Shown one piece after another: positions 1 through 64,000 of a DNA stretch of 64,000 nt. The stretch lies in contig JANCIK010000007.1 in the NCBI GenBank assembly GCA_028532985.1, positions 2,232,001 to 2,296,000 on the forward strand. The letters run 5' to 3'. The notes below the pieces were generated by a model. That model made no database searches. It was not told the DNA's origin and saw nothing but the letters and a program-made list of their open reading frames with translations. The stretch's first letter is position 1; each line of letters starts with the position of its first letter. Source of the DNA: Stropharia rugosoannulata. Lineage: Eukaryota > Basidiomycota > Agaricomycetes > Agaricales > Strophariaceae. The translations under genes and the position numbers were made by a program.

Positions 1-355
1 CGCATGTCCTAGCTTTTCCTCAGGACCTGTCCCATCATGCTGGCATTCGAGAACTTGCCCTTATTCTTTCTATTCTGAGTCTGAACGATAGCAACGCCTC
101 CTTTGGTTGGGACTCCCAGGACCCCCCTAGGCGGGCAGTGTGGTACTCAGAGCCTACCCACGAACCGGTGCGCCCTTTTCTTTCTTCATTTTTCTTCTTC
201 ACTCCACTTACATTCGATGCGCGCTTTTCATTCCCTAGCTTCTCTCGTACCAGGGGGCTTTCGCCACCGCCTTCCTTCCGCTCTGGGTTCCTGGAGACAA
301 GCCTGAGCCTCGTCTTCAATGCGTGCCCTTAGCGTCGACGGGACCCGACGTAGCG

Positions 356-1928
356 ATGGGAGAGTCCTCTGGAAGCGGGACAGTTATGGAGGCCGCCCCT
401 GCACCTCCCATTGAAGAGAGGCGCGCCTCGCCTTCGTCAACTCCGCCCCCTCCTTCTCCAGACCCCGCGCCCACCGAGCCCACTCCCGCCGTGCCTGCAA
501 AGCGCAAGCGCGCCTCGCCTTCACCGACTCCACCTCCGCCGTCCCCGGACCCTGTCCCCCTCCCAAGTCCAATCCCCGCGCCCCCTCCTAGTCGAGCACA
601 GGCACTTGTCGCTCCCACTGGCTCTAAGCCTTCTAAACGCAAGCGCGCCACGCCCGTCCCCATTTCTTCCCTACCCGTGCCCCCCATTCCTATGGCTAAG
701 CGTGCGCGCTCCGCAGCCGCTGACCCTGGTAATGTTCTTTTGATTACGGGACTCCTCCTTCTTCTTGACGCTTTTACAGTGATTCAAGAGGCCGTTGCTG
801 GTCCTTCGCGTACGCGCCCATCCGCCCCTCCTCCCAAGAAACGCGCGTCGCGCACTAAAGTGGTGCCTTTGGAGATGGTCCCCAGTGGTCTCCCCGAGCT
901 TCCTCGCCTGGTCGGCGTGGACAGCTCAAAAGTTGCCTACCAGTCAACTTATCCCATCTTTAACCTTCTCCCCGGCGTCTATTCAGCTTCGCTCGCTCTG
1001 GCTGGCAGGCCTTTACCTGACGCCATCCAGATGCGCCAGTTGCCTTCACAAGAGCAGCTGAGTGCTGCCGTGATCGTACGTTTTGTGTTTCCTTTCAAAA
1101 TTTTGTGTTATCTAACTCTTTCAACACTAGCCCGGGTTTTCTTGTTCTCTTTGCGGGCGCCCTCAAGACGAATCTTCTGACACCACTTCTCACAAGTCAT
1201 TTTGTCTCCTGCGCGGTCCTGGCAGGAAATGCGCCAGCTGTCGCTTGAGCAATCAGGGCCCTTGCCTCCATACGATGACTAGTGTCGAACTCGACAGTGC
1301 CCTTGAGGGGACTTCTGGTTGGCATCGGACTTCTCCTCGTGGTATGCACGCATCTTTTATCTTTTCTTTCTATTTCACTGACTTCCTCTTCTTTTCAGAG
1401 CTTCAAGCTTCCTTCGCCCGTCTCGAGGCCTATGGTCAGCAGGCGCGCGCCGTGGAAGAGTCCCGCCGAGGCCTTCAGCGCCTTTACTTCGCAGAGCTGA
1501 TCCAGCTCGTCCAGCTCGCGCAGGCTATGGCTGCGACCCTCCCCACAAACGTCGTGATTGGTGCGCGCTTCTCCGATTGTGAGACTTTCGATGCGTTGCG
1601 TCATATGGATCTCTCAGCTCTCTGCGCGTCCTACGATGCTCTATGCCAGCCTCTGGACCCCGACCATCCGGTCGACTTCATTCCCTCCTCCTCCTTTTAC
1701 GATCCCGCGCACCCTCGTCAAGACCCTTCGTCCTTCATCCCCGCCCCCCAACCTTCTAAAGCTTCCAAGGTCCGCGCATCGGTTCCCAAAAGCAAGGGCA
1801 AGGGCAAAGGCAAAGGCAAGGCGCCTATTCGGTCCTACAAGTCTTCTCCCATCGTTGTTGACGACTCGAGCCCCGAGGCCTCCGCTGACGAAGAAGTTGT
1901 CAACGAGGGCGACAATATGGAGACCTGA
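356..1928 (+). CDS. Proline-rich hypothetical protein with a cysteine cluster (4 exons)
   Basis: Not a named family that I recognise. Exons 356-728, 780-1075, 1131-1341 and 1399-1928 join through introns of 51, 55 and 57 nt with GT/AG ends and keep one frame, giving about 469 residues; the ATG at 356 is the first one in this frame. Residues 1-220 are Pro/Ser-rich with repeated KRKRA blocks that look like nuclear localisation signals. Residues 228-268 hold a cysteine cluster, C-x2-C-x16-C-x8-C-x2-C-x7-C, which suggests zinc binding. A predicted helical stretch follows (E/A/L/Q-rich, about residues 295-345), then a KGKGKGKGKA basic tract and an acidic tail. The arrangement (basic, cysteine cluster, acidic tail) suggests a DNA- or RNA-binding protein, possibly a transposable-element protein, but that is inference. 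The exon model is well supported by frame continuity; function is unknown. Confidence 0.62.
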
Positions 1929-3370
1929 GTCTTGCTGCGGGACGCGCGTTTTGACCTTTAATTTTCTTTATGTATTTTCTTCTTGTACCCTCCCTTACTA
2001 TTCTATCTAGCATATGTAGAATAGCCTTTGTTTAGTATTATATGCTTTCAATTATTTTCTTGCCTCCCTCTTGTGTGATCCTGAGCCCTTTATTTCTTCT
2101 CAAGATAGTGTCCTAAACAGCCTGTTCTCCTTTGAGCGAGTCCAAGCGCAATGCGCGCATATGACCGGCGCGCACTTGCAAGTATGTGCCCACCAACTTC
2201 CGCTCCTGTCCTGAGCTCCTGATCTCTCTGCTCTATCTCCTTTAGCTTCTGGATTTATCCCTGCTTGGCTAGGCCATCTCTCCCCCCCACTATAAATTCA
2301 ACTGTCCCCAGTTGACAGATTCTCTGCCTTCTGCTATGGCCCTCCGATATCGAGCCAGTACTACTATTTTTGTGCACACAGTAGTGGTAACTAGCACAAA
2401 GTACGTGTGCACGCCTTGTGCTTATTAGAACGTGGTAATGTGCACATTGTCTGCTAAGCACTTTCCGTGGGTTTGGGATGTCCCGGCAGAGGCGGCATCA
2501 TTCAGTTAAAGGACAGATACGGCTCAGTTGCGGCTGGGCTGCGGCATAAATCTGGCAATGAATGATAATGCTGTGCAATATGTTGTGCGTGATTCCCAAA
2601 AGCATCATGTAGCGTTTTTGGTCTTGTAAACATTATTATTGACTCTATACATAAACACGCACCAATGATATAATTATACCGTTCATCAGCTTAGTATTGT
2701 CTGACTCCGTTCAAGTCTGCCAAATCATATTAAACACACTGTTATAGGCCAGTATTTGACGTCTACGCAGACAGTCAAGATTCTTATGCTTACACGTCTT
2801 CGTAGGATCTGACTTCTACAAAGGGCTTGCAATTTTAATTTCACTGGCCTGTATGGAGGCACAGAACACCAGCGCATATTGATGGCTTTACTGTACACTA
2901 TCCAGTGTCTTCCGCACGTATCAGATGTGTAACACTTCGTCCCATGCACAACCCTTTGGCTTGCCGCTCTCGGAAGCGGTCGTGCTTTAGTCAAACACTT
3001 CGTCCGCAAGTCATAAGTGTAGAGTGCACACAGTCACGTTCCTGAAATGTGCAGTTGTCAGTTGTAACTTCTCACGATGTGCTTGGATACTCACTATGGT
3101 ACGTCGTCAAGATGTAATCTGCTACATAACCATTGTCACAATCAAGCAGGGATAGATATTGAATTAGATGCAATAGCGTAATGTTGAACTACACATATAA
3201 TAGTAGGAACGCAAGGAGAAATGACGCAGTTGAATGGGTTCTAACTAAGAAAAGATACGTAAATATGCCACGAGGCACGGGAAGAGCAATAGCATGTTGA
3301 ATGCCGTTTGAAACGCGTACTATGTTAAGATGATCTACCATTAAGACACTGGGTATCTGATTTCTCTAAG
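1929..3370. other. Gene-free stretch between the cysteine-cluster gene and the KDZ region
   Basis: I see no credible coding region. A T-rich 3' flank follows the first gene (1940-2110). Short open frames here lack splice support and family resemblance. The motif GTGCACAT-x3-CTGCTAAGCA at 2440-2460 recurs inverted at 12030-12050, see findings. Confidence 0.5.
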
Positions 3371-5583
3371 CTAGCTGCGCTTGGCCCGAGAACGGAGAGT
3401 GCGGCCAGCAGTAATATCAATGTTAGCTAAAGGTCTCTGCGCCTTTATCGGACCATCATCATTATCAGAGTCATTGACTTCGATGTACTCCCATCCCCTC
3501 CCACGCTTCTTGGTGAGGTTAAGTTCCCGTGTCTGCTTGCGCTTTTCAGCAATTGTTAACTCATGTTCAACCACACCCGGCCCGTCGCCTTCGGCAGGTT
3601 CTACCACTGTGTTTGATGGGCCAGACGGGGGAGCATTGCTTGGGCTAGGCTGCAGGGTATAGTCGGATATTAATGATGCAAGAAGGGCGGTTGTCTTTGT
3701 GAATTGACTGGGCTGAGGCGCAGAAGGGACACGGGTAACGGCGGGTTGCAGCTGAACATCTCGGGAAAGCATAGCCGATCCGGAAGAGCTATTGCCAAAG
3801 GGCAATGTAGTCCGTGGTGCAGAGATATCACTGATGGTGTCTTCTTCCATAGCCACTGGAGATGCATGTGGAGTTGGAGCAGCAAGACTGTCGACATCGG
3901 CGTTGTCGACACTACCAGTAGCATTGCCAGGTGCAGCACCAGCAGAGGAAGACGGGTGATGATTGGCTTCATACGACATGTTGAGAAGGTGAGGATCAAT
4001 TTCACAGTCAGCAATAGTGCTTGCCCTACTTCGCTCAGACTCTGTTGAAGGCTTGTCAGCTGGTGTGGGAAAGTCTCGAGGAATGTACACTGGGGTATCA
4101 CTCTGAATTATATCAATGGTATCAGTGATAACCATGCACATGTTATGAGAAACTTACCGTGATCTGGTGACTAGCAGATGTTGCAGTCGATGACTTGTCA
4201 CTGTCCAAAGTTCCTGACCGACTAATAATGACATGCTCCAAATTCTTATGCGGCTCATTGCGAGTCTGTACATCGGAGTCCTCGGAAGATTCATCACTAG
4301 AGTCACAATGGCTACTGTTCTCATTAACCGAACCTTGGCTGTTCTCTGTTGAGTGCGGCAGAGCCTCGGTGAGTTCCTGGTTCGTCTCTGGTTCATCCAG
4401 ATCAGAGCTCTCAGAGCCGTCTTCAGAATCTGAGCACATATGCAAAGGTCCATCTGGTAATCTTCTTAATTGGCTGATATGTGCAGCTATAATATATATA
4501 TCAGCCCATAAACCATGCAGTAGGCTAGTATGACATACGATAACAGTCCATTAAGTGCTTCGTAAACGGAGCAGCAACACCGGGCTGAAATGCGGGATAC
4601 GAGTCTTTGAATGTGTTTCCAGCAATTGATTTTGGGCCAAAGTAATAGCTTGATAGAGGTAAATACACTTCACAGAGCGTGAAAAGGATAATAACACACT
4701 TTTGCATATATATGTCACCTTTGGACGACGGATTCGGACCACCAGTGAGTAGATGGAAAGTCCATCATGTTTTCTTTGACACAAAATCGCCGAATTCCTG
4801 CATAATAGCAGGAAGACGTCGAATCCAGCTATTGAAGTCAAGGTTAGATCAGGTCAAACATAGAAGGATTAGTCACTCACTAGTTGAACTCCTCAGGTGT
4901 CTTTGACTCTACACGGGAGTTTAATGAGTTATCTGCTCTCGCTCTGACCCTAGCTTCCCGTGTTGTCTTCCAGATACGCAGCTTTTCCGCAATGAGGTTC
5001 ATTGTCTCAGGAGGCTCCTCTGATAGCATAAGCGAGAGAGTCTGACGTCTAATGCGGCGATCTGCAGGTACAAACTGGTGCTCTGGATTCACGCGCTTGA
5101 ACTGATTGATAGCTTTCATGATGGCATCAGAAGTCTTGAGGAGGTACAAGCGCTGGTATATATCTATTTTGTGAGGTGCGCGGGTGCCCTTTTCGGTGAT
5201 ACGTAGACCTGATTCAGTTGTGGGCGTAATAAAACTCTTCAAAATGGCATCCGCGAGGCCATCACTTTTGGTAGGGCGATGTGGACGTGAATGCCACTCA
5301 AACCAGTGTTGAATTTGCTAGATGATCTAAGTAAACAAAACATAAAGAGTGGATAAAGAACATACCATTTTGCGCTGGTTAATAGCCTCAGCCTTTGCTG
5401 CATGCTCTCAGCATCGACAAGCTCGGTGTCCAAAGGCGACTCAGGAAATTGCGTGAACCACTCATCAAAAATGCTAAGTAGGAAGCGTCGACCAGTCTCT
5501 TCGCCACGTAAAGCAGACAAGTAGTCAGGAAGTTTTTGCTCGAGCCAGGCTTTCTGCGTAGTGTCTGTCCACGAGCGTCCCAT
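3371..5583 (-). pseudogene. Broken KDZ-neighbour accessory gene (WTxxxQxAWL...LTGGPNP type)
   Basis: A multi-exon gene read leftward. Exon 1 (from 5583) starts MGRSWTDTTQKAWLEQ and continues to 5366. Later exons lie at about 5317-4881, near 4840-4725, around 4660-4545, about 4450-4157 and 4090-3371. A short conserved block ends in LTGGPNPSSK. The C-terminal half is Ser/Pro/acidic-rich and ends in basic residues. From memory, proteins of this pattern (tryptophan-rich start, middle basic helix, WxxxxxxGGPNP block) are common in Agaricomycete genomes beside KDZ-type transposases; their role is unknown. Breaks: near 5400 the frame must shift by one base to reach the next exon, and a TGA at 4765-4767 interrupts the conserved block just before WTFHLL. 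I therefore call it a decaying copy. Splice sites past 4700 are approximate. Confidence 0.55.
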
Positions 5584-5842
5584 GATGTGAAATGTGTTGC
5601 TGAAATTTACCACAAGTGCGTACTTAAACATTATGCACAGTGCTAGCGTTGTGCACACTATCCCCAATAGTTATGCATGCACATGTATCTGCATGGCAAC
5701 TCATTCATAAAATCTCGGAAGTTTCACGGTATCAATATGGATGTGGCAAATGCAAGACAAATGCGGAACCAGAGGAAGAAATCGGAGTATATATTCCTGT
5801 GTCCCCCCACGAATCAGGGCTCCAAATATACATCCCCAAAAC

Positions 5843-6397
5843 ATGTCGTCCATTCCTGGTCCTCCCTATGATATGGAAGGCGCAGTGACTGCTATGTGCG
5901 AGATTGTCCATACAATGGAGGGAACCCACAAAGGTATGTCATATACTTGTGTTTGACCGGTGCTGTTTAACTAAAACAACACTACATTAAGCTGTGTGTC
6001 AAATGGCATTCGGTATGTGTCGAACTGCCGAGTAACATCGAGTACTGACTGTCAGGCAGCGCTCGGCTTAGGGGACCTTGATGCTTTGCTCGATGGCCAC
6101 TCTGGGACTCGTGATTTCGTTTCACCAAGTGAGCGCTGGTACGTCCAGTTTGCAGGGCCTCAACCCGGATACTATCAGGGCCTGTATGTATATTTCTTTG
6201 CACTTGAGATTTTGTCAATAATCTCTTTACACAGGAAGAATGTACCGAACCGTTTAGGGTCGAAAGTCAGCATCATATGCTACAAGTCAAAGAAATCCGC
6301 AGTTCAGGCATTCACCAATGCATTGAAATCTGGGAAGGTTCTTCTTATCACTAACGGAACAGAAAGGGTTATGAATGAGAACGAGTTCATGAACTAG
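5843..6397 (+). CDS. Small protein with a viroplasmin/RNase H1 N-terminal-like fold (tentative)
   Basis: The last two exons are clear: about 6056-6182 and 6232-6397, joined by a GT-AG intron inside the domain. They encode a segment beginning SERWYVQFAGPQPGYYQG and continuing into a basic, aromatic block with K-S-x-x-A-x-x-A-F spacing, then KVLLI. That pattern (WYVV.xGrxPGvY ... F/Y-K-s...A..AF) resembles the small RNA:DNA-hybrid-binding domain at the N terminus of RNase H1 and in viroplasmin. No RNase H catalytic domain follows; the protein stops at 6395-6397. The first exon (5843-5933, ending in a GT donor) reads as coding, but I could not join it to the domain exon in frame, so either a small exon is missed or there is a frame break. 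It lies between two leftward genes in the KDZ region and could be cargo. Confidence 0.42.
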
Positions 6398-6433
6398 CTG
6401 TACTCTATATATCTATTTGCTGCTATTACTACT

Positions 6434-7109
6434 CTACCTTGCCTTGGAATGCCCGCGATGCAGAGTATAAACTAGATCCTCGTTGACAATGTTATTCTCA
6501 GTAATAAAGCCTATAACTCCAAGCGCACGTGAAAGTATCTCTCTTAAGGTTGAGAGTCTGTGATAATCGTCGCCACTTGCATCACTGATTGCACTTGACA
6601 AGAAAATCTCTAGGTCTTCTCCATTCTCTTCGAGCATTCTCCAGGTATTGGTATTAATTCCCGCCTTGAACATCCCAACTCTGCCTTTTGAGTGTGTGTC
6701 GCTTTTGTGCCACTGACTTAGCCATTGATTAACTTGTGATTCCAGCTCGCAGACGTCACTGGATGGTGTAGACGTTCCAGTACAAGGGCAGGCAAGTATT
6801 TGCTTCACCGGTGATGTGCTTTCAGTATTTGTCAATGTATCATGATGGTCCTTAGTGCTTTCAAGTCTGTCTTAGAGCAGTTAATCGATGTGTATGCATG
6901 TAAGCCTGTAATCATACTTGCCCTTTCTGCTGGCGCTTCAGCTTATTTCATATTGCATTCTTCTCACTTACAATTTTTCGGTGTCTGAATACCTAGTTTA
7001 GATATATATTATGGATGTAAGAAAAGTAACTATAAACTTACTTCTGATAGTATCGTTGATCTTTAGTGAGACCATCGCTGCCAATTTTCGATGAAGACTT
7101 GGCAGACAT
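6434..7109 (-). CDS. Small multi-exon hypothetical protein in the KDZ region
   Basis: Not recognised. It starts at the ATG at 7109 (MSAKSSSKIGSDGLTKDQRYYQK) and exon 1 ends at 7042 with a GTAAGT donor. One or two short exons lie between 6990 and 6910. The last exon runs 6866-6434 and encodes about 140 residues with a cysteine pair in a CPCTG context and a helical, acidic second half ending before the TAG at 6434-6436. The gene is divergent from the transposase at 7798, and the about 690 bp between them hold a set of near-direct repeats. This arrangement suggests the two genes share a control region. The middle exons are not certain. Confidence 0.42.
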
Positions 7110-7263
7110 AACAGAAGATAAGTATCACGGTGCAAGTTCAACAAATAGCCTGTCTTTTATACAAAATCCGACTGTCTGATATGCAGAAGTTCATGTATCC
7201 GTCTACAACTTGGTACATTAACAATTATATGTCTGGAACACATCTGAAATGTGCTACGCCCAT

Positions 7264-7457
7264 ACATGTGCGACCTGTCTGCGACACATGCCCCCTACTC
7301 ATATGCTCATAGGCACACATCTGACATACATGCCCAATGCATATGCTCTATGCACCAACTTCTATATGTGTGCGATCTGTTTGCGACACATGCGCGTACG
7401 GCCCACGCGCATAGCCTTGTACATGCTCCATATGTGTGCGACTTATTTGCGACACAC
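7264..7457. repeat. Three spaced near-copies of a TGTGCGA...TGCGACACA motif
   Basis: About 27-nt near-identical units start at about 7265, 7364 and 7431. Each reads (A/T)ATGTG(T)GCGA followed by TGCGACACA after a few bases. They lie in the divergent intergenic space between the gene at 7109 (leftward) and the KDZ transposase at 7798 (rightward). They could be activator or transposase binding sites. A weaker partial copy appears near 7530. Confidence 0.45.
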
Positions 7458-7797
7458 AGTATGCACGTGCAGCCCCTACATTTGCAATCCATATGGAACG
7501 GGTATCTGACCTGAAACACGCACAATCTATATGTGCGCAGCCCCTTTGCAACGGTCAGTGTATGTGATGATATGCAACTCATACATGTGCATCCAGTATA
7601 TGCAGATCAAGCATGCAGCTCATCTGAAACTTGGGACATGTGCAAACAATATCCGTACACATCCTGATATTTTTTATGAAACACTAACTGGAATGTTGTC
7701 TAGGTAATCATGCTCAAAGAACAATTTATAAGTCTAACAAGCACATACTTGTTCTATAAAGCAGTTCTTCCAACCAACGCCAACCAACTTCTTAGCC

Positions 7798-10700
7798 ATG
7801 CATACAAATCGCAAACGCCAGAGGAGGCGCCATTCTTTTAATGGAATGATGATCCCGGTGATGAGTTCTGTTGACTCCTCCTCCTCTGGGACATTTGAAA
7901 CACCTTTTCTGTCAACAGACTTTAATATTAATGCTGATGGAAATATGCAGTACCACTCAGGGAGGGTTACCGTTCAACATTCGGAAGAAGCGGCCCAAGA
8001 TATGTATCTCCATGGGTATGACACAAGCGAGCCTGTCGACGTTAATATTGCTCCAATTCTTGACAATGATAACGAAGACGCAATTGATCCAAGCTACCTT
8101 GAATTCCTTGACAAGAAATATGTCAGGGCCCCACGCAAGATATATAATGGGGTAAGTACAGAGAATCTCAGTATGAATAAGTAACTAATAGAAAAAGGAC
8201 TATGCCATGCATCAGTGGCGACAGCAACGTGAACACTTCCTAGCCGAGTTCCTTCGTATGGAAGCACTAGGTTCGAATAGCAGATTCTGTCAGATATGCA
8301 AAGCCGAGACAGAATCTGTATACCGGTGTATTGATTGCATTGGAAACATTCCACACTGCGCATCATGTCTTTTGAAGGGACATGCTCATAATGGATTGCA
8401 CAATATTGAAGTAAGCCGCTGTACTTTTGTATGAGTACTTAAGGTGTTAATGTCGCCATTTTTAGGTTTGGAAAGACAATGGGTATTGGGCAAAATCATC
8501 ATTGCACTCCCTTGGGTTTCGCTTCCAGTTAGGCCATCAGCACGGAGAAACATGCTTTATTCCTATCCCATCTTCTCATCAATCATTCACTGTCATTGAC
8601 GTAAATGGTGTACACAAGGTTGCACTTGACTACTGTGGATGTGGTACAGTACCTCTGCCGCATTTTGTTCAACTCCTTCGGTTTGGATGGTATCCATCAA
8701 CAGTCGGCTTTCCCGGTCTGGTGCTACACTCCGTGTACTCAAGATGTTTCAATTACTTTCTTTTGAGTCAAAGTCGTCAGCATTTGAGTTTTACCAAACA
8801 TTGTCTCGCCTTTCTGACAATACAGGAACACAACCACCACCTGTAAGCTATACTTTAATTTTACAGTTATAGTACAATATCATGGTTAAAATTATCAGGA
8901 TCGATACAGGTCATTTATGCGTATGGTGCGCCAATACCGACATCTCAAAATGTTAAAGCGCTCCAAACGGGGAAATTCTCCGTCTGGTGCACATGGAACT
9001 TTATCTGGCCAATGTGGTGTGCTTTGTCCAGCGTGCCCACGTCCAGGTGTGAATCTTCCAGATGATTGGCACAGTGCTCCCCAAAATAAACGGTCACCCC
9101 AATTTTTGTATGGTTACATATGGAAACTAATACCCAAATAGATATCTATACACATTGTTTCTTTGCATTGATGCCAACTTCCGTCTGAAGCGGAAGCTTA
9201 TCAGTAGTAGGAGCTCAGATCCTGCATTAGGCAATGGCTTGGCTTATTTTGTTGAGTCAACGGACTATGAACACTTTCTTGATCAATTTGGCAAGCTCAT
9301 TATACAAGAGGTGTGTTTACACAGTTTCTTCTAAATAAATATAACTAAGTATCTCGCATGTATAGGCGAGCACATGCTCAAACCACAATGCTGTTAATCG
9401 TGAAAAGGGAAAGATGGCTTATCAGCATCGGGTGTTGGTGCTATTGATTGTGCTAGACATGACATGAAACGGCCGATGTCAGTTGGTGATCTGCAAAAAG
9501 GCGAAAGGTAAGCACGGCTCTCCGTAAACTAAAAATAAACAAGCTGACATTATCGCTAGATATATCAATATGGATTACCTGTTCTGCTCAAGTGTCTCAA
9601 GTGAGACTGTTGTCGAACTCGTGATCTCGTATGATATTGCATGTCAGTGGGGAATCAACTTATGGAAACGCCTAAGTATGTATCCCTCAAGGATGCATGT
9701 CAATCATGATGGCCTGGCATCGTACCGGTTTCTTGTACCAAAATTTCATTTGCCTGCACATATCCAAAAATGTCAGACCAGGTTTTCATTTAACTTCAAC
9801 TCGAAGGTTGGGCGTACTGATGGTGAGGCTATTGAACGAGGATGGGCATTTATAAATCCTATTGCATCAAGCACGCGTGAAATGGGACCTGGTGCCAGAC
9901 AGGACACTTTAGATGATCATTTTGGCGACTACAACTGGCGTAAAATCTGTTCTATTGGTACGCACTTTCTATTTGGTAAATAAAACCATGTCTAACGTAA
10001 TATGACCATTGAACACCAGCTATATTACTCTTAAAGCGTCTCACAGTTGCTGTTCCAGAGGCAGCAGATCACAAAGGTCGTCATGACGCTCTTACAAATA
10101 GTATGAGCCCAAGTGATGTTGACAAATGGACAAAGGAACTGGAAGCTTGGGAAAAAGATACCACCCTCGCAAATCCTTTTGAAACTCGCACAAAGAGTAA
10201 GTTTAATTAACCATCCATGTCGTGCATCTAATGAGGAACACTAGAATTATCGCAGCAGGCAGTGCGAGGCAAACTAGCTGATGAAGAACGCCTTCAGGGA
10301 CCTACTGCCTTTCTGATGCACGAAGAAGTCTCGGCTAGTCATCTCATCTCAATGGGTATAGATTTGGAGGAAAATCAGTACGTGCTGCATCCTATGATTT
10401 TACTGGTACTCATTTAACAATGTGATAGGCGACAGCTGGCTTCATCCCTCTTAACAATTGGGCCCCATTCAACAGAGCGCCAAAAGACTCAGTTAAAGAT
10501 TCGTTCAAGTATTCTATGTCGCAGAATTACCACATGGATCAATATCCAGCAGCTTTATATGCCGTTTCTTACGCTAATTAGAAACCAAGAAAGCAATTTA
10601 GGAAATGTTATAGCTGAGATACCACCTTACTGTATCTCATTGATGCTTCCATCATCCATTTCCTCAAATCTCCCTTGCGACTCTCGGTTAGTTATCATCG

Positions 10701-11576
10701 AATGGAGGCTCCGCTGTGCACAAGCATGGGACACACTGGATGATCTTCGTGAAGGGCTACGTTTACGGTCTCACATACTAATCGATAAACAGCTTTCAAA
10801 ACGGGGACAAATTGCTCATACCAGAGCAAATGAGCGCATAACTCAAGCACATCTCAAAGTCTCATCTATAGCTAACCGATATAGAGCGGCGCGCAGTGCT
10901 ATCCTGAAGTTAGCATTGCACCCATCGACAACAGGTACCATTGATGTGGATGCATCATTTCCTGATCTGAAAGAGACAGATATCCGTGGACTACCAGCAG
11001 GAGAGGATGACTCTGTTAGAGCAAGGAAAAAAAAGTGTCGTGTTCCTGGCCGGCAAGGTGAAACACTTGCATCGGAGGGTCATAATAGACTGTCATGGAT
11101 TTGGACCCATGTCAGCATTGGTGATCAGATACAGAATGACTCCGCCCTTCATGACAGTAAGTGACTCATTGAATTTCCAGAGTTTTTATTCACATAATGT
11201 CAACGGTCGACTAGCTCTACGTATTGAATGGTGTAAGAGCAAGGCACGACAGGACCGATGGGCGGAGGAAGTGCAATTACTACAAGAAGAAATGCGTCGC
11301 TTGAAAGCCACATTTGAATACCACTCGCAGCAGTGGCATGAATGCAGCGAAGATCTTGCCACGTGGTCACTCCCAGATGTTCCCTATGATCCAGTATTTG
11401 ACGAGGGCCGCCGAGCTTATGCCATGGAGCAGAAATGTCAGTATGATGCAATGCTTGCATACTGCGAAAGCCTCTGGGTAAACGTCGACGAATTTGTAAG
11501 ACAAGGAGGGACAACCGACAGCATCCCAGATATTTTGGAAAGTGCATGGCACACCACTAGCGACAGTGAGGATTAG
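7798..11576 (+). pseudogene. KDZ transposase with CxC2-like cysteine cluster (Dileera-type), frameshifted
   Basis: Cut-and-paste DNA transposase of the Kyakuja-Dileera-Zisupton group. Exons include 7798-8151, 8192-8410, 8466-8842, 8899-about 9110, then several to 11576, with introns of about 40-60 nt. The zinc cluster CQICKAETESVYRCIDC plus HCASC (exon 2) matches the CxC2 cysteine cluster fused to KDZ transposases. The catalytic core follows: FLCIDANF (first acidic residue, about 9150), ISYDIACQW (second, about 9625) and DGEAIERGW (glutamate, about 9820), with GDLQKGERY and FHLPAH blocks between. The C-terminal quarter is coiled-coil-like and ends at the TAG 11574-11576. Two one-base frame breaks are visible: near 8711-8715 (exon 3 is 377 nt; 378 would restore frame) and near 9410 (before the GLSASGVGAIDCARH block). 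The copy is therefore probably dead. Family assignment is confident. Confidence 0.85.
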
Positions 11577-12829
11577 CTTAACTACTTATGGTTATTACAT
11601 GTACATAGATTAGTTCAAGTATTTACTTGGGAATCAAAGACAACACAAGCACTGTCCTTTGACTACATAGCGCAAATGTGATATTCTTTCCATATTCTGC
11701 TGGCTAATTGACAGACATGTACACAGCTAGTATGTGTACGTGTACCAATTCAGAGACCCCAGTACCAGTAATGTTTATAAGCGTGTGCGCGTACTTTGCG
11801 CGTACTTCGAGTACGCAGCCGAAGCTGATCCTCATGTCTCATAGCAATTGGATAAGCGGGGGGTGCTGCCGCCCATGCCGTGAACAGCCATAGAGCGAGG
11901 CAGCAGGTATTAAGTAGGCCGGACGTGCCGACAAGCACAGTTGCGCCCGGAAGCAGTGGGCTATGGTAGCAGGATCTGTGCACACTAGCACCTGCTAACA
12001 AGAAGCATTCTTGCACACAGGTTTTGTGCTGCTTAGCAGGGTATGTGCACGGAAGTGGTTGCATTAGGTGCAGCTAGAGTGCCATACTGTGGCACGAGCT
12101 ATGCACACCGACCACCTTTCCTTCACGGAGGCCCCTCGTGAGTCATTTGTATGGCTCCTCTGCGCGCCGGACCTCGGTGCTCCATACGACGCAGAATTGT
12201 TCGCGCCGTCCGCTCCCGCGAGTAGATCTATCGCGCACTTCGTGCGTCAGAAGTCTCATCAACCCAGGCCTGTCTCTATCTGGCCGCCAGCTCCTGCCTC
12301 TCCTCCATACCGCGTCACCCATCACATCCGCAGATCCTGCATAACGGCTCTTGCTCGGGATGGGTCCTTGTCCCGGAACATACAGCTGTCCTAAGTACTC
12401 GGTTCGGCAATGAAAAGGATGTGTTTTTCGGACGTCCATACATCGTGTATAAACGTCTGAAAACGGTCCCAAGGAAGAAAGCAAAGACGGGCGAGTAATG
12501 TCACGTACCCGTATCGTTCTCTGATGTCCCGCACGCCGTCAATATCGACCCCAGGACAGTCAGACATTGTCTGAGTGTTCAAGTTTTGGTGTCATTCGCA
12601 GGAAGCCAATACGTCGTCTTCAGGCCTTCGAGGTTTATGCTCAGCGCCTGTCCGATAAGATGGAGATAAAACAGATGAATAAGACTAGTAAATACGAAGA
12701 ATAGACGGTCAGTAACTAACCTGGATCGTCCCAGCGCACGCACGTTGCTCCTTAACGGTCTGTGGTATTCTACCTTGTGCGCCGCTCGCTGCTGGGCCTC
12801 GACACTGGCAAAGGAATCAAGGTAATTCA
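11577..12829. repeat. Gene-free sequence; start of the mosaic repeat zone
   Basis: No credible gene. 12,150-12,310 is similar to 48,960-49,125 and 50,640-50,760 (shared blocks such as CCGTCCGCTCC-CGAGT and AGGC/TCTGTC-CTATC), so it belongs to a dispersed family found several times in the window. Confidence 0.5.
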
Positions 12830-13062
12830 TTATGAGTGATACGTCTTGGAATATAGCTCGGCCATGAGAAGTGTCACGCGAGGGCGCTTGTGGGACGTCG
12901 ATACCTCGTCTTGCGACCGTTGTGCGGCGTTTTCTGTCCATACCTTGCGCGGTTGAGTTATGGGGATAGATGTGAATAGTAAATAGCAAAGATAGTGTCC
13001 ATGCAACTCGCCTGTATCGTCTTTGCCCTTCCACCCAGTGTACCACCCGCCGTGGGGCCTCG
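12830..13062. repeat. Dispersed repeat, left module (second copy at 53,225-53,490)
   Basis: Shares long near-identical runs with 53,225-53,490, for example TAGCTCGGCCATGAGAAG followed by GTGTCACGCGAGGGCGCTTG. In the second copy this module is joined directly to the module seen here at 13,660, so the roughly 600 bp in between is missing there. Confidence 0.75.
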
Positions 13063-13659
13063 ACATCAACAGAAAATTCTCAAGAGTGGGCGTCAGCTTT
13101 AACATGACATGAGGGCGTTTGCGGGACGTCGATACTTCATCTTGAGCCATGCAGTCGTCATTCTCAGTTATGATTTGAGTGATTGAGCTAAGTAAGATGA
13201 AGGTGAGTTGTAATTTGGCTGGATGGCGGCTATATGACATACTTGTGTCATCTTAGCGCGTGCGCGCCGCTCCCCAACATCGTTTACCCCACCACCCTGT
13301 CCACCGCTCGCCACTGAACCTCAACCCTGGCCCCAGAGCCGCCGAAAATCGCTTTGAACGTCATGTATTCGATGATAAGCAGGCCATGATACGTGTTGCG
13401 CGAGAGCGTTTGCGAGACGGCGATACATCGTCTCGAGGCGCCAGCACGACGCTCACGCAGTGTTCTACATGTAATTGAACTAGAATAAGTGAAAATAGAG
13501 AGTAGACAGGGTTGGAGACGTACCTGATTCCTGGACTGTGCGACTCCACCTGAGGATAGCAGTTATGCGACTTACCTGTGTCGTCGCAGTTCGTGCGTGC
13601 TGCTCCTGCCTTGCCACGACATTTGCCCCTCAAGCTGGTGTACCACTCGGCGCGGGGTT

Positions 13660-15083
13660 TGAACATTGATCCAAGGGCAATGTATAATTTTCGTGAATGG
13701 TCTGCCTGTGAGGTGTAGTGCAAGGGCGTTATCGAGAAGTCAATACGTCGTATTGACGCATGAGTACGATGTTTCTAGTGTATCGGAAGTTAACTGGACG
13801 TCTACAAAGTAAGTGAAAATAGAAAAGTAATTGGGCGTGCAACATACCTGTGTCGCAGAATCACAGCTCTTCGCGGGACCTCGTCCTCTCTTCCCAGGCA
13901 CCGTGAATTGATGTAGCTAGAGTGATTGGCGGTATCGCGTTCACTGGGCGTCAATTTGTCGTCTCGCGACCTGAGAACGCTGCGTCCAAGGCACGTTCGG
14001 AGTGCAGGAGCACAGCTGAAAGCAGACGGGCAGATACGGTGGTGTAGTGAGGTCGTAACGCTAGGGCGCTCCTTATTGCCCACCTGGATCCGTTGTCTGT
14101 TTCTTACTCCACCGAGACGTGGCGCTCTCCGTGGTGTATACCTGTACCATTTGTCCGGTCTGCACATAGAGAGGTAAGTAAGCCATAGAAAACTAAGTAA
14201 GCGTTATAGTGTATATGGGTATCATGGACTTACTGTTCCTTCAGCCACGGCAATCCCTCCGTTGGCATGGGCGTGCGTTGGCTGCAGGGTGTTGAACTAG
14301 CAGGAGAGAGCCGTTTCAGACGTGTTCCATGGCCCAGTCACTATATCTTGCACTGTGTCGGGTGTCAGCGTTTTCAGGGCGTCAAAAAAACATAGTTTCA
14401 TGCTGCATGTCGTCCAAGTATGTCGAGGAGCGGCGTATATACGTCTAAGGAGGGACAGAGAGTCAGTACCAGACGTTAGGGTAAGAGAATACACGACGTA
14501 CCACGAGTTTATATGTCCAAGAAGGTATCGGGGCAGCATGAGGTGGCAGTAATAGAGGTGAAAGGGCAGTGCCGGTTAGTAAGTACGTAAAGTACCAGCC
14601 CCGGCATACTCCCTCACTCCGCACACGGCCAGGGACGCGCTCCCGAGCACCGGACCATTTCTCCGTCCCCTGGGTGTTCTCATTGCAGATATAAACATTC
14701 TATTCTTGTATCTCCATTTGGGAAACAACAAGACAGCCCAATATACCCGCATCCCCATTCCAAATGTTCTGCACAATAATGCAGAAATTACAGCTAGTCT
14801 ACCGGCTCACAGTATCACTGCTGACCATTACAGTACGGCTGGTACTCCGATGGCGGCAAGAAAAACGCTTGCAAACTAGCTTCAAGTTCACGAAGATTAT
14901 ATGGGGTGTACGCCCTAAATCCAGGCGTACATCCCGAAACTACACGCGAACGTAGATTCCCGTTAAAATTCCAGTAGTATGTGAACGCTCACAGGAGCCG
15001 AGGTTATGTCCGGGAGTATCTGCCATATGCATTTGGATGTACGTCTCTGTTGAAAATGCGTACACTCTCTTAGGCCAGGTGAA
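13660..15083. repeat. 1.4-kb dispersed repeat (copy 1; copy 2 at 53,500-54,888)
   Basis: Aligns by eye over its full length, same orientation, with 53,500-54,888; differences are scattered substitutions and small indels. Both copies end at the same place (CTCTTAGGCCAGGTGAA). No frame is conserved with convincing coding character, and there are no obvious terminal inverted repeats. The short GTAAGTG and CATACCTGTGTCGCAG segments inside look like splice sites of an eroded multi-exon sequence. Confidence 0.8.
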
Positions 15084-16903
15084 AGAGGCTATATTTGAAA
15101 CATATCTTGAAGAATTATCCTTCAGAGGAGCTGTTAAAAGAATAACATTGTGCCGCATTGTGGGTCTGATAAATGTCGTCGTGCAGGTTTAGAATCCGAT
15201 CCCGAATCCAGTGACGGAGGGGAGCGACCATGGCACCGGCGCTCGCTTACTAGCAGACGCATAACACTCGGGACCGTCCTGCATACACTACCGTACCTCT
15301 CTATTCGGGAACGTACGCTATATACATCTGTTCAGAAACATATATAAGCATCACAACTAACTACTCGTTTATCCAGTTCTGTGGTCTGCTCTACTCCGCT
15401 GTCCTCTTCTCAATGACCACGGCGCACTTGCACTGGTTTGTTTATTCAAACCTATTGTTTGCAGTGCCGAGGACGGAGGGGCGAGGTTCGAGCGGTTCAG
15501 GCAAGTCACTGAGGGAACAGGTGTACGAGAGGTAAGTGAAAGTGAACACGTTCGTTGAATACCTCTACTGACCTACCTGTCCGCTATGTTTTCAAGTCAC
15601 GGACGTTGTGTGCATCCACCACGTTAACGGATGGGGGTATGCAGAAGCCGCGTCGTACGCTTTGCGAGCTGCGAGATGGCGTGTAAGTGAACCCAGTTTG
15701 TAGTCTTCATGAAAAGAACTGACATACCTTGAGACACCGCGTGACAGGCAGCCCCGGATTCGCAAGGACGACTCCATTGTTCTGTCCAGGTGCGCCAGTG
15801 GGGAGGTACATTGATGACCTGGCTCGCCAGTTTATTGGCACGAGAGTGGGAAGTATGTGAATCTCAGGAGAGAAATTGAACTGACGTACATGTCTTATTT
15901 CACCGTGAGTAATAGCCGTACATCTCAATATAATTATTCACTGACCTGAACCGGAGCGTCCGGATATTCTGCTCTAGGTACACGGACGCATTTTCTGCGG
16001 GCGCAGCACGCCATGGACGTCAATTACACTGTATCCACAGTCGAGGCGGCCGAGCTGGGACCCTGCTACGTGCAATCGAGCAACGGTGCGGTGCACACCC
16101 TTGCACTAAAAACGGAGCTGGCTAGGGCTCCGTACTCTGGCTTGCTCACTTTTCAGGTTGTTATTGCGGCGCTTCGATTTGTGAGTTCAGGCTTAGTAAG
16201 CTAGCTCCTCGGATGCGTCAGACCACGAACGTCCCGCTGTTTCGACAGTCGAGGCGGATTGAGAGTACTGCTACGCGCTGTGCGCACTCGTTCTCTTGAG
16301 ATGGAGTATGCCAATAATGTAAGTATAGTAAAATTATGTATTTACCTGGTTCACTCACCTTGCAGGCTGTTATTTCGGCGCTTCGGTGGCTCACGCTCGG
16401 ATTAATTGAAGCAGTGACGGCTTCCTCTTGACAGATGTTTGTTGGCATGAATGGCGAGGTCGCTGAGACGCCCGTGTGTACGTCCCAACACGTTCGTCTT
16501 TTAGATTCGCATACATGATCAAGCTGATTGAGTACATACATTACGAGGCTCACCAATATACGCAAGGAGGCGATTAAGGCTGAACGAGTACTTTTGCTGC
16601 ACTCAGCGGCGGGGCGGTGTCTGAAGATTTGAAGGCCGGAGTCGCAGACAGTGTTAGGATCAGTCTAGTTTTGCACTTCTGCTGATTCATGGATCAGTAG
16701 ATGGCGCTGCAGGGAAGCCGCGCCTGCTTTCAGTTGGAAGCGGCCCTCAGAGCCCGTCCCATTGTCCACCCGCCCCGGCCCGTCTCCTTTATATCCGGGC
16801 GTCCGTGCGCTGGCTCAGCGGCTGCAGCGGCTCCCCATCGTGATGCCGTCATATCAAAATTGCGGCCATCCACCGGCGACTGGGCGGCCTCGTGAGCCGG
16901 CCC
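15084..16903. repeat. Gene-free mosaic repeat zone left of the large transposon
   Basis: No gene supported. 15,950-16,300 matches 49,870-50,170 in inverted orientation (CAGCTCGGCCGCCTCGA and neighbouring blocks). 16,430-16,500 matches 47,820-47,880 directly (TTGGCATG-ATGGCGAGGTCGCT). 16,700-16,800 carries a block also seen near 48,835 and 50,460 (GAGCCCGTCCCATTG). Confidence 0.6.
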
Positions 16904-16906
16904 TTT
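16904..16906. other. Target-site duplication (TTT), left
   Basis: TTT directly before CACCCC; the same three bases follow the right end at 32,367-32,369. Confidence 0.75.
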
Positions 16907-17690
16907 CACCCCAGGAACATGAGGTTTTCAGGTGACCTGAAACTGTCGGAGAAACTTGGAGTTTTAATTAGAATATTAGCTGTACAGAAACTGGTAAATA
17001 AATAGTTAGTTTATACTTGAGATAAATAGAGAAAGAAGTTAAAAGATATAGATCGCCTTTAAGTATGTCTGAAAACATGAGAAAGATCTAAGGTTTTTCA
17101 CTTCCTGAAATGGGGAAATAAAATCGGAATATTACCTGAGAGAATACTCAATAGAAACTAAAAACTTAATGCTGACTGAAAACTTGATTGAAGTTTGAGT
17201 AATTGTTCATGATATTTCACGAGAACAGATCAAGGTTATTGTCCAAGTTTTTCACATGTCTGAATACATGTCCAAAACCCATAGTTTTTATTCTACTGAA
17301 ATTGGGTGTAGGATGGTCGTACGACGAGCGTACGCTGGACGACTATTGTCTAGTCGTCGGGTCGCTACACCCATCTATTGTTGTGCCGCTCCGCCACCCA
17401 TTAAAACAGTATTATTTCAACGTAAGTACATGCCGTAGGTCGTACAATGTCCGAACGCTGGAAGACTATTGTCTCGTCGTCGGGCTGCTACATCTCAAGG
17501 GTGGTCGGCGCCGCATGTTCTTCTCACGCACCTGTATCTGGCCCCGCCTGCGCTTGATGGACCCGAACAAGTAAAATGTAACCTTCTAATTGTTGTGCAC
17601 ATACCGTCCTAGCCGAGGGACGTGCCGGCGCTGTGCTCTTTTGGGTTGTGATGGCATGACGCACTGTCTGCCGCCCTCATCCCTATGGGT
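16907..17690 (+). repeat. Left 784-bp terminal inverted repeat
   Basis: Reverse complement of 31,583-32,366. It contains an odd-centred palindrome TTTCAGGTGACCTGAAA at 16,926-16,942 and several further CTGAAA/TTTCAG motifs, the kind of subterminal repeats to which CACTA transposases bind. A 123-codon open frame (17,203-17,574) is present in both arms, but it looks non-coding and I do not call it a gene. Confidence 0.92.
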
Positions 17691-17887
17691 ATTTAATGAG
17701 TGTTTGTCATTTTGATGTATCTCAGTGATATACAGTAGTCATATTGTGCATTAATCACCTTTCTCAGTCATCCGGCGCACATGCAGTTCTTTGAAACAGA
17801 CAATGCAGTCAATTTTACATCACCTATTCAAACACCTAAGCTCTATTACTTATATACGATCCACATGTTGCGAGAAGAATATATATA

Positions 17888-19332
17888 TCAATATCCTACA
17901 TAATGTTTGTTTTGCCATAAAAATGCGCCAGCCATAGCAACTATGCAAAGAAATATAAGGGTTTGTATCATTTCATTCAACATAGCCGGTTGCCTTTTGA
18001 CAGAAGCTTCCTTCGGCTTTGTTTCAACTATGGGAGCCTGCCTCACCACCACATTCTTTTGCCATATATCAATTGTACAACCTTCTCCATCGCCTCTGTA
18101 CATGGCCGCAAAAATAACTGGGCGCTCTGAATGGTCCATGACCTAGTACCTTTACATGAGCAAAGAAAGAGTGAGATATTAACAATACTTACTCCTAATG
18201 CCTGTACCTTGTTGGACTTCCCATTTTTCAGGCAATCGACAGTGACTCCAGAGCGTCGATCGTATATGTAAACACATCCATGATCACTTGTACTCAGGAT
18301 GTATTTGCAGTTATCGAGGAAGCTAACTTGACGTGGTCGCATGGCCACCTTCTTTGCGAGGACCGGGTAGACCCGAACACGTTCCCAGGAATCAAATCTG
18401 TACAGTGCAACCCCCTCATTCGGATCGTCAATGCAGAAGACGCCGCGCTTAATATTCGAAGCAACATTCCCACTATCGAAGGCTCAGAAATGCACTAGCA
18501 CATGAGAAGTTGTGTACTTACATCTTGCAACCCGTCTGTCTGGTACTGACAACCTTCCCATCCTTACCGCTAAGTGTATGACTGCGAATATGTGAGAATG
18601 ACACCGCTAAATATAGATATGCGCTTACATCTGACCGTCGTGAAGTCCAAATGTGCAAATTGCACTGTCATCGCCTTGCTGCACAAATGTTATCGCTTTG
18701 GGAATGTGGTCTTTGATGATTACGGAGAATATGGGGTGCAGGTCAAACTTAGCGCCAAGTCTAAAAAGCTGGACAACTGAGCTTCTGTTGGAGACGACCA
18801 CGCGATTGGATGTAGTATCAAAACATATTGCGGTAATTTCGCTGGGATTTGTCAGCTGTGCGCAATAGGACTCCTCATATCCCTAATATTATATTAATAG
18901 AGAGTATATGCATTGAGTGAAAATTCACAAACAGATATTCCTCCTGAGAACACCTCTTTCCAACATACAACCAGACCACGGGCAGTACCAAAGATTATGC
19001 CGTCGTCAGGCTCGTCTTCACGTCTGATCCAGGACAAAGCAGTGGTTGGCCCACGATCTCCAGCCCCGGACGGCCGGGTGAGCTGTGGCACGACCCATTT
19101 CTTCTTTATGTCTCGGTGTAATAACTTGCGCATATCCCAGACACGGGTTCCATCATAGCCTGAGAATATATCATGTTTGATTCAAGTTGAAAGATAGAGT
19201 AGGTTTCGTACCTCCAGATGCAAGCTTTCCATCTTCTGTGGCTGCGATGCAAAGTACAATGCCTTCGTGGCCTTCAATCTGCGCTTGCAGCGAGTATACA
19301 CTCTGGTCTGAATCGGCATGTGAGTCGTGCAT
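17888..19332 (-). CDS. WD40-repeat protein with C-terminal membrane anchor (transposon cargo)
   Basis: Starts at the ATG at 19332; exon 1 is 19,332-19,211 and exon 2 begins at 19,159, with further exons to the stop at 17,888. The start carries a WD40 blade: GHEGIVLCIAATEDGKLASGG joined across an intron to YDGTRVWDM. Further blades follow (GRR/GDRGPTTALSW, GIIFGTARGLVVCWK, then FVQQGDDSAICTFGLHDGQ and YILSTSDHGCVYIYDRRSG). The last exon ends in a single hydrophobic segment, MIQTLIFLCIVAMAGAFLW, followed by a short polar tail, so the protein is probably tail-anchored with its propeller in the cytoplasm. WD40 propellers are protein-binding scaffolds; the partner is unknown. From memory, WD40 proteins with this tail occur next to transposases in other Agaricomycetes. 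All exons read open. Confidence 0.72.
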
Positions 19333-19656
19333 GGTTAAAATAGAGAGTTGGTGGTGTAGCTAGAGTTGTGTTTGGATGTAAAAATCCAGCGATGTAATGT
19401 CCTATAAATATGTTCCTTCATAATAAGATCTTAGAAATGGCAACGCTTGTACGACTCGCACAATAACAGTCTTGTGTTCTATAAATAGAATTGCGTAAAA
19501 CAAGCATTAAACATGGCAATGTCGAAGAAACAAGGAATAAAGTACGTTGCCTGGTAAATCATGCTGTGTAGAGTAACATCTTTGTATTTTTCTTATTCTA
19601 ATGGAATCGTCAACCAGGGTCAGAGTTTGCAGTGTAGAGAATAAATAAGCTGTTCA

Positions 19657-20470
19657 ATGACACTCTGCAATGTATCTACAATGTCCTCGATTCCTATCGC
19701 CCCATTTGCCGAACCTCTTCCACCACCTGAACCTATAGCGGTACTTCTTGACCTGACTGACCTTCACAATCCATCTGTTCCGCCTCTCCTTGCTTTCGAA
19801 AATTTGCACGGAGATATTAGCTCTTCCGCAGTTTGCTTCACATCTCCAAACCGTCGGTTCTCTCCATACCTGCGTGGGCGCTCACAGATTGCCGAAGGAA
19901 AGCGCCGTGCTGCTTCCAGTCCTCGTAGCCTGTCGCCCGCATCCTCTCGTGACAGCAATACACCATCACGCAGCCCATCTCCGGCCAACAATACACGGGT
20001 TGGTAACATGCGAACAACCAGTGGTTCTTCACCGGGTGCAGGTCTTTCAAAGATGGTTCAAATTTTGATTGCTATTCCACAGCCCAAAAATGCTTCTCGC
20101 GCAAACTTGGAGGCACTGTTGGGTTGGGATGCGGATTTGTATCGTGATTTTAGAGTGAGTATTCTCTCAATAATCAGTAAACAGTTTATCACTAGTGTTA
20201 ATTTGTAGGGGTCAGTGTCTATTGGGTGCAAGCGGTTCCTAGACTCCTCGAAGTCGTACACGGCTCAAGACACGGAAAAACTTCAAAAATTAAGAACAGA
20301 GGTTAGTAAATTCACATCTGATTATCCTGGCTTAATGGATTAATGAAACACTTTAGATTCTTAATGACTTCCCCTCACTCAAACAGTATGAAAAGGCGTG
20401 GCCTTTGGAAGTCACAATTATTGCAGTGCTTAAGAGTAGTGCAGCGGCTGCAAAGAAGAAAACTGTATAA
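19657..20470 (+). CDS. Hypothetical Ser/Pro-rich protein with conserved C-terminal block (cargo)
   Basis: Three exons, 19,657-20,154, 20,209-20,301 and 20,357-20,470, are exactly in phase (498+93+114 nt) and give 234 residues. Introns are 54-55 nt with GT/AG ends. The first ATG is at 19657; a second in-frame ATG at 19681 could be the real start. The N-terminal 125 residues are Ser/Pro/Arg-rich and probably disordered. The C-terminal 110 residues look folded and contain LGWDADLYRDFR and YEKAWPLEVTI. I do not recognise a Pfam family, although I recall similar short proteins close to basidiomycete transposons. It is divergent from the WD40 gene (325 bp between starts), so a shared promoter is likely. 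Confidence 0.68.
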
Positions 20471-20629
20471 TTTGAATGTTTGTATATGTGCACCTGCGAG
20501 AAATGAATATCATTTTTTTGGAGTCCGTGTACAGATAAGCGCAATAAAATTTGAAGAGAATTTATACAATTTCCCTGTGCATGCACTTGTCATGTCCCAG
20601 GCATGTTACCTTACATAACCGGCTGGTAA

Positions 20630-20812
20630 AGCATTGAGTCTGCACAGAACGCGCATGCACTGCTTGGACGGCACATTAGCTGCAGAGTCTGCGCTTCATG
20701 ATACGCGGAGTCTGCGCAGCACGCGCCAGAGCACTGCTTGTACGGCATGTTAGCAGCGGAGTCTGCGCTCCATGCCCCAGAGCGTGCTGCATGTACAGCA
20801 CATTATCAGGGC
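20630..20812. repeat. Short GC-rich tandem repeat (GAGTCTGCGC... units)
   Basis: Units beginning (G)AGTCTGCGC/A with the phrase ACTGCTTG-ACGGCA(C/T)-TTAGC recur about three times at 50-75 bp spacing. They lie in the gap between cargo genes. The rest of 20,471-21,132 shows nothing else. Confidence 0.55.
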
Positions 20813-21132
20813 CATTATTTGGTCTCCATAATGACAATAGTCATTTAATTCCGATTTTTTTGTGTGGTGCTTCTGCCAACCCAGCTGTCTATAACGTACA
20901 CTATGTAGGTAGCTGAACAAAAGTGTATGCATTTGATGATTGCTTTTATTATGCATGTCCAAGCACTCTGTTGTCAGGTTAACCTTCCCGGCATCTAACC
21001 AAATCAGATCTTTTGTGTATAATTTCCATTAATACGACTCACAGGCATCCAACTAGCTCACAAGCGTCCAACTAGCTAATTTTCACAGCTTCACTCCATC
21101 AAATATCCCATCTTTCCGCTATATCCAATACC

Positions 21133-21709
21133 ATGGTTAACCAACGTCAATTCATCTCACCTATAAAGGTAAGCCTCGTGTGTACAACCTGATCATTGGT
21201 CTGATAAGCAATAGGCCCCATCACACAGAAGTTTGCGAGCACGACTATATGCTGCTGTCGAAGACTCACCAAAATCTGTAATGATTAACGCAAGGTGTTT
21301 CTCCGGCAACCCTCAGGAGACACGGTACCCATGCATGGAAGATGTTATTGACGGGGGATCATTTCAGCCACATACACATGACATATTTGTCCATGTGCGC
21401 CTTGGCTGTCGACAATCAGCAGTATTTCGTATATTTTTCAAACGGCACACCATGTTGCAGTACAACCGTCAGCTTGGCATATACGGCGACCTGGCAATCA
21501 TGAGAGTGGCAGCTAAAAATAGTAACTCCGTTGTCAATCTTCGGTCCTCAGATAATTGCAAGCTTGATTTCACATTGCATCATCAGTACGTAAACTATTT
21601 TTGTTCTCATAGTCCTAGGAGCTGACTTCTATTCAGTATTTTGCCCCTTATTCGTCGCTTCCAAGGCCCAAAGCGTACTAGAATTCCTCGCATTATATCC
21701 ATAAACTAA
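21133..21709 (+). CDS. Hypothetical protein of about 159 residues (cargo)
   Basis: Exons 21,133-21,168, 21,215-21,585 and 21,637-21,709 (36+371+73 nt) are in phase and end with TAA at 21,707-21,709. Introns are 46 and 51 nt with GT/AG ends. The protein begins MVNQRQFISPIK; the middle is mixed alpha/beta in character with IFVHVRLGC and FRIFFKRHT, and the last exon is basic (RRFQGPKRTR). I do not recognise it. The clean exon phases are the main support. Confidence 0.55.
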
Positions 21710-22730
21710 TACCATGTCTTCACACCTACTTTCTTGGCACAGCAGAGCTGGAGCTGATGTACTATAGTCAATAATAATTGGGAGATAGTTGTCTAATGAA
21801 TGTGTGATCATTCTCGGAGAAATGTCTAAATGGCAGTGAGTACACGTACTTGTAAGATTTTAACAAGACTGCCAATTAATGCATTCTGGGTGTATCTTGC
21901 GTTCCCTGCATACCTTTGTTGCGCAGGTAGTACGACGAGGTAAACATGAGGACAATGTGGCGTCAAATATATTAATAGAATGTGTTAATAACGATAACAT
22001 TTCGATCTGTCCATGTTGGCCGGAAGGATCTCGGCCTAGATATATAGAGTATGCTGTTCATTTGACAATTTTAAATGGTTCTTCTGATTTGGTTCTTGTG
22101 ACTAAGGTACATGTCGATACCCTGAGCACGCACCTAGACAAGGCGCGCTCAATGTATGCCATGTTGTATAACAAACCTATATGGGAACAGTGCATACCAT
22201 GAGTATTGGAGTCCGGCTAGCCAGGGTGCGCACCGCGGAATTCCGGTAGGAAAAACAATTGGAGGGAAAGTGGGTTAACGGAAAGCAAGTGAATACTATG
22301 CCCGGATCAGCACCGAGCGGAATGTGTGGACGGGCTGGGAATAATTCATAATTCGGACGGCGATATGTATTCTCCAATGCCCTATGCAAGCAAATATAAA
22401 GTAGCCAACCGAAATGCGCGTGTGTACATAATGAGGGTAGGCTTGGAGATCAAGGCCTGTGAGATGTGCTAAAGCCGGATGAGATGCATTAGGGATTAAT
22501 GCTGCCTGCCACATTTGGCACCATAAGAAGTAATAGAATCCCTTGTTTCAAGATGCGCCTCAATAATGTTGCAATGGAGTCATGGTATGTGAAGAACAAT
22601 AATAGCCTGAATTACGCTGACATCCCGGTGGAAAGGCAACATAGCAATGTAGAACAATTAACTTAGACTATTAGACTATAAATCTTGAAATACTCATGCA
22701 CATAGACACATCTAACTTTGTAGCCTCATC
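21710..22730. other. Intergenic cargo segment with one doubtful open frame
   Basis: A 107-codon ATG frame (21,879-22,202) encodes a hydrophilic then beta-like segment with CVNNDNISICPCWPEGSRP. It has no splice context or family match and could be a degenerate exon. 22,203-22,730 shows no coding signal; the next gene starts at 22,731. Confidence 0.3.
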
Positions 22731-25135
22731 ATGCAGTCCCCATATACCAATCCCGGTGATAACAGCACCTTCAATAGCACCAATGTCTGGGCAGCCCGCG
22801 ACGTTGATATGAACATGGATGAAGAAGATTTAGTTCAGACCTCTTTAACACATATTTTCTCCACTCCTTCGAGTCCCATGTCTGCACACTTCCTTCTTAC
22901 AGATGCGCCCAGGGAGACAGATCTGACAGATGTTATTATTCATGCTCCCAGCGAAGCATCCGGACGGCGCCAGTATGATGACACTGACACATTTGAATAT
23001 GAGGTAGGGCGCTCATTCTCTTAGTGCTATAAATAGACCCTCATTAATTGTGCAGATGTCACTGCGGCAAAAGCGCGTAGCCATCAGTGGTCCGAGTCAG
23101 CGTGTTCTTGACGATGTAGGTGCTATTTTTTCCGACGCCTGGTATCATGATTATAATTACAATGGTTGCTCAGTTACGCAAGCGTGAGGAAATCTCAAGG
23201 CATAGAGCTGTTGAGAATGTTGTACGGGTGCGCAATAGAGAAGCAGAGATAGAGCAGCTCCGTCAACAGCATAGTGATGCCCTTCGCCAACATACTCTGG
23301 ACCAAGAAGTGGAAAGTGAAATGGCAGAACAGATTCTTCAGTATGAGAGGGAGGTGACGGCTTTGCGTGCAGAAAGATCAGAGCTGGTAAGTTAAGAATC
23401 ATGTTAGTGCGAAAAATTTACTAATATTTACTGCAGGAAAGTATTCTCCGTAGGGGCGAAGAGCAATTCGCTGAATTGAGAGCCTCAAATGAGGAGATGG
23501 TGGGTAGAAACTATTTTTTATTCTGAATATTCGCTAATTACACTCTTAGAAAGATGCAATGAATAAAATGGCTGCGGAATACGCCCGAGAGAAGGTTAGT
23601 AATGTATGATACATTTATAACTCCCTACTAATGCAACTGCTCTTGATGTAGGAGAGACAAAACAATGAGATACTAGTGCTTCGTCAGCGTCAACAGCAGT
23701 CTACCCAGACACAGCATCAGTCAGCGCAGGATAATTTATCCATCCCCACAGCAGGACTGCACCCTCCTGGTTTATCTCGCCGTGGAGCTCGCACAAGTAT
23801 CGGAGTTGTGCCACTCAGACCAGTAAATTTTCGCCCTCCAGTTACCCTGCAGACTTCCAGAGATTCACCAATGTGTGAGTAATCTGATTCTCTCGTGTAA
23901 CCGAGGTTTTCAAGAACAGTGTCATAGTAAGCGCTACCAATGACCAAGGCAGTATTGCAGATATCAAAATCGTTGTACAGGAGGTTCTTAATCAACTGAA
24001 CGTTGCTAGTGTCTCTGTTGAAAGCCCTGGAACACCACGAAAGCGTCGATCTCCCCGTACCCGTAATCAGAGAGCCATAGCCGAGCAGAAGAAGAAGTTA
24101 TCAAAAGAGAATGACTTAGCTTGGAGGGTAAGTCTATTAATCACAATATACTTTGAATTGACTCAATCCCATACATGCAGGATACTGTTCGCAACACATG
24201 GAAATGCTACTACGATGTCACAGACTTAGCCGACTTTGCTTTCTACGAGCCTGCGTCCGAACACCAGGTTGATGCATTTGAAACAGGACAACATGGCCCG
24301 GATGACTCGAATAGGCTCTACTTCGGGAAGGGATATGAGAGATGCCGTTGGAACAAGGTCATTATTGATCGGCTGTATGCTAGACTATGCGCAGAACGCG
24401 ACACAGACGAAACATGGGGCATTCCAGATGTTCCTCGTGACTATCTCACGGCACTTTTTAACAGTCAACTCAAGCGCTCACGCGAAGCATGGAGACTGGT
24501 GCAGGCGCGCCCAGACTTTGCAAACCAGCGTGTAGAGACTTCTGAAGAGATTGTCGAGCGGGTGGAGCAGTACACTAATGCACGCTTGGCTGCTGTAGGA
24601 TCGCAATCACGTCGCGAACGTGTAAGTGTTTTTCTCAGAGGTGTATATCAGAACTAAATGTACTCTACCATAGAAATTTCAGCGACGAGTCAAGGCCGTT
24701 GACAGGGTCATATGCTTGAAGTCAGATGCGCCGGACTTGGAGACTTGGAAGTACTTCCGAGAGCTACTCAAGAAGCTCTCAGTTGATGGCATGTCGTCCG
24801 AAGAAGAGGGTGTAGCAAAACTGGGTAACCTTAATGTTCCAGTCTTTTGCGTAAAGCTCTGCACGTGGAGACATCCCATTATTCGCGACTACCTCAAGTA
24901 CATTGACGAAGAATCTCAGAACCCAGCTATCAGACCGAGCCGTGGGAGCAAGCTCCACCCTCGTATACTTATTGATACCCCGAGCTTGTCAGCTCCTCCG
25001 ACCAATCTTCCAGAGAGTCTCTACGACGAGAAGTGGTTAAAACAGGAGGAAGAAACGAAGGGGCGACAGTGGATTGAGGATGAATTATTGGTTTCTCGTG
25101 AAGTTTTTGAATTGCTGCAATTTGTTGCACAGTAA
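22731..25135 (+). CDS. Coiled-coil protein with conserved DGMSSEEE block (cargo)
   Basis: A gene of about nine exons from the ATG at 22,731 to the TAA at 25,133-25,135. Many very small exons (for example the one encoding KDAMNKMAAEYAREK near 23,550) are separated by introns of about 50 nt. Order of parts: an acidic Ser/Thr-rich N terminus, a long coiled coil (RHRAVENVVRVRNREAEIE through ERQNNEILVLRQRQQQ), a Pro/Arg-rich linker, a basic block (KRRSPRTRNQRAIAEQKKK), then a folded C-terminal half with WNKVIIDRLYARLC and a conserved-looking end: DLETWKYFRELLKKL followed by VDGMSSEEEG and CTWRHPIIRDYLKYID. From memory, the (D)GMSSDE/EE plus WRxxxIxxxLxxID arrangement recurs in many Agaricomycete proteins near transposons. 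Function is unknown; the basic block and coiled coil suggest a DNA-associated oligomer. Confidence 0.68.
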
Positions 25136-26880
25136 GTAGTCTTCGTGTATAATTGTCCTATAGCTTCTATTACCACATGTAACTATATTCTACATATACA
25201 TCTGCGGCCGGTCCCAGAGCTTCAGTGAAACCGTCATTCCTAAGGTGAAGCACATTGTCCTCTCGGAATAATCTACAACTTAGGCACATTAGCATTCCGC
25301 AATAATCTGCGGACTCATGCGCACTGCGCTGCTTGCCCATGTTCACACCATGGGCCCCTCGGCACCTCGCACCTCTTGCACAGTGGACGTGTGTTCGCTG
25401 TCTTGCTCGGCACCTCGTGTGGTGCGCCGTCTTCGGCCCCGGCACAACACATTCTCTGCAACCACAGCGCTCGTGACACCCCTGGACGCACATACACGCA
25501 CGCCATCATGAGCGTGCCACAGTGCGCCTCTGAGCTCTTTCCGTACATGATGCCGCGGCCGCCGTGTCATGGTGTGTGGATGCAGGACATTCCCATACTG
25601 CTATTACAGCAGGGGCTGGACGAGCGGCATTAGGCATCCTGTATATCTCCAAGATAGGTGTACACAACAGACCAGCGCATGCCCTCGTGCAGGGGCTTGT
25701 CAGCTACTTTGCGGACCCAGCGAAGCACCCGTCTCTGGCACGCAAAATAATGCAGCACATGTGGATGCATGTGTTTGCATACACACAGGCGCAATACCTA
25801 TTCAGAGGGTCCAAGCCTCAAGAAGGCACTGGGCAAACACGCAGCTGTGTGTGTGACAGTGGCGCGGCGCACTGGGCCGGGTTGGGCGAGAGTTAGCGGG
25901 GAAAGTGGGTTAGAGGTTCCCACGCTGCCTGGGTTCATAGCGCGGGAGGCGGCGCATGCGCTGTGAACGCAGGGTGGCCCACAAGCTTGGGTGCATGATC
26001 CCGTGGTTTGACAACAATCCCAAGTCGTTCCTGGACGAAATTGCACATATGGACAGCGAGACTATCTCGCTGCAGCCGAAGAAAGCACGGACAGCATGCG
26101 GGGAGGAGAGACAGGGCGTATGTTGGGCGAGCTGTGGCGTGTCGGTAGACGAGTTCTCGGAGCACATGGGGTTATGGCAGGAGTGTTGCGGGCGGCTCTT
26201 CTTCACAATTGTTGTGGTGGGGGGCAGTTCGGGCAGGTGGATTGTGACAACACTCCTTGAGGGAGTGAAGTTCTTGACGGCGGAGCGGGCAGCACATGCA
26301 ACGGAGACGCTGATCCTGTGGCTGTGCAGCATGGCGGCCCCGCCTGGAACCCAGTTGTTCAAGGCATCCATGCACAGTATGGTGTTTTGTTCATTCACAC
26401 TTTTGCCCAATTTCTTGTTCCCTTGTACTATTGCTTGTTCCCTTGTACTATTGCTTGTTCCCTTGTACTATTGCTTGTTCCCTTGTACTATCTTTGCTAT
26501 TTGTATTTACTATAGGACAAAAACACTTCCCACCATTGTCCCACTGGAGTTAATAAGTATAAGTAAAGTATAAAGAAATATGAATGCTGTGCCAGATTGA
26601 TGTTATGAAACAAAGACATGTGCTATAGGAACACATTTCCTACGTGGTGCCGCATATGCAACCACACATCCGCACATGTATATCACAAAAAGACGTCTTT
26701 GTCCTAAGATAGAACCACCAGAAATGGATGTATTAATATACACAAATTCGCTACAGAAACACAATGGTACGGTAACAGGATCTGGACACTTGAATATTAT
26801 GTTTGAATATAGAATTGAAAGAAAAAAAACATATATATACAGGATAGGACGAGGATATACTACACACAAACCGACCCCAA
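25136..26880. other. Gap between cargo and transposase; eroded coding-like sequence
   Basis: 25,560-26,400 is GC-richer than its surroundings and has overlapping open frames on both strands, typical of eroded coding DNA. No frame can be joined into a gene or matched to a family. 26,414-26,490 is a minisatellite, and 26,500-26,880 is AT-rich. Confidence 0.35.
26414..26490. repeat. 20-bp minisatellite, four copies
   Basis: Unit CTTGTTCCCTTGTACTATTG repeats without interruption; the last copy lacks three bases. Confidence 0.9.
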
Positions 26881-28286
26881 TGTCTCAGAGAGAATATGCC
26901 TACTTCTGTACATGTGTCGTCCATCCAAATGGACATTATGTCCGAAATGCCTTGTGTGTTGCTCATAATCTGGAAATTAGGAACTACACACAACATCAGG
27001 TAAGCCCACTTTCTCGTGAGCAATGTGGTTATACTTAAGTATAGACAGGCATCCTCAACCAATGTCCGTAATGACCCTCCACAGCTCACATCGCATATTA
27101 CAGCACCAGGATCGCCCGATCATCTCGACAGTGCAGTGTCTAACCTTGCAAACATTCTGGGATCAGCATCACTTGCTGATGATTATTCTGATGCACAATT
27201 CACGCGCCCAATGGCACAGGCAGTACCTATAAGTGCTGTGCAGTCCAGTGTGTACAGTCTCCTGGAGAGTTGATTTCACGAGATGCAGCCAGCATTTTCT
27301 CAAACACGCTTGGGCGATGCCACGGAAATTATCCCACGACAACTTACCGCGCATGCGAGGAAACATGACATAATGCTTGATGCCATCGAGAAGGACGTAC
27401 TGGAAATAAAGAATACATTACGTGGGCTTGCGCAAACATTCGATGGCTCTACCACTCAGCAAGAGCAACTGGACAATATAGCTGGGTGCATCCGTTCTGC
27501 TGGTATTTCTTTAGCAGAGCACATTACAAATCCAACGGAAGAAGCCGCCATCTGCAAAGACACACTCTTGAACTTACTCAAGCGTGCAGACTCCCAGGTT
27601 AGCCAGCTTGGCGCAATAACTTCCAAAGGTGGCCAGGGCGCAACTTCCCCACTTTACGTTGATTCAAGTAAGGTACTATATTTAGCTCACATGTTTTGTG
27701 TCTAATAATAGTCATAGGTCGTATTTTTCAGAATCCTGTTAGTACCCTTGATACAATTGCACAGGTCACCCTTCTTCTTGGGTCTATTGCTCATTTTGTA
27801 ATGGGATTAAGTGGGAAAGCATGCGACTTCATTATTTCTACTGTTGTAATGGTAATTCAATTGACCATGGCGACAAATCTTCCTACACGCGAAAATAGCT
27901 CATTTACAACAAGTCAGGAAATTATATTGGACCAACTACCAACAAGCCTACTCTCAGCCCTGAGTCAATTTGACCTCAGTTCTCCTACAACAATCTATGC
28001 TGTCTGTCCATCTTGCCATTATACCCACCAGTCAACATATGACCGGGTCACAACACAGGTGCATTACCCCGAGCACTGTAACAACATGATTGTAGAGCAA
28101 GACGGCCGACGTTTATGTGGGGAAAAACTACTCGAGCTACGCAATGGATCCCAACAGCCTTTGAAACCCTTTGTATCAGCATCACTTCAGGACTATATCT
28201 CGCGAATATTATCAGATCCCGAAATCGAGGCAATGTGCAAAAAGGCATGTGACAACGCCATGGCTACTGTAACAAACCCACCACAT

Positions 28287-29340
28287 CAGGAAAACCACTT
28301 TTTTGAAAAGAGACTTTTTGAGACATCTATGTGTCTCTTGGGAAATTTAGTGTCTTTTTGAGACATCAATATGTCTTTTGGTGAATTTTATGCCTTTTTT
28401 ATACTTTTAAAGGTCTCCTAGAGACTTTAGGGAAATATGTAATTCTTCCAATGTCTTTTTAGGTCTTTTTATGTCTTTTAAAGTCTTTCAATTTTTTTAA
28501 GTATTTAAATGTATTGATGTAATTGTATAAATCTTTCTATGTCTCTAAAAGATTTTAAAAATGTCTCATAAAGTGTATTAAAAAGCTACAAAAAGACTCA
28601 AAAAGACATTTAAAGACATAAGAAACTAGGAAAAAATTGACTTATGAATAGCTATTGTCAACTATTACTTGTAATCTACATTGTAGGTCTTATATAAAAT
28701 ACATCTGAACATGACTAAATTCAATGACTTGTGATGTAACAAATTAATGTAGTCTAGAGCATTATCATCATATTTGACCTGCAGTGAGTCTATATACAAA
28801 GGCACATGGTGTAGGGGAAAGTATGCTGGTTTTAAGTCATGCATGAAGCTGTTGGTTCAATTCCTGGCAAATGCAAATTATTTCCACAACATAAGTTCCC
28901 CTTCTCATTGTACCCAAGTTAATGTGATGGTTTATTTGCCATTGTATGTCTATGTAATGTGCTGACTAATATAGTTACTTCATGACAAATCTTAAGTACA
29001 TTTAAATATACCTAATTACCTACTTACAAATACAAATACACTTACTAATACAATCTAATCTATGTAGTAGTGATTTGGCTAAGATGAGGTCATGTTTTTA
29101 ATGTTTTTATAAAGCAAAAATGTAACATTAAAAGACATTTAGAGACATCTAGAGACATTATGGACACATAAAAAGACAAAAAAGAGACTCCAAGAGACAT
29201 AAAAAAGTCTTTAAAAGTTTGATACCTGGAGACTTTGCTTTAAAAGTCTCCTAGAGACCCAGGTCTCCTGGGGTCTTTTTAAGTCTTTTTAAGTCTTTTC
29301 AAAAAATTAAAAGACTTTTTTCAAAAAAGTCTTTTTCCTG
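28287..29340. mobile_element. 1,054-bp AT-rich TIR element inserted in the transposase
   Basis: The ends are inverted repeats: CAGGAAAA-x2-ACTTTTTTGAAAA at the left and its reverse complement at the right, ending CCTG at 29,340. AT flanks both sides (28,285-28,286 and 29,341-29,342). Removing the element and one AT joins the transposase frames exactly (TNPPH to AANTNSIWD). The inner flanks are rich in AAGTCTTTT/AGAGACAT-type words in opposite orientations, making long imperfect inverted arms. No coding capacity is seen. It is a MITE-like non-autonomous element; its superfamily is unclear because a 2-bp AT duplication is unusual. Confidence 0.85.
28800..28875 (+). ncRNA. tRNA-like Pol III promoter (box A and box B) in the MITE core
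   Basis: TGGTGTAGGGG at 28,807-28,817 fits the box A consensus TRGYNNARNNG. GGTTCAATTCC at 28,854-28,864 fits box B (GGTTCGANTCC) at 10 of 11 positions. The 36 bp between them is the normal spacing. The acceptor and T-arm stems do not pair well, so this is not a working tRNA; it looks like a tRNA-derived SINE head or a decayed tRNA. Transcription is inferred only. Confidence 0.5.
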
Positions 29341-31582
29341 ATGCAGCCAACACAAACTCCATTTGGGACTCATCTTTCATGCGCTCTTTCCCAGGACCTA
29401 TCAATAACCAGCTGTTCATTGACCGGGGCAGTAGTGTACGGTTGGCTTTCTCTATGCACGTTGATTTCTTCAATCCAAAGACAACTCGACAGGCGGCGCA
29501 TCAAAGTCTGGGAATCATCACATTGGCTTTATTAAATCTCCCAGAAAATCTTCGGTATTCACCCGAGTTTATATTTCCTGTTGGAATTATTCCCGGACCC
29601 CGGGAGCCATTGCTGGATCAAATAAATCATTATATTCGTCCTGTTATTGAAGAAATGAAGGTTGGGTGGACGAGGGGCTATCACATCTCCAACACATCTG
29701 ATTCTCCGGTCTCTGGTGAACTAGTGAATACAGCACTTATTCTCTCAGTGAATGACCTACCTGCCGCGCGCAAAGTCTCTGGAATGGCAGGAACTAACTC
29801 GCATTTTTACTGTACAGTTTGCCAGTGTTATGATCAAGCGACCATGTATAATACTGACTTCAACTCCTGGCGTTATCGTGATGTTTCTCATCTGCGAAAA
29901 TGGGCCAAGGCTTGGCGTGATGCAGACACTCTTCAAAAAAGGGCTCAAATTGAAAAAGACCATGGTATTCGCTGGTCCGAACTCTGGAACCTGCCATATT
30001 GGAATCCGACACAGATGCTGGTTATCGATAGCATGCACTGTATCCTTGAAGGCCTCATTCACTATCACTGCCGCTACGTGCTTTGTTTGGATTCAAAAGA
30101 GGCTAAAGTAGTTGATCGAACTGGGGCATTCTCTTATCCGTGGACGGCTTACATTGATAACAAAAATCCACAATATTGTGATTTTAGTCGAAGGGACCAG
30201 AAGCAAATATTGGCCATCCACAACTTGCTAGAACGACCGTTTGGACAGATCCCCGACCTACTCGATACAGCAAAGCTTCGAAGGGGATTAATGGCAAAGA
30301 ACAAAAATGCATTGCTTTTTGTATCAGACGACCTTGACCTTCTCGAGAAACACGGGGAACATGTTGTGGCAACCACAAAGGAGCAGTTAGCAGACAGACT
30401 AATCGAATGGGTACGCTTTGTTTCTAATTTTATTGTGGATTTCCTTCAGCTAACAGACATATTAGAGACTCGACCTTCCATTAGTTTCAGATACACGTAC
30501 CCCGAAAACTTGTGATATGGAGACATTGACACATATTCAACATGTCATAAAGTCCACAGACACTCCATCTTGGATTCATTCAGTTCCACATAACTACGGA
30601 GAGGCATCAGCGGGAATAATTAAAGCTGGGGAATGGCGCATCTTAAGTACTGTTTATCTTCCAATTGCACTAACCACATTATGGGGGGACAAAGCTTTTG
30701 AGCAACAATCCCATTTCCTTCAAATACTCGACCATTCTATGGCCCTTTTTGAGGCAGTCACATTGCTTGTCAGAAATACTATGAGCGATGCAAGAGCAAA
30801 ACAATACTGTTTGCTCATCAAGGAGTGGGTGACCAATCTACATACCCTCCATCCTCACACCTTGGCCCACCGAAAACGACCCAATGTTCACGCCGCCTTT
30901 CATTTATATGAGTTTCTGGTTTTGTTCAGCCCTGTTATGTCCTGGTGGACTTTTCCATTTGAAAGGCTGATTGGAGTACTTCAAAGAATAAAAACAAATG
31001 ATAAAATTGGAGGTATGTCTGTTTTTGGAAGTTATTCTGTAAACAGTACCAGCTCACGCCGTCAATCTAGGGCCTATGGAACAGACTATATTTCAAACTT
31101 ATGGTCAAGGAGCGAATCTGCGTCGATGGTTACGCAGGCCCGACTGCCCGGAGGTCATAAAACAGTTCAAATTTCTGTTTGACAAAGCATTTTCGACCGA
31201 AGCCCATGCACCATCGAAAAGAACCAATGATGCAAGTCGTCTTCCAGTCGAAGTGGCACACTACAGGCACAATGGAATAAATTACTCGAGGGCAAGTACA
31301 CACATTGGCAATAGCTTGATTCTATACTACCTATACATTTAAGGATCGGGCGGTTGTGCTAAACTTGTCGCGGGTACGTATTGATATCAATCCGATCAGT
31401 ACCAAATTTGATGAGTGATTATAGGTCTAAAGTGAATGACATAGTACTTGTAAATGCATGTATGTTTTAACTGCTAAAATACAATATGTTATATTTTGCG
31501 TGCAGGGAATACTTACAAAGTGCCATGGAAGGCTGAGACATTACATTACTGAAATAAAATAAATGACAGATGTCTATCAAAC

Positions 31583-32366
31583 ACCCATAGGGATGAGGGC
31601 AGCAGACAGTGCGTCATGCCATCACAACCCAAAAGAGCACAGCGCCGGCACGTCCCTCGGCTAGGACGGTATGTGCACAACAATTAGAAGGTTACATTTT
31701 ACTTGTTCGGGTCCATCAAGCGCAGGCGGGGCCAGATACAGGTGCGTGAGAAGAACATGCGGCGCCGACCACCCTTGAGATGTAGCAGCCCGACGACGAG
31801 ACAATAGTCTTCCAGCGTTCGGACATTGTACGACCTACGGCATGTACTTACGTTGAAATAATACTGTTTTAATGGGTGGCGGAGCGGCACAACAATAGAT
31901 GGGTGTAGCGACCCGACGACTAGACAATAGTCGTCCAGCGTACGCTCGTCGTACGACCATCCTACACCCAATTTCAGTAGAATAAAAACTATGGGTTTTG
32001 GACATGTATTCAGACATGTGAAAAACTTGGACAATAACCTTGATCTGTTCTCGTGAAATATCATGAACAATTACTCAAACTTCAATCAAGTTTTCAGTCA
32101 GCATTAAGTTTTTAGTTTCTATTGAGTATTCTCTCAGGTAATATTCCGATTTTATTTCCCCATTTCAGGAAGTGAAAAACCTTAGATCTTTCTCATGTTT
32201 TCAGACATACTTAAAGGCGATCTATATCTTTTAACTTCTTTCTCTATTTATCTCAAGTATAAACTAACTATTTATTTACCAGTTTCTGTACAGCTAATAT
32301 TCTAATTAAAACTCCAAGTTTCTCCGACAGTTTCAGGTCACCTGAAAACCTCATGTTCCTGGGGTG
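31583..32366 (-). repeat. Right 784-bp terminal inverted repeat
   Basis: Reverse complement of 16,907-17,690, identical by eye except about one base near the inner edge. The near-identity of such long arms implies recent transposition or gene conversion. Confidence 0.92.
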
Positions 32367-32369
32367 TTT
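32367..32369. other. Target-site duplication (TTT), right
   Basis: TTT directly after GGGGTG; pairs with 16,904-16,906. Confidence 0.75.
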
Positions 32370-33014
32370 GTGCCCAACCTCGGTGCTCTGCCGACTTTCT
32401 CGCCCTAGCACCGTCTGTCACGTTCTTAGCTCTCACTCTTGCTCTCACCTCCCTTCTTTGTCAGCACTGCTTGATCCTGGTCAGGATGCACAGACCCCGG
32501 GCCGCTGTGGCCACTTGGAACATGAATACTCGATTTTTAAACGTCCGGCGAACGCTGTTTTGTGATCAAGTGCAAGGTAAACCTTGTTCTCGAGCCGGAT
32601 ACCCCGCGGCGAGCGCATTTTCATGCACATGGAGGATATGCTGCTGCACTCACTACGTTGTCCTGACAATCCAACTTTGTTATTTGGACGTCCTGTTAAT
32701 ACTGTTAATCGAGCATGCATACCACCAAAAAATTCCAGTCGATGCCATCCGGCGAGCAGACATGCAGGGGGAGAAAGAGGAGGGAATGGCATCGTAACAG
32801 TCATGGCAAGGGATGAGTAGCACACATGCGATGCGATAACCCAGGTACGCCCCTGTTTTCACAGAGCAACGACCCTTTCAGTGGTACACGTCCCAACACC
32901 TGTATGCAAGAGAAATTTCAACTTTTTTCCTGTGGCCAGCTCCGTAACACCTCCAGGACGACAGCTACGACGTGCAATGCAATGTAAAGCAATTCAAATC
33001 TAGATGCATACATA
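32370..33014. repeat. Dispersed repeat right of the large transposon
   Basis: No gene supported. The start (CCCAACCTCGGTGCTCTG) resembles blocks at 12,170 and 48,975. The last part, just before 33,015, is the outer flank of the repeat copy in which the next two elements are inserted (paralogue near 52,580). Confidence 0.45.
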
Positions 33015-33054
33015 ATTCATTTCGGGCACAGTAAAAAGGCAGTGTGGAGGTAAG

Positions 33055-34330
33055 TGTGCAGCAGTGGGGCAGTGTAAGGTCAGTGTCGGTCAGTGCAAGG
33101 TCAGTGTTAGTCAGTGTAGGTCAGTGTGTGGCGGTGCAAAGGTAAGTGTGTGGCAGTGCAAAGGTAAGTGTTTAAGTCAGTGTACAGGTAATACAGCCAG
33201 TGCGAGGACAACATAGTACGGCATAATTTAGAGTATGCTAAGACATATTGGTTGAGTCAAAATACATGTAGAATAGATTGCTATACAACATGTAAATGGT
33301 TGTAACTCAAATGATGTACATGTAGATGTTCAAGCGTTCAAGGCTCATGTCTACTTTCTTGGACGAGGTCGGGGCCTTGGAATGTTTCTCGGAGCTTCAA
33401 AGGGTTTAGTGGGTTTTTTTACACAGTCTGGACCGTGCTGAATGAGTGTAAATCAAGCTCTCGGGTCTGAGTTAAGTAATTTTAAACATACCATAAGCTC
33501 ATCCTCATCCTCGTTGTCGTCCCCGTGATTGCTGTTCTCCGGAATGCCTTTGTATTGCCACCAAAACTGATGATCACCTGCATCAAGTTCCCACTGATAG
33601 TAACCCGCAAGCCCTGCACGCGCAGACAAGAGTCTGTCAATATTGAAAGTGCTGTATGAAAGAATCTGTGTGAATGCAAGCTCAGTTGTATGGTCAACAA
33701 CTGTTTATTTGCGTAGCTAGCTGTGAAAATACGAGCTACGTACATAAGAAATATGAGTACAATGTAACAGAAAATCATAGTGAGGATATACCTCAGTTAT
33801 ATGGTCAACAATTGAGGTGCTTGAAGTCAAGAAATACGAACTATATACCTTCGTCGAAGCTACAAGATGCAATAAGTAAAATGCAAGTGTCTGAGTAATA
33901 CAAGAAATTAAAGCATAAGTGAAGGCCTGTGAAATACAGCCCTCGTGTACTTGTGATGCATGACCGCCGCACAACAGCAGCGCTCGTGAACCGAAATATA
34001 CATATCTCCACACTGTACATTTGGTATAATTTCCGTACATGTCCAAATACGGCAAGTGTTGGTCTATGTTGGTTGGTAGAGGTCAGTGAAGGCCAGGATG
34101 AGGTCCGTGTGGGTCAGTGAAGGTCAGTGTGAGGTCAGTGTGGGTCAGTGTGAAGTTGGTACAAGTCAGTGTAGGTCAGTGTGTTGTCAGTGTGGGTCAG
34201 TGCAGGTCAGTGTAGGTCAGTGTGGGGTCAGTGTAGGTACGTGTAGGTCAGTGTAGGGTCAGTGCAGGTCAGTGTAGGTCAGTGTGCGGTCAGTGTTGGT
34301 CAGTGTTGGTCAGTGTGGGTCACTGACCAG
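33055..34330 (+). repeat. GGTCAGTGT minisatellite arrays of copy A
   Basis: Degenerate units of 9-11 bp, GGTCAGTG(T/C)(A/G/N), in two blocks (33,055-33,180 and 34,075-34,330) separated by unique sequence. The same arrays appear as CACTGACC at 40,710-41,000 and 41,450-41,570 in copy B. Confidence 0.85.
33380..33640 (-). pseudogene. 3' exon remnant inside copy A
   Basis: Read leftward, 33,640-33,490 encodes an open segment with GYYQWELDAGDHQFWWQYKG and an acidic run (DDNEDEDEL), followed by a GTATGT donor. A possible last exon, basic and proline-rich, ends at a TAG near 33,355. It looks like the end of a protein otherwise deleted, perhaps the transposase of the full-length element. I do not recognise the family. 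Confidence 0.35.
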
Positions 34331-34901
34331 TGACAATAAGTGTGAGGTCTGTGATTCTGATGTATAGTTATGCCGAAAGTATGTAGTTACTACACTATTC
34401 TTGGTATGCCGCACGCATACAGTTTGCTACACACAGACTCGGCATTGATTATTGATTGAATAAACCCATGGTGTATTACTTTTGCTTGAACATAAAAGCC
34501 GTATGCGGCTTTATAAACATCTATAATACATATGAAATATAGTAAGTCTAATGTATTTCTCATATATACATTTACTGGCTGTATTCTAACACAACCCGTT
34601 CATCCTGCATCACACAGATGTATAGCCGACTTAACATGGCAATCGGCATGGAAGCCGTAGTTGCGTTTTTGATCAACACTGCCCAGCAGTAATGAACGGC
34701 AAGGCAATGCCGTGTCTCACCGTGGTCCAAGCCATGTCCGTGCCGATGAAGCATGTTTTACGGTAAGAAAAGCTGTGCAAAGGTCAGTGTGAGGTCAGTG
34801 TGGCTTGGCAGTAAGTCAGTGTGTTTTGATACACTGACCATGCACTGACCCACTGACCACACTGACCGACACACTGCCTTTTCTATTTGCCCATTCATTT
34901 C

Positions 34902-35272
34902 GAGCCGCCTCTGGAACCTGCTCACTCGCCCTGCAACTATGCGCGCACTATGCATATGTTGCTCCTGCTCCTGCCTTACCATGGCAGTCCAGCCCCCTGC
35001 TAGGCTGCTACGCCGCCACGCCGCCTTGTGTTGACGTTGTGTGTTACGTGTTTACCTACTTGATTCTCCTCCGTCGTGGTCACAGGTCCGCTCGACAATT
35101 TCCCTGGTAGAAATTAGACGGCGCATCCCGGAGAGCTATACATGCGGATATAGACGGCATGGTGGACGTGGACACGGACGGAGCGGACGGCGGAAAAGGC
35201 ATGGCACCAAAACGGAAAAGGCGGGCGCGAAGATGGGGCATATGCAGTGGGGCCAGGCAGCAGCGCACGGGG
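34902..35272. repeat. Middle fragment of a dispersed repeat cut by two insertions
   Basis: Similar to 52,612-52,740 (GGAACC-TGC, CGCCCTGCAAC, GGGGCATATGC-GTGGGGCCA blocks). The same repeat continues after the retrotransposon at 42,748. Confidence 0.65.
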
Positions 35273-35277
35273 GGTAA

Positions 35278-35679
35278 TGTGACGAAAGCGATCTCAAAGA
35301 GAGCGAAGCCGACTCCAAGACGGTTTCGGCACACGGTTCTGAAGTCAATGGGTATGGGAGTTTGTGCAGCGAGGTGTGAACGGGGTCAAAACGTATCTTA
35401 TTGACCTATTCAAAATACAGAACAATTTATACTACGATAATGAGTCATCTTTGAACTGTCCAGAAAATAAGAGAATGGTAAAGAATAATGTAGAATAGGG
35501 TAGAATATGAAAAGGCTATGTACCGAGTGCGAGCACAGGCTAGTTAGAAAAAGAACAATAAGAAAGACAACTTGACATAAGTACAAAGTTATATAATGTT
35601 CGGCTTATTACAGCCTTTCGAGTGTGCGTCCGTTTCTCTCGCATTGTGTCCATTTCGTTCACGTAGCTGGGTTGTCACA
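35278..35679 (-). repeat. 3' LTR (402 bp)
   Basis: TGTGACGAAAGC to GTTGTCACA. The bases just inside it (35,680-35,700) read on the minus strand as CCGCCAGGAGGGCGTA, a modest purine-rich tract for plus-strand priming. Confidence 0.92.
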
Positions 35680-35718
35680 TACGCCCTCCTGGCGGTATGC
35701 AATAGCGCCAAAGTCAAA

Positions 35719-36683
35719 TTACCCACGGTGTTGATAGTACGCGGTTCGAGCACCTACTCCTCGGGAAGGGACATAGAGTCCACGGGGTGGTCGGGTTAAG
35801 ATCTTCACCGATCGAGCGCCTGTGGAAGAATTGATGGCTGAAGAACTGTGACCGGATTTTTCGGCAACAGTTGTGCTGGATTGCGATATATCGAAGTCTG
35901 ACAAACGAGGCGGTTTGCCAGATATAAAGATACCACGGGCGGTAGGGTCGTAAATGGTGAATCGGATTCCATGACGTTCTTGGTCGGTTGCTGAGTTAAA
36001 GATAGCAGCAAAAGCATTGTAGCCTAAGGGAATTGGAACATAGCCAGCTGAAGTATTTCGTGCGGAACGCAGGAGATGGTCCATAGTGATAAACAAGCCC
36101 AGGTGGCCGATGTTAAGAATGATAGTTTGATTAGTATTGTCGTCGAACAAATGAATAGAGTTTTTTCGAAACTCGGCTCAGCAGTGGGTGTGATTCCATT
36201 AAGGTGAGTACCCGTGTAAATGGTTCAAATTCTTCGTCTATTTCAATGAGTCGACTATGGATAGATTTGGATGGAAAGGGTGTCCCGGGCCGTCGACCTT
36301 TACGGGTGGTGAGTGTCTCCGCTTGCTTATTATCATCTTCTTCATCAAAAGGCTGACCGGTTACTGGTCGGGCATTCTTCCCTTTCAATCATGGCTGATA
36401 GAGGAAAGCATACTCGAGGACGAGTCTGTCTGTCAATAAAGTTGATATTGTTGCAAGACACAGTGTCAAGATCCGACAAGTTGGTGGGCTTCTCCTCTAC
36501 GGGAATTGTGGAGCTTGTCACATCTAATTCCATGGGGGCGTCGTTGTTGGCCGTTTGGTGCTGGGAGTTGGGATGATTATGATAAAGTTGAGATTGAGGC
36601 GAATGGGACTGGGACTCCTGGACCGTCGGCGCCGGTGAGGAAACAGGAGATGGAGCAGGGGTTGCAAGAGCATGATCGGACAT
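35719..36683 (-). pseudogene. Extra frame between pol and 3' LTR, with two frame breaks
   Basis: Three overlapping open segments read leftward: 36,683-36,345 (starts MSDHALATPAPSPVSSPAP), 36,388-36,131 and 36,150-35,719. They change frame near 36,375 and 36,140, without usable introns at those points. The protein would be Pro/Ser/Gln-rich first and then more globular (LILNIGHLGLFITMDHLLRSARN). It sits where some retroelements have an extra gene; function unknown. Confidence 0.45.
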
Positions 36684-36788
36684 GTAGGAGTAGAATAGAG
36701 TTCAAAAATCAAAGTGTTGTGAGGAACAGTAGGTAGCAACGTTGTGAGGTTTATGGGGGTGGTGTATAGAATAGAGTAGGTGCGGTTT

Positions 36789-38950
36789 TTATATGTAAAA
36801 ATTGGTGAAGTGTATTAATCCAATAGTAGTTTGTTCATCAACCTGGTTAGTCACTTCTCTTCCAAGAGGTAATTGACTAATGTGTTTGACATTCAATAGT
36901 TCTAAATAGTCAGTAAATGCGACGAGATGTTGCACTCTAGAGTACGGAAGCCACGTCTCGTCGCCAGCCTTCCATTTAATTTTAAAATATGAATCTGTTG
37001 CTTTACCTTTGTGTCCGACGATATGATCTACTAACCATTCAGGTTCTGAATCTTCTTTGGGTCCGAGTTGCAATATATCTCTTCCAGGAAACAATCTATC
37101 ATCATTTGGAATATGAATGCGCAGCAGTGAAGCATGAAATATATCATGTATTCCTCTTTGCTTGAGTAAAGGAGGTAAACGAACTCTGTATGAGTTGTTA
37201 CCGAAATCTTGGATAATTTCATATGGGCCTACATATTTAGGAATTAATTTGCGAGCTAGCCCAGGTGCTACAGACATGTTTTGGGTGGATATATACACAG
37301 GATCATTTACACTAAACGGAGATGGTTGTCTCCGCTTGTTTGCGTGTTGTGTCTGTTTTACTCCGGCTGCTAAAATTGAATCATGTGCGGCCATTATAGC
37401 TAGTTTTCGTTGTAATGCAAAGTTACAGATAGACGGATATTCTTCACGACTAGCAGATTGCCAAATCATAGGTCGAGGCATTCTCCCTGTATTTAAAAAG
37501 AATGGAACATAGCCCGTACTTTCTGATCTTGCCGAGTTGATCGCAAATTCCAAAGCAGGTAATTTGGATACCCAATCCGTCTGTCGTGGGTTCACACACT
37601 GCCGTAACATTTCTGTGACTGTGCGGTTAGCTCGTTCAGTGGATCCATCTGTCTCCGGATGATATGCACTTGACATTTTGAGCTCTGTACCAATTAGTTT
37701 ATGTAAATGCGTCCAAAATACACTTGTGAATAGTTTGTCTCTATCACTGATTATGTGCTTTGGTAATCCATGCAGTTTATATATTTGTTCAAACATAAGT
37801 TCAGCCATTTGTACGGCTGTATATGTTGTCTTGCTTGGTATGAGATGTACCATAGCCGTGAATAAATCTATTACGACGGTTATTTGATTAAAAATTCCAT
37901 TTCTATTAACTGAATCGGGTAATGGTCCTATAAAATCGATTCCAATTGCATCCCATGGATGCATCGGAACTGGCAATGGATTTAATAATCCATACGGCTT
38001 CTGGTTCGAAGGTTTGCTCTTTTTACATGTTATACATGTAGTGCAAAAAGCTACGACATCTGCGGCTATATCTTTCCACCAAACCTGTGCCCGAAGGTAA
38101 GTTAGTGTTTTACTTGCCCCAAGATGTGCTAGTAGCGAATGTGCTTCTGAAATAATTATTTCTCGGACACTTCTACCATATAACATAATTTTAGGTATGC
38201 ATAGTATGTTGCCACCGTTTTCTCGTAGGTATATCAAGTCATTTTGCACCCAGAAGTTGCGAAACTGTTCGGGTGTTTCAAATATAGTTTTAAAGAATGA
38301 ATCTTCTCCGTATTTTCCTCTTAATTCTTTTTCAAGGTCTATACCCTTTTCTGCTTGAGTCAGAACGTCTTTAAGTGTTGTAGAGTCTGCTAGATATTCT
38401 AGCCGCTCTAGATCTTTAATTTTACAAGAATTAGGCCACTCTGACTTGTCTTTGCTTGTTCCCAATTTGTTTTGTTTAGTGCCCTCTGTACTCCCGCCCT
38501 CCTTTCGTTCTCTTGGGCCTTTAAGAACGAAATGATCTTTTACACGCCGTGCAAACTCTTTGCTGGTCTCTGAACGACTAGGTTTGGCAGGTACAATCTT
38601 TTTTCGTGGGCGAAGTATGGCTAGACTTGCCTGGATTCCAGAAAGGATAGATATTCTATTCTCTTCCGCAATTTCGACGTCTTCATTTAATATGTCAAAA
38701 TAAGTGTATTCTGACGCCGCACGGACTGTTCCGGGTGCGTCATTTGTATATATGCGTGACAGTGCATCTGCAACGACATTCTCGGATCCAGGAACATATA
38801 CAACTTCAAAATCAAATAGGCCAAGCTTCTCAATCCATCTAGCTTGACGACCTGACAGCTCTTGCTGTTTTAATAGGTGCACAAGTCCTTTATGATCTGT
38901 TATCCATTTAAACTTTACACCCTGCAGGATGTCACGATGCCGTAGCCATA
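36789..38950 (-). pseudogene. pol: pol remnant: RNase H end, integrase and chromodomain
   Basis: The open frame runs to the TAA at 36,789. It opens inside RNase H (LQGVKFKWITDHKGL, then LSGRQARWIEKLGLFDFEV and VVADALSR). The integrase follows: the H-x-H/C-x2-C zinc site (HLLAHLGASKTL ... FCTTCITC), then D in GIDFIGPLPD, D in IISDRDKLF and E in GSTERANRT, the complete D,D-35-E set. The C terminus has a chromodomain-like segment (PEWLVDHIVGHKGKA ... YFKIKWKAGDETWLP), which targets integration to marked chromatin in chromoviruses. Protease, reverse transcriptase and the first RNase H acidic residues are absent: the sequence passes straight from the gag end to RNase H near 38,940. By itself it cannot reverse-transcribe. 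Confidence 0.9.
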
Positions 38951-41712
38951 GTCATTTTCGTGCATATCCATAAGTTCTATATTGAAATTAGTCATTCCAG
39001 GTGGTTTGGACGAGTTAGATTGAACAATATTATTGCGTGGACAGTTGCGTGATATGTGTCCAGCTTCTTTACAAATAAAACATCTCCCAGACGCCATTAA
39101 TTCTGCACGCTCTTTGTCACTGAGTGGAGTTCTGGATTTATTAACTCCATCATGACTTCTGGGTGTATTATCACGTCCCGAAAACGAGGTATTATATCTT
39201 GAGGTACGTGAGAATTTATGTTGATTAGCTGTCGACGTTGTTGGGCGCTTATTTCCGTTTACAGAATTATTGTGCCCTATGTTCAATGAGCCACGGCTAT
39301 TTGAAGTATACGTCTGTGTATGCGTAGTCTGGTCGCGGCTAGACAAGACTTTAGCACGTGTACTTGTACTTGTACTTTCTTTTGATTTAATAACATCTTT
39401 ACGAGACTTTCCTGTCACGTTTTCGGCCATTTCAATTATTTCAGCTTGGTTTACAACTTCGTCCCAAGTGGATATCTCTGGGTTGTAGTGGTCTAGCCAC
39501 AATAACACACCCTGTGTATCAGAGTCCATGTCAGATTCTTCCAAGGGAACATTACCCCAATTGCGGGGGTCTATACTCTTCCCCTTGCCTGGTCTCGATG
39601 GTCCTTCACCGTGTGAAGAATCTGAGTCAGGCCCTTCCTCTTCAACTGGAGCTTTGCCATAGCGCCGGCTGATTCTCTCAAGCTGTTCCGAGGTCAAATT
39701 CTTCTCGGCTTGGATTACAGGGTCATTCTGGTGGAGAGGTATTTCTCCAGTCTTATGTACAGTAGGTTTACTTGATAAATTTTTATCTAATGAATTATGG
39801 TGTGATAGTATTGTTATCTGGTGCTCCACACAACTGGGTGAAGTCACATCTAGTTTATTATTCTTTGCTAAATTAACTGGTGTCACCTTCCAAGGTTGTT
39901 CTGCTTGAGGTGGCATAACATCTGAGTCATCCTGTGTATAAGAAGGCAATTGTTGTCCTTCTGTGAAAGAATATGGAGATTCCTCCTCCAATGGCAATGC
40001 CAGGTTCACTCCTGAACTGCCCAAGGATGTGTCGGCCTCTGCCTCTTTTGGCAGAGTTTCATCTTGCGCGCTCGCACTGTGTGATTTCTTGGTCATCACA
40101 GTCTTCTCGTCTGATTTCTTGGTCAGACTTGCCACGGGTTTCGCCGTGGGCAAATAGAAAAGGCAGTGTGTCGGTCAGTGTGGTCAGTGGGTCAGTGCAT
40201 GGTCAGTGTATCAAAACACACTGACTTACTGCCAAGCCACACTGACCTCACACTGACCTTTGCACAGCTTTTCTTACTGTAAAACATGCTTCGTCGGCAC
40301 GGACACGGCTTGGACCACGGTGAGACACGGCATTGCCTTGCCGTTCTTTACCGCTGGGCAGTGTTGATCAAAAACACGACTACGGCTGGCATGCCGATTG
40401 TCATGCTGAGTCGGCTAAACATCTGTGTGATGCAGGGCGAACGGGTTGTGTTAGAATACAGCCATTAAATGTATATATGAGAAATACATTAGACTTACTA
40501 TATTTCATATGTATTATAGACGTTCGTAAAGCCGCATACAGCTTTTATTCTCCAGCAAAAGTAATATACCATGAGTTTATTCAATCAATAATCGATGCCG
40601 CGTCTGTGTGTAGCAAACTGTATGCGTGCGGCACACCAAGAATAGTGTATTAACTATATACTTTCCGCATAACTACACATCGGAAGCACAGACCTCACAC
40701 GTATTGTCACTGGTCAGTGACCCACACTGACCCACACTGACCGCACACTGACCTACACTGACCACACACTGACCTACACTGACCACACACTGACCTGCAC
40801 TGACCTGCACTGACCTACACGTACCTACACTGACCCCGCACTGACCTACACTGACCTACACTGACACGACACTGACCTACACTGACTTGTACCAACTTCC
40901 CACTGACTCACACTGACCTCACACTGACCTTCATCGACCCGCACTGACCTCATCCTGGCCTTCACTGACCTCTACCAACCAACACAGACCAACACTTGCT
41001 GTATTTGGACATGCAATAATCAATAATTATACACACATGTACGGAAATTATACCAAATCTACAGTGTTGAGATATGTATATTTCTGTTCAGGAGTACCGC
41101 TGTCGTGCGGCGATCATGCATCACAAGTAAACGAGGGCCGTATTTCACGGGCCTTCTGTAAGATTGTGTTTGTGTGGGTGGGTGCGAGCGAGCGACGACT
41201 GGTGGGGTCGTCTTGAGGGTGTTGCTCAAGAAAAAGGTGAGAGAATAAAGAAATGACTGTGCTCGATGAACTGGATCTTATGGGTAGCTATACTGAGCTT
41301 CTTGGATTGTAAACGAAGGTGGGTGGTAAATTAACTGGCTACCTACGTGTACACAATGTCCTTAAATACTAAATAATATGTGGAATTATCTCCTGACTCT
41401 GTTGTCCTCGTACTGGCTGTATTACCTGTACACTGACTTACACACTTACCTTTGCACTGCCACACACTTACCTTTGCACCGCCACACACTGACCTACACT
41501 GACTAACACTGACCTTGCACTGACCGACACTGACCTTACACTGCCCCACTGCTGCACACTTACCTCCACACTGCCTTTTTACTGTGCCCTTTCGCCGTGA
41601 CATTCTTCCGCGCAGGAGTGTCAACATGAGACTCACTGGCAGAAATGACAGCTGCCGCACGACCGCGTCGAGTGCGCGTGGCAGAGTAGCTACTGGGTTG
41701 CTGAGAGAACAT
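38915..41712 (-). pseudogene. gag: gag gene of the chromovirus, interrupted by a Mutator-like element
   Basis: Starts at the ATG at 41,712 (MFSQQPSSYSATRTRRGRA). The frame is interrupted by copy B (40,148-41,589, plus one duplicated 9-bp target) and resumes to the stop at 38,915. The two coding parts sum to 1,347 nt, a multiple of three, so the insertion falls cleanly into one frame of about 448 codons. Features: long hydrophilic Ser/Glu-rich N terminus, a basic Ser/Thr-rich region, and one zinc knuckle CFICKEAGHISRNC (C-x2-C-x4-H-x4-C) near the end that would bind the element's RNA. The end of the frame is a fusion: a deletion has joined gag to the RNase H region. Confidence 0.8.
40148..41589. 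mobile_element. Mutator-like non-autonomous element, copy B, inside gag
   Basis: Ends GGGCAAATAGAAAAGGCAG (left) and the reverse complement of GGGCACAGTAAAAAGGCAG (right), so it is inverted relative to copy A. TTTCGCCGT occurs directly outside both ends (40,139-40,147 and 41,590-41,598), a 9-bp duplication. It contains CACTGACC arrays and unique parts matching copy A. 1,442 bp; no gene inside. Confidence 0.9.
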
Positions 41713-41916
41713 GTTCAATTAGTCAAAATTCAATAATAAAATACTCACAATCTAATTAGTGTCGACGTGGACTTGATTAGCCGGGTGATCAAACCGAGTA
41801 ACTGTGTCGAAGTCGAGTTCGAAGGTTAGATTACAAAATAAAAAGGATTATAGTCCAAGAGTAGTATAAATCAGAATTGAAAGGTCAATTGTACGTCAAG
41901 GGAACGTTCAAAAATA

Positions 41917-42742
41917 TGTGACGAAAGCGATCTCAAAGAGAGCGAAGCCGACTCCAAGACGGTTTCGGCACACGGTTCTGAAGTCAATGGGTATGGGAGT
42001 TTGTGCAGCGAGGTGTGAACGGGGTCAAAACGTATCTTATTGACCTATTCAAAATACAGAACAATTTATACTACGATAATGAGTCATCTTTGAACTGTCC
42101 AGAAAATAAGTCTTGTGGTTCTTCCTCAGGCTCGTGTCCATTTTAATATACTATATATGTTTGTAGCATCAAATAAGTTTATCTAGTTCAGCCGGCTCCT
42201 ATTGTGTGTGTGGGGGGGATGCGCGGCAGGGCGTATGCCGCTGCGCAGGCGCATGGCGCAGAGCCGAGGTGAATGTGAGTGGCTCACGACGTTCCCCCGG
42301 CTCTGCTAGAGCCAGCTGAATGCAGATCACCTTTTTGGCCAACAGAAGGAGAGGGCGGGCGGGTCGATTTTGGATTTGCGATCTGCGAGAGTAGAGCAAA
42401 GTCTTGCTCGAGTAGGGGATCTTCTTTGAGTGTTGGATGGTCGCCGTTCGGAAGAAAGAAGCACGCGCTTACGTGCGCTCGTCAACCACAAGAAAGATCA
42501 CCCGCTGCACGCGCTGCTGCATCAGTTGTCCCCAAGAATGGTAAAGAATAATGTAGAATAGGGTAGAATATGAAAAGGCTATGTACCGAGTGCGAGCACA
42601 GGCTAGTTAGAAAAAGAACAATAAGAAAGACAACTTGACATAAGTACAAAGTTATATAATGTTCGGCTTACTACAGCCTTTCGAGTGTGCGTCCGTTTCT
42701 CTCGCATTGTGTCCATTTCGTTCACGTAGCTGAGTTGTCACA
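41917..42742 (-). repeat. 5' LTR (402 bp plus a 424-bp extra block)
   Basis: Matches 35,278-35,679 in two parts, 41,917-42,110 and 42,535-42,742 (402 bp in total). The extra 42,111-42,534 block separates them exactly between the same two bases as in the other LTR. Confidence 0.92.
42111..42534. mobile_element. 424-bp block present only in the 5' LTR
   Basis: Begins TCTTGTGGTT; the reverse complement AACCACAAGA occurs at 42,484-42,493, 41 bp before its end. It is locally GC-rich and has no target duplication: the flanks join exactly to the sequence of the other LTR. It may be an insertion without duplication, or an ancestral part of the LTR lost from the other copy. Confidence 0.6.
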
Positions 42743-42747
42743 GGTAA

Positions 42748-43575
42748 TATCCATGATCTCTGGAGGGTGCGAGGTTGGGCTTGGGCTTGGGATGACTCGG
42801 AAGGGGCAAAGGGATGCGGGATGAGGGATGAGGGAGGGAGGGACTTGAAGCCAAAACAAGATCGCCAACCCAGTGACAGCGGGACAGAGTGTGGGCACGG
42901 CGTGGTTTGCACAGACGTGCAAGGGATAGAGGGTGCCAGACCTCGGTACGGGGTGAGCAGGTGAGTGGGTCAGCAGCGTGTGGGGTGCATGTGGTGCTAT
43001 GTACTGGGAATGCAATGTATGCTAGAGGCCCACTCGTGTCATGTCTTGGTTACTGGCACCGGTATAGCTCTGCATGGGGGAGAGGCATTGGTGTCGGGAA
43101 CGGACGGGCGCGGGGTGTTAAGAGGCAGGGGCCTCGAACATAATACGTGGTGCTTGAATGTAATGCGCGGGATCTTGATCCTAAGCGTGGGGTTTGAAAA
43201 TGGGACTGGCCACGTGCGCATCAGCCTGTAGAGCACATTGGGATTGGGGACCCGGGACGCGGATGGGCCGGGGGCGGACCATGGATTGCTGGATACGGGA
43301 TGGCTGTAATTACGAGCCTGAGCGGACATGAACTGTTGTACACTGAAGGCAGAGAGCGGAATGTACGGGAGACCATTGGCCATGGGATCATCGGGACCCT
43401 CCGCTGTTGCATCATGCACCAAGTGACAAAAGTAAGTACTAAGCCTCGCCTGCCACTTGAGTCCTAGCATAGCTATCATACAACTTTGATGCGCCACTGA
43501 CCTGCTCAAAGGTTCAAGAATGTTATAAAAAAATCTATTTCAGATCCGTCCTTCCGTCCGTCCGTTAATATTGAC
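42748..43575. repeat. Dispersed repeat, right part of the cut copy
   Basis: Similar to 52,750-53,150 (GATGACTCGGAAGGGG, GTTGAAGCCAAGACAAG-type blocks). Its right half (43,080-43,570) also matches 55,695-56,360, for example GGGGCCTCGAACATAA followed by GTAATGCGCGG. No gene supported. Confidence 0.7.
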
Positions 43576-44222
43576 CACTGGCATCACGCGTCGGATCGTA
43601 AACAAGCGGTGACTCTCTCAAGTTTCATTTTCTCGAGCTCGTAACCCACCTTGAACTCATACTGCACATGTTACACTATCTTCAATATATGCATAAATAT
43701 TCACACCACCTCGGACTCCACCTGTTCAAACAACCATTGTTCTGCCCGAATCTGACCAGCAACGGCTCAGCAACAGTAAACTGAATCTCAAGTACACATG
43801 TTTGTCAATGTGCGACTCTATGGCACGTCTAGGTCCAGATTGTACGGCTCGGGCTTCTTGAACTTACTAAAGTCATGCATTGTATCTGCGAATCTTGTAA
43901 ATACATTCCAGCAGTCCCTTGTATTGAATCCCCACTGATATATAATTCCTGCATCTCTAGCACACTTTGTGACGAGCGACATGTCGTACATGGTAATGCA
44001 GACATGGGCATCAGAGGCAAGACTCTTAGATCGATCTAGCAGGAGAGCAGGAGAGCTGAGAGCTGAGACAGATTGAGGGGTATGCTGCCCCGGCCCCTTC
44101 TTGACACCACATCTGGTCCCCGCCCACCCGCAACTTCCGGTGCTTATGAGCCACTGTACATGTATGGAAGTCATATATTACATCACATTACAAGTATCCA
44201 CACTAGAATTGACCATACACTG
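43576..44222. other. Segment downstream of the HET gene, partly absent from its paralogue
   Basis: 43,590-44,140 has no counterpart next to the second HET copy, where the flanks meet directly near 56,365. A leftward open frame (44,174-43,818) includes a segment with CITMYDMSLVTKCARDAGIIYQ; I do not recognise it and it may be an exon remnant. Confidence 0.35.
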
Positions 44223-46491
44223 CTAACGGAAATATGCCGAAATTACTCTAAAGCCCAGCCGCTTTGCATCTGCTCCAGAAAGGGTATAGAAACCTTCCTC
44301 TGATACATCAAGTCCACTATATCGGAGATGTATCTGGCGTGAACCAAGACATTTCCAACGTTCGGAATATGAAGATGAATTGAGGGGGTTTATGTCTGTG
44401 AACCGTGTTGTGAGAGGGTCATGACTAGGATTTGACAGGTCTGGAAGCACAGCTACACCAAGATTGTTGCCAACAGGTATGTAAACCTTGTCATGATCTT
44501 GATCAATTTCTGCCGTGAAAATAGCGAGAAAAATAAACGGACGGGTTTCATACGATTTGGGCCTGTCCGGGGGAAGGGTAATGTTTAGGTTTGAGATCCA
44601 CTCTGATACATCTGCGCTATCATCCAGTGCAGTATATGTTGCCACATTTGCACTACTATAATACTCTGACCAGAATATACTGCTCATAGATATATAGGGT
44701 GGAAAGTCATCTTTGAATTTATCTTTGTTGAACAGGGGAATTGCCAAGAATGTCGCATGGACTCCAAAATGTGACAGTAGTATTGGCTCCTGCAGATTCA
44801 CAATGAGTCGGGGTTCTCTGACCATCTTTGTATGTCCGATGTAGTCAGTAATTGTTTCTGGCAGGATGGAAGATCTGTTAGTGTGATTGAAGAGATCCCG
44901 AAAGTCACGCCTGGAGATCATTACTTGCTGAATCATGCGTCGCAGTGCATTCTCGGATCCCTCACCATATGCAATGGGAATGTTAGCCTGGAGAAGACCC
45001 ATTAGGGAGTAGACTTGATCTTCTGCACGGGTAACCTTGCGCTTTGCTGCAAGCTCCATGATCCTGCAGATTGGGACTGCGGTGCCAAGCCACTTCATAT
45101 ATTCAAGCTCCTTCCCTGTAATTGATGTTGCCTTGAAAATTTGGTAACATACTTCCACTGCCATCTGTTGTTGCATGCGAGCGTACTCCTCGTTTTCCTG
45201 GAAAAGAAACTCAGGGTCGCTCAGGTGTGCATCAAAATCGGCTGGGACCCGAAGCTGCATCCAGTCACGGTTGTAGAAATGAATGTTCCGGTTTGCCACC
45301 AACTCTTGCAGTGTCCATCCCCGCGTGAACCACACATCACCCGGGATCTCCGAAAACTCCACGGTGTCGCCTAGGTAGGCGATGCAGACATGCGCTCCTT
45401 TATACCATTTGTACATTGAACGAATGGACTCGTCCAGCTCAGTGCTGCTCTCCTTGTTTATACACACTGTATCCATCCAACCAAGTAGCACACCGTGATT
45501 GCGTGCGGCGATGGTGCAGAAATTGTCAATCTTGGCATTGCCGCGGGTATTTTGTGGAAGCCTGCGGTTGGCCCAGTCACGGAAGAGGACGTCTCCGGGG
45601 ATGTCACGCAGCCAAGTGTGCGAAAGGATCGCATACTTGCAGAATTCAGCTACAAGATTGTACAGATCATGGCTATGCCATATTCTTCTTCTGAGCGCAT
45701 GCTTTTCTGGATAGGCAGCGCGTATGCGGGTGAGAATGATGTCAACCAGTGTGCTGCGGTCGACTAGAGTACAGCTGCCCCCACTTGAGTCAAAGCTTAT
45801 CATGCGGATTGGCATCGAGTTGAATACTCTCTTGTTAACTTCTTCTACTAACTTGCTGGGTAATGCTAAAGAAACATTTAATTAGGTTAAAACATGCAAG
45901 TGAAACAACACACCATATTCATTCGGATACACATCTACTAAATTGGATAAAAGGGAAAATTCCTCTGCAGAGTTTGAGATTGTTTCTTTTGGGAGCGTCT
46001 CATTTGCTAGAGATATTCATGTCAGCAGCGGATATCATCCACATAATAAATATACTACCTTCTTGTGCATCAGCTGTACCCTTCCCTTTGGAATCGACGA
46101 CTAAGTTTATGAAACTGCCCAGCGTCTTCAAGAGCTGTTGCCCCTCGGCAGACGCGCACAGGCGGGTAATATCTGCGTCTGAATGCCATTATTTAATTCA
46201 ACATCCAAGAACGCAGCAGCCAAATTGTACTCACTCGGTGTCGTTGGTCTGAAGAACCCAATCAGACTCGCCAAGAGAGCCGACCCGCGTGCATTGACGT
46301 CTACTCGTCGCTATTAGCTTTCAAGGTATATCGCGATCTTCCATCAAATGCATGTCATTTTACCTGCTGATTCCAGGTGCGAGGGACCTGGTGATTCTAT
46401 TCACCGTGGATGTTGAGATCTGACAATAGAGGTGTTGTAACGCAGTTTACGCACCTTGATCTGGAGTTACGGAGTGCGTACTAGAAGTCAT
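44223..46491 (-). CDS. HET-domain protein (intact copy, 6 exons)
   Basis: Exons 46,491-46,455, 46,396-46,364, 46,300-46,235, 46,178-46,059, 46,006-45,914 and 45,865-44,223 are joined by GT-AG introns of 48-63 nt, with phases that match at every junction. They total 1,992 nt and give 663 residues. The N-terminal 115 residues contain an ALLASLIGFFRP and ITRLCASAEGQQLLKTLGSF block seen, from memory, in other Agaricomycete HET proteins. The HET domain starts at about residue 190: YAILSHTW, then WMDTVCINKES (about 246) and TRGWTLQELVA (about 298). A C-terminal half of about 250 residues follows. HET domains of ascomycetes trigger cell death on non-self recognition; in basidiomycetes the role is unproven. 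All frames are open. A damaged paralogue lies at 56.5-59.6 kb. Confidence 0.88.
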
Positions 46492-49400
46492 TGAGATTCA
46501 CTGCAGCGATTTCAAAGTGTCTGAGAATGGGGATGCAACGTGTGACCGTCATGGACGGGATGCCTTTATACACATTTCAGAATGCTCTATTCATAGTACA
46601 TCAGTGTCAGACAAGTTTGGATACATCGAGGTTTTGATCACACATGCATCGCCGGTGCTGTGCTTATCTCAACAGTTAAATAGACATTTTTATTTGAATG
46701 CAAGAGCTGCTTTTCCTTTGAGTAGAAATAAACGAACCACATAATGAGCTAGTACAAAGCTACTACATATACTGATACAGCAAATACCGAGTAGTATATG
46801 TCGGGGATAACAAGTCGAGTGGGCCGGCGTACCCAAATAGCACAGCATGCATGGGATTGGGCTTGGGCGTAGGGTATGTGGTGTCCATCAATACCTGCCA
46901 GCCAGCTATTATGGGAGGTGGGCAGCTGCGGTGGCCTGGGGCACGTCAGATGGTCCAGGCGGTGCATGCATCTATAGCCACTCAATCTGGCGTGTGTGAC
47001 AAATATCTTCCTGGAACGCTTTTACATGTTTTATGCAGCCGCGGTGGTTGAATACGTACCTGCATGGCACTGTTGGCTCAGCTGCGATGACTTGGCTGGT
47101 TTACTTTGCAAGTCATCATTGCTGTTGCTCTGCGGTCTGCGCACGAGATCAGGCTCACCACACAGAATGCTCGACACATGAACGCTACGTGCACTTACAG
47201 CCGTCTATGAGAACACGTCCGGGGCTACGCTGCATTGCGCGTGCCGAGTCCGGAACAGTGCCTGAACAATAAGTGAGCACCAATTCTGGTATAACAGGAT
47301 CTGACCTGCGTCGTCTGCGGGTATTCAGTTAAGCTCGTGCTGGACCAGGCCGAGGCGCAAATCAACTGCACAGTGATCACTGGTGTTCGAAATTCAGTAA
47401 GTATACTATGTAATCTGCGATGAACCGTGTTAGTGATGTGTAGTATCTGATTTGTGTAGCAGTCGTTTCCGCGCTGCGGCGCGAATGCTTGGTGGATGAG
47501 TGCAGAGCATGTAAGAAGGATTCACTATACTCACCAATGTCTCGTTGAAGTGCTCTGTGGTGGAGTAAGACTTCGGAAGTTAATGGTAAGCATATTGAAT
47601 TTGTTGTAAACGTCGGGGAATCATCACCAGTGGCTGAGTGCGGCGAGTCCCTTCTCAATCAAATCTAATAAACATATTTTCATCAGGTATTTACTATACT
47701 CACTGATATTTTCTCGTCGAGGTAAGCCGCCTGCCGTGCATGCGCCAGTCCCCAGGGACGGGTATCGGAGGTAAGCATTTGAATTTTATGAAAACATTCA
47801 GAAACTAAGTAGTCACGGCTTCCTCTTGACAAGTGTTCGTTGGCATGTATGACGAGGTCGCTCAGATACCTGCGTTGCGCCTGCGCGTACATCATCAACA
47901 CGTTCATCCATTGTATAAGCCTACGCGCTGTATCTACGGGATCCGGTGGTTTTCTCTGCGCCGTGTATGGTGTCGGTGAGTGTTTCCACTGACCTTTAGG
48001 TTGACATTGCTGCGAGAGCACGCTACACTGCGTGGTCCCTTACGACAAAGGCCACGCAGGCGTATGGGTAATTGTAGGTACGGCGGTTTGTGCGCGACCG
48101 GCGCCGGAGAGTACTGGCACGGATCGCAGTTTTCATGTACGCGGTCCGGGCAATATGTATCTAAAGGAAGGAGAGATATGTAACCAAGTTGTACTGCGAA
48201 TGAGGGCGGAGCGTGTGGCGCGTGGCAGGGGGTGCTGATGCTAATTGTACGCTCCCGTTTCCACTGAGACAAAGAAGAGATTGATCAGTGGCGCGAACAG
48301 GAAGCCGAGAGGAATGCGGTCCTGGAATGTGTTAACTGCGCCAGGTACTTTCTCTCTGTTACGCGGCACTGCAGTGCCTTGGCGGTCAAGCTGTTGGTGA
48401 GCTTGTAGACACCTGTCGAGCGGCTTTGAGCCCGTGTTACTTTGTAGAATATCAGGATACATGCACAGTACAGCAAGAAAACAGAGTCCGGAATGATGTC
48501 CTCGAGGGTCTTGAATAGGTTTGGAACCTAACTACAGAGCGCATTTAAGCATCTCGGACCTCGGTTATAGAGAGACCTAGATTCCAGCGTGCTAGGATGA
48601 TTGAGCCTGCGTTACCTGGAAAATACCAAGGTACTGCTGGGGAGGGAGAGGTCCGTGGACGGTGACGACTGCGCACTTTTAGCGGGGGTCCATGGGACTG
48701 GAAAGGGAAGGGAAGGCGGGTACTAGGGCCCCCAGACGAGGTCTTGCGCAGGGTGCACTGCACAGGCAGACACGTTCTTGGCCTCGCGGCTCTGCTGATA
48801 CATGATGCACGGACCGAGTCACGGATCCCCGCGGCCCTCGGAGCCCGTCCCATTGGTTTGCATGGCGCGAGTACAAACTCCACCCCCTACATATGTGGTG
48901 CTGGTACATTTGATGTCAATACTGAAGCTGAAGTGTCTCGTGTTAGGTATGTATGCGCAGCTGTCTAGCTCCTCTGCGCCTGACCTCGGTTTCGCACGCT
49001 CAGCCCCGCGCCGCCCACCGTCCGCTCCTGCGAGTCGATCTATCCGGTCCAGGTCTGTCCCTATCGGCCCGCCGGCCCCTGCCTCGTGGCTATGCTTCCT
49101 GTCTGTCTCTCCTCCCAACCATATACCGTGTCCTCGCTCTCACCCGAGGCATCCCACATGCCTCCGTGCGCCCCCATTCCTCCCTGCCCGATTCCGAGAA
49201 TCCAATCCTCACCCGCCTCTGCACGTACCTGCCCCATCTTCGCCCAGCCCGTCTCATCTTCGCCTGGCCCGCTTCCTCTTCTCCTGCTCCGCTCCATCTT
49301 TGCCGGCCCCGCTCCGCATTTTGCACCCGTCAACTTGTCAACCCGTCACTTAGCCCGTCACTCATCATATTCATGAGTCACAGATCCGGCTCGCACTCGC

Positions 49401-52153
49401 ACTCGTTTCCTATCCCAAGCACAAGTCTTGCGCAAGCCTCACAAGTCGCCATCCCACTACCGGGCATGTAGTCACACAAGTATCAAGACAGCGCGACGTT
49501 GCTGTAAAAGACTACGGCGTGGCGTGCATCGGTCTGATATGCAGGATCCGGACGCGCTAAATCAGATCAGTACGGATTTGTTTAAAATATACGACATACC
49601 AGGTAAAGCCGAGTCCAAACCACGGCAACCGACAGAGAAGGCCTGCTACTGCAGCATGAGGAAGATCATGCCAATGCATTGCATGTTATAGGGCGGGACT
49701 GTTAGCGCGTTTGCGAGGCTTACTGTGGAACAGAACTCGGGCTCAGCTTACGAGGCGCCGAAATAACGGTCTGCAAGGTGAGTAAGTCAAGTAAATACAG
49801 AATTTTACTATGCTTACATTGGCTGACTCCGTCTCCAGAGAACGAGTGCGCGCAGCACAGAGCAGTACTCTCACCTCGGGAGTCAACCTGGACTGTCGAA
49901 ACAGCGCAACGTTCGGGGGCTGACGCATCCGTGGACCTAGCTTAAGCCTGAACTCACGAAGAGTCGAAGCGCCTCAATAACGACCTGCGAAGTGAGCAAG
50001 CCAATGTCTGATGTACTTACACTAATCAGCCCAGTTTTTAGTGGATGGGTACGTGCCCCACCGTTGCTCGATGGATCATAGTATGCTCCCAGCTCGGCCG
50101 CCTCGAGTGTGGAGACAGCGCAACATCATGGCTGCATCCGTGGACCTAAGCAGAGGATCCGGGTACTCTGGCTTAGGACAACTGTCAGTGAGGAATCTTA
50201 CTGACAGATATGGCTAGTATTCACCATGAAATGAATATTTAGTCGCCTGGAACACGCGAACTACGGGTGAGTGCAAAGTCCGCTGCAAAATAATGCGGGA
50301 ACAGCGACAACCCGAGCCCGCTGCAAGTTGATGGGGGTGCAGAACCCAACGCATGGTCCACCTATGATGTTTCTTCGTCTTTGTCGTTCTCGGGTTGCTC
50401 GAGCCTCACGGTTCTGCTGATTCGTGAATATGGAACGAGTACGGCCCGCCGCGCCTGCTTCCGTGCATTCCCACGGCCCTCGGGGCCCGTCCCATTGGCC
50501 TGCCTGGGTAAAGTATGAAGTATGCTCCTCTCCCCTCAGCCCGTGCATCTATTCGCCCGTCTCCTCTACATCCGTGTGTTGGGGCGCTGGCTCGGCGGCT
50601 GCAGGGGCTGCTCAGTGCCTCCCCCGCTGGTAGATTTGTCAGCCTGCACTGTCCGCCGTCCGCTCCTGCGAGTCGGTCTTGCACAGTGGTCTCGGCCCAG
50701 GTCTGTCCTTATCCACCCGTCGACCCCTGCCTCCCCTCCATACCGCGTCCTTATCCCCGCCCCCTCTCACTCTCACTATCACTCTCACTTGCCCCAGGCA
50801 TTCCACCTGCCCGCCCCCGACTCCCCCCATTTCCATTTCTCCGCCTCAAAGAATGCGATCCCCACCCGCCCCTGCTTATCATGCACCTGATTCCTCGCTC
50901 GGCCGGCCTCATCTTCTCCTTCCCCGCCCCCTCTTTGCCCGACTGCGGTCCGCATCCTCAACAGTTCACGCCCGTCCACTCACTCCGGCAACCGCTCACA
51001 TCGCTCACAGTCCGCTCTCGCTCGGGCACAAGCCGGAACAGGTATGGTATGTCTATCTCTATGTCTAGAGCTCTACCACCAGCACCACAACAGTCACCCC
51101 TCCCGCAGCCCGCATTCGCGGTACATCTTGGGTCCAGATCATATTAACACCAGTGGACCCAATCAAGACCGCTCGGGTATGGCTTACTGTATGCATGCGC
51201 CAGCTTGACTTGCTGCATGCACTGCCGTCTGACGTCGTATCCCAGCCCACCGCAGCCGCCTCCCACCCCTCTAGCTGGCTGGCATTGCCTCGCGCTGCAT
51301 ACCCCACAAACTTGAGCATTCCGCGGACGCGCGTGTGCGAACTACCCATGTGCGCCACATGCCCCTACCTACCGTGTATGCGCGAACTCTTCGTACCTCC
51401 CCCATGCTCGCACACAACTGTGCCAACGCTTATGCGGCGCCCACGCTCACAACGGGCTCCCGATCGATCATCAGCGTGCCTGTACCACCCGCCTGCGCGC
51501 ATACATGAACCCAGTCATGGACACTAGTCCCCCACGCACCCCGCACCCTGCCTTCAGCCCTCAGCAGTCCACTTCCACCTCCGTTCGCTCGTTCCGCTTG
51601 TCCGCTCCTCTCCCCGTATCCGGCAGTCGAGCAAGTCCCTCTCGGTCGGCTCGTTCCCTCGCCCCTCTCGCTTTTCCCGCTCGCTCCCAACTCGTCCTTC
51701 TTTCTCGCTTGTCCAATCCAAGTCCAAGTTCCAATCCTCGCTAGCCCCTCTCGCACAGCACTCTCTTTAGATGCAGGAGATGAGGCGGGCAGGCCAGGGT
51801 AGGGACGGGCGGGCGATGCGTACTTTTTGTCTTAATGCGTATTGCGGGTGGACATTGGAATCAATACTGACTCACTGAGGGGCACTGGTGAGTCGTACAG
51901 GTGAGCCTTTGAGCTGAGTAGTGAGGCCTGCCACTCTCGCTCGGCCCTCGCGCTAGATGCGCTAGATGAGGATGACTTGAGGCGGGCGGGGTAGGGGATA
52001 GCAATGCAGGGCAGGGACGGGCGGGCTGTATGTAGGAACAGATTGTTGCTCTTGCTCAAATGGACGTCTTCCCTTGCGTACCTGAGCAACATTAAAGCAG
52101 GATTTGGGGGATATAAGAGAAATACAGGCGGGTAGGTTTAGAGATAAGTATTA
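46492..52153. repeat. Long gene-free mosaic of dispersed repeats
   Basis: No gene can be supported. Recognisable pieces are 47,820-47,880 (matches 16,430-16,500), 48,835-49,125 and 50,450-50,770 (similar to each other, to 12,150-12,310 and to 16,700-16,800), and 49,870-50,170 (inverted match to 15,950-16,300). Long open frames on both strands at 48.8-49.5 kb and 50.4-51.8 kb come from the high C+G, C-rich composition; they have no family resemblance. Isolated GTAAG and TTACCTG/TACTTAC splice-like words recur, as at 13-16 kb. Confidence 0.55.
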
Positions 52154-52292
52154 CTGAAGTATGTATTCTGTATTCTTTCTACTGATCATTTTGCATGTCT
52201 TTCTTTCATCTTTTCTTCCCGTGCTCACTGGTGAGCAAGTGAAGTAATAGGCTATGCATTTAAATTCACCGGACCGCTCCAATAACCAGGAT
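52154..52292. repeat. 135-bp dispersed repeat (copy at 54,890-55,024)
   Basis: CTGAAGTATGTATTCTGTAT to GCTCCAATAACCAGG is nearly the same in both places, same orientation. Confidence 0.85.
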
Positions 52293-52569
52293 GGACTCCC
52301 CAGTGCTCCTGCATTGACCCCTACTCCTCCCGCAGTGATATTGACCCCGTGCTACTCCCACCCCTGTCCCTGGACTGTGGACGCGAGCAGGAGGACTCAG
52401 AAGGAAGGCTGAAGCGGTGGAAATACGACGGACCCGACATCAATCTGACACAGTGCCCGACGCGCGTGCGAGGAGGTTTGCGACGGGCTGCGGGCCTAGG
52501 GGTAGGGACTCAATAGGCGCAGGTTCCGAGGCGGGTACATGGGTAGAATATCGGGGCCCGTGAGCCATC

Positions 52570-53224
52570 GGACGGACGGATGGAATGTGCATAGTGCATC
52601 AATTTCAAGTCCCTCCGGAACCCTGCCTCCCGCCCTGCAACCTCGCGCGTACTACGGAGGAGCAGTTCCTCCTGCCTCACCGTGGCGCAAAGGTGAAAAT
52701 GCGGGGCATATGCTGTGGGGCCACGCAGGGGCACACGGCGGTTGATATGCATGAGCAGGTAGACGCGCAGGAGGATGAAAGTTCGGGCTCGGGCTCGGGA
52801 TGACTCGGAAGGGGTACAAAGATGCGGGACGAGAAGGGGCAGAGGGATGAGGAGGGGCAGAGGGATAGGGGATGAGGCCTGAGCAGGAGGGAGTTGAAGC
52901 CAAGACAAGACCGCCAACCCAGTGGCAGTGGGACGGAGCGTGGGCATGGTTCGATTCTGAGAGGGGTAGGTGTAGCGGGTGCGGTGTGCTGGGAGTGCCG
53001 TGTCTTGTCTCGCTCACCGGGGGTGAGGGTTCCGGACATGGGGCGGCTGGACTCCGAGGAGCCCGAGCGCGGGATGCGCGAACGGGTATGGACGTTGCGT
53101 GCTTGAAGGCGGGGAGCGTGATCCCGGGTGCACTGGGGACCAGTGAGTATGTCCGGCTTCAGTACGCGCCGATTCGGGTGGTATAAGCACATCAATGCAC
53201 GGCAGCCTGGTGTGGGCGGGAAGG
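52570..53224. repeat. Dispersed repeat, uninterrupted copy (empty-site paralogue)
   Basis: Corresponds in order to 33,000-33,023, 34,893-35,272 and 42,748-43,300, without the Mutator-like copy A or the retrotransposon. At 52,738-52,745 the sequence GGTTGATATGCATG stands where the other copy has GGTAA, the retroelement, GGTAATATCCATG. Confidence 0.65.
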
Positions 53225-54888
53225 AACCAAAGTAATTCATTGTGAGTGGAATATCTTGGGACATAGCTCGGCCATGAGAAGTGTCACGCGAGGGCGCTTG
53301 GGGAACGTCGATACCTCGTGTTGCGACCTTTGTGCGGCGTTTTCTGTGCATAGTGTCCGCTGTTGAGCGATGTGAGAAGCAAATAGGAAAGATAGTATCC
53401 TTGCAATTTGCCTGTGTCGTCGCAGCTCGCGCAGGCTGCTCCTCGACATCTTTTGCCCCTCCACCCAGTGTACCACCCGCCGCGGGGCTTGAACGTTTGA
53501 ACATTGATCCAAGGGCAATGTATAATTGTCGTGAATGGTCTGCCTGTGAGAGGTGTAGTGCAAGGGCGTTATCGGGAAATTAATACGTCGTATTGACGCA
53601 TGAGTACGATGTTCCTAGTGTATCCTGAATGTATTTTAACTGGACGTCTACAAAGTAAGTGAAGATAGAAAAGTAATTGTGTGCAACATACCTGTGTCGC
53701 AGAATCACAGCTCTCCGCGGGACCTCGTCCTCTCTTCCCAGGCACCGTGAATTGCTGTAGCTAGAGTGATTGGCGGTATCGTGTTCACTGGGCGTCAATT
53801 TGTCTTCTCGCGACCTGAAAACGCTGCGTCCAAGGCACGTTTGGGGTGTACGAGCACGGCTGCAAGCAGACATGCAGATACGGTGGTGTATTGACGCCGT
53901 AACTTGTTACTCTAGTAAGACGTGGCGCTTTCTGTGGTGTATACCTGTACCATTTTTCCGGTCTGCACATAGAGAGGGAAGTAAGCCATAGAGAAGTAAG
54001 TAAGCGTTATAGTGTATATGGGTATCATGGACTTACTGTTCCTTCAGCCATGGCAGTCCCTCCTCTGGCATGGGCGTGCGTTGGCCGCAGGGCGTTGAAC
54101 TATCAGGATAGACCCGTTTCAGACGTGTTCCATGGCCCAGTCACTATGTCTTGCATTGTGTCGGGTGTCAGCGTTTTCGGGACGTCGAAAAAACATAGTT
54201 GCATCCTGCAAGTCGTCCAAGCATGTCGAGGAGCGACGTATATACGTCTAAGGAGGGACAGAGAGTCAGTACCAGACGTTAGGGTAAGAAAATACACGAC
54301 GTACCACGAGTTTATATGTCCAAGAAGGTATCAGGGCAGCATGAGGTGGCAGTGGTAGAGATGAAAGGGCAGTGTCGGCTAGTAAGTAAAGTACCAGCCC
54401 CTGCATACTGAGCCGTCACTCTGCACACGGCCAGGGACGCATTCCCGAGCACCAGACCATTCCTCCGTCCCCTGGGTGTTCTCATTGCAGATATAGACAT
54501 CCTATTCTTGTATCTCCATTTGGGAAACACCAAAACTGCGCAATGTGTACGCATCCCCGTTCCAAATGTTCTGCGCAATAACGCAGAAATTACAGCTAGT
54601 CTACCAGCTCACAGCATCACCGCTGACCATTACAGTACGGCTGGTACTCCGATGGCAGCAAGAAAAACGCTTGCAAACTAGCTTCAAGTTCACGAAGATT
54701 ATATGGAGTGTACGCCCACAATCCTGGCGTACATCCCGAAACTACACGCGAACGCAGATTCCCGTTAAAATTCCAGTAATATGTGAAGCCTCACAAGAAC
54801 CGAGGTTATGTCCGGGAGTATCTGCCATATGCATTTGGATGTACGTCTCTGTTGAAAATGCGGTACACTCTCTTAGGCCAGGTGAACT
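53225..54888. repeat. Dispersed repeat, copy 2 of 12,830-13,062 plus 13,660-15,083
   Basis: Same orientation as copy 1. The two modules are joined at a shared GTGTACCAC-CGCCGCGGGGC-TTGAAC phrase near 53,470-53,500, as expected if recombination between short direct repeats removed the part in between. Confidence 0.8.
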
Positions 54889-54889
54889 G

Positions 54890-55024
54890 AAGTATGTATT
54901 CTGTATTTTTCTTTACTGATCATTTTGTATGTCCTTCTTTCTTCTTTTCTTCCTGCGTTCACTGATGAGCAAGTGAAGTAATAGGCTATGCATTTGAATT
55001 TACTGGACCGCTCCAATAACCAGG
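54890..55024. repeat. 135-bp dispersed repeat, second copy
   Basis: Follows directly after the 1.4-kb repeat; matches 52,154-52,292. Confidence 0.85.
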
Positions 55025-55694
55025 CACCATGTGAATAGCTTGCGATGCGTGAACGTTCAGCACTTCAGCTCTGAATCCTGTATGATCATGATGCAGGTGA
55101 TTGGCTCGGGAGATGTATGTACTGGTACTCGGAAACGTTGTTTGAAAAATAAACTGTGCTAGCACTTCATCGATTAACTCTTAATAAGATCACATTCGAG
55201 CCCTGCACTTTTGCTGCTGCTGCACTTGCGTTGGCACTGGCGGTGGGAAAGTGAGTTGAATTCTGTCCAAGTTTATCAGTATGATCTCGTTCTTCTCGCA
55301 CTGATTCCTTCCTCAAAATTCTATCAGTAAACGCCAAATGCTTGGAGGTACGTTTGTACCTATGCCAGAGTTATGTTCATACCTATCCCTGAAATACTTT
55401 GATAACTATATCTGAAATATATTCCCAACCACGCTCTTATGCCGAGCTGCACCAGCCCAAGGCAGACTCTGTCCCTGGCCCTGCCGTTTCGCTGCTGTCT
55501 GGGTAATGGTTGGTATGCCATGGAGTCCCGACGTCCAAAAAGACTGTCTGACGTGCACAACCCTAGACTTACATTTATACACGCGGATAGCGTAAGCAAT
55601 CCGGTTGCATGATAAATACATGGTAGTGAGCCTTGAGTACTCCAGTACTGGAGGCTACTGGTACGAGCTAAATGTACCTACCTTCGGAACTGCG
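55025..55694. other. Gene-free stretch
   Basis: Short open frames only. I see no repeat copy elsewhere in the window and no coding signal. Confidence 0.4.
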
Positions 55695-56360
55695 ACGACC
55701 CGGACAGGCGCGGGGTGTTAGGCCTGGACAGAGGCAGGGGCCTCGAACATAACGCGTGGGGCTTGAAAGTAATGCGCGGAGCATGACAATTGACAGTGGG
55801 ACAGTGCGTGGGAAGGGTGGATGTGCAGAACGGCCCCCGGGAGGCGGATTGGCAAGGGCGGACCGCGGACCGCCAACTTATACTGGGTGGCTGTACGAGA
55901 AGCGGAAGAGCAGGATTAACAAATGAGTCTGGATAGATGGTGTGCTATATGCTGAAGGCGGGGAGCGGGGTGCACTGGAGACCATTAAGCAAGTTGATAT
56001 GCTGGAGCCTGGTGAGGGTGGGCGTGGGCGTGGGCTTGGGCGCTGTGGGCATGGGGGACGTTTGGGGGAGGTAATACTCCGACCAGCTAGGTGAGCAGTA
56101 AATCATGGCACTGGTGCCCCTCATATCACACACCAAGTGAAAAAACTAAGTACTCAGCCTGCCTGCCATTTCCTGCCCACACACTCAAGGGCTGGATCCC
56201 GACAACACAGCTCGTGGGAAAGGGAATTTGGGTATGTCCGAGTCCTAGCTATAATACAACACTCGACGTGCCACTGACCTGCTTGAAGGTTCAAGCTCAA
56301 GGATGTTATAACAAGTTCTATTTCAGACTGCCGTTCCTCCATTTAAACTTTAAGTTGACC
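55695..56360. repeat. Dispersed repeat, third copy, next to HET copy 2
   Basis: Matches 43,080-43,575, which lies in the same position relative to HET copy 1. The duplication therefore covers the repeat as well as the gene. Confidence 0.75.
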
Positions 56361-56644
56361 ACTGGCATTCAGCGCAGAGCTACTGAGTACATGTACGGAA
56401 GTAATATATTATGTCACATTACATGTATGGCACTAGAATTACCCACAGACTCCTAACGGAAATATGCCGAAATTACCTTGAAGCCTAGCCGCTTTACATC
56501 TGCTCCAGAAAAGGTATATACACCTTCTTCTGTAACAGCAAATCTGCTATATCGGAGATGTATCTTCTGTGGACCAAAGTTCCCAAAATAACGAGATACA
56601 GTGAGGGGTTTTATATCTGTGAACCGTGTTTTGATAGGGTAATG

Positions 56645-57896
56645 TATGGAAACCAAGACGGTCGAGCTGCCTAGCGCACGCTCAAGCCTTTGCCAAACAT
56701 GCACGGCATGGCATGCCGCATCGCCTTGGCATCTTGGGACACCAGGTACCCTCGTTACCTGTTAGGGGTGTTTATTAGGAGTGCACCGTATATCGCAGTT
56801 GTTAATTCATTAAGTTTCGCGATTAAATTGGCATCTGATTCAATGTAATAGCCATGTTACACACAAAGCAAAGTGATGTCAAGGGCATACCTAATCCTCG
56901 GCCATTATTCACACCACCCATATAATAGAAGCCGTCTGAATTGATTGATTCCATACCACCATCTAAATCCTTCCCTTTAAGTAATGTATACTTCTCGAGT
57001 TCTTCAGCATCGAAGTCCTCTGGCTGTTGATCCATACGTGCCACTTCAATGCTCCACTGCTCAATACAATCAGTCGCCTCATCAAGGTTTTGAAAGCGAA
57101 ACAAAAGCTCATTGTACACATTCCACACTGTCACTTTCCAAGTGATTTATTCATCGAATAAGGGTGGGACAAGTTGGAAAACCGGGTCATCTGGCGGCGC
57201 ATACAATGCCCGAACATGATCGATGGCTTCCTTGTCCACTTTCACCTAGTATTAAGCCCAACAACATAAGTAAACCAAGATTGAGCAAGCTAAGCTCTAC
57301 ATACCTTAAAGTCCAGACAACCATACCTCTCTGGTGACGAGGCAATGTCGTTAGGAACTCCGTGTCACGGGGTGATTTTATGTTGATTGGCCCTCTTCCG
57401 TGTGTTGTTAATTCTCTCTCGCCATAAATCAAGCTCGGATTGAAGCCATGGAATAAACACCCAGCGAAAGACAAGGCTTGAAGATGTAAATGGTCAATAG
57501 TAAGTGTATATTGATAACTAAGATAAATAGTAAAGTACTCACACGTCCATTTTTCTGGTGTCGCATCCACCATGCTGAATCGTGCCAGTAAGATTGGGGT
57601 CATGCCACTGACGCAATGTAGTATGTGCATTGGCAATACCGTAATTCTCGGAGCCAGGATCATGCTCTTAGTACATTCGCGATATTCCTCAGGGAGCCTG
57701 TTAGTGCGTCCGCATAGTAGTTTTTGTATATATACTGTACAACTGCGATATACGGTGCACTCCTAATAAACACCCCTAACAGGTAACGAGGGTACCTGGT
57801 GTCCCAAGATGCCAAGGCGATGCGGCATGCCATGCCGTGCATGTTTGGCAGAGGCTTGAGCGTGCGCTAGGCAGCTCGACCGTCTTGGTTTCCATA
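56645..57896. mobile_element. 1,252-bp DNA transposon in HET copy 2
   Basis: Both ends start TATGGAAACCAAGACGGTCG, read inward. The inverted repeats run about 158 bp (56,645-56,802 against 57,739-57,896) with a few mismatches. GTAATG flanks both sides (56,639-56,644 and 57,897-57,902), a 6-bp duplication; the intact HET gene has GTCATG there once. The inside keeps the 3' part of an integrase-like gene. It is an internally deleted copy of a larger element. Confidence 0.88.
56823..57720 (-). pseudogene. C-terminal part of an integrase-core-type transposase
   Basis: Read leftward, LPEEYRECTKSMILAPRITV is followed by a GTGAGT...TTCAAG intron and then by a LVFRWVFIPWLQSELDLW segment with RINNTRKRANQHKITP. 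A TGA near 57,365 interrupts it just before HGVPND. Later exons carry EAIDHVRALYAPPDDPVFQLVP and a tail to about 56,823. From memory, the WLQxELDxxRxRxNNTxKRxDxxKxxPHGVP pattern is the end of an abundant Agaricomycete transposase with an integrase core domain. The catalytic core itself is missing. Confidence 0.6.
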
Positions 57897-59552
57897 GTAA
57901 TGACTAGGATTTAACAAGTCTGGTAGCACAGCTACACCAATATTGTTGCCAATAGGTATGTAAACCTTGTCATGATCTTGATCAATGTCTGCCGTAAGAA
58001 TAGCAAGAAACATGAAAGGAGGCTTTCCATCTGTGTGCTTTTTTTGGGGGAAAATGGAGATGTGTAGGTTCGAAATCCACTCTGATGTGTCCATGCTATT
58101 ATCCAGTACAATATACATTGATGTATGGGTACAATGAGTTCTCCAGATTATACTGCTCATAGATGAATTCGGTGGGAAGTCATTTTTGTATTTGTCTCTA
58201 TTGAACAAGGGAATTGCCAAGAATGTTGCATGGACTCCTAAATGTGACAGTAGTATTGGCTCCTGCAGAACAATTTTGGGGTTTCTGACCATCTTTGTAT
58301 GTCCAATGTAGTCAGTTATTGTTTCTGGCAGGATGGAATATTTGTTGGTGTGATTAAAGAGATCCCAAAATTCGCGCCTAGAGATCATTATCTGCTGAAT
58401 CATTCGTCGTAGTGCAACCTCGGACCCTTCACCATATGCAATGGGGATGCTAGCCTGGAGAAGACCCATTAAGGAGTAGATTTGATCTTCTGTACGGGTA
58501 ACCATACGCTTTGCCGCAAGCTCCATGATCCTGCAGATCGGGACTCGCTCGGGAATGCTGTTGAGGAAATGGAGCTCACTTCGTGTAATTGATGTTGCTT
58601 TGAAAATTTGGTACTGCACTTCCACTGCCGTCAAATATTGGTTGTAAAGATTGTGAGAATCAAACTCAGGGTCACTCAGGTGTGCGTCGAAATTGCCTGG
58701 GACTCGAAGCTGTGTCCACTCGCGGTTGTAGAAATGAATGTTCTCGTTTGCCACCAACTCTTGCAGTGTCCATCCCCGGTTGAACCACCCATCGTTCGGG
58801 ATCTCCGTAAATACCAGTGTATCGGCAAGGTACGCAATGCAGACGTGCGCCTGTTGGTACCATTTGTACATTGAGCGAATGGACTCATCCAGCTCAGTGC
58901 TACTCTCCTTGTTTATACACACTGTATCCATCCAACCAAGTTGCATGCCGTGATCGCGTGCGGCGACGGTGCAGAAATTGTCAATCTTGGCATTGCCGCG
59001 GGTATTTTGTGGGAGCCCACGGTTGGGCCAGTCATGGAAGAGGACGTCGCCAGGCACGCCACGCAGCCAAGTGTGCGAAAGGATCGCGTACTTGCAGAAG
59101 TCGTCTACAATCATGTACAGATAATAGTCATTCCCTATTTTCTGCCTGAGCTTCTGTTCATCTGGATAGGCAGCGCGTATGCGGGTGAGAATGATGTTGA
59201 CCAGTGTTCTGCGGTCGACTAGAGTACAACTGCCCCTACTCGAGTCAAAGCTTATCATGCGGATTGGCATCTGGTTGAATACTCTCTTGTTAACTTCTTC
59301 GACTATGGCATTGGGTAATACTAAAGAAACATTTAATTAGGTTAAAACATGCAAGTGAAACAACATACCATATTCAATTGGATACACATCTACCGGATTG
59401 GATAAAAGCAAAAATTCTTCCACAGATTCCGAGACTGATTTTTTTGGAAGCGTCTCATTTACTGGAGATATTAATGTCAGCAGTGGCCATTGTCCACATA
59501 ATAAATATACTACCTTCTTGCCCATCAGCTGTACCCTTCTCTTCGGAATCGG

Positions 59553-60171
59553 TGATACGCCTACGAGCGCTCCACGTGCGGAATGGCGACGAGCAACAAA
59601 CAAAAACGAAGGGGACACGTAGGGAACTCGTAGAAGGTGCGTAGGGGTGCGAGTGTGTTTCCAAAGGCTTCTAACCAACAGTTCTCGAAGGTGAACAAAG
59701 TTTCTCCACAGTGTAAGCTGCCAATCAGCTTTGAACCACTTGGAGGCCGAAATGCGACGAGTAACGAGTGCGAGACGAGGTAGAACAGTAGACGAGAAGT
59801 CCACGCTAGGACTGGGCGATAAAACGAATATTACTTGTTATTTTGTAGCTGAAAGTACATGTCTTTTATACTACAGATATGAGTCATAATTGTAAGCAAA
59901 GAATTATCTAGAAAAATTGTAAAATGGAACGGATGAGTAAGGAAATGAGTAATCTACATATTTACAAATTTTTAGAATGAAGGGGAACATTTTATGCAGT
60001 GAGGAACATAGATGCTACAACCATATTCCGTGAGCTGTGCACAAGCTGTGCGTGAAGCCGCGCCGGCCGCAAGTTTCCGGGTGATGCCGAGATATGCCGG
60101 GCGTGGGAAATGGACTTGTGCGCATCGCATTTTGTGCCGTTTTCGTGCGTGGAGCCGGCTACGGCTCATCA
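59553..60171 (-). repeat. 3' LTR (619 bp) of the second gypsy element
   Basis: Plus strand reads TGATACGCC to GGCTCATCA, so the ends are TGAT/ATCA inverted. Immediately inside on the minus strand is AGTAGGGAGGAGA, a good polypurine tract. HET homology stops exactly at its left end. Confidence 0.75.
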
Positions 60172-60384
60172 TCTCCTCCCTACTGAAATTCTGACTGTCC
60201 TCAGTCAGCCGTGGTCAATTAGCACGTCGTGTATGGTACCTGGACCGAGATATAAGAGAAAAAAAACGAAATAAACTGAGTGGGGATGATATATAAAACA
60301 AAAATCATAGAATAGTATGTGCAGTCAAATAAAATGTCACCGTAAATGCAGAGGCGGTCCTCCCTACTGTAATATCGACTCCAA

Positions 60385-63300
60385 CTAGTCCTGGTCTTGA
60401 TCTGGGTCTTCTTCTGCAAGTGTGTCGTCGTTTTCAGGGTCTGCAGCTGCTGTGGCTTCGAGCTCTCGCAGCCGTTGTTGTGAGACATCCAACAATTCAT
60501 CCAAGGGTGGTAACTCGATCTTCTGGCGTGCAAAATATGGAATAACACGAAATGCGGCTATGGGGCGGTCGAACAATGTTCCATCAAGTTCAGAGAGTAT
60601 GTATGCTCCTCCCTTGTTGCGAGAAATAAATATGAGGGGTCCGAGGTATCTTGGGCGCATTTTTCGATTCAAAGACTTCTCAATGCGTGTATTGCGGATT
60701 AGAACAAGGTCTCCGAGCTTAAAATCGAATTCTTTGATGGTGTGCGCATGTTCTAGTTCAAATCGTGCAGCTGCTTTGAGTCTTGCTTCGTAGACCTTTG
60801 AATGAAGTTGCTCGAGGTGTTCACGGCGTTTGGAAAGCGCAACAGCACGTCTAGAAATAAGGTCTGTGGTGGACAACACACTGTCAGGTGGCGGCATCAG
60901 GTAATTTGCCTCAGAGATGTCGAAAGGAAGAAGTGGTTGTGTGCCAGTGAGTGCGAAGTATGGTGAGCAACCCATGCGTCGTCTAATTGTGACTCTTTCC
61001 GACCAGAAAACATAGTGAGCATACTGGGGCCACTTTGACTCGTCTCCATCCGCTGCCTTGAAGATTGCTTGACGTACATCGAAGTGTGAGCGTTCTACAA
61101 TGCCATTTGCACGTGAATTATATCCAGAGACCCGAATGTGGTTAATGTGGTATTTCTTTGCGAGATATTCGACTGCTTTGATGATTGGGGGACCGTTATC
61201 TGTTACAATTTCGACTAGAGCACCGTAGCGGAAGATAAGATCACGCATGATCCATTCTCCAACTGTTTTAGCAGTTTCACGACGAAGCATGCTGAACTCA
61301 GGGAAATGTGAGAGAGAACAACGAGCCTGGATGATATATTTGAAGCCTCCTGCAGGCGGCAGATGCATGGTGTCGATATAGACCTTGGCAAACAGTGGGG
61401 CAGGCATTGCGACGGTTGGCGGGATTAAAATGTTCTGTGTGCGTCGTAGTTGACAAAGGTGACAAGTGCGAACAAACCAAGCAATATCAAAGGCCATAAA
61501 CGGCCACCAGAAGCGTTCTGATATCAGGGAGTTTGTGGCATAGAATCCATGATGTCCCACGTCATTATGTGCGGAAGAAATAATAAACAAGCGCCGGTGA
61601 GCAGGTATAACGAGTTTGTGACATCCATTGGGGTCCTTTCGCCATAATCTGTCCGAGTCCATGAAGAATTCCGTACAGTATCGAATAAATGTCGCATAAT
61701 CATTGTCAGACATGTCGGGTGGGCGCTTAAGCGTTGTAAGCCATTCTTTCACCTTAAGAAGACGTTCATCGGCTTTGTGTGCGGTATCCGAGCGAGGGAT
61801 AATGGAATAAGGTATGGGGGACGATGTGGAAGATGTGTCCGCAATGACATTTGGGTCAGACGAGTTGGGTAGTGATTCTGGTACTGAAGAAGTTGCGTAC
61901 ACAAGTGTGGGCGGTTGTACTACAGCCTGGGGTCGTGTTGGATTAATTATATGCATAAACCCGTTCATATGGTCGATCCAATCTTCAAAATCGTCTTCTG
62001 GCTCCTTGGAGTCGTTTGGTTGCGGTTTGCGTCGTGATAATCCATCTGGTCCGTGTTGAGCGCCTGGGATATGTACAAGCTCGAAATGAAACATTAAGAT
62101 AGCTGCGATCCAACGATTTATGCTTGCTGAGGGTGCGATATCCGGATTTGCGAGCATACCCTTGATGTACTTGGCGTCTACTTCGACCACAAGGTTGCGC
62201 ACACCTAAAATATAAAGTTTAAGCGCACGAAGCGCACGAAACAAGCCATATAACTCGAGTTTGGGCTGAGAATAACGGGATTCACGGTCATTTAGTGTGA
62301 TGGATCCAAAGCGTGCATGGTAACGAAAGCGAGCGTTGTCTGGTGCACATTGTGACAGAAGATAGCCAACAGCAATGTATGAGCTGTCTACTGCAACGAT
62401 AACAGGTGCTTGTGAGGTGTAATCAATTGGACGAAGTGCAGGTGACTTGAGAAGTGCTTGTTTAAGGTCTTGTTGAGCGCTTATTTGATCTTGGGTCCAT
62501 TCAAATATGGCTCCCTTCCTGGTAAGTTTGACGAGGTGATGTGCACGGTGTGCAAAGTTGCGAATAAACATGCGGCATACTCCAATGGTTCCAAGGAAAG
62601 ATCTGACGTCTGTGAGGTCCTTGCATGGTCCCCAGTTCGATATAGCTGAAACTCGCGATTCATCTGGTAGACGACCTTCATGTGTGCACCTGTGTCCGAG
62701 AATAGTGATTTCAGGTGCGCACAGTACTGATTTAATGCCAGAGAAAGTTCCACCAGCATATTTCATACGTTGCACGACACGATTAAGACCTTGGAAGTGT
62801 TCCCACACAAATCTACGTATTCCTGGATTTTCTGGGTGTGTTTCAAACTTTCCATCTGGTAATATGTAGCGGGATCGAGGTCCTTTAACAGGTACGTCGT
62901 CGATGTATGGCACAGTTGTATGGGGAATTTCTGGCTGTAAAATATGTGTAACATCGTCGTGGAATATTGGGACAGAGTTAGTCCAACCCATTGGTAGTGT
63001 TGTGAGTCTCAGGGCGCCAAAAGGGGTCTGAAATGTTGTATAGTCTCGTGAGGACTCTGCTAGTGCGCGTTCGTCGTACCCTACGAATAAATCGAGGAGG
63101 CCGGCGCAAGCAAGAGCCGCAAACTGTTCAGCAACTTGTTCCGTGAATGGAGGAACACCAGAGTGTGCGATTGTGACTGCATTCAAAGGCTCGAGTGATT
63201 GAACTATGCGAAGTGATTTTCCATCCTTCTTGACAACTGCAAACCAACCACCACGATAAGAGGCGCAGGATTTTTCAAGTACACCTGCATCAAGTTTCTT

Positions 63301-64000
63301 CTGAAGGAGTTTGCAGAGTTCGTCATATATTCCGGGTGGTATTGGGCGATTACGGACAATCCAAGGCTTGTGAGGAATAACAGGCACTTCTACAGGCGGA
63401 AAGAAGTCCTCTCTGAAGTGACCACGTTCTGTGTCGTTCCACGCAAATGCGTCCTGGTGCAGCATCATAAAATGGTGCATTAAGTTGCGTTCTGCTGGCC
63501 ATAAGAATCCTGGTACGTGTGCGGCGTCAAAAACCTTCATTCTTTCCTCAGTATAACGTCCAGTAGGTGTAAACGTGGGTGGGTGTGGGTTAAGCGCTGG
63601 TAAGTTAGCAAGGGGGTCGCCAGTAATGTTGCGAATGATCTGGTACTTCTCAGGGAGTTCTCCGTAAACTGGGCGAGTTTTCTTCGACACAGGCTTGTAT
63701 TTCTTCTTTGTAGCTGCAAATATAGAATGGGATGGATGTGGCATGGTGTAGAGTGGAAAAACATCGTCAGAAGGATTAGTTAGAGGTGTAAAATAATTTG
63801 TATGGTGTAACTGAGCTGTGGAGTCATGTAGGGCGTTAGAAATCGAAGGGATACTGTGGTCACAGGCAGAGAAATAAGATAAGGAGACTGGAGTCGAGGA
63901 GTCTAGTGCTTGTATGGCTTCCACACGTAAGTGACCGTTATGGGCGCCTATTTTGATTGCAAACGTGTCTCCTAACGTTTCTAGATCCTCGACATCTAAA
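60385..64000 (-). CDS. pol: Gypsy pol polyprotein (RT, RNase H, integrase), partial at the right edge
   Basis: One frame of at least 1,200 codons, open to the window edge and ending at the TAG at 60,385-60,387. Reverse transcriptase: GVLEKSCASYRGGWFAVVKKDGK, then QTPFGALRLTTLPMGWTNSV and the catalytic YIDD (in TTVPYIDDVPVKG). RNase H: D in VIVAVDSSYIAVGYLLS, E in KLELYGL, D in VVEVDAKY and D in GPDGLSRR. Integrase: zinc site (HNDVGHHGF ... CHLCQL), D in VYIDTMHLP, D in IVTDNGPP and E in IVERSHFD. A basic LIRNTRIEKSLNRKMRPRYLGP segment and an acidic end follow; no clear chromodomain. All catalytic residues are present, so this part looks functional. Protease and gag should lie beyond the edge. 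Confidence 0.9.
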   Translation of the reverse strand, partial: LDVEDLETLGDTFAIKIGAHNGHLRVEAIQALDSSTPVSLSYFSACDHSIPSISNALHDSTAQLHHTNYFTPLTNPSDDVFPLYTMPHPSHSIFAATKKKYKPVSKKTRPVYGELPEKYQIIRNITGDPLANLPALNPHPPTFTPTGRYTEERMKVFDAAHVPGFLWPAERNLMHHFMMLHQDAFAWNDTERGHFREDFFPPVEVPVIPHKPWIVRNRPIPPGIYDELCKLLQKKLDAGVLEKSCASYRGGWFAVVKKDGKSLRIVQSLEPLNAVTIAHSGVPPFTEQVAEQFAALACAGLLDLFVGYDERALAESSRDYTTFQTPFGALRLTTLPMGWTNSVPIFHDDVTHILQPEIPHTTVPYIDDVPVKGPRSRYILPDGKFETHPENPGIRRFVWEHFQGLNRVVQRMKYAGGTFSGIKSVLCAPEITILGHRCTHEGRLPDESRVSAISNWGPCKDLTDVRSFLGTIGVCRMFIRNFAHRAHHLVKLTRKGAIFEWTQDQISAQQDLKQALLKSPALRPIDYTSQAPVIVAVDSSYIAVGYLLSQCAPDNARFRYHARFGSITLNDRESRYSQPKLELYGLFRALRALKLYILGVRNLVVEVDAKYIKGMLANPDIAPSASINRWIAAILMFHFELVHIPGAQHGPDGLSRRKPQPNDSKEPEDDFEDWIDHMNGFMHIINPTRPQAVVQPPTLVYATSSVPESLPNSSDPNVIADTSSTSSPIPYSIIPRSDTAHKADERLLKVKEWLTTLKRPPDMSDNDYATFIRYCTEFFMDSDRLWRKDPNGCHKLVIPAHRRLFIISSAHNDVGHHGFYATNSLISERFWWPFMAFDIAWFVRTCHLCQLRRTQNILIPPTVAMPAPLFAKVYIDTMHLPPAGGFKYIIQARCSLSHFPEFSMLRRETAKTVGEWIMRDLIFRYGALVEIVTDNGPPIIKAVEYLAKKYHINHIRVSGYNSRANGIVERSHFDVRQAIFKAADGDESKWPQYAHYVFWSERVTIRRRMGCSPYFALTGTQPLLPFDISEANYLMPPPDSVLSTTDLISRRAVALSKRREHLEQLHSKVYEARLKAAARFELEHAHTIKEFDFKLGDLVLIRNTRIEKSLNRKMRPRYLGPLIFISRNKGGAYILSELDGTLFDRPIAAFRVIPYFARQKIELPPLDELLDVSQQRLRELEATAAADPENDDTLAEEDPDQDQD

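What the first reader, a model, noticed from the sequence alone, without database searches (positions are those of the whole stretch)
16907..32366. A 15.5-kb cargo-carrying CACTA/Plavaka-type transposon with 784-bp, almost identical arms
Both ends (CACCCC...), the 3-bp TTT duplication and the constant pairing sum of 49,273 across 784 bp are seen directly. Fungal CACTA/Plavaka elements usually have short TIRs and carry little besides the transposase; here several multi-exon genes (WD40/TM, coiled-coil DGMSSEEE, two or more others) lie inside clean ends. The near-identity of the arms implies a recent move. This is the strongest candidate for an undescribed element class: a giant TIR element moving a gene set.
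Basis: partly seen in the sequence, partly recalled or inferred. Interest (0 to 1): 0.88.

Follow-up and report, generated by a model that had tools for sequence, protein, structure and literature searches.

The report
Five-gene mushroom CACTA transposon, long arms
This is a large cut-and-paste jumping gene of a mushroom that carries its own set of five conserved genes, one of them coding for a membrane-anchored protein, and its two long matching ends look as if they are kept alike by copying rather than by a recent jump.

Summary
The element at 16,907-32,366 is real: CACCCC...GGGGTG ends, a TTT duplication, 784-bp arms with one mismatch, and two paralogous empty sites on the same contig that read through a single TTT. 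It belongs to the EnSpm/CACTA superfamily (Transposase_21 transposase, CAC..GTG ends, 3-bp duplications), not Plavaka. The genes inside do not look like host cargo. All five modules (tail-anchored WD40 protein, small proteins G3 and G4, coiled-coil DGMSSEEE protein, transposase) occur together in this genome only in four elements of one lineage, and homologues of three share contigs in other Agaricales. All four long members and one 1.7-kb derivative carry 11-bp-spaced repeats locked about 400 bp from both ends. Long identical arms do not mark a recent move: the truly recent pair (C4/C8, 99.9% alike) has short, 77%-identical arms, while the window copy has an in-frame stop and a 1,060-bp PlavakaB-like insert in its transposase gene. 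Arms are alike within elements and mostly unlike between them, also in palindromic short derivatives, so arm copying is the likeliest cause. I call it a new variant of a known kind. Its most unusual part is a membrane-anchored WD40 protein kept inside a DNA transposon.

The parts
16907..32366 (.). whole element, 15,460 bp, CACCCC...GGGGTG
   Evidence: two paralogous empty sites
16904..16906 (.). TTT target-site duplication, left copy
   Evidence: single TTT at both empty sites
32367..32369 (.). TTT target-site duplication, right copy
16907..17690 (+). left arm, 784 bp (1 mismatch to right arm); outer 33-107 bp shared by other elements
31583..32366 (-). right arm, 784 bp
17282..17338 (+). subterminal box (376-432 from the left end) with 11-bp-spaced motif [TG][CT]GTA[CG]GA at 400 and 411
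31935..31991 (-). subterminal box at the same distance from the right end
17888..19332 (-). WD40 propeller protein with C-terminal membrane anchor, 6 exons, 398 aa, open by hand-made model
19681..20470 (+). gene G3, about 226 aa, found in the four related elements, no Pfam match
21133..21709 (+). gene G4, about 159 aa, 3 exons, beta-rich fold predicted for its homologue P0022; 54 homologues, the named ones from Agaricomycetes
22731..25135 (+). DGMSSEEE gene, 9 exons, 659 aa, open by hand-made model; long coiled coil predicted for its homologue P0019
26880..31342 (+). Tnp2/Transposase_21 gene (multi-exon; 3' limit approximate), broken in this copy
27271..27273 (+). in-frame TGA in the transposase gene where the C12 copy reads a sense codon
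28284..29343 (.). 1,060-bp non-autonomous PlavakaB-like insert inside the transposase gene (CATCAGG...CCTGATG, CA duplication); 40 long matches scored in the genome of 141 candidates, this one included, 35 of them full length
   Evidence: end rule from PMC12730594

Best explanation
A copy of a large EnSpm/CACTA-superfamily DNA transposon of an Agaricales fungus. Shown: exact ends, 3-bp duplications, two empty sites, a Tnp2 transposase gene, and four further genes tied to this transposon lineage. Inferred: the Tnp2 DDE transposase cuts at CACCCC/GGGGTG and joins into 3-bp staggered targets. The outer terminal repeat plus the 11-bp-spaced array locked at 400-425 bp form a bipartite end, probably bound by transposase or by one of the element's other proteins (DGMSSEEE, G3 or G4), as TnpA does in plant CACTA elements (recalled). 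The WD40 protein holds some step at a membrane, probably the nuclear envelope or ER. Long identical arms arise when one end is copied over the other (gene conversion, or inverted strand switching in gap repair after excision); the same process would make the palindromic short derivatives. The window copy is probably no longer autonomous, because its transposase gene carries a stop and an insert; other copies could still move it in trans.
For: Two paralogous empty sites with a single TTT. 3-bp duplications in 4 of 4 long elements and 16 of 19 short ones. Transposase_21 E 2.3e-11 in the window copy and in the C4 copy, above the curated cut-off. All five modules 4 of 4 in C7, C12, C4, C8. Purifying selection on accessory exons: 0.18-0.34 nonsynonymous against 0.66-0.89 synonymous differences per site, nine comparisons. 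Same-contig homologues: WD40 + DGMSSEEE + G4 and WD40 + DGMSSEEE in Agrocybe, WD40 + G4 in Mycena (inferred from equal contig length). Motif about 400 and 411 bp from both ends in 4 of 4 long elements and in L042. Arms alike within elements. C4/C8 pair 99.9% alike with short 77% arms.
Against: No transcript, protein or movement data. DNA of the homologous elements in other species could not be read, so their ends are untested. A degenerate tail beyond the 784-bp arm, expected after conversion of an older longer repeat, is not significant (in register 336 of 5,000 shuffles reach it), so conversion and de novo inverted duplication are not separated. Among the nine near-identical 816-bp copies the within-element excess is small, with one tie and one reversal. 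Arms could look a little more identical than they are through assembly polishing. Not every close relative is whole: C8's transposase matches in two frames with a TGA and its G3 has a TGA, and C11:1901836-1902324 is a 61% transposase fragment with four stops near which no accessory gene was seen in the 9.9 kb read. A weak DGMSSEEE relative at C6:732823 (33%) lies about 20 kb from another Tnp2 gene, so that gene may not be exclusive to this lineage.
Confidence: 0.82

Rival explanations
1. A cargo-carrying transposon: a small CACTA element that captured several host genes and moves them.
For: The element is 15.5 kb and encodes a WD40 protein, a domain common in host proteins.
Against: WD40, G3 and G4 match this genome only in the same four elements; DGMSSEEE has one further weak match. 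The genes are diverged between elements (37-71% aa) as the transposase is (57-66%), show purifying selection, and homologues of three of them share contigs in other genera.
Confidence: 0.08
2. A recently inserted active element whose identical arms record the date of insertion.
For: 1 mismatch in 784 bp; open gene models for DGMSSEEE and WD40.
Against: The transposase gene has an in-frame stop and a nested 1,060-bp insert. The recent pair C4/C8 has divergent arms. TIRs are not resynthesised at insertion (established knowledge of cut-and-paste transposition).
Confidence: 0.1
3. The long arms arose by one de novo inverted duplication of one end per element (inverted strand switching in gap repair), without later gene conversion.
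For: C12 arms end abruptly with no sign of a tail; precedent in Galileo copies whose extended arms have taken in transposase sequence (PMC4168063, passages).
Against: Five short derivatives that differ from every other element by 19-46% still have arms 92.6-100% alike, in two of them (L034, L037) near-perfect only over the outer 240-270 bp; this favours repeated homogenisation but does not prove it.
Confidence: 0.35
4. A Plavaka element, as the first reader half proposed.
For: Plavaka transposases resemble EnSpm ones (PMC12730594).
Against: Ends are CAC..GTG with 3-bp duplications, not TGT..ACA or CATCA..TGATG. Pfam Transposase_21 was the only match of the C4 transposase frame at E up to 5; that Pfam holds a Plavaka model is recalled.
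Confidence: 0.03

Closest known systems
EnSpm/CACTA transposons of fungi (e.g. CNIRT6 of Cryptococcus; passages of PMC12810828)
   Same: CACTA-superfamily transposase, CAC ends, 3-bp duplications
   Different: CNIRT6 is about 7.5 kb with 24-bp TIRs; here 14.5-15.5 kb, five conserved genes, arms up to 1,218 bp, and repeats locked 400 bp from the ends
Enlarged EnSpm families of the red alga Chondrus crispus (16-20 kb, 4-5 ORFs; one passage in PMC6431247; original paper not read)
   Same: Size and ORF number
   Different: Whether any of their ORFs are related was not tested; no WD40 protein is mentioned in the passage read
Plavaka A/B transposons (passages of PMC12730594)
   Same: Same CMC-type transposase clade
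   Different: Different ends and duplication sizes; PlavakaB fits the 1,060-bp insert, not the host element
Galileo (passages of PMC4168063) and Tetris (passages of PMC4079207) foldback-like elements of Drosophila
   Same: Copies with long, near-identical arms (Galileo e.g. 959 bp, 99.9%) and outer ends more conserved than the rest; for Tetris the authors name unequal crossing-over and gene conversion as possible homogenisers of arm repeats
   Different: Galileo is of the P superfamily with 7-bp duplications; no such accessory gene set is mentioned in the passages read
Starship giant elements of fungi (recalled; listings only)
   Same: Large fungal elements with several genes
   Different: As recalled they use a tyrosine recombinase and lack such TIRs; here a DDE transposase and TIRs

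Membership tests
EnSpm/CACTA | Tnp2 / Transposase_21 transposase | tested here: met
   PF02992 E 2.3e-11, 43.7 bits against cut-off 28.6; C4 copy 43.8 bits
EnSpm/CACTA | 5'-CAC..GTG-3' ends | tested here: met
   CACCCC..GGGGTG in C7 and C12, CACTCC..GGAGTG in C4/C8
EnSpm/CACTA | 3-bp target-site duplication | tested here: met
   4 of 4 long, 16 of 19 short elements; single TTT at both empty sites
[quoted passage not shown]
   Seen by eye only: CTVC in the ORF 29283-30515, HAAFH and FPFER in the ORF 30466-31182; motif definition from PMC12730594. Catalytic residues were not aligned to a reference
EnSpm/CACTA | Subterminal repeats bound by a TnpA-like protein (recalled from plant elements) | tested here: inconclusive
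   Repeats present at 400-425 bp from both ends; binding untested
Plavaka | TGT..ACA or CATCA..TGATG ends | tested here: not met
   CACCCC..GGGGTG; rule from PMC12730594
Plavaka | Plavaka-type transposase by model or tree | tested here: inconclusive
   Only Transposase_21 was listed for the C4 frame at E up to 5; no tree was made
PlavakaB (for the insert 28284-29343) | CATCA..TGATG ends with 2- or 3-bp duplication | tested here: met
   CATCAGG..CCTGATG, CA duplication here and CC at the C13 copy; no transposase was found in it, so membership rests on ends
Starship-like giant element | Tyrosine recombinase captain gene (recalled) | not tested
   No such match appeared among the ORFs scanned, but not every ORF was scanned

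The most novel reading that the evidence does not exclude
A lineage of EnSpm transposons spread through Agaricales has made four extra genes part of its core, including a tail-anchored WD40 propeller, so that its movement or survival includes a membrane-bound step (for example tethering the transpososome at the nuclear envelope, or capturing a host silencing or ubiquitin factor there), and it keeps its ends paired in identity by systematic arm copying that also spawns palindromic derivatives.
Probability: 0.3. Interest if true: 0.75.

Novelty: new variant of a known kind. Interest (0 to 1): 0.5.

Why it matters
DNA transposons are usually thought to need one or two nuclear proteins. A lineage that keeps five genes, one coding for a membrane-anchored propeller, would point to an unknown step in eukaryotic cut-and-paste transposition or in its escape from silencing, and gives defined proteins and DNA sites to test. 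It also warns against dating DNA transposons from the identity of their inverted repeats: of the long elements here, the freshest insertions have the least similar arms.

Tried and rejected

Rows dropped: one search compared 14 of the 19 short elements plus C7 and C12; L039, L043, L044, L045 and L046 were left out (120-145 bp, or only a 68-bp repeat). Of the 80 matches, 22 are to transposase; the other 58 are to the end of the 1,060-bp insert, which the query carried at its start. Alignment A3 used 46 of 54 hits plus the window exon. In one search the C4 stretch of G4 and the C12 stretch of the transposase included 2 and 1 stop codons, which were skipped; by the translations the G4 ones lie past the exon end.
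Full report
WHAT IS THERE. The window is G000:C7:2232001-2296000 of a 48-Mb genome in 20 contigs. The nearest named homologues of its proteins come from Agaricales, so the host is taken to be an agaric. The element runs from 16,907 to 32,366 (15,460 bp), with CACCCC/GGGGTG ends and TTT on both sides. The arms form an ungapped 806-bp inverted repeat with 9 mismatches, only 1 of them in the first 784 bp.

EMPTY SITES. The 60+60 bp flanks, joined with one TTT, matched two other places on the same contig over their full length (93% and 91%). Alignment of about 700 bp shows both reading through GGCCC-TTT-GTGCCC with a single TTT (620 of 754 and 587 of 820 aligned columns identical). These are paralogous, not allelic, empty sites, but they fix the ends to the base.

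THE FAMILY. A pattern of the first 31 bp has 42 hits (22 and 20 on the two strands, up to 3 mismatches) and none for the reversed control. Nineteen short elements (120-1,711 bp) with two such ends were read; 16 of 19 have identical 3-bp flanks, L036, L039 and L045 do not. A second long element, C12:1726836-1741319 (14,484 bp, ATT/ATT), has 1,218-bp arms without a mismatch. Two more with related genes, C4:3651577-3666707 (15,131 bp, AAG/AAG) and C8:1256656-1271778 (15,123 bp, TAG/TAG), are one element in two places: 99.9% identical, 3 mismatches and 11 gap openings over 15,144 columns, the alignment ending within 2 and 8 bp of the CACTCC/GGAGTG ends. Their arms are only about 104 bp long and 77% identical.

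THE GENES. Tnp2 transposase: PF02992, E 2.3e-11, and likewise in the C4 copy. DGMSSEEE gene: 9 exons, 659 aa, open in this copy. WD40 gene: 6 exons on the minus strand, 398 aa, with WD40 matches (PF00400 E 4.7e-9) and a C-terminal hydrophobic helix. G3 is about 226 aa and G4 about 159 aa. Gene models are hand-made from GT-AG sites and relatives; there are no transcripts. All five modules are found in C7, C12, C4 and C8. Searched with one exon each, WD40, G3 and G4 have only these four matches in the genome. DGMSSEEE has a fifth, weak one (33%, C6:732823), about 20 kb from another Tnp2 gene. The transposase has in addition a 61% fragment with four stops at C11:1901836 and 16 more distant relatives (12 at 33-39%, 4 at 25-31%). 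C8's transposase matches in two frames with a TGA, and its G3 has a TGA. Gene order differs: in C12 the DGMSSEEE gene lies on the other side in the other orientation. Coding comparisons of nine accessory exon pairs show purifying selection (nonsynonymous 0.18-0.34, synonymous 0.66-0.89 differences per site; synonymous sites saturated in 8 of 9).

OTHER SPECIES. WD40: 18 proteins (Agrocybe 5, Hypsizygus 2, Collybia 1, Tephrocybe 1, Mycena 9). Of the 18, 12 have a C-terminal stretch with mean hydropathy of 1.5 or more; of the six without, five are 273-317 aa and probably truncated or partial, and one (P0008, 474 aa) lacks it. The last exons of the C12 and C4 copies also carry such a stretch by eye. 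DGMSSEEE: 3 proteins, with only the 7,994 candidates sharing most words scored. G4: 54 proteins, the named ones from Agaricales and Boletales (orders recalled). Linkage, inferred from equal contig length and species: Agrocybe 73,686 bp (WD40 P0001, DGMSSEEE P0019, G4 P0022), Agrocybe 25,293 bp (WD40 P0003, DGMSSEEE P0021), Mycena alexandri 605,605 bp (WD40 P0013, G4 P0040; a long contig, so weaker). A Hypholoma protein model (P0020) runs a G4-like start into the DGMSSEEE protein, the same order as in the window.

THE ENDS. Between the outer repeat (48 bp shared by C7 and C12, 104 bp between the two ends of C4) and the genes, the arms of different long elements are unrelated apart from one box at 376-432 bp from the end and a few short matches. 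The 816-bp derivatives share a further weak stretch (C7 arm 260-321, 71-75%). Within the box the motif [TG][CT]GTA[CG]GA, written after seeing these ends, recurs every 11 bp: at 400 and 411 from both ends in C7; 401, 412, 423 and 453 at both ends of C12; 401, 412, 423 and 400, 411, 422 at the two different ends of C4 and C8; 403, 414, 425 and 446 at both ends of the 1,711-bp L042. The elements also hold a few other matches (for example four internal ones in C7, and some on the opposite strand near the ends), and the remaining 48.5 kb of the window holds three on each strand. Six other short elements tested do not clearly have the box. The fixed distance over otherwise unalignable sequence argues for constraint on spacing, hence a protein-DNA assembly at the ends. 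That is inference.

WHY THE ARMS ARE ALIKE. Over the first 340 bp, arms within an element are 92.6-100% identical in 16 of 16 elements compared. For C7, C12, L042, L036, L038, L034 and L037 the best match to any other element is only 54-81%. For the nine near-identical 816-bp copies the difference is small (within is higher in 7, tied in 1, lower in 1). The 816-bp derivatives are almost complete palindromes with a short spacer. If arms simply diverged after an old duplication, they should be no more alike than copies are. In the seven divergent elements they are much more alike, so one end is being copied onto the other, repeatedly or independently in each element. I cannot separate gene conversion from inverted gap repair: the weak similarity beyond 784 bp is not significant. 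Identical arms therefore do not date the insertion. The freshest long elements, C4/C8, have the least similar arms, and the window copy, with near-identical arms, carries an in-frame TGA (27,271-27,273) and a 1,060-bp insert in its transposase gene. The insert has CATCAGG/CCTGATG ends and a CA duplication and belongs to a high-copy family: 40 long matches scored of 141 candidates, the window copy included, the others 92-98% identical to it. By the end rules in PMC12730594 (passages) it is PlavakaB-like.

KNOWN OR NEW. The superfamily is EnSpm/CACTA. Enlarged EnSpm elements with 4-5 ORFs are reported from Chondrus (PMC6431247, one passage), long near-identical arms from Galileo (PMC4168063, passages), and possible homogenisation of arm repeats from Tetris (PMC4079207, passages). 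What I did not find in print, within the ten searches listed in Tried and rejected, is a fungal CACTA lineage with this gene set or a transposon-encoded membrane-anchored WD40 protein. Hence: new variant of a known kind.

Noticed in passing
window 33024-41589: A second large inverted-repeat structure close to the element: arms 33024-33217/41396-41589 (98%), 34298-34893/40147-40742 (94%) and others, containing a GGTCAGTGTA-type minisatellite.
   Followed up: no
window 12811-14910 and 53221-54712: Segments duplicated about 40 kb apart at 86-93% identity; similar pairs at 44201-45506 and 56431-58961, 84-89%.
   Followed up: no
[quoted passage not shown] the Hypholoma model P0020 also runs into an odd low-complexity tail after the same gene.
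   Followed up: partly
G000 C6:732823 and C6:753077: A weak DGMSSEEE relative (33%) lies about 20 kb from a 35%-identical Tnp2 gene: possibly a larger, older element of a sister lineage; no inverted repeat was found between the two 9.9-kb pieces held, and the 15 kb between them was not read.
   Followed up: partly
L036, L038, L042 and the 814-817-bp copies L028-L035, L037, L040, L041: Largely palindromic short elements, 13 of these 14 with identical 3-bp flanks (L036 without); if transcribed they would form long hairpins, a possible source of silencing RNA.
   Followed up: partly
window 28284-29343: Member of a high-copy 1,060-bp PlavakaB-like non-autonomous family (40 long matches scored of 141 candidates).
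   Followed up: yes
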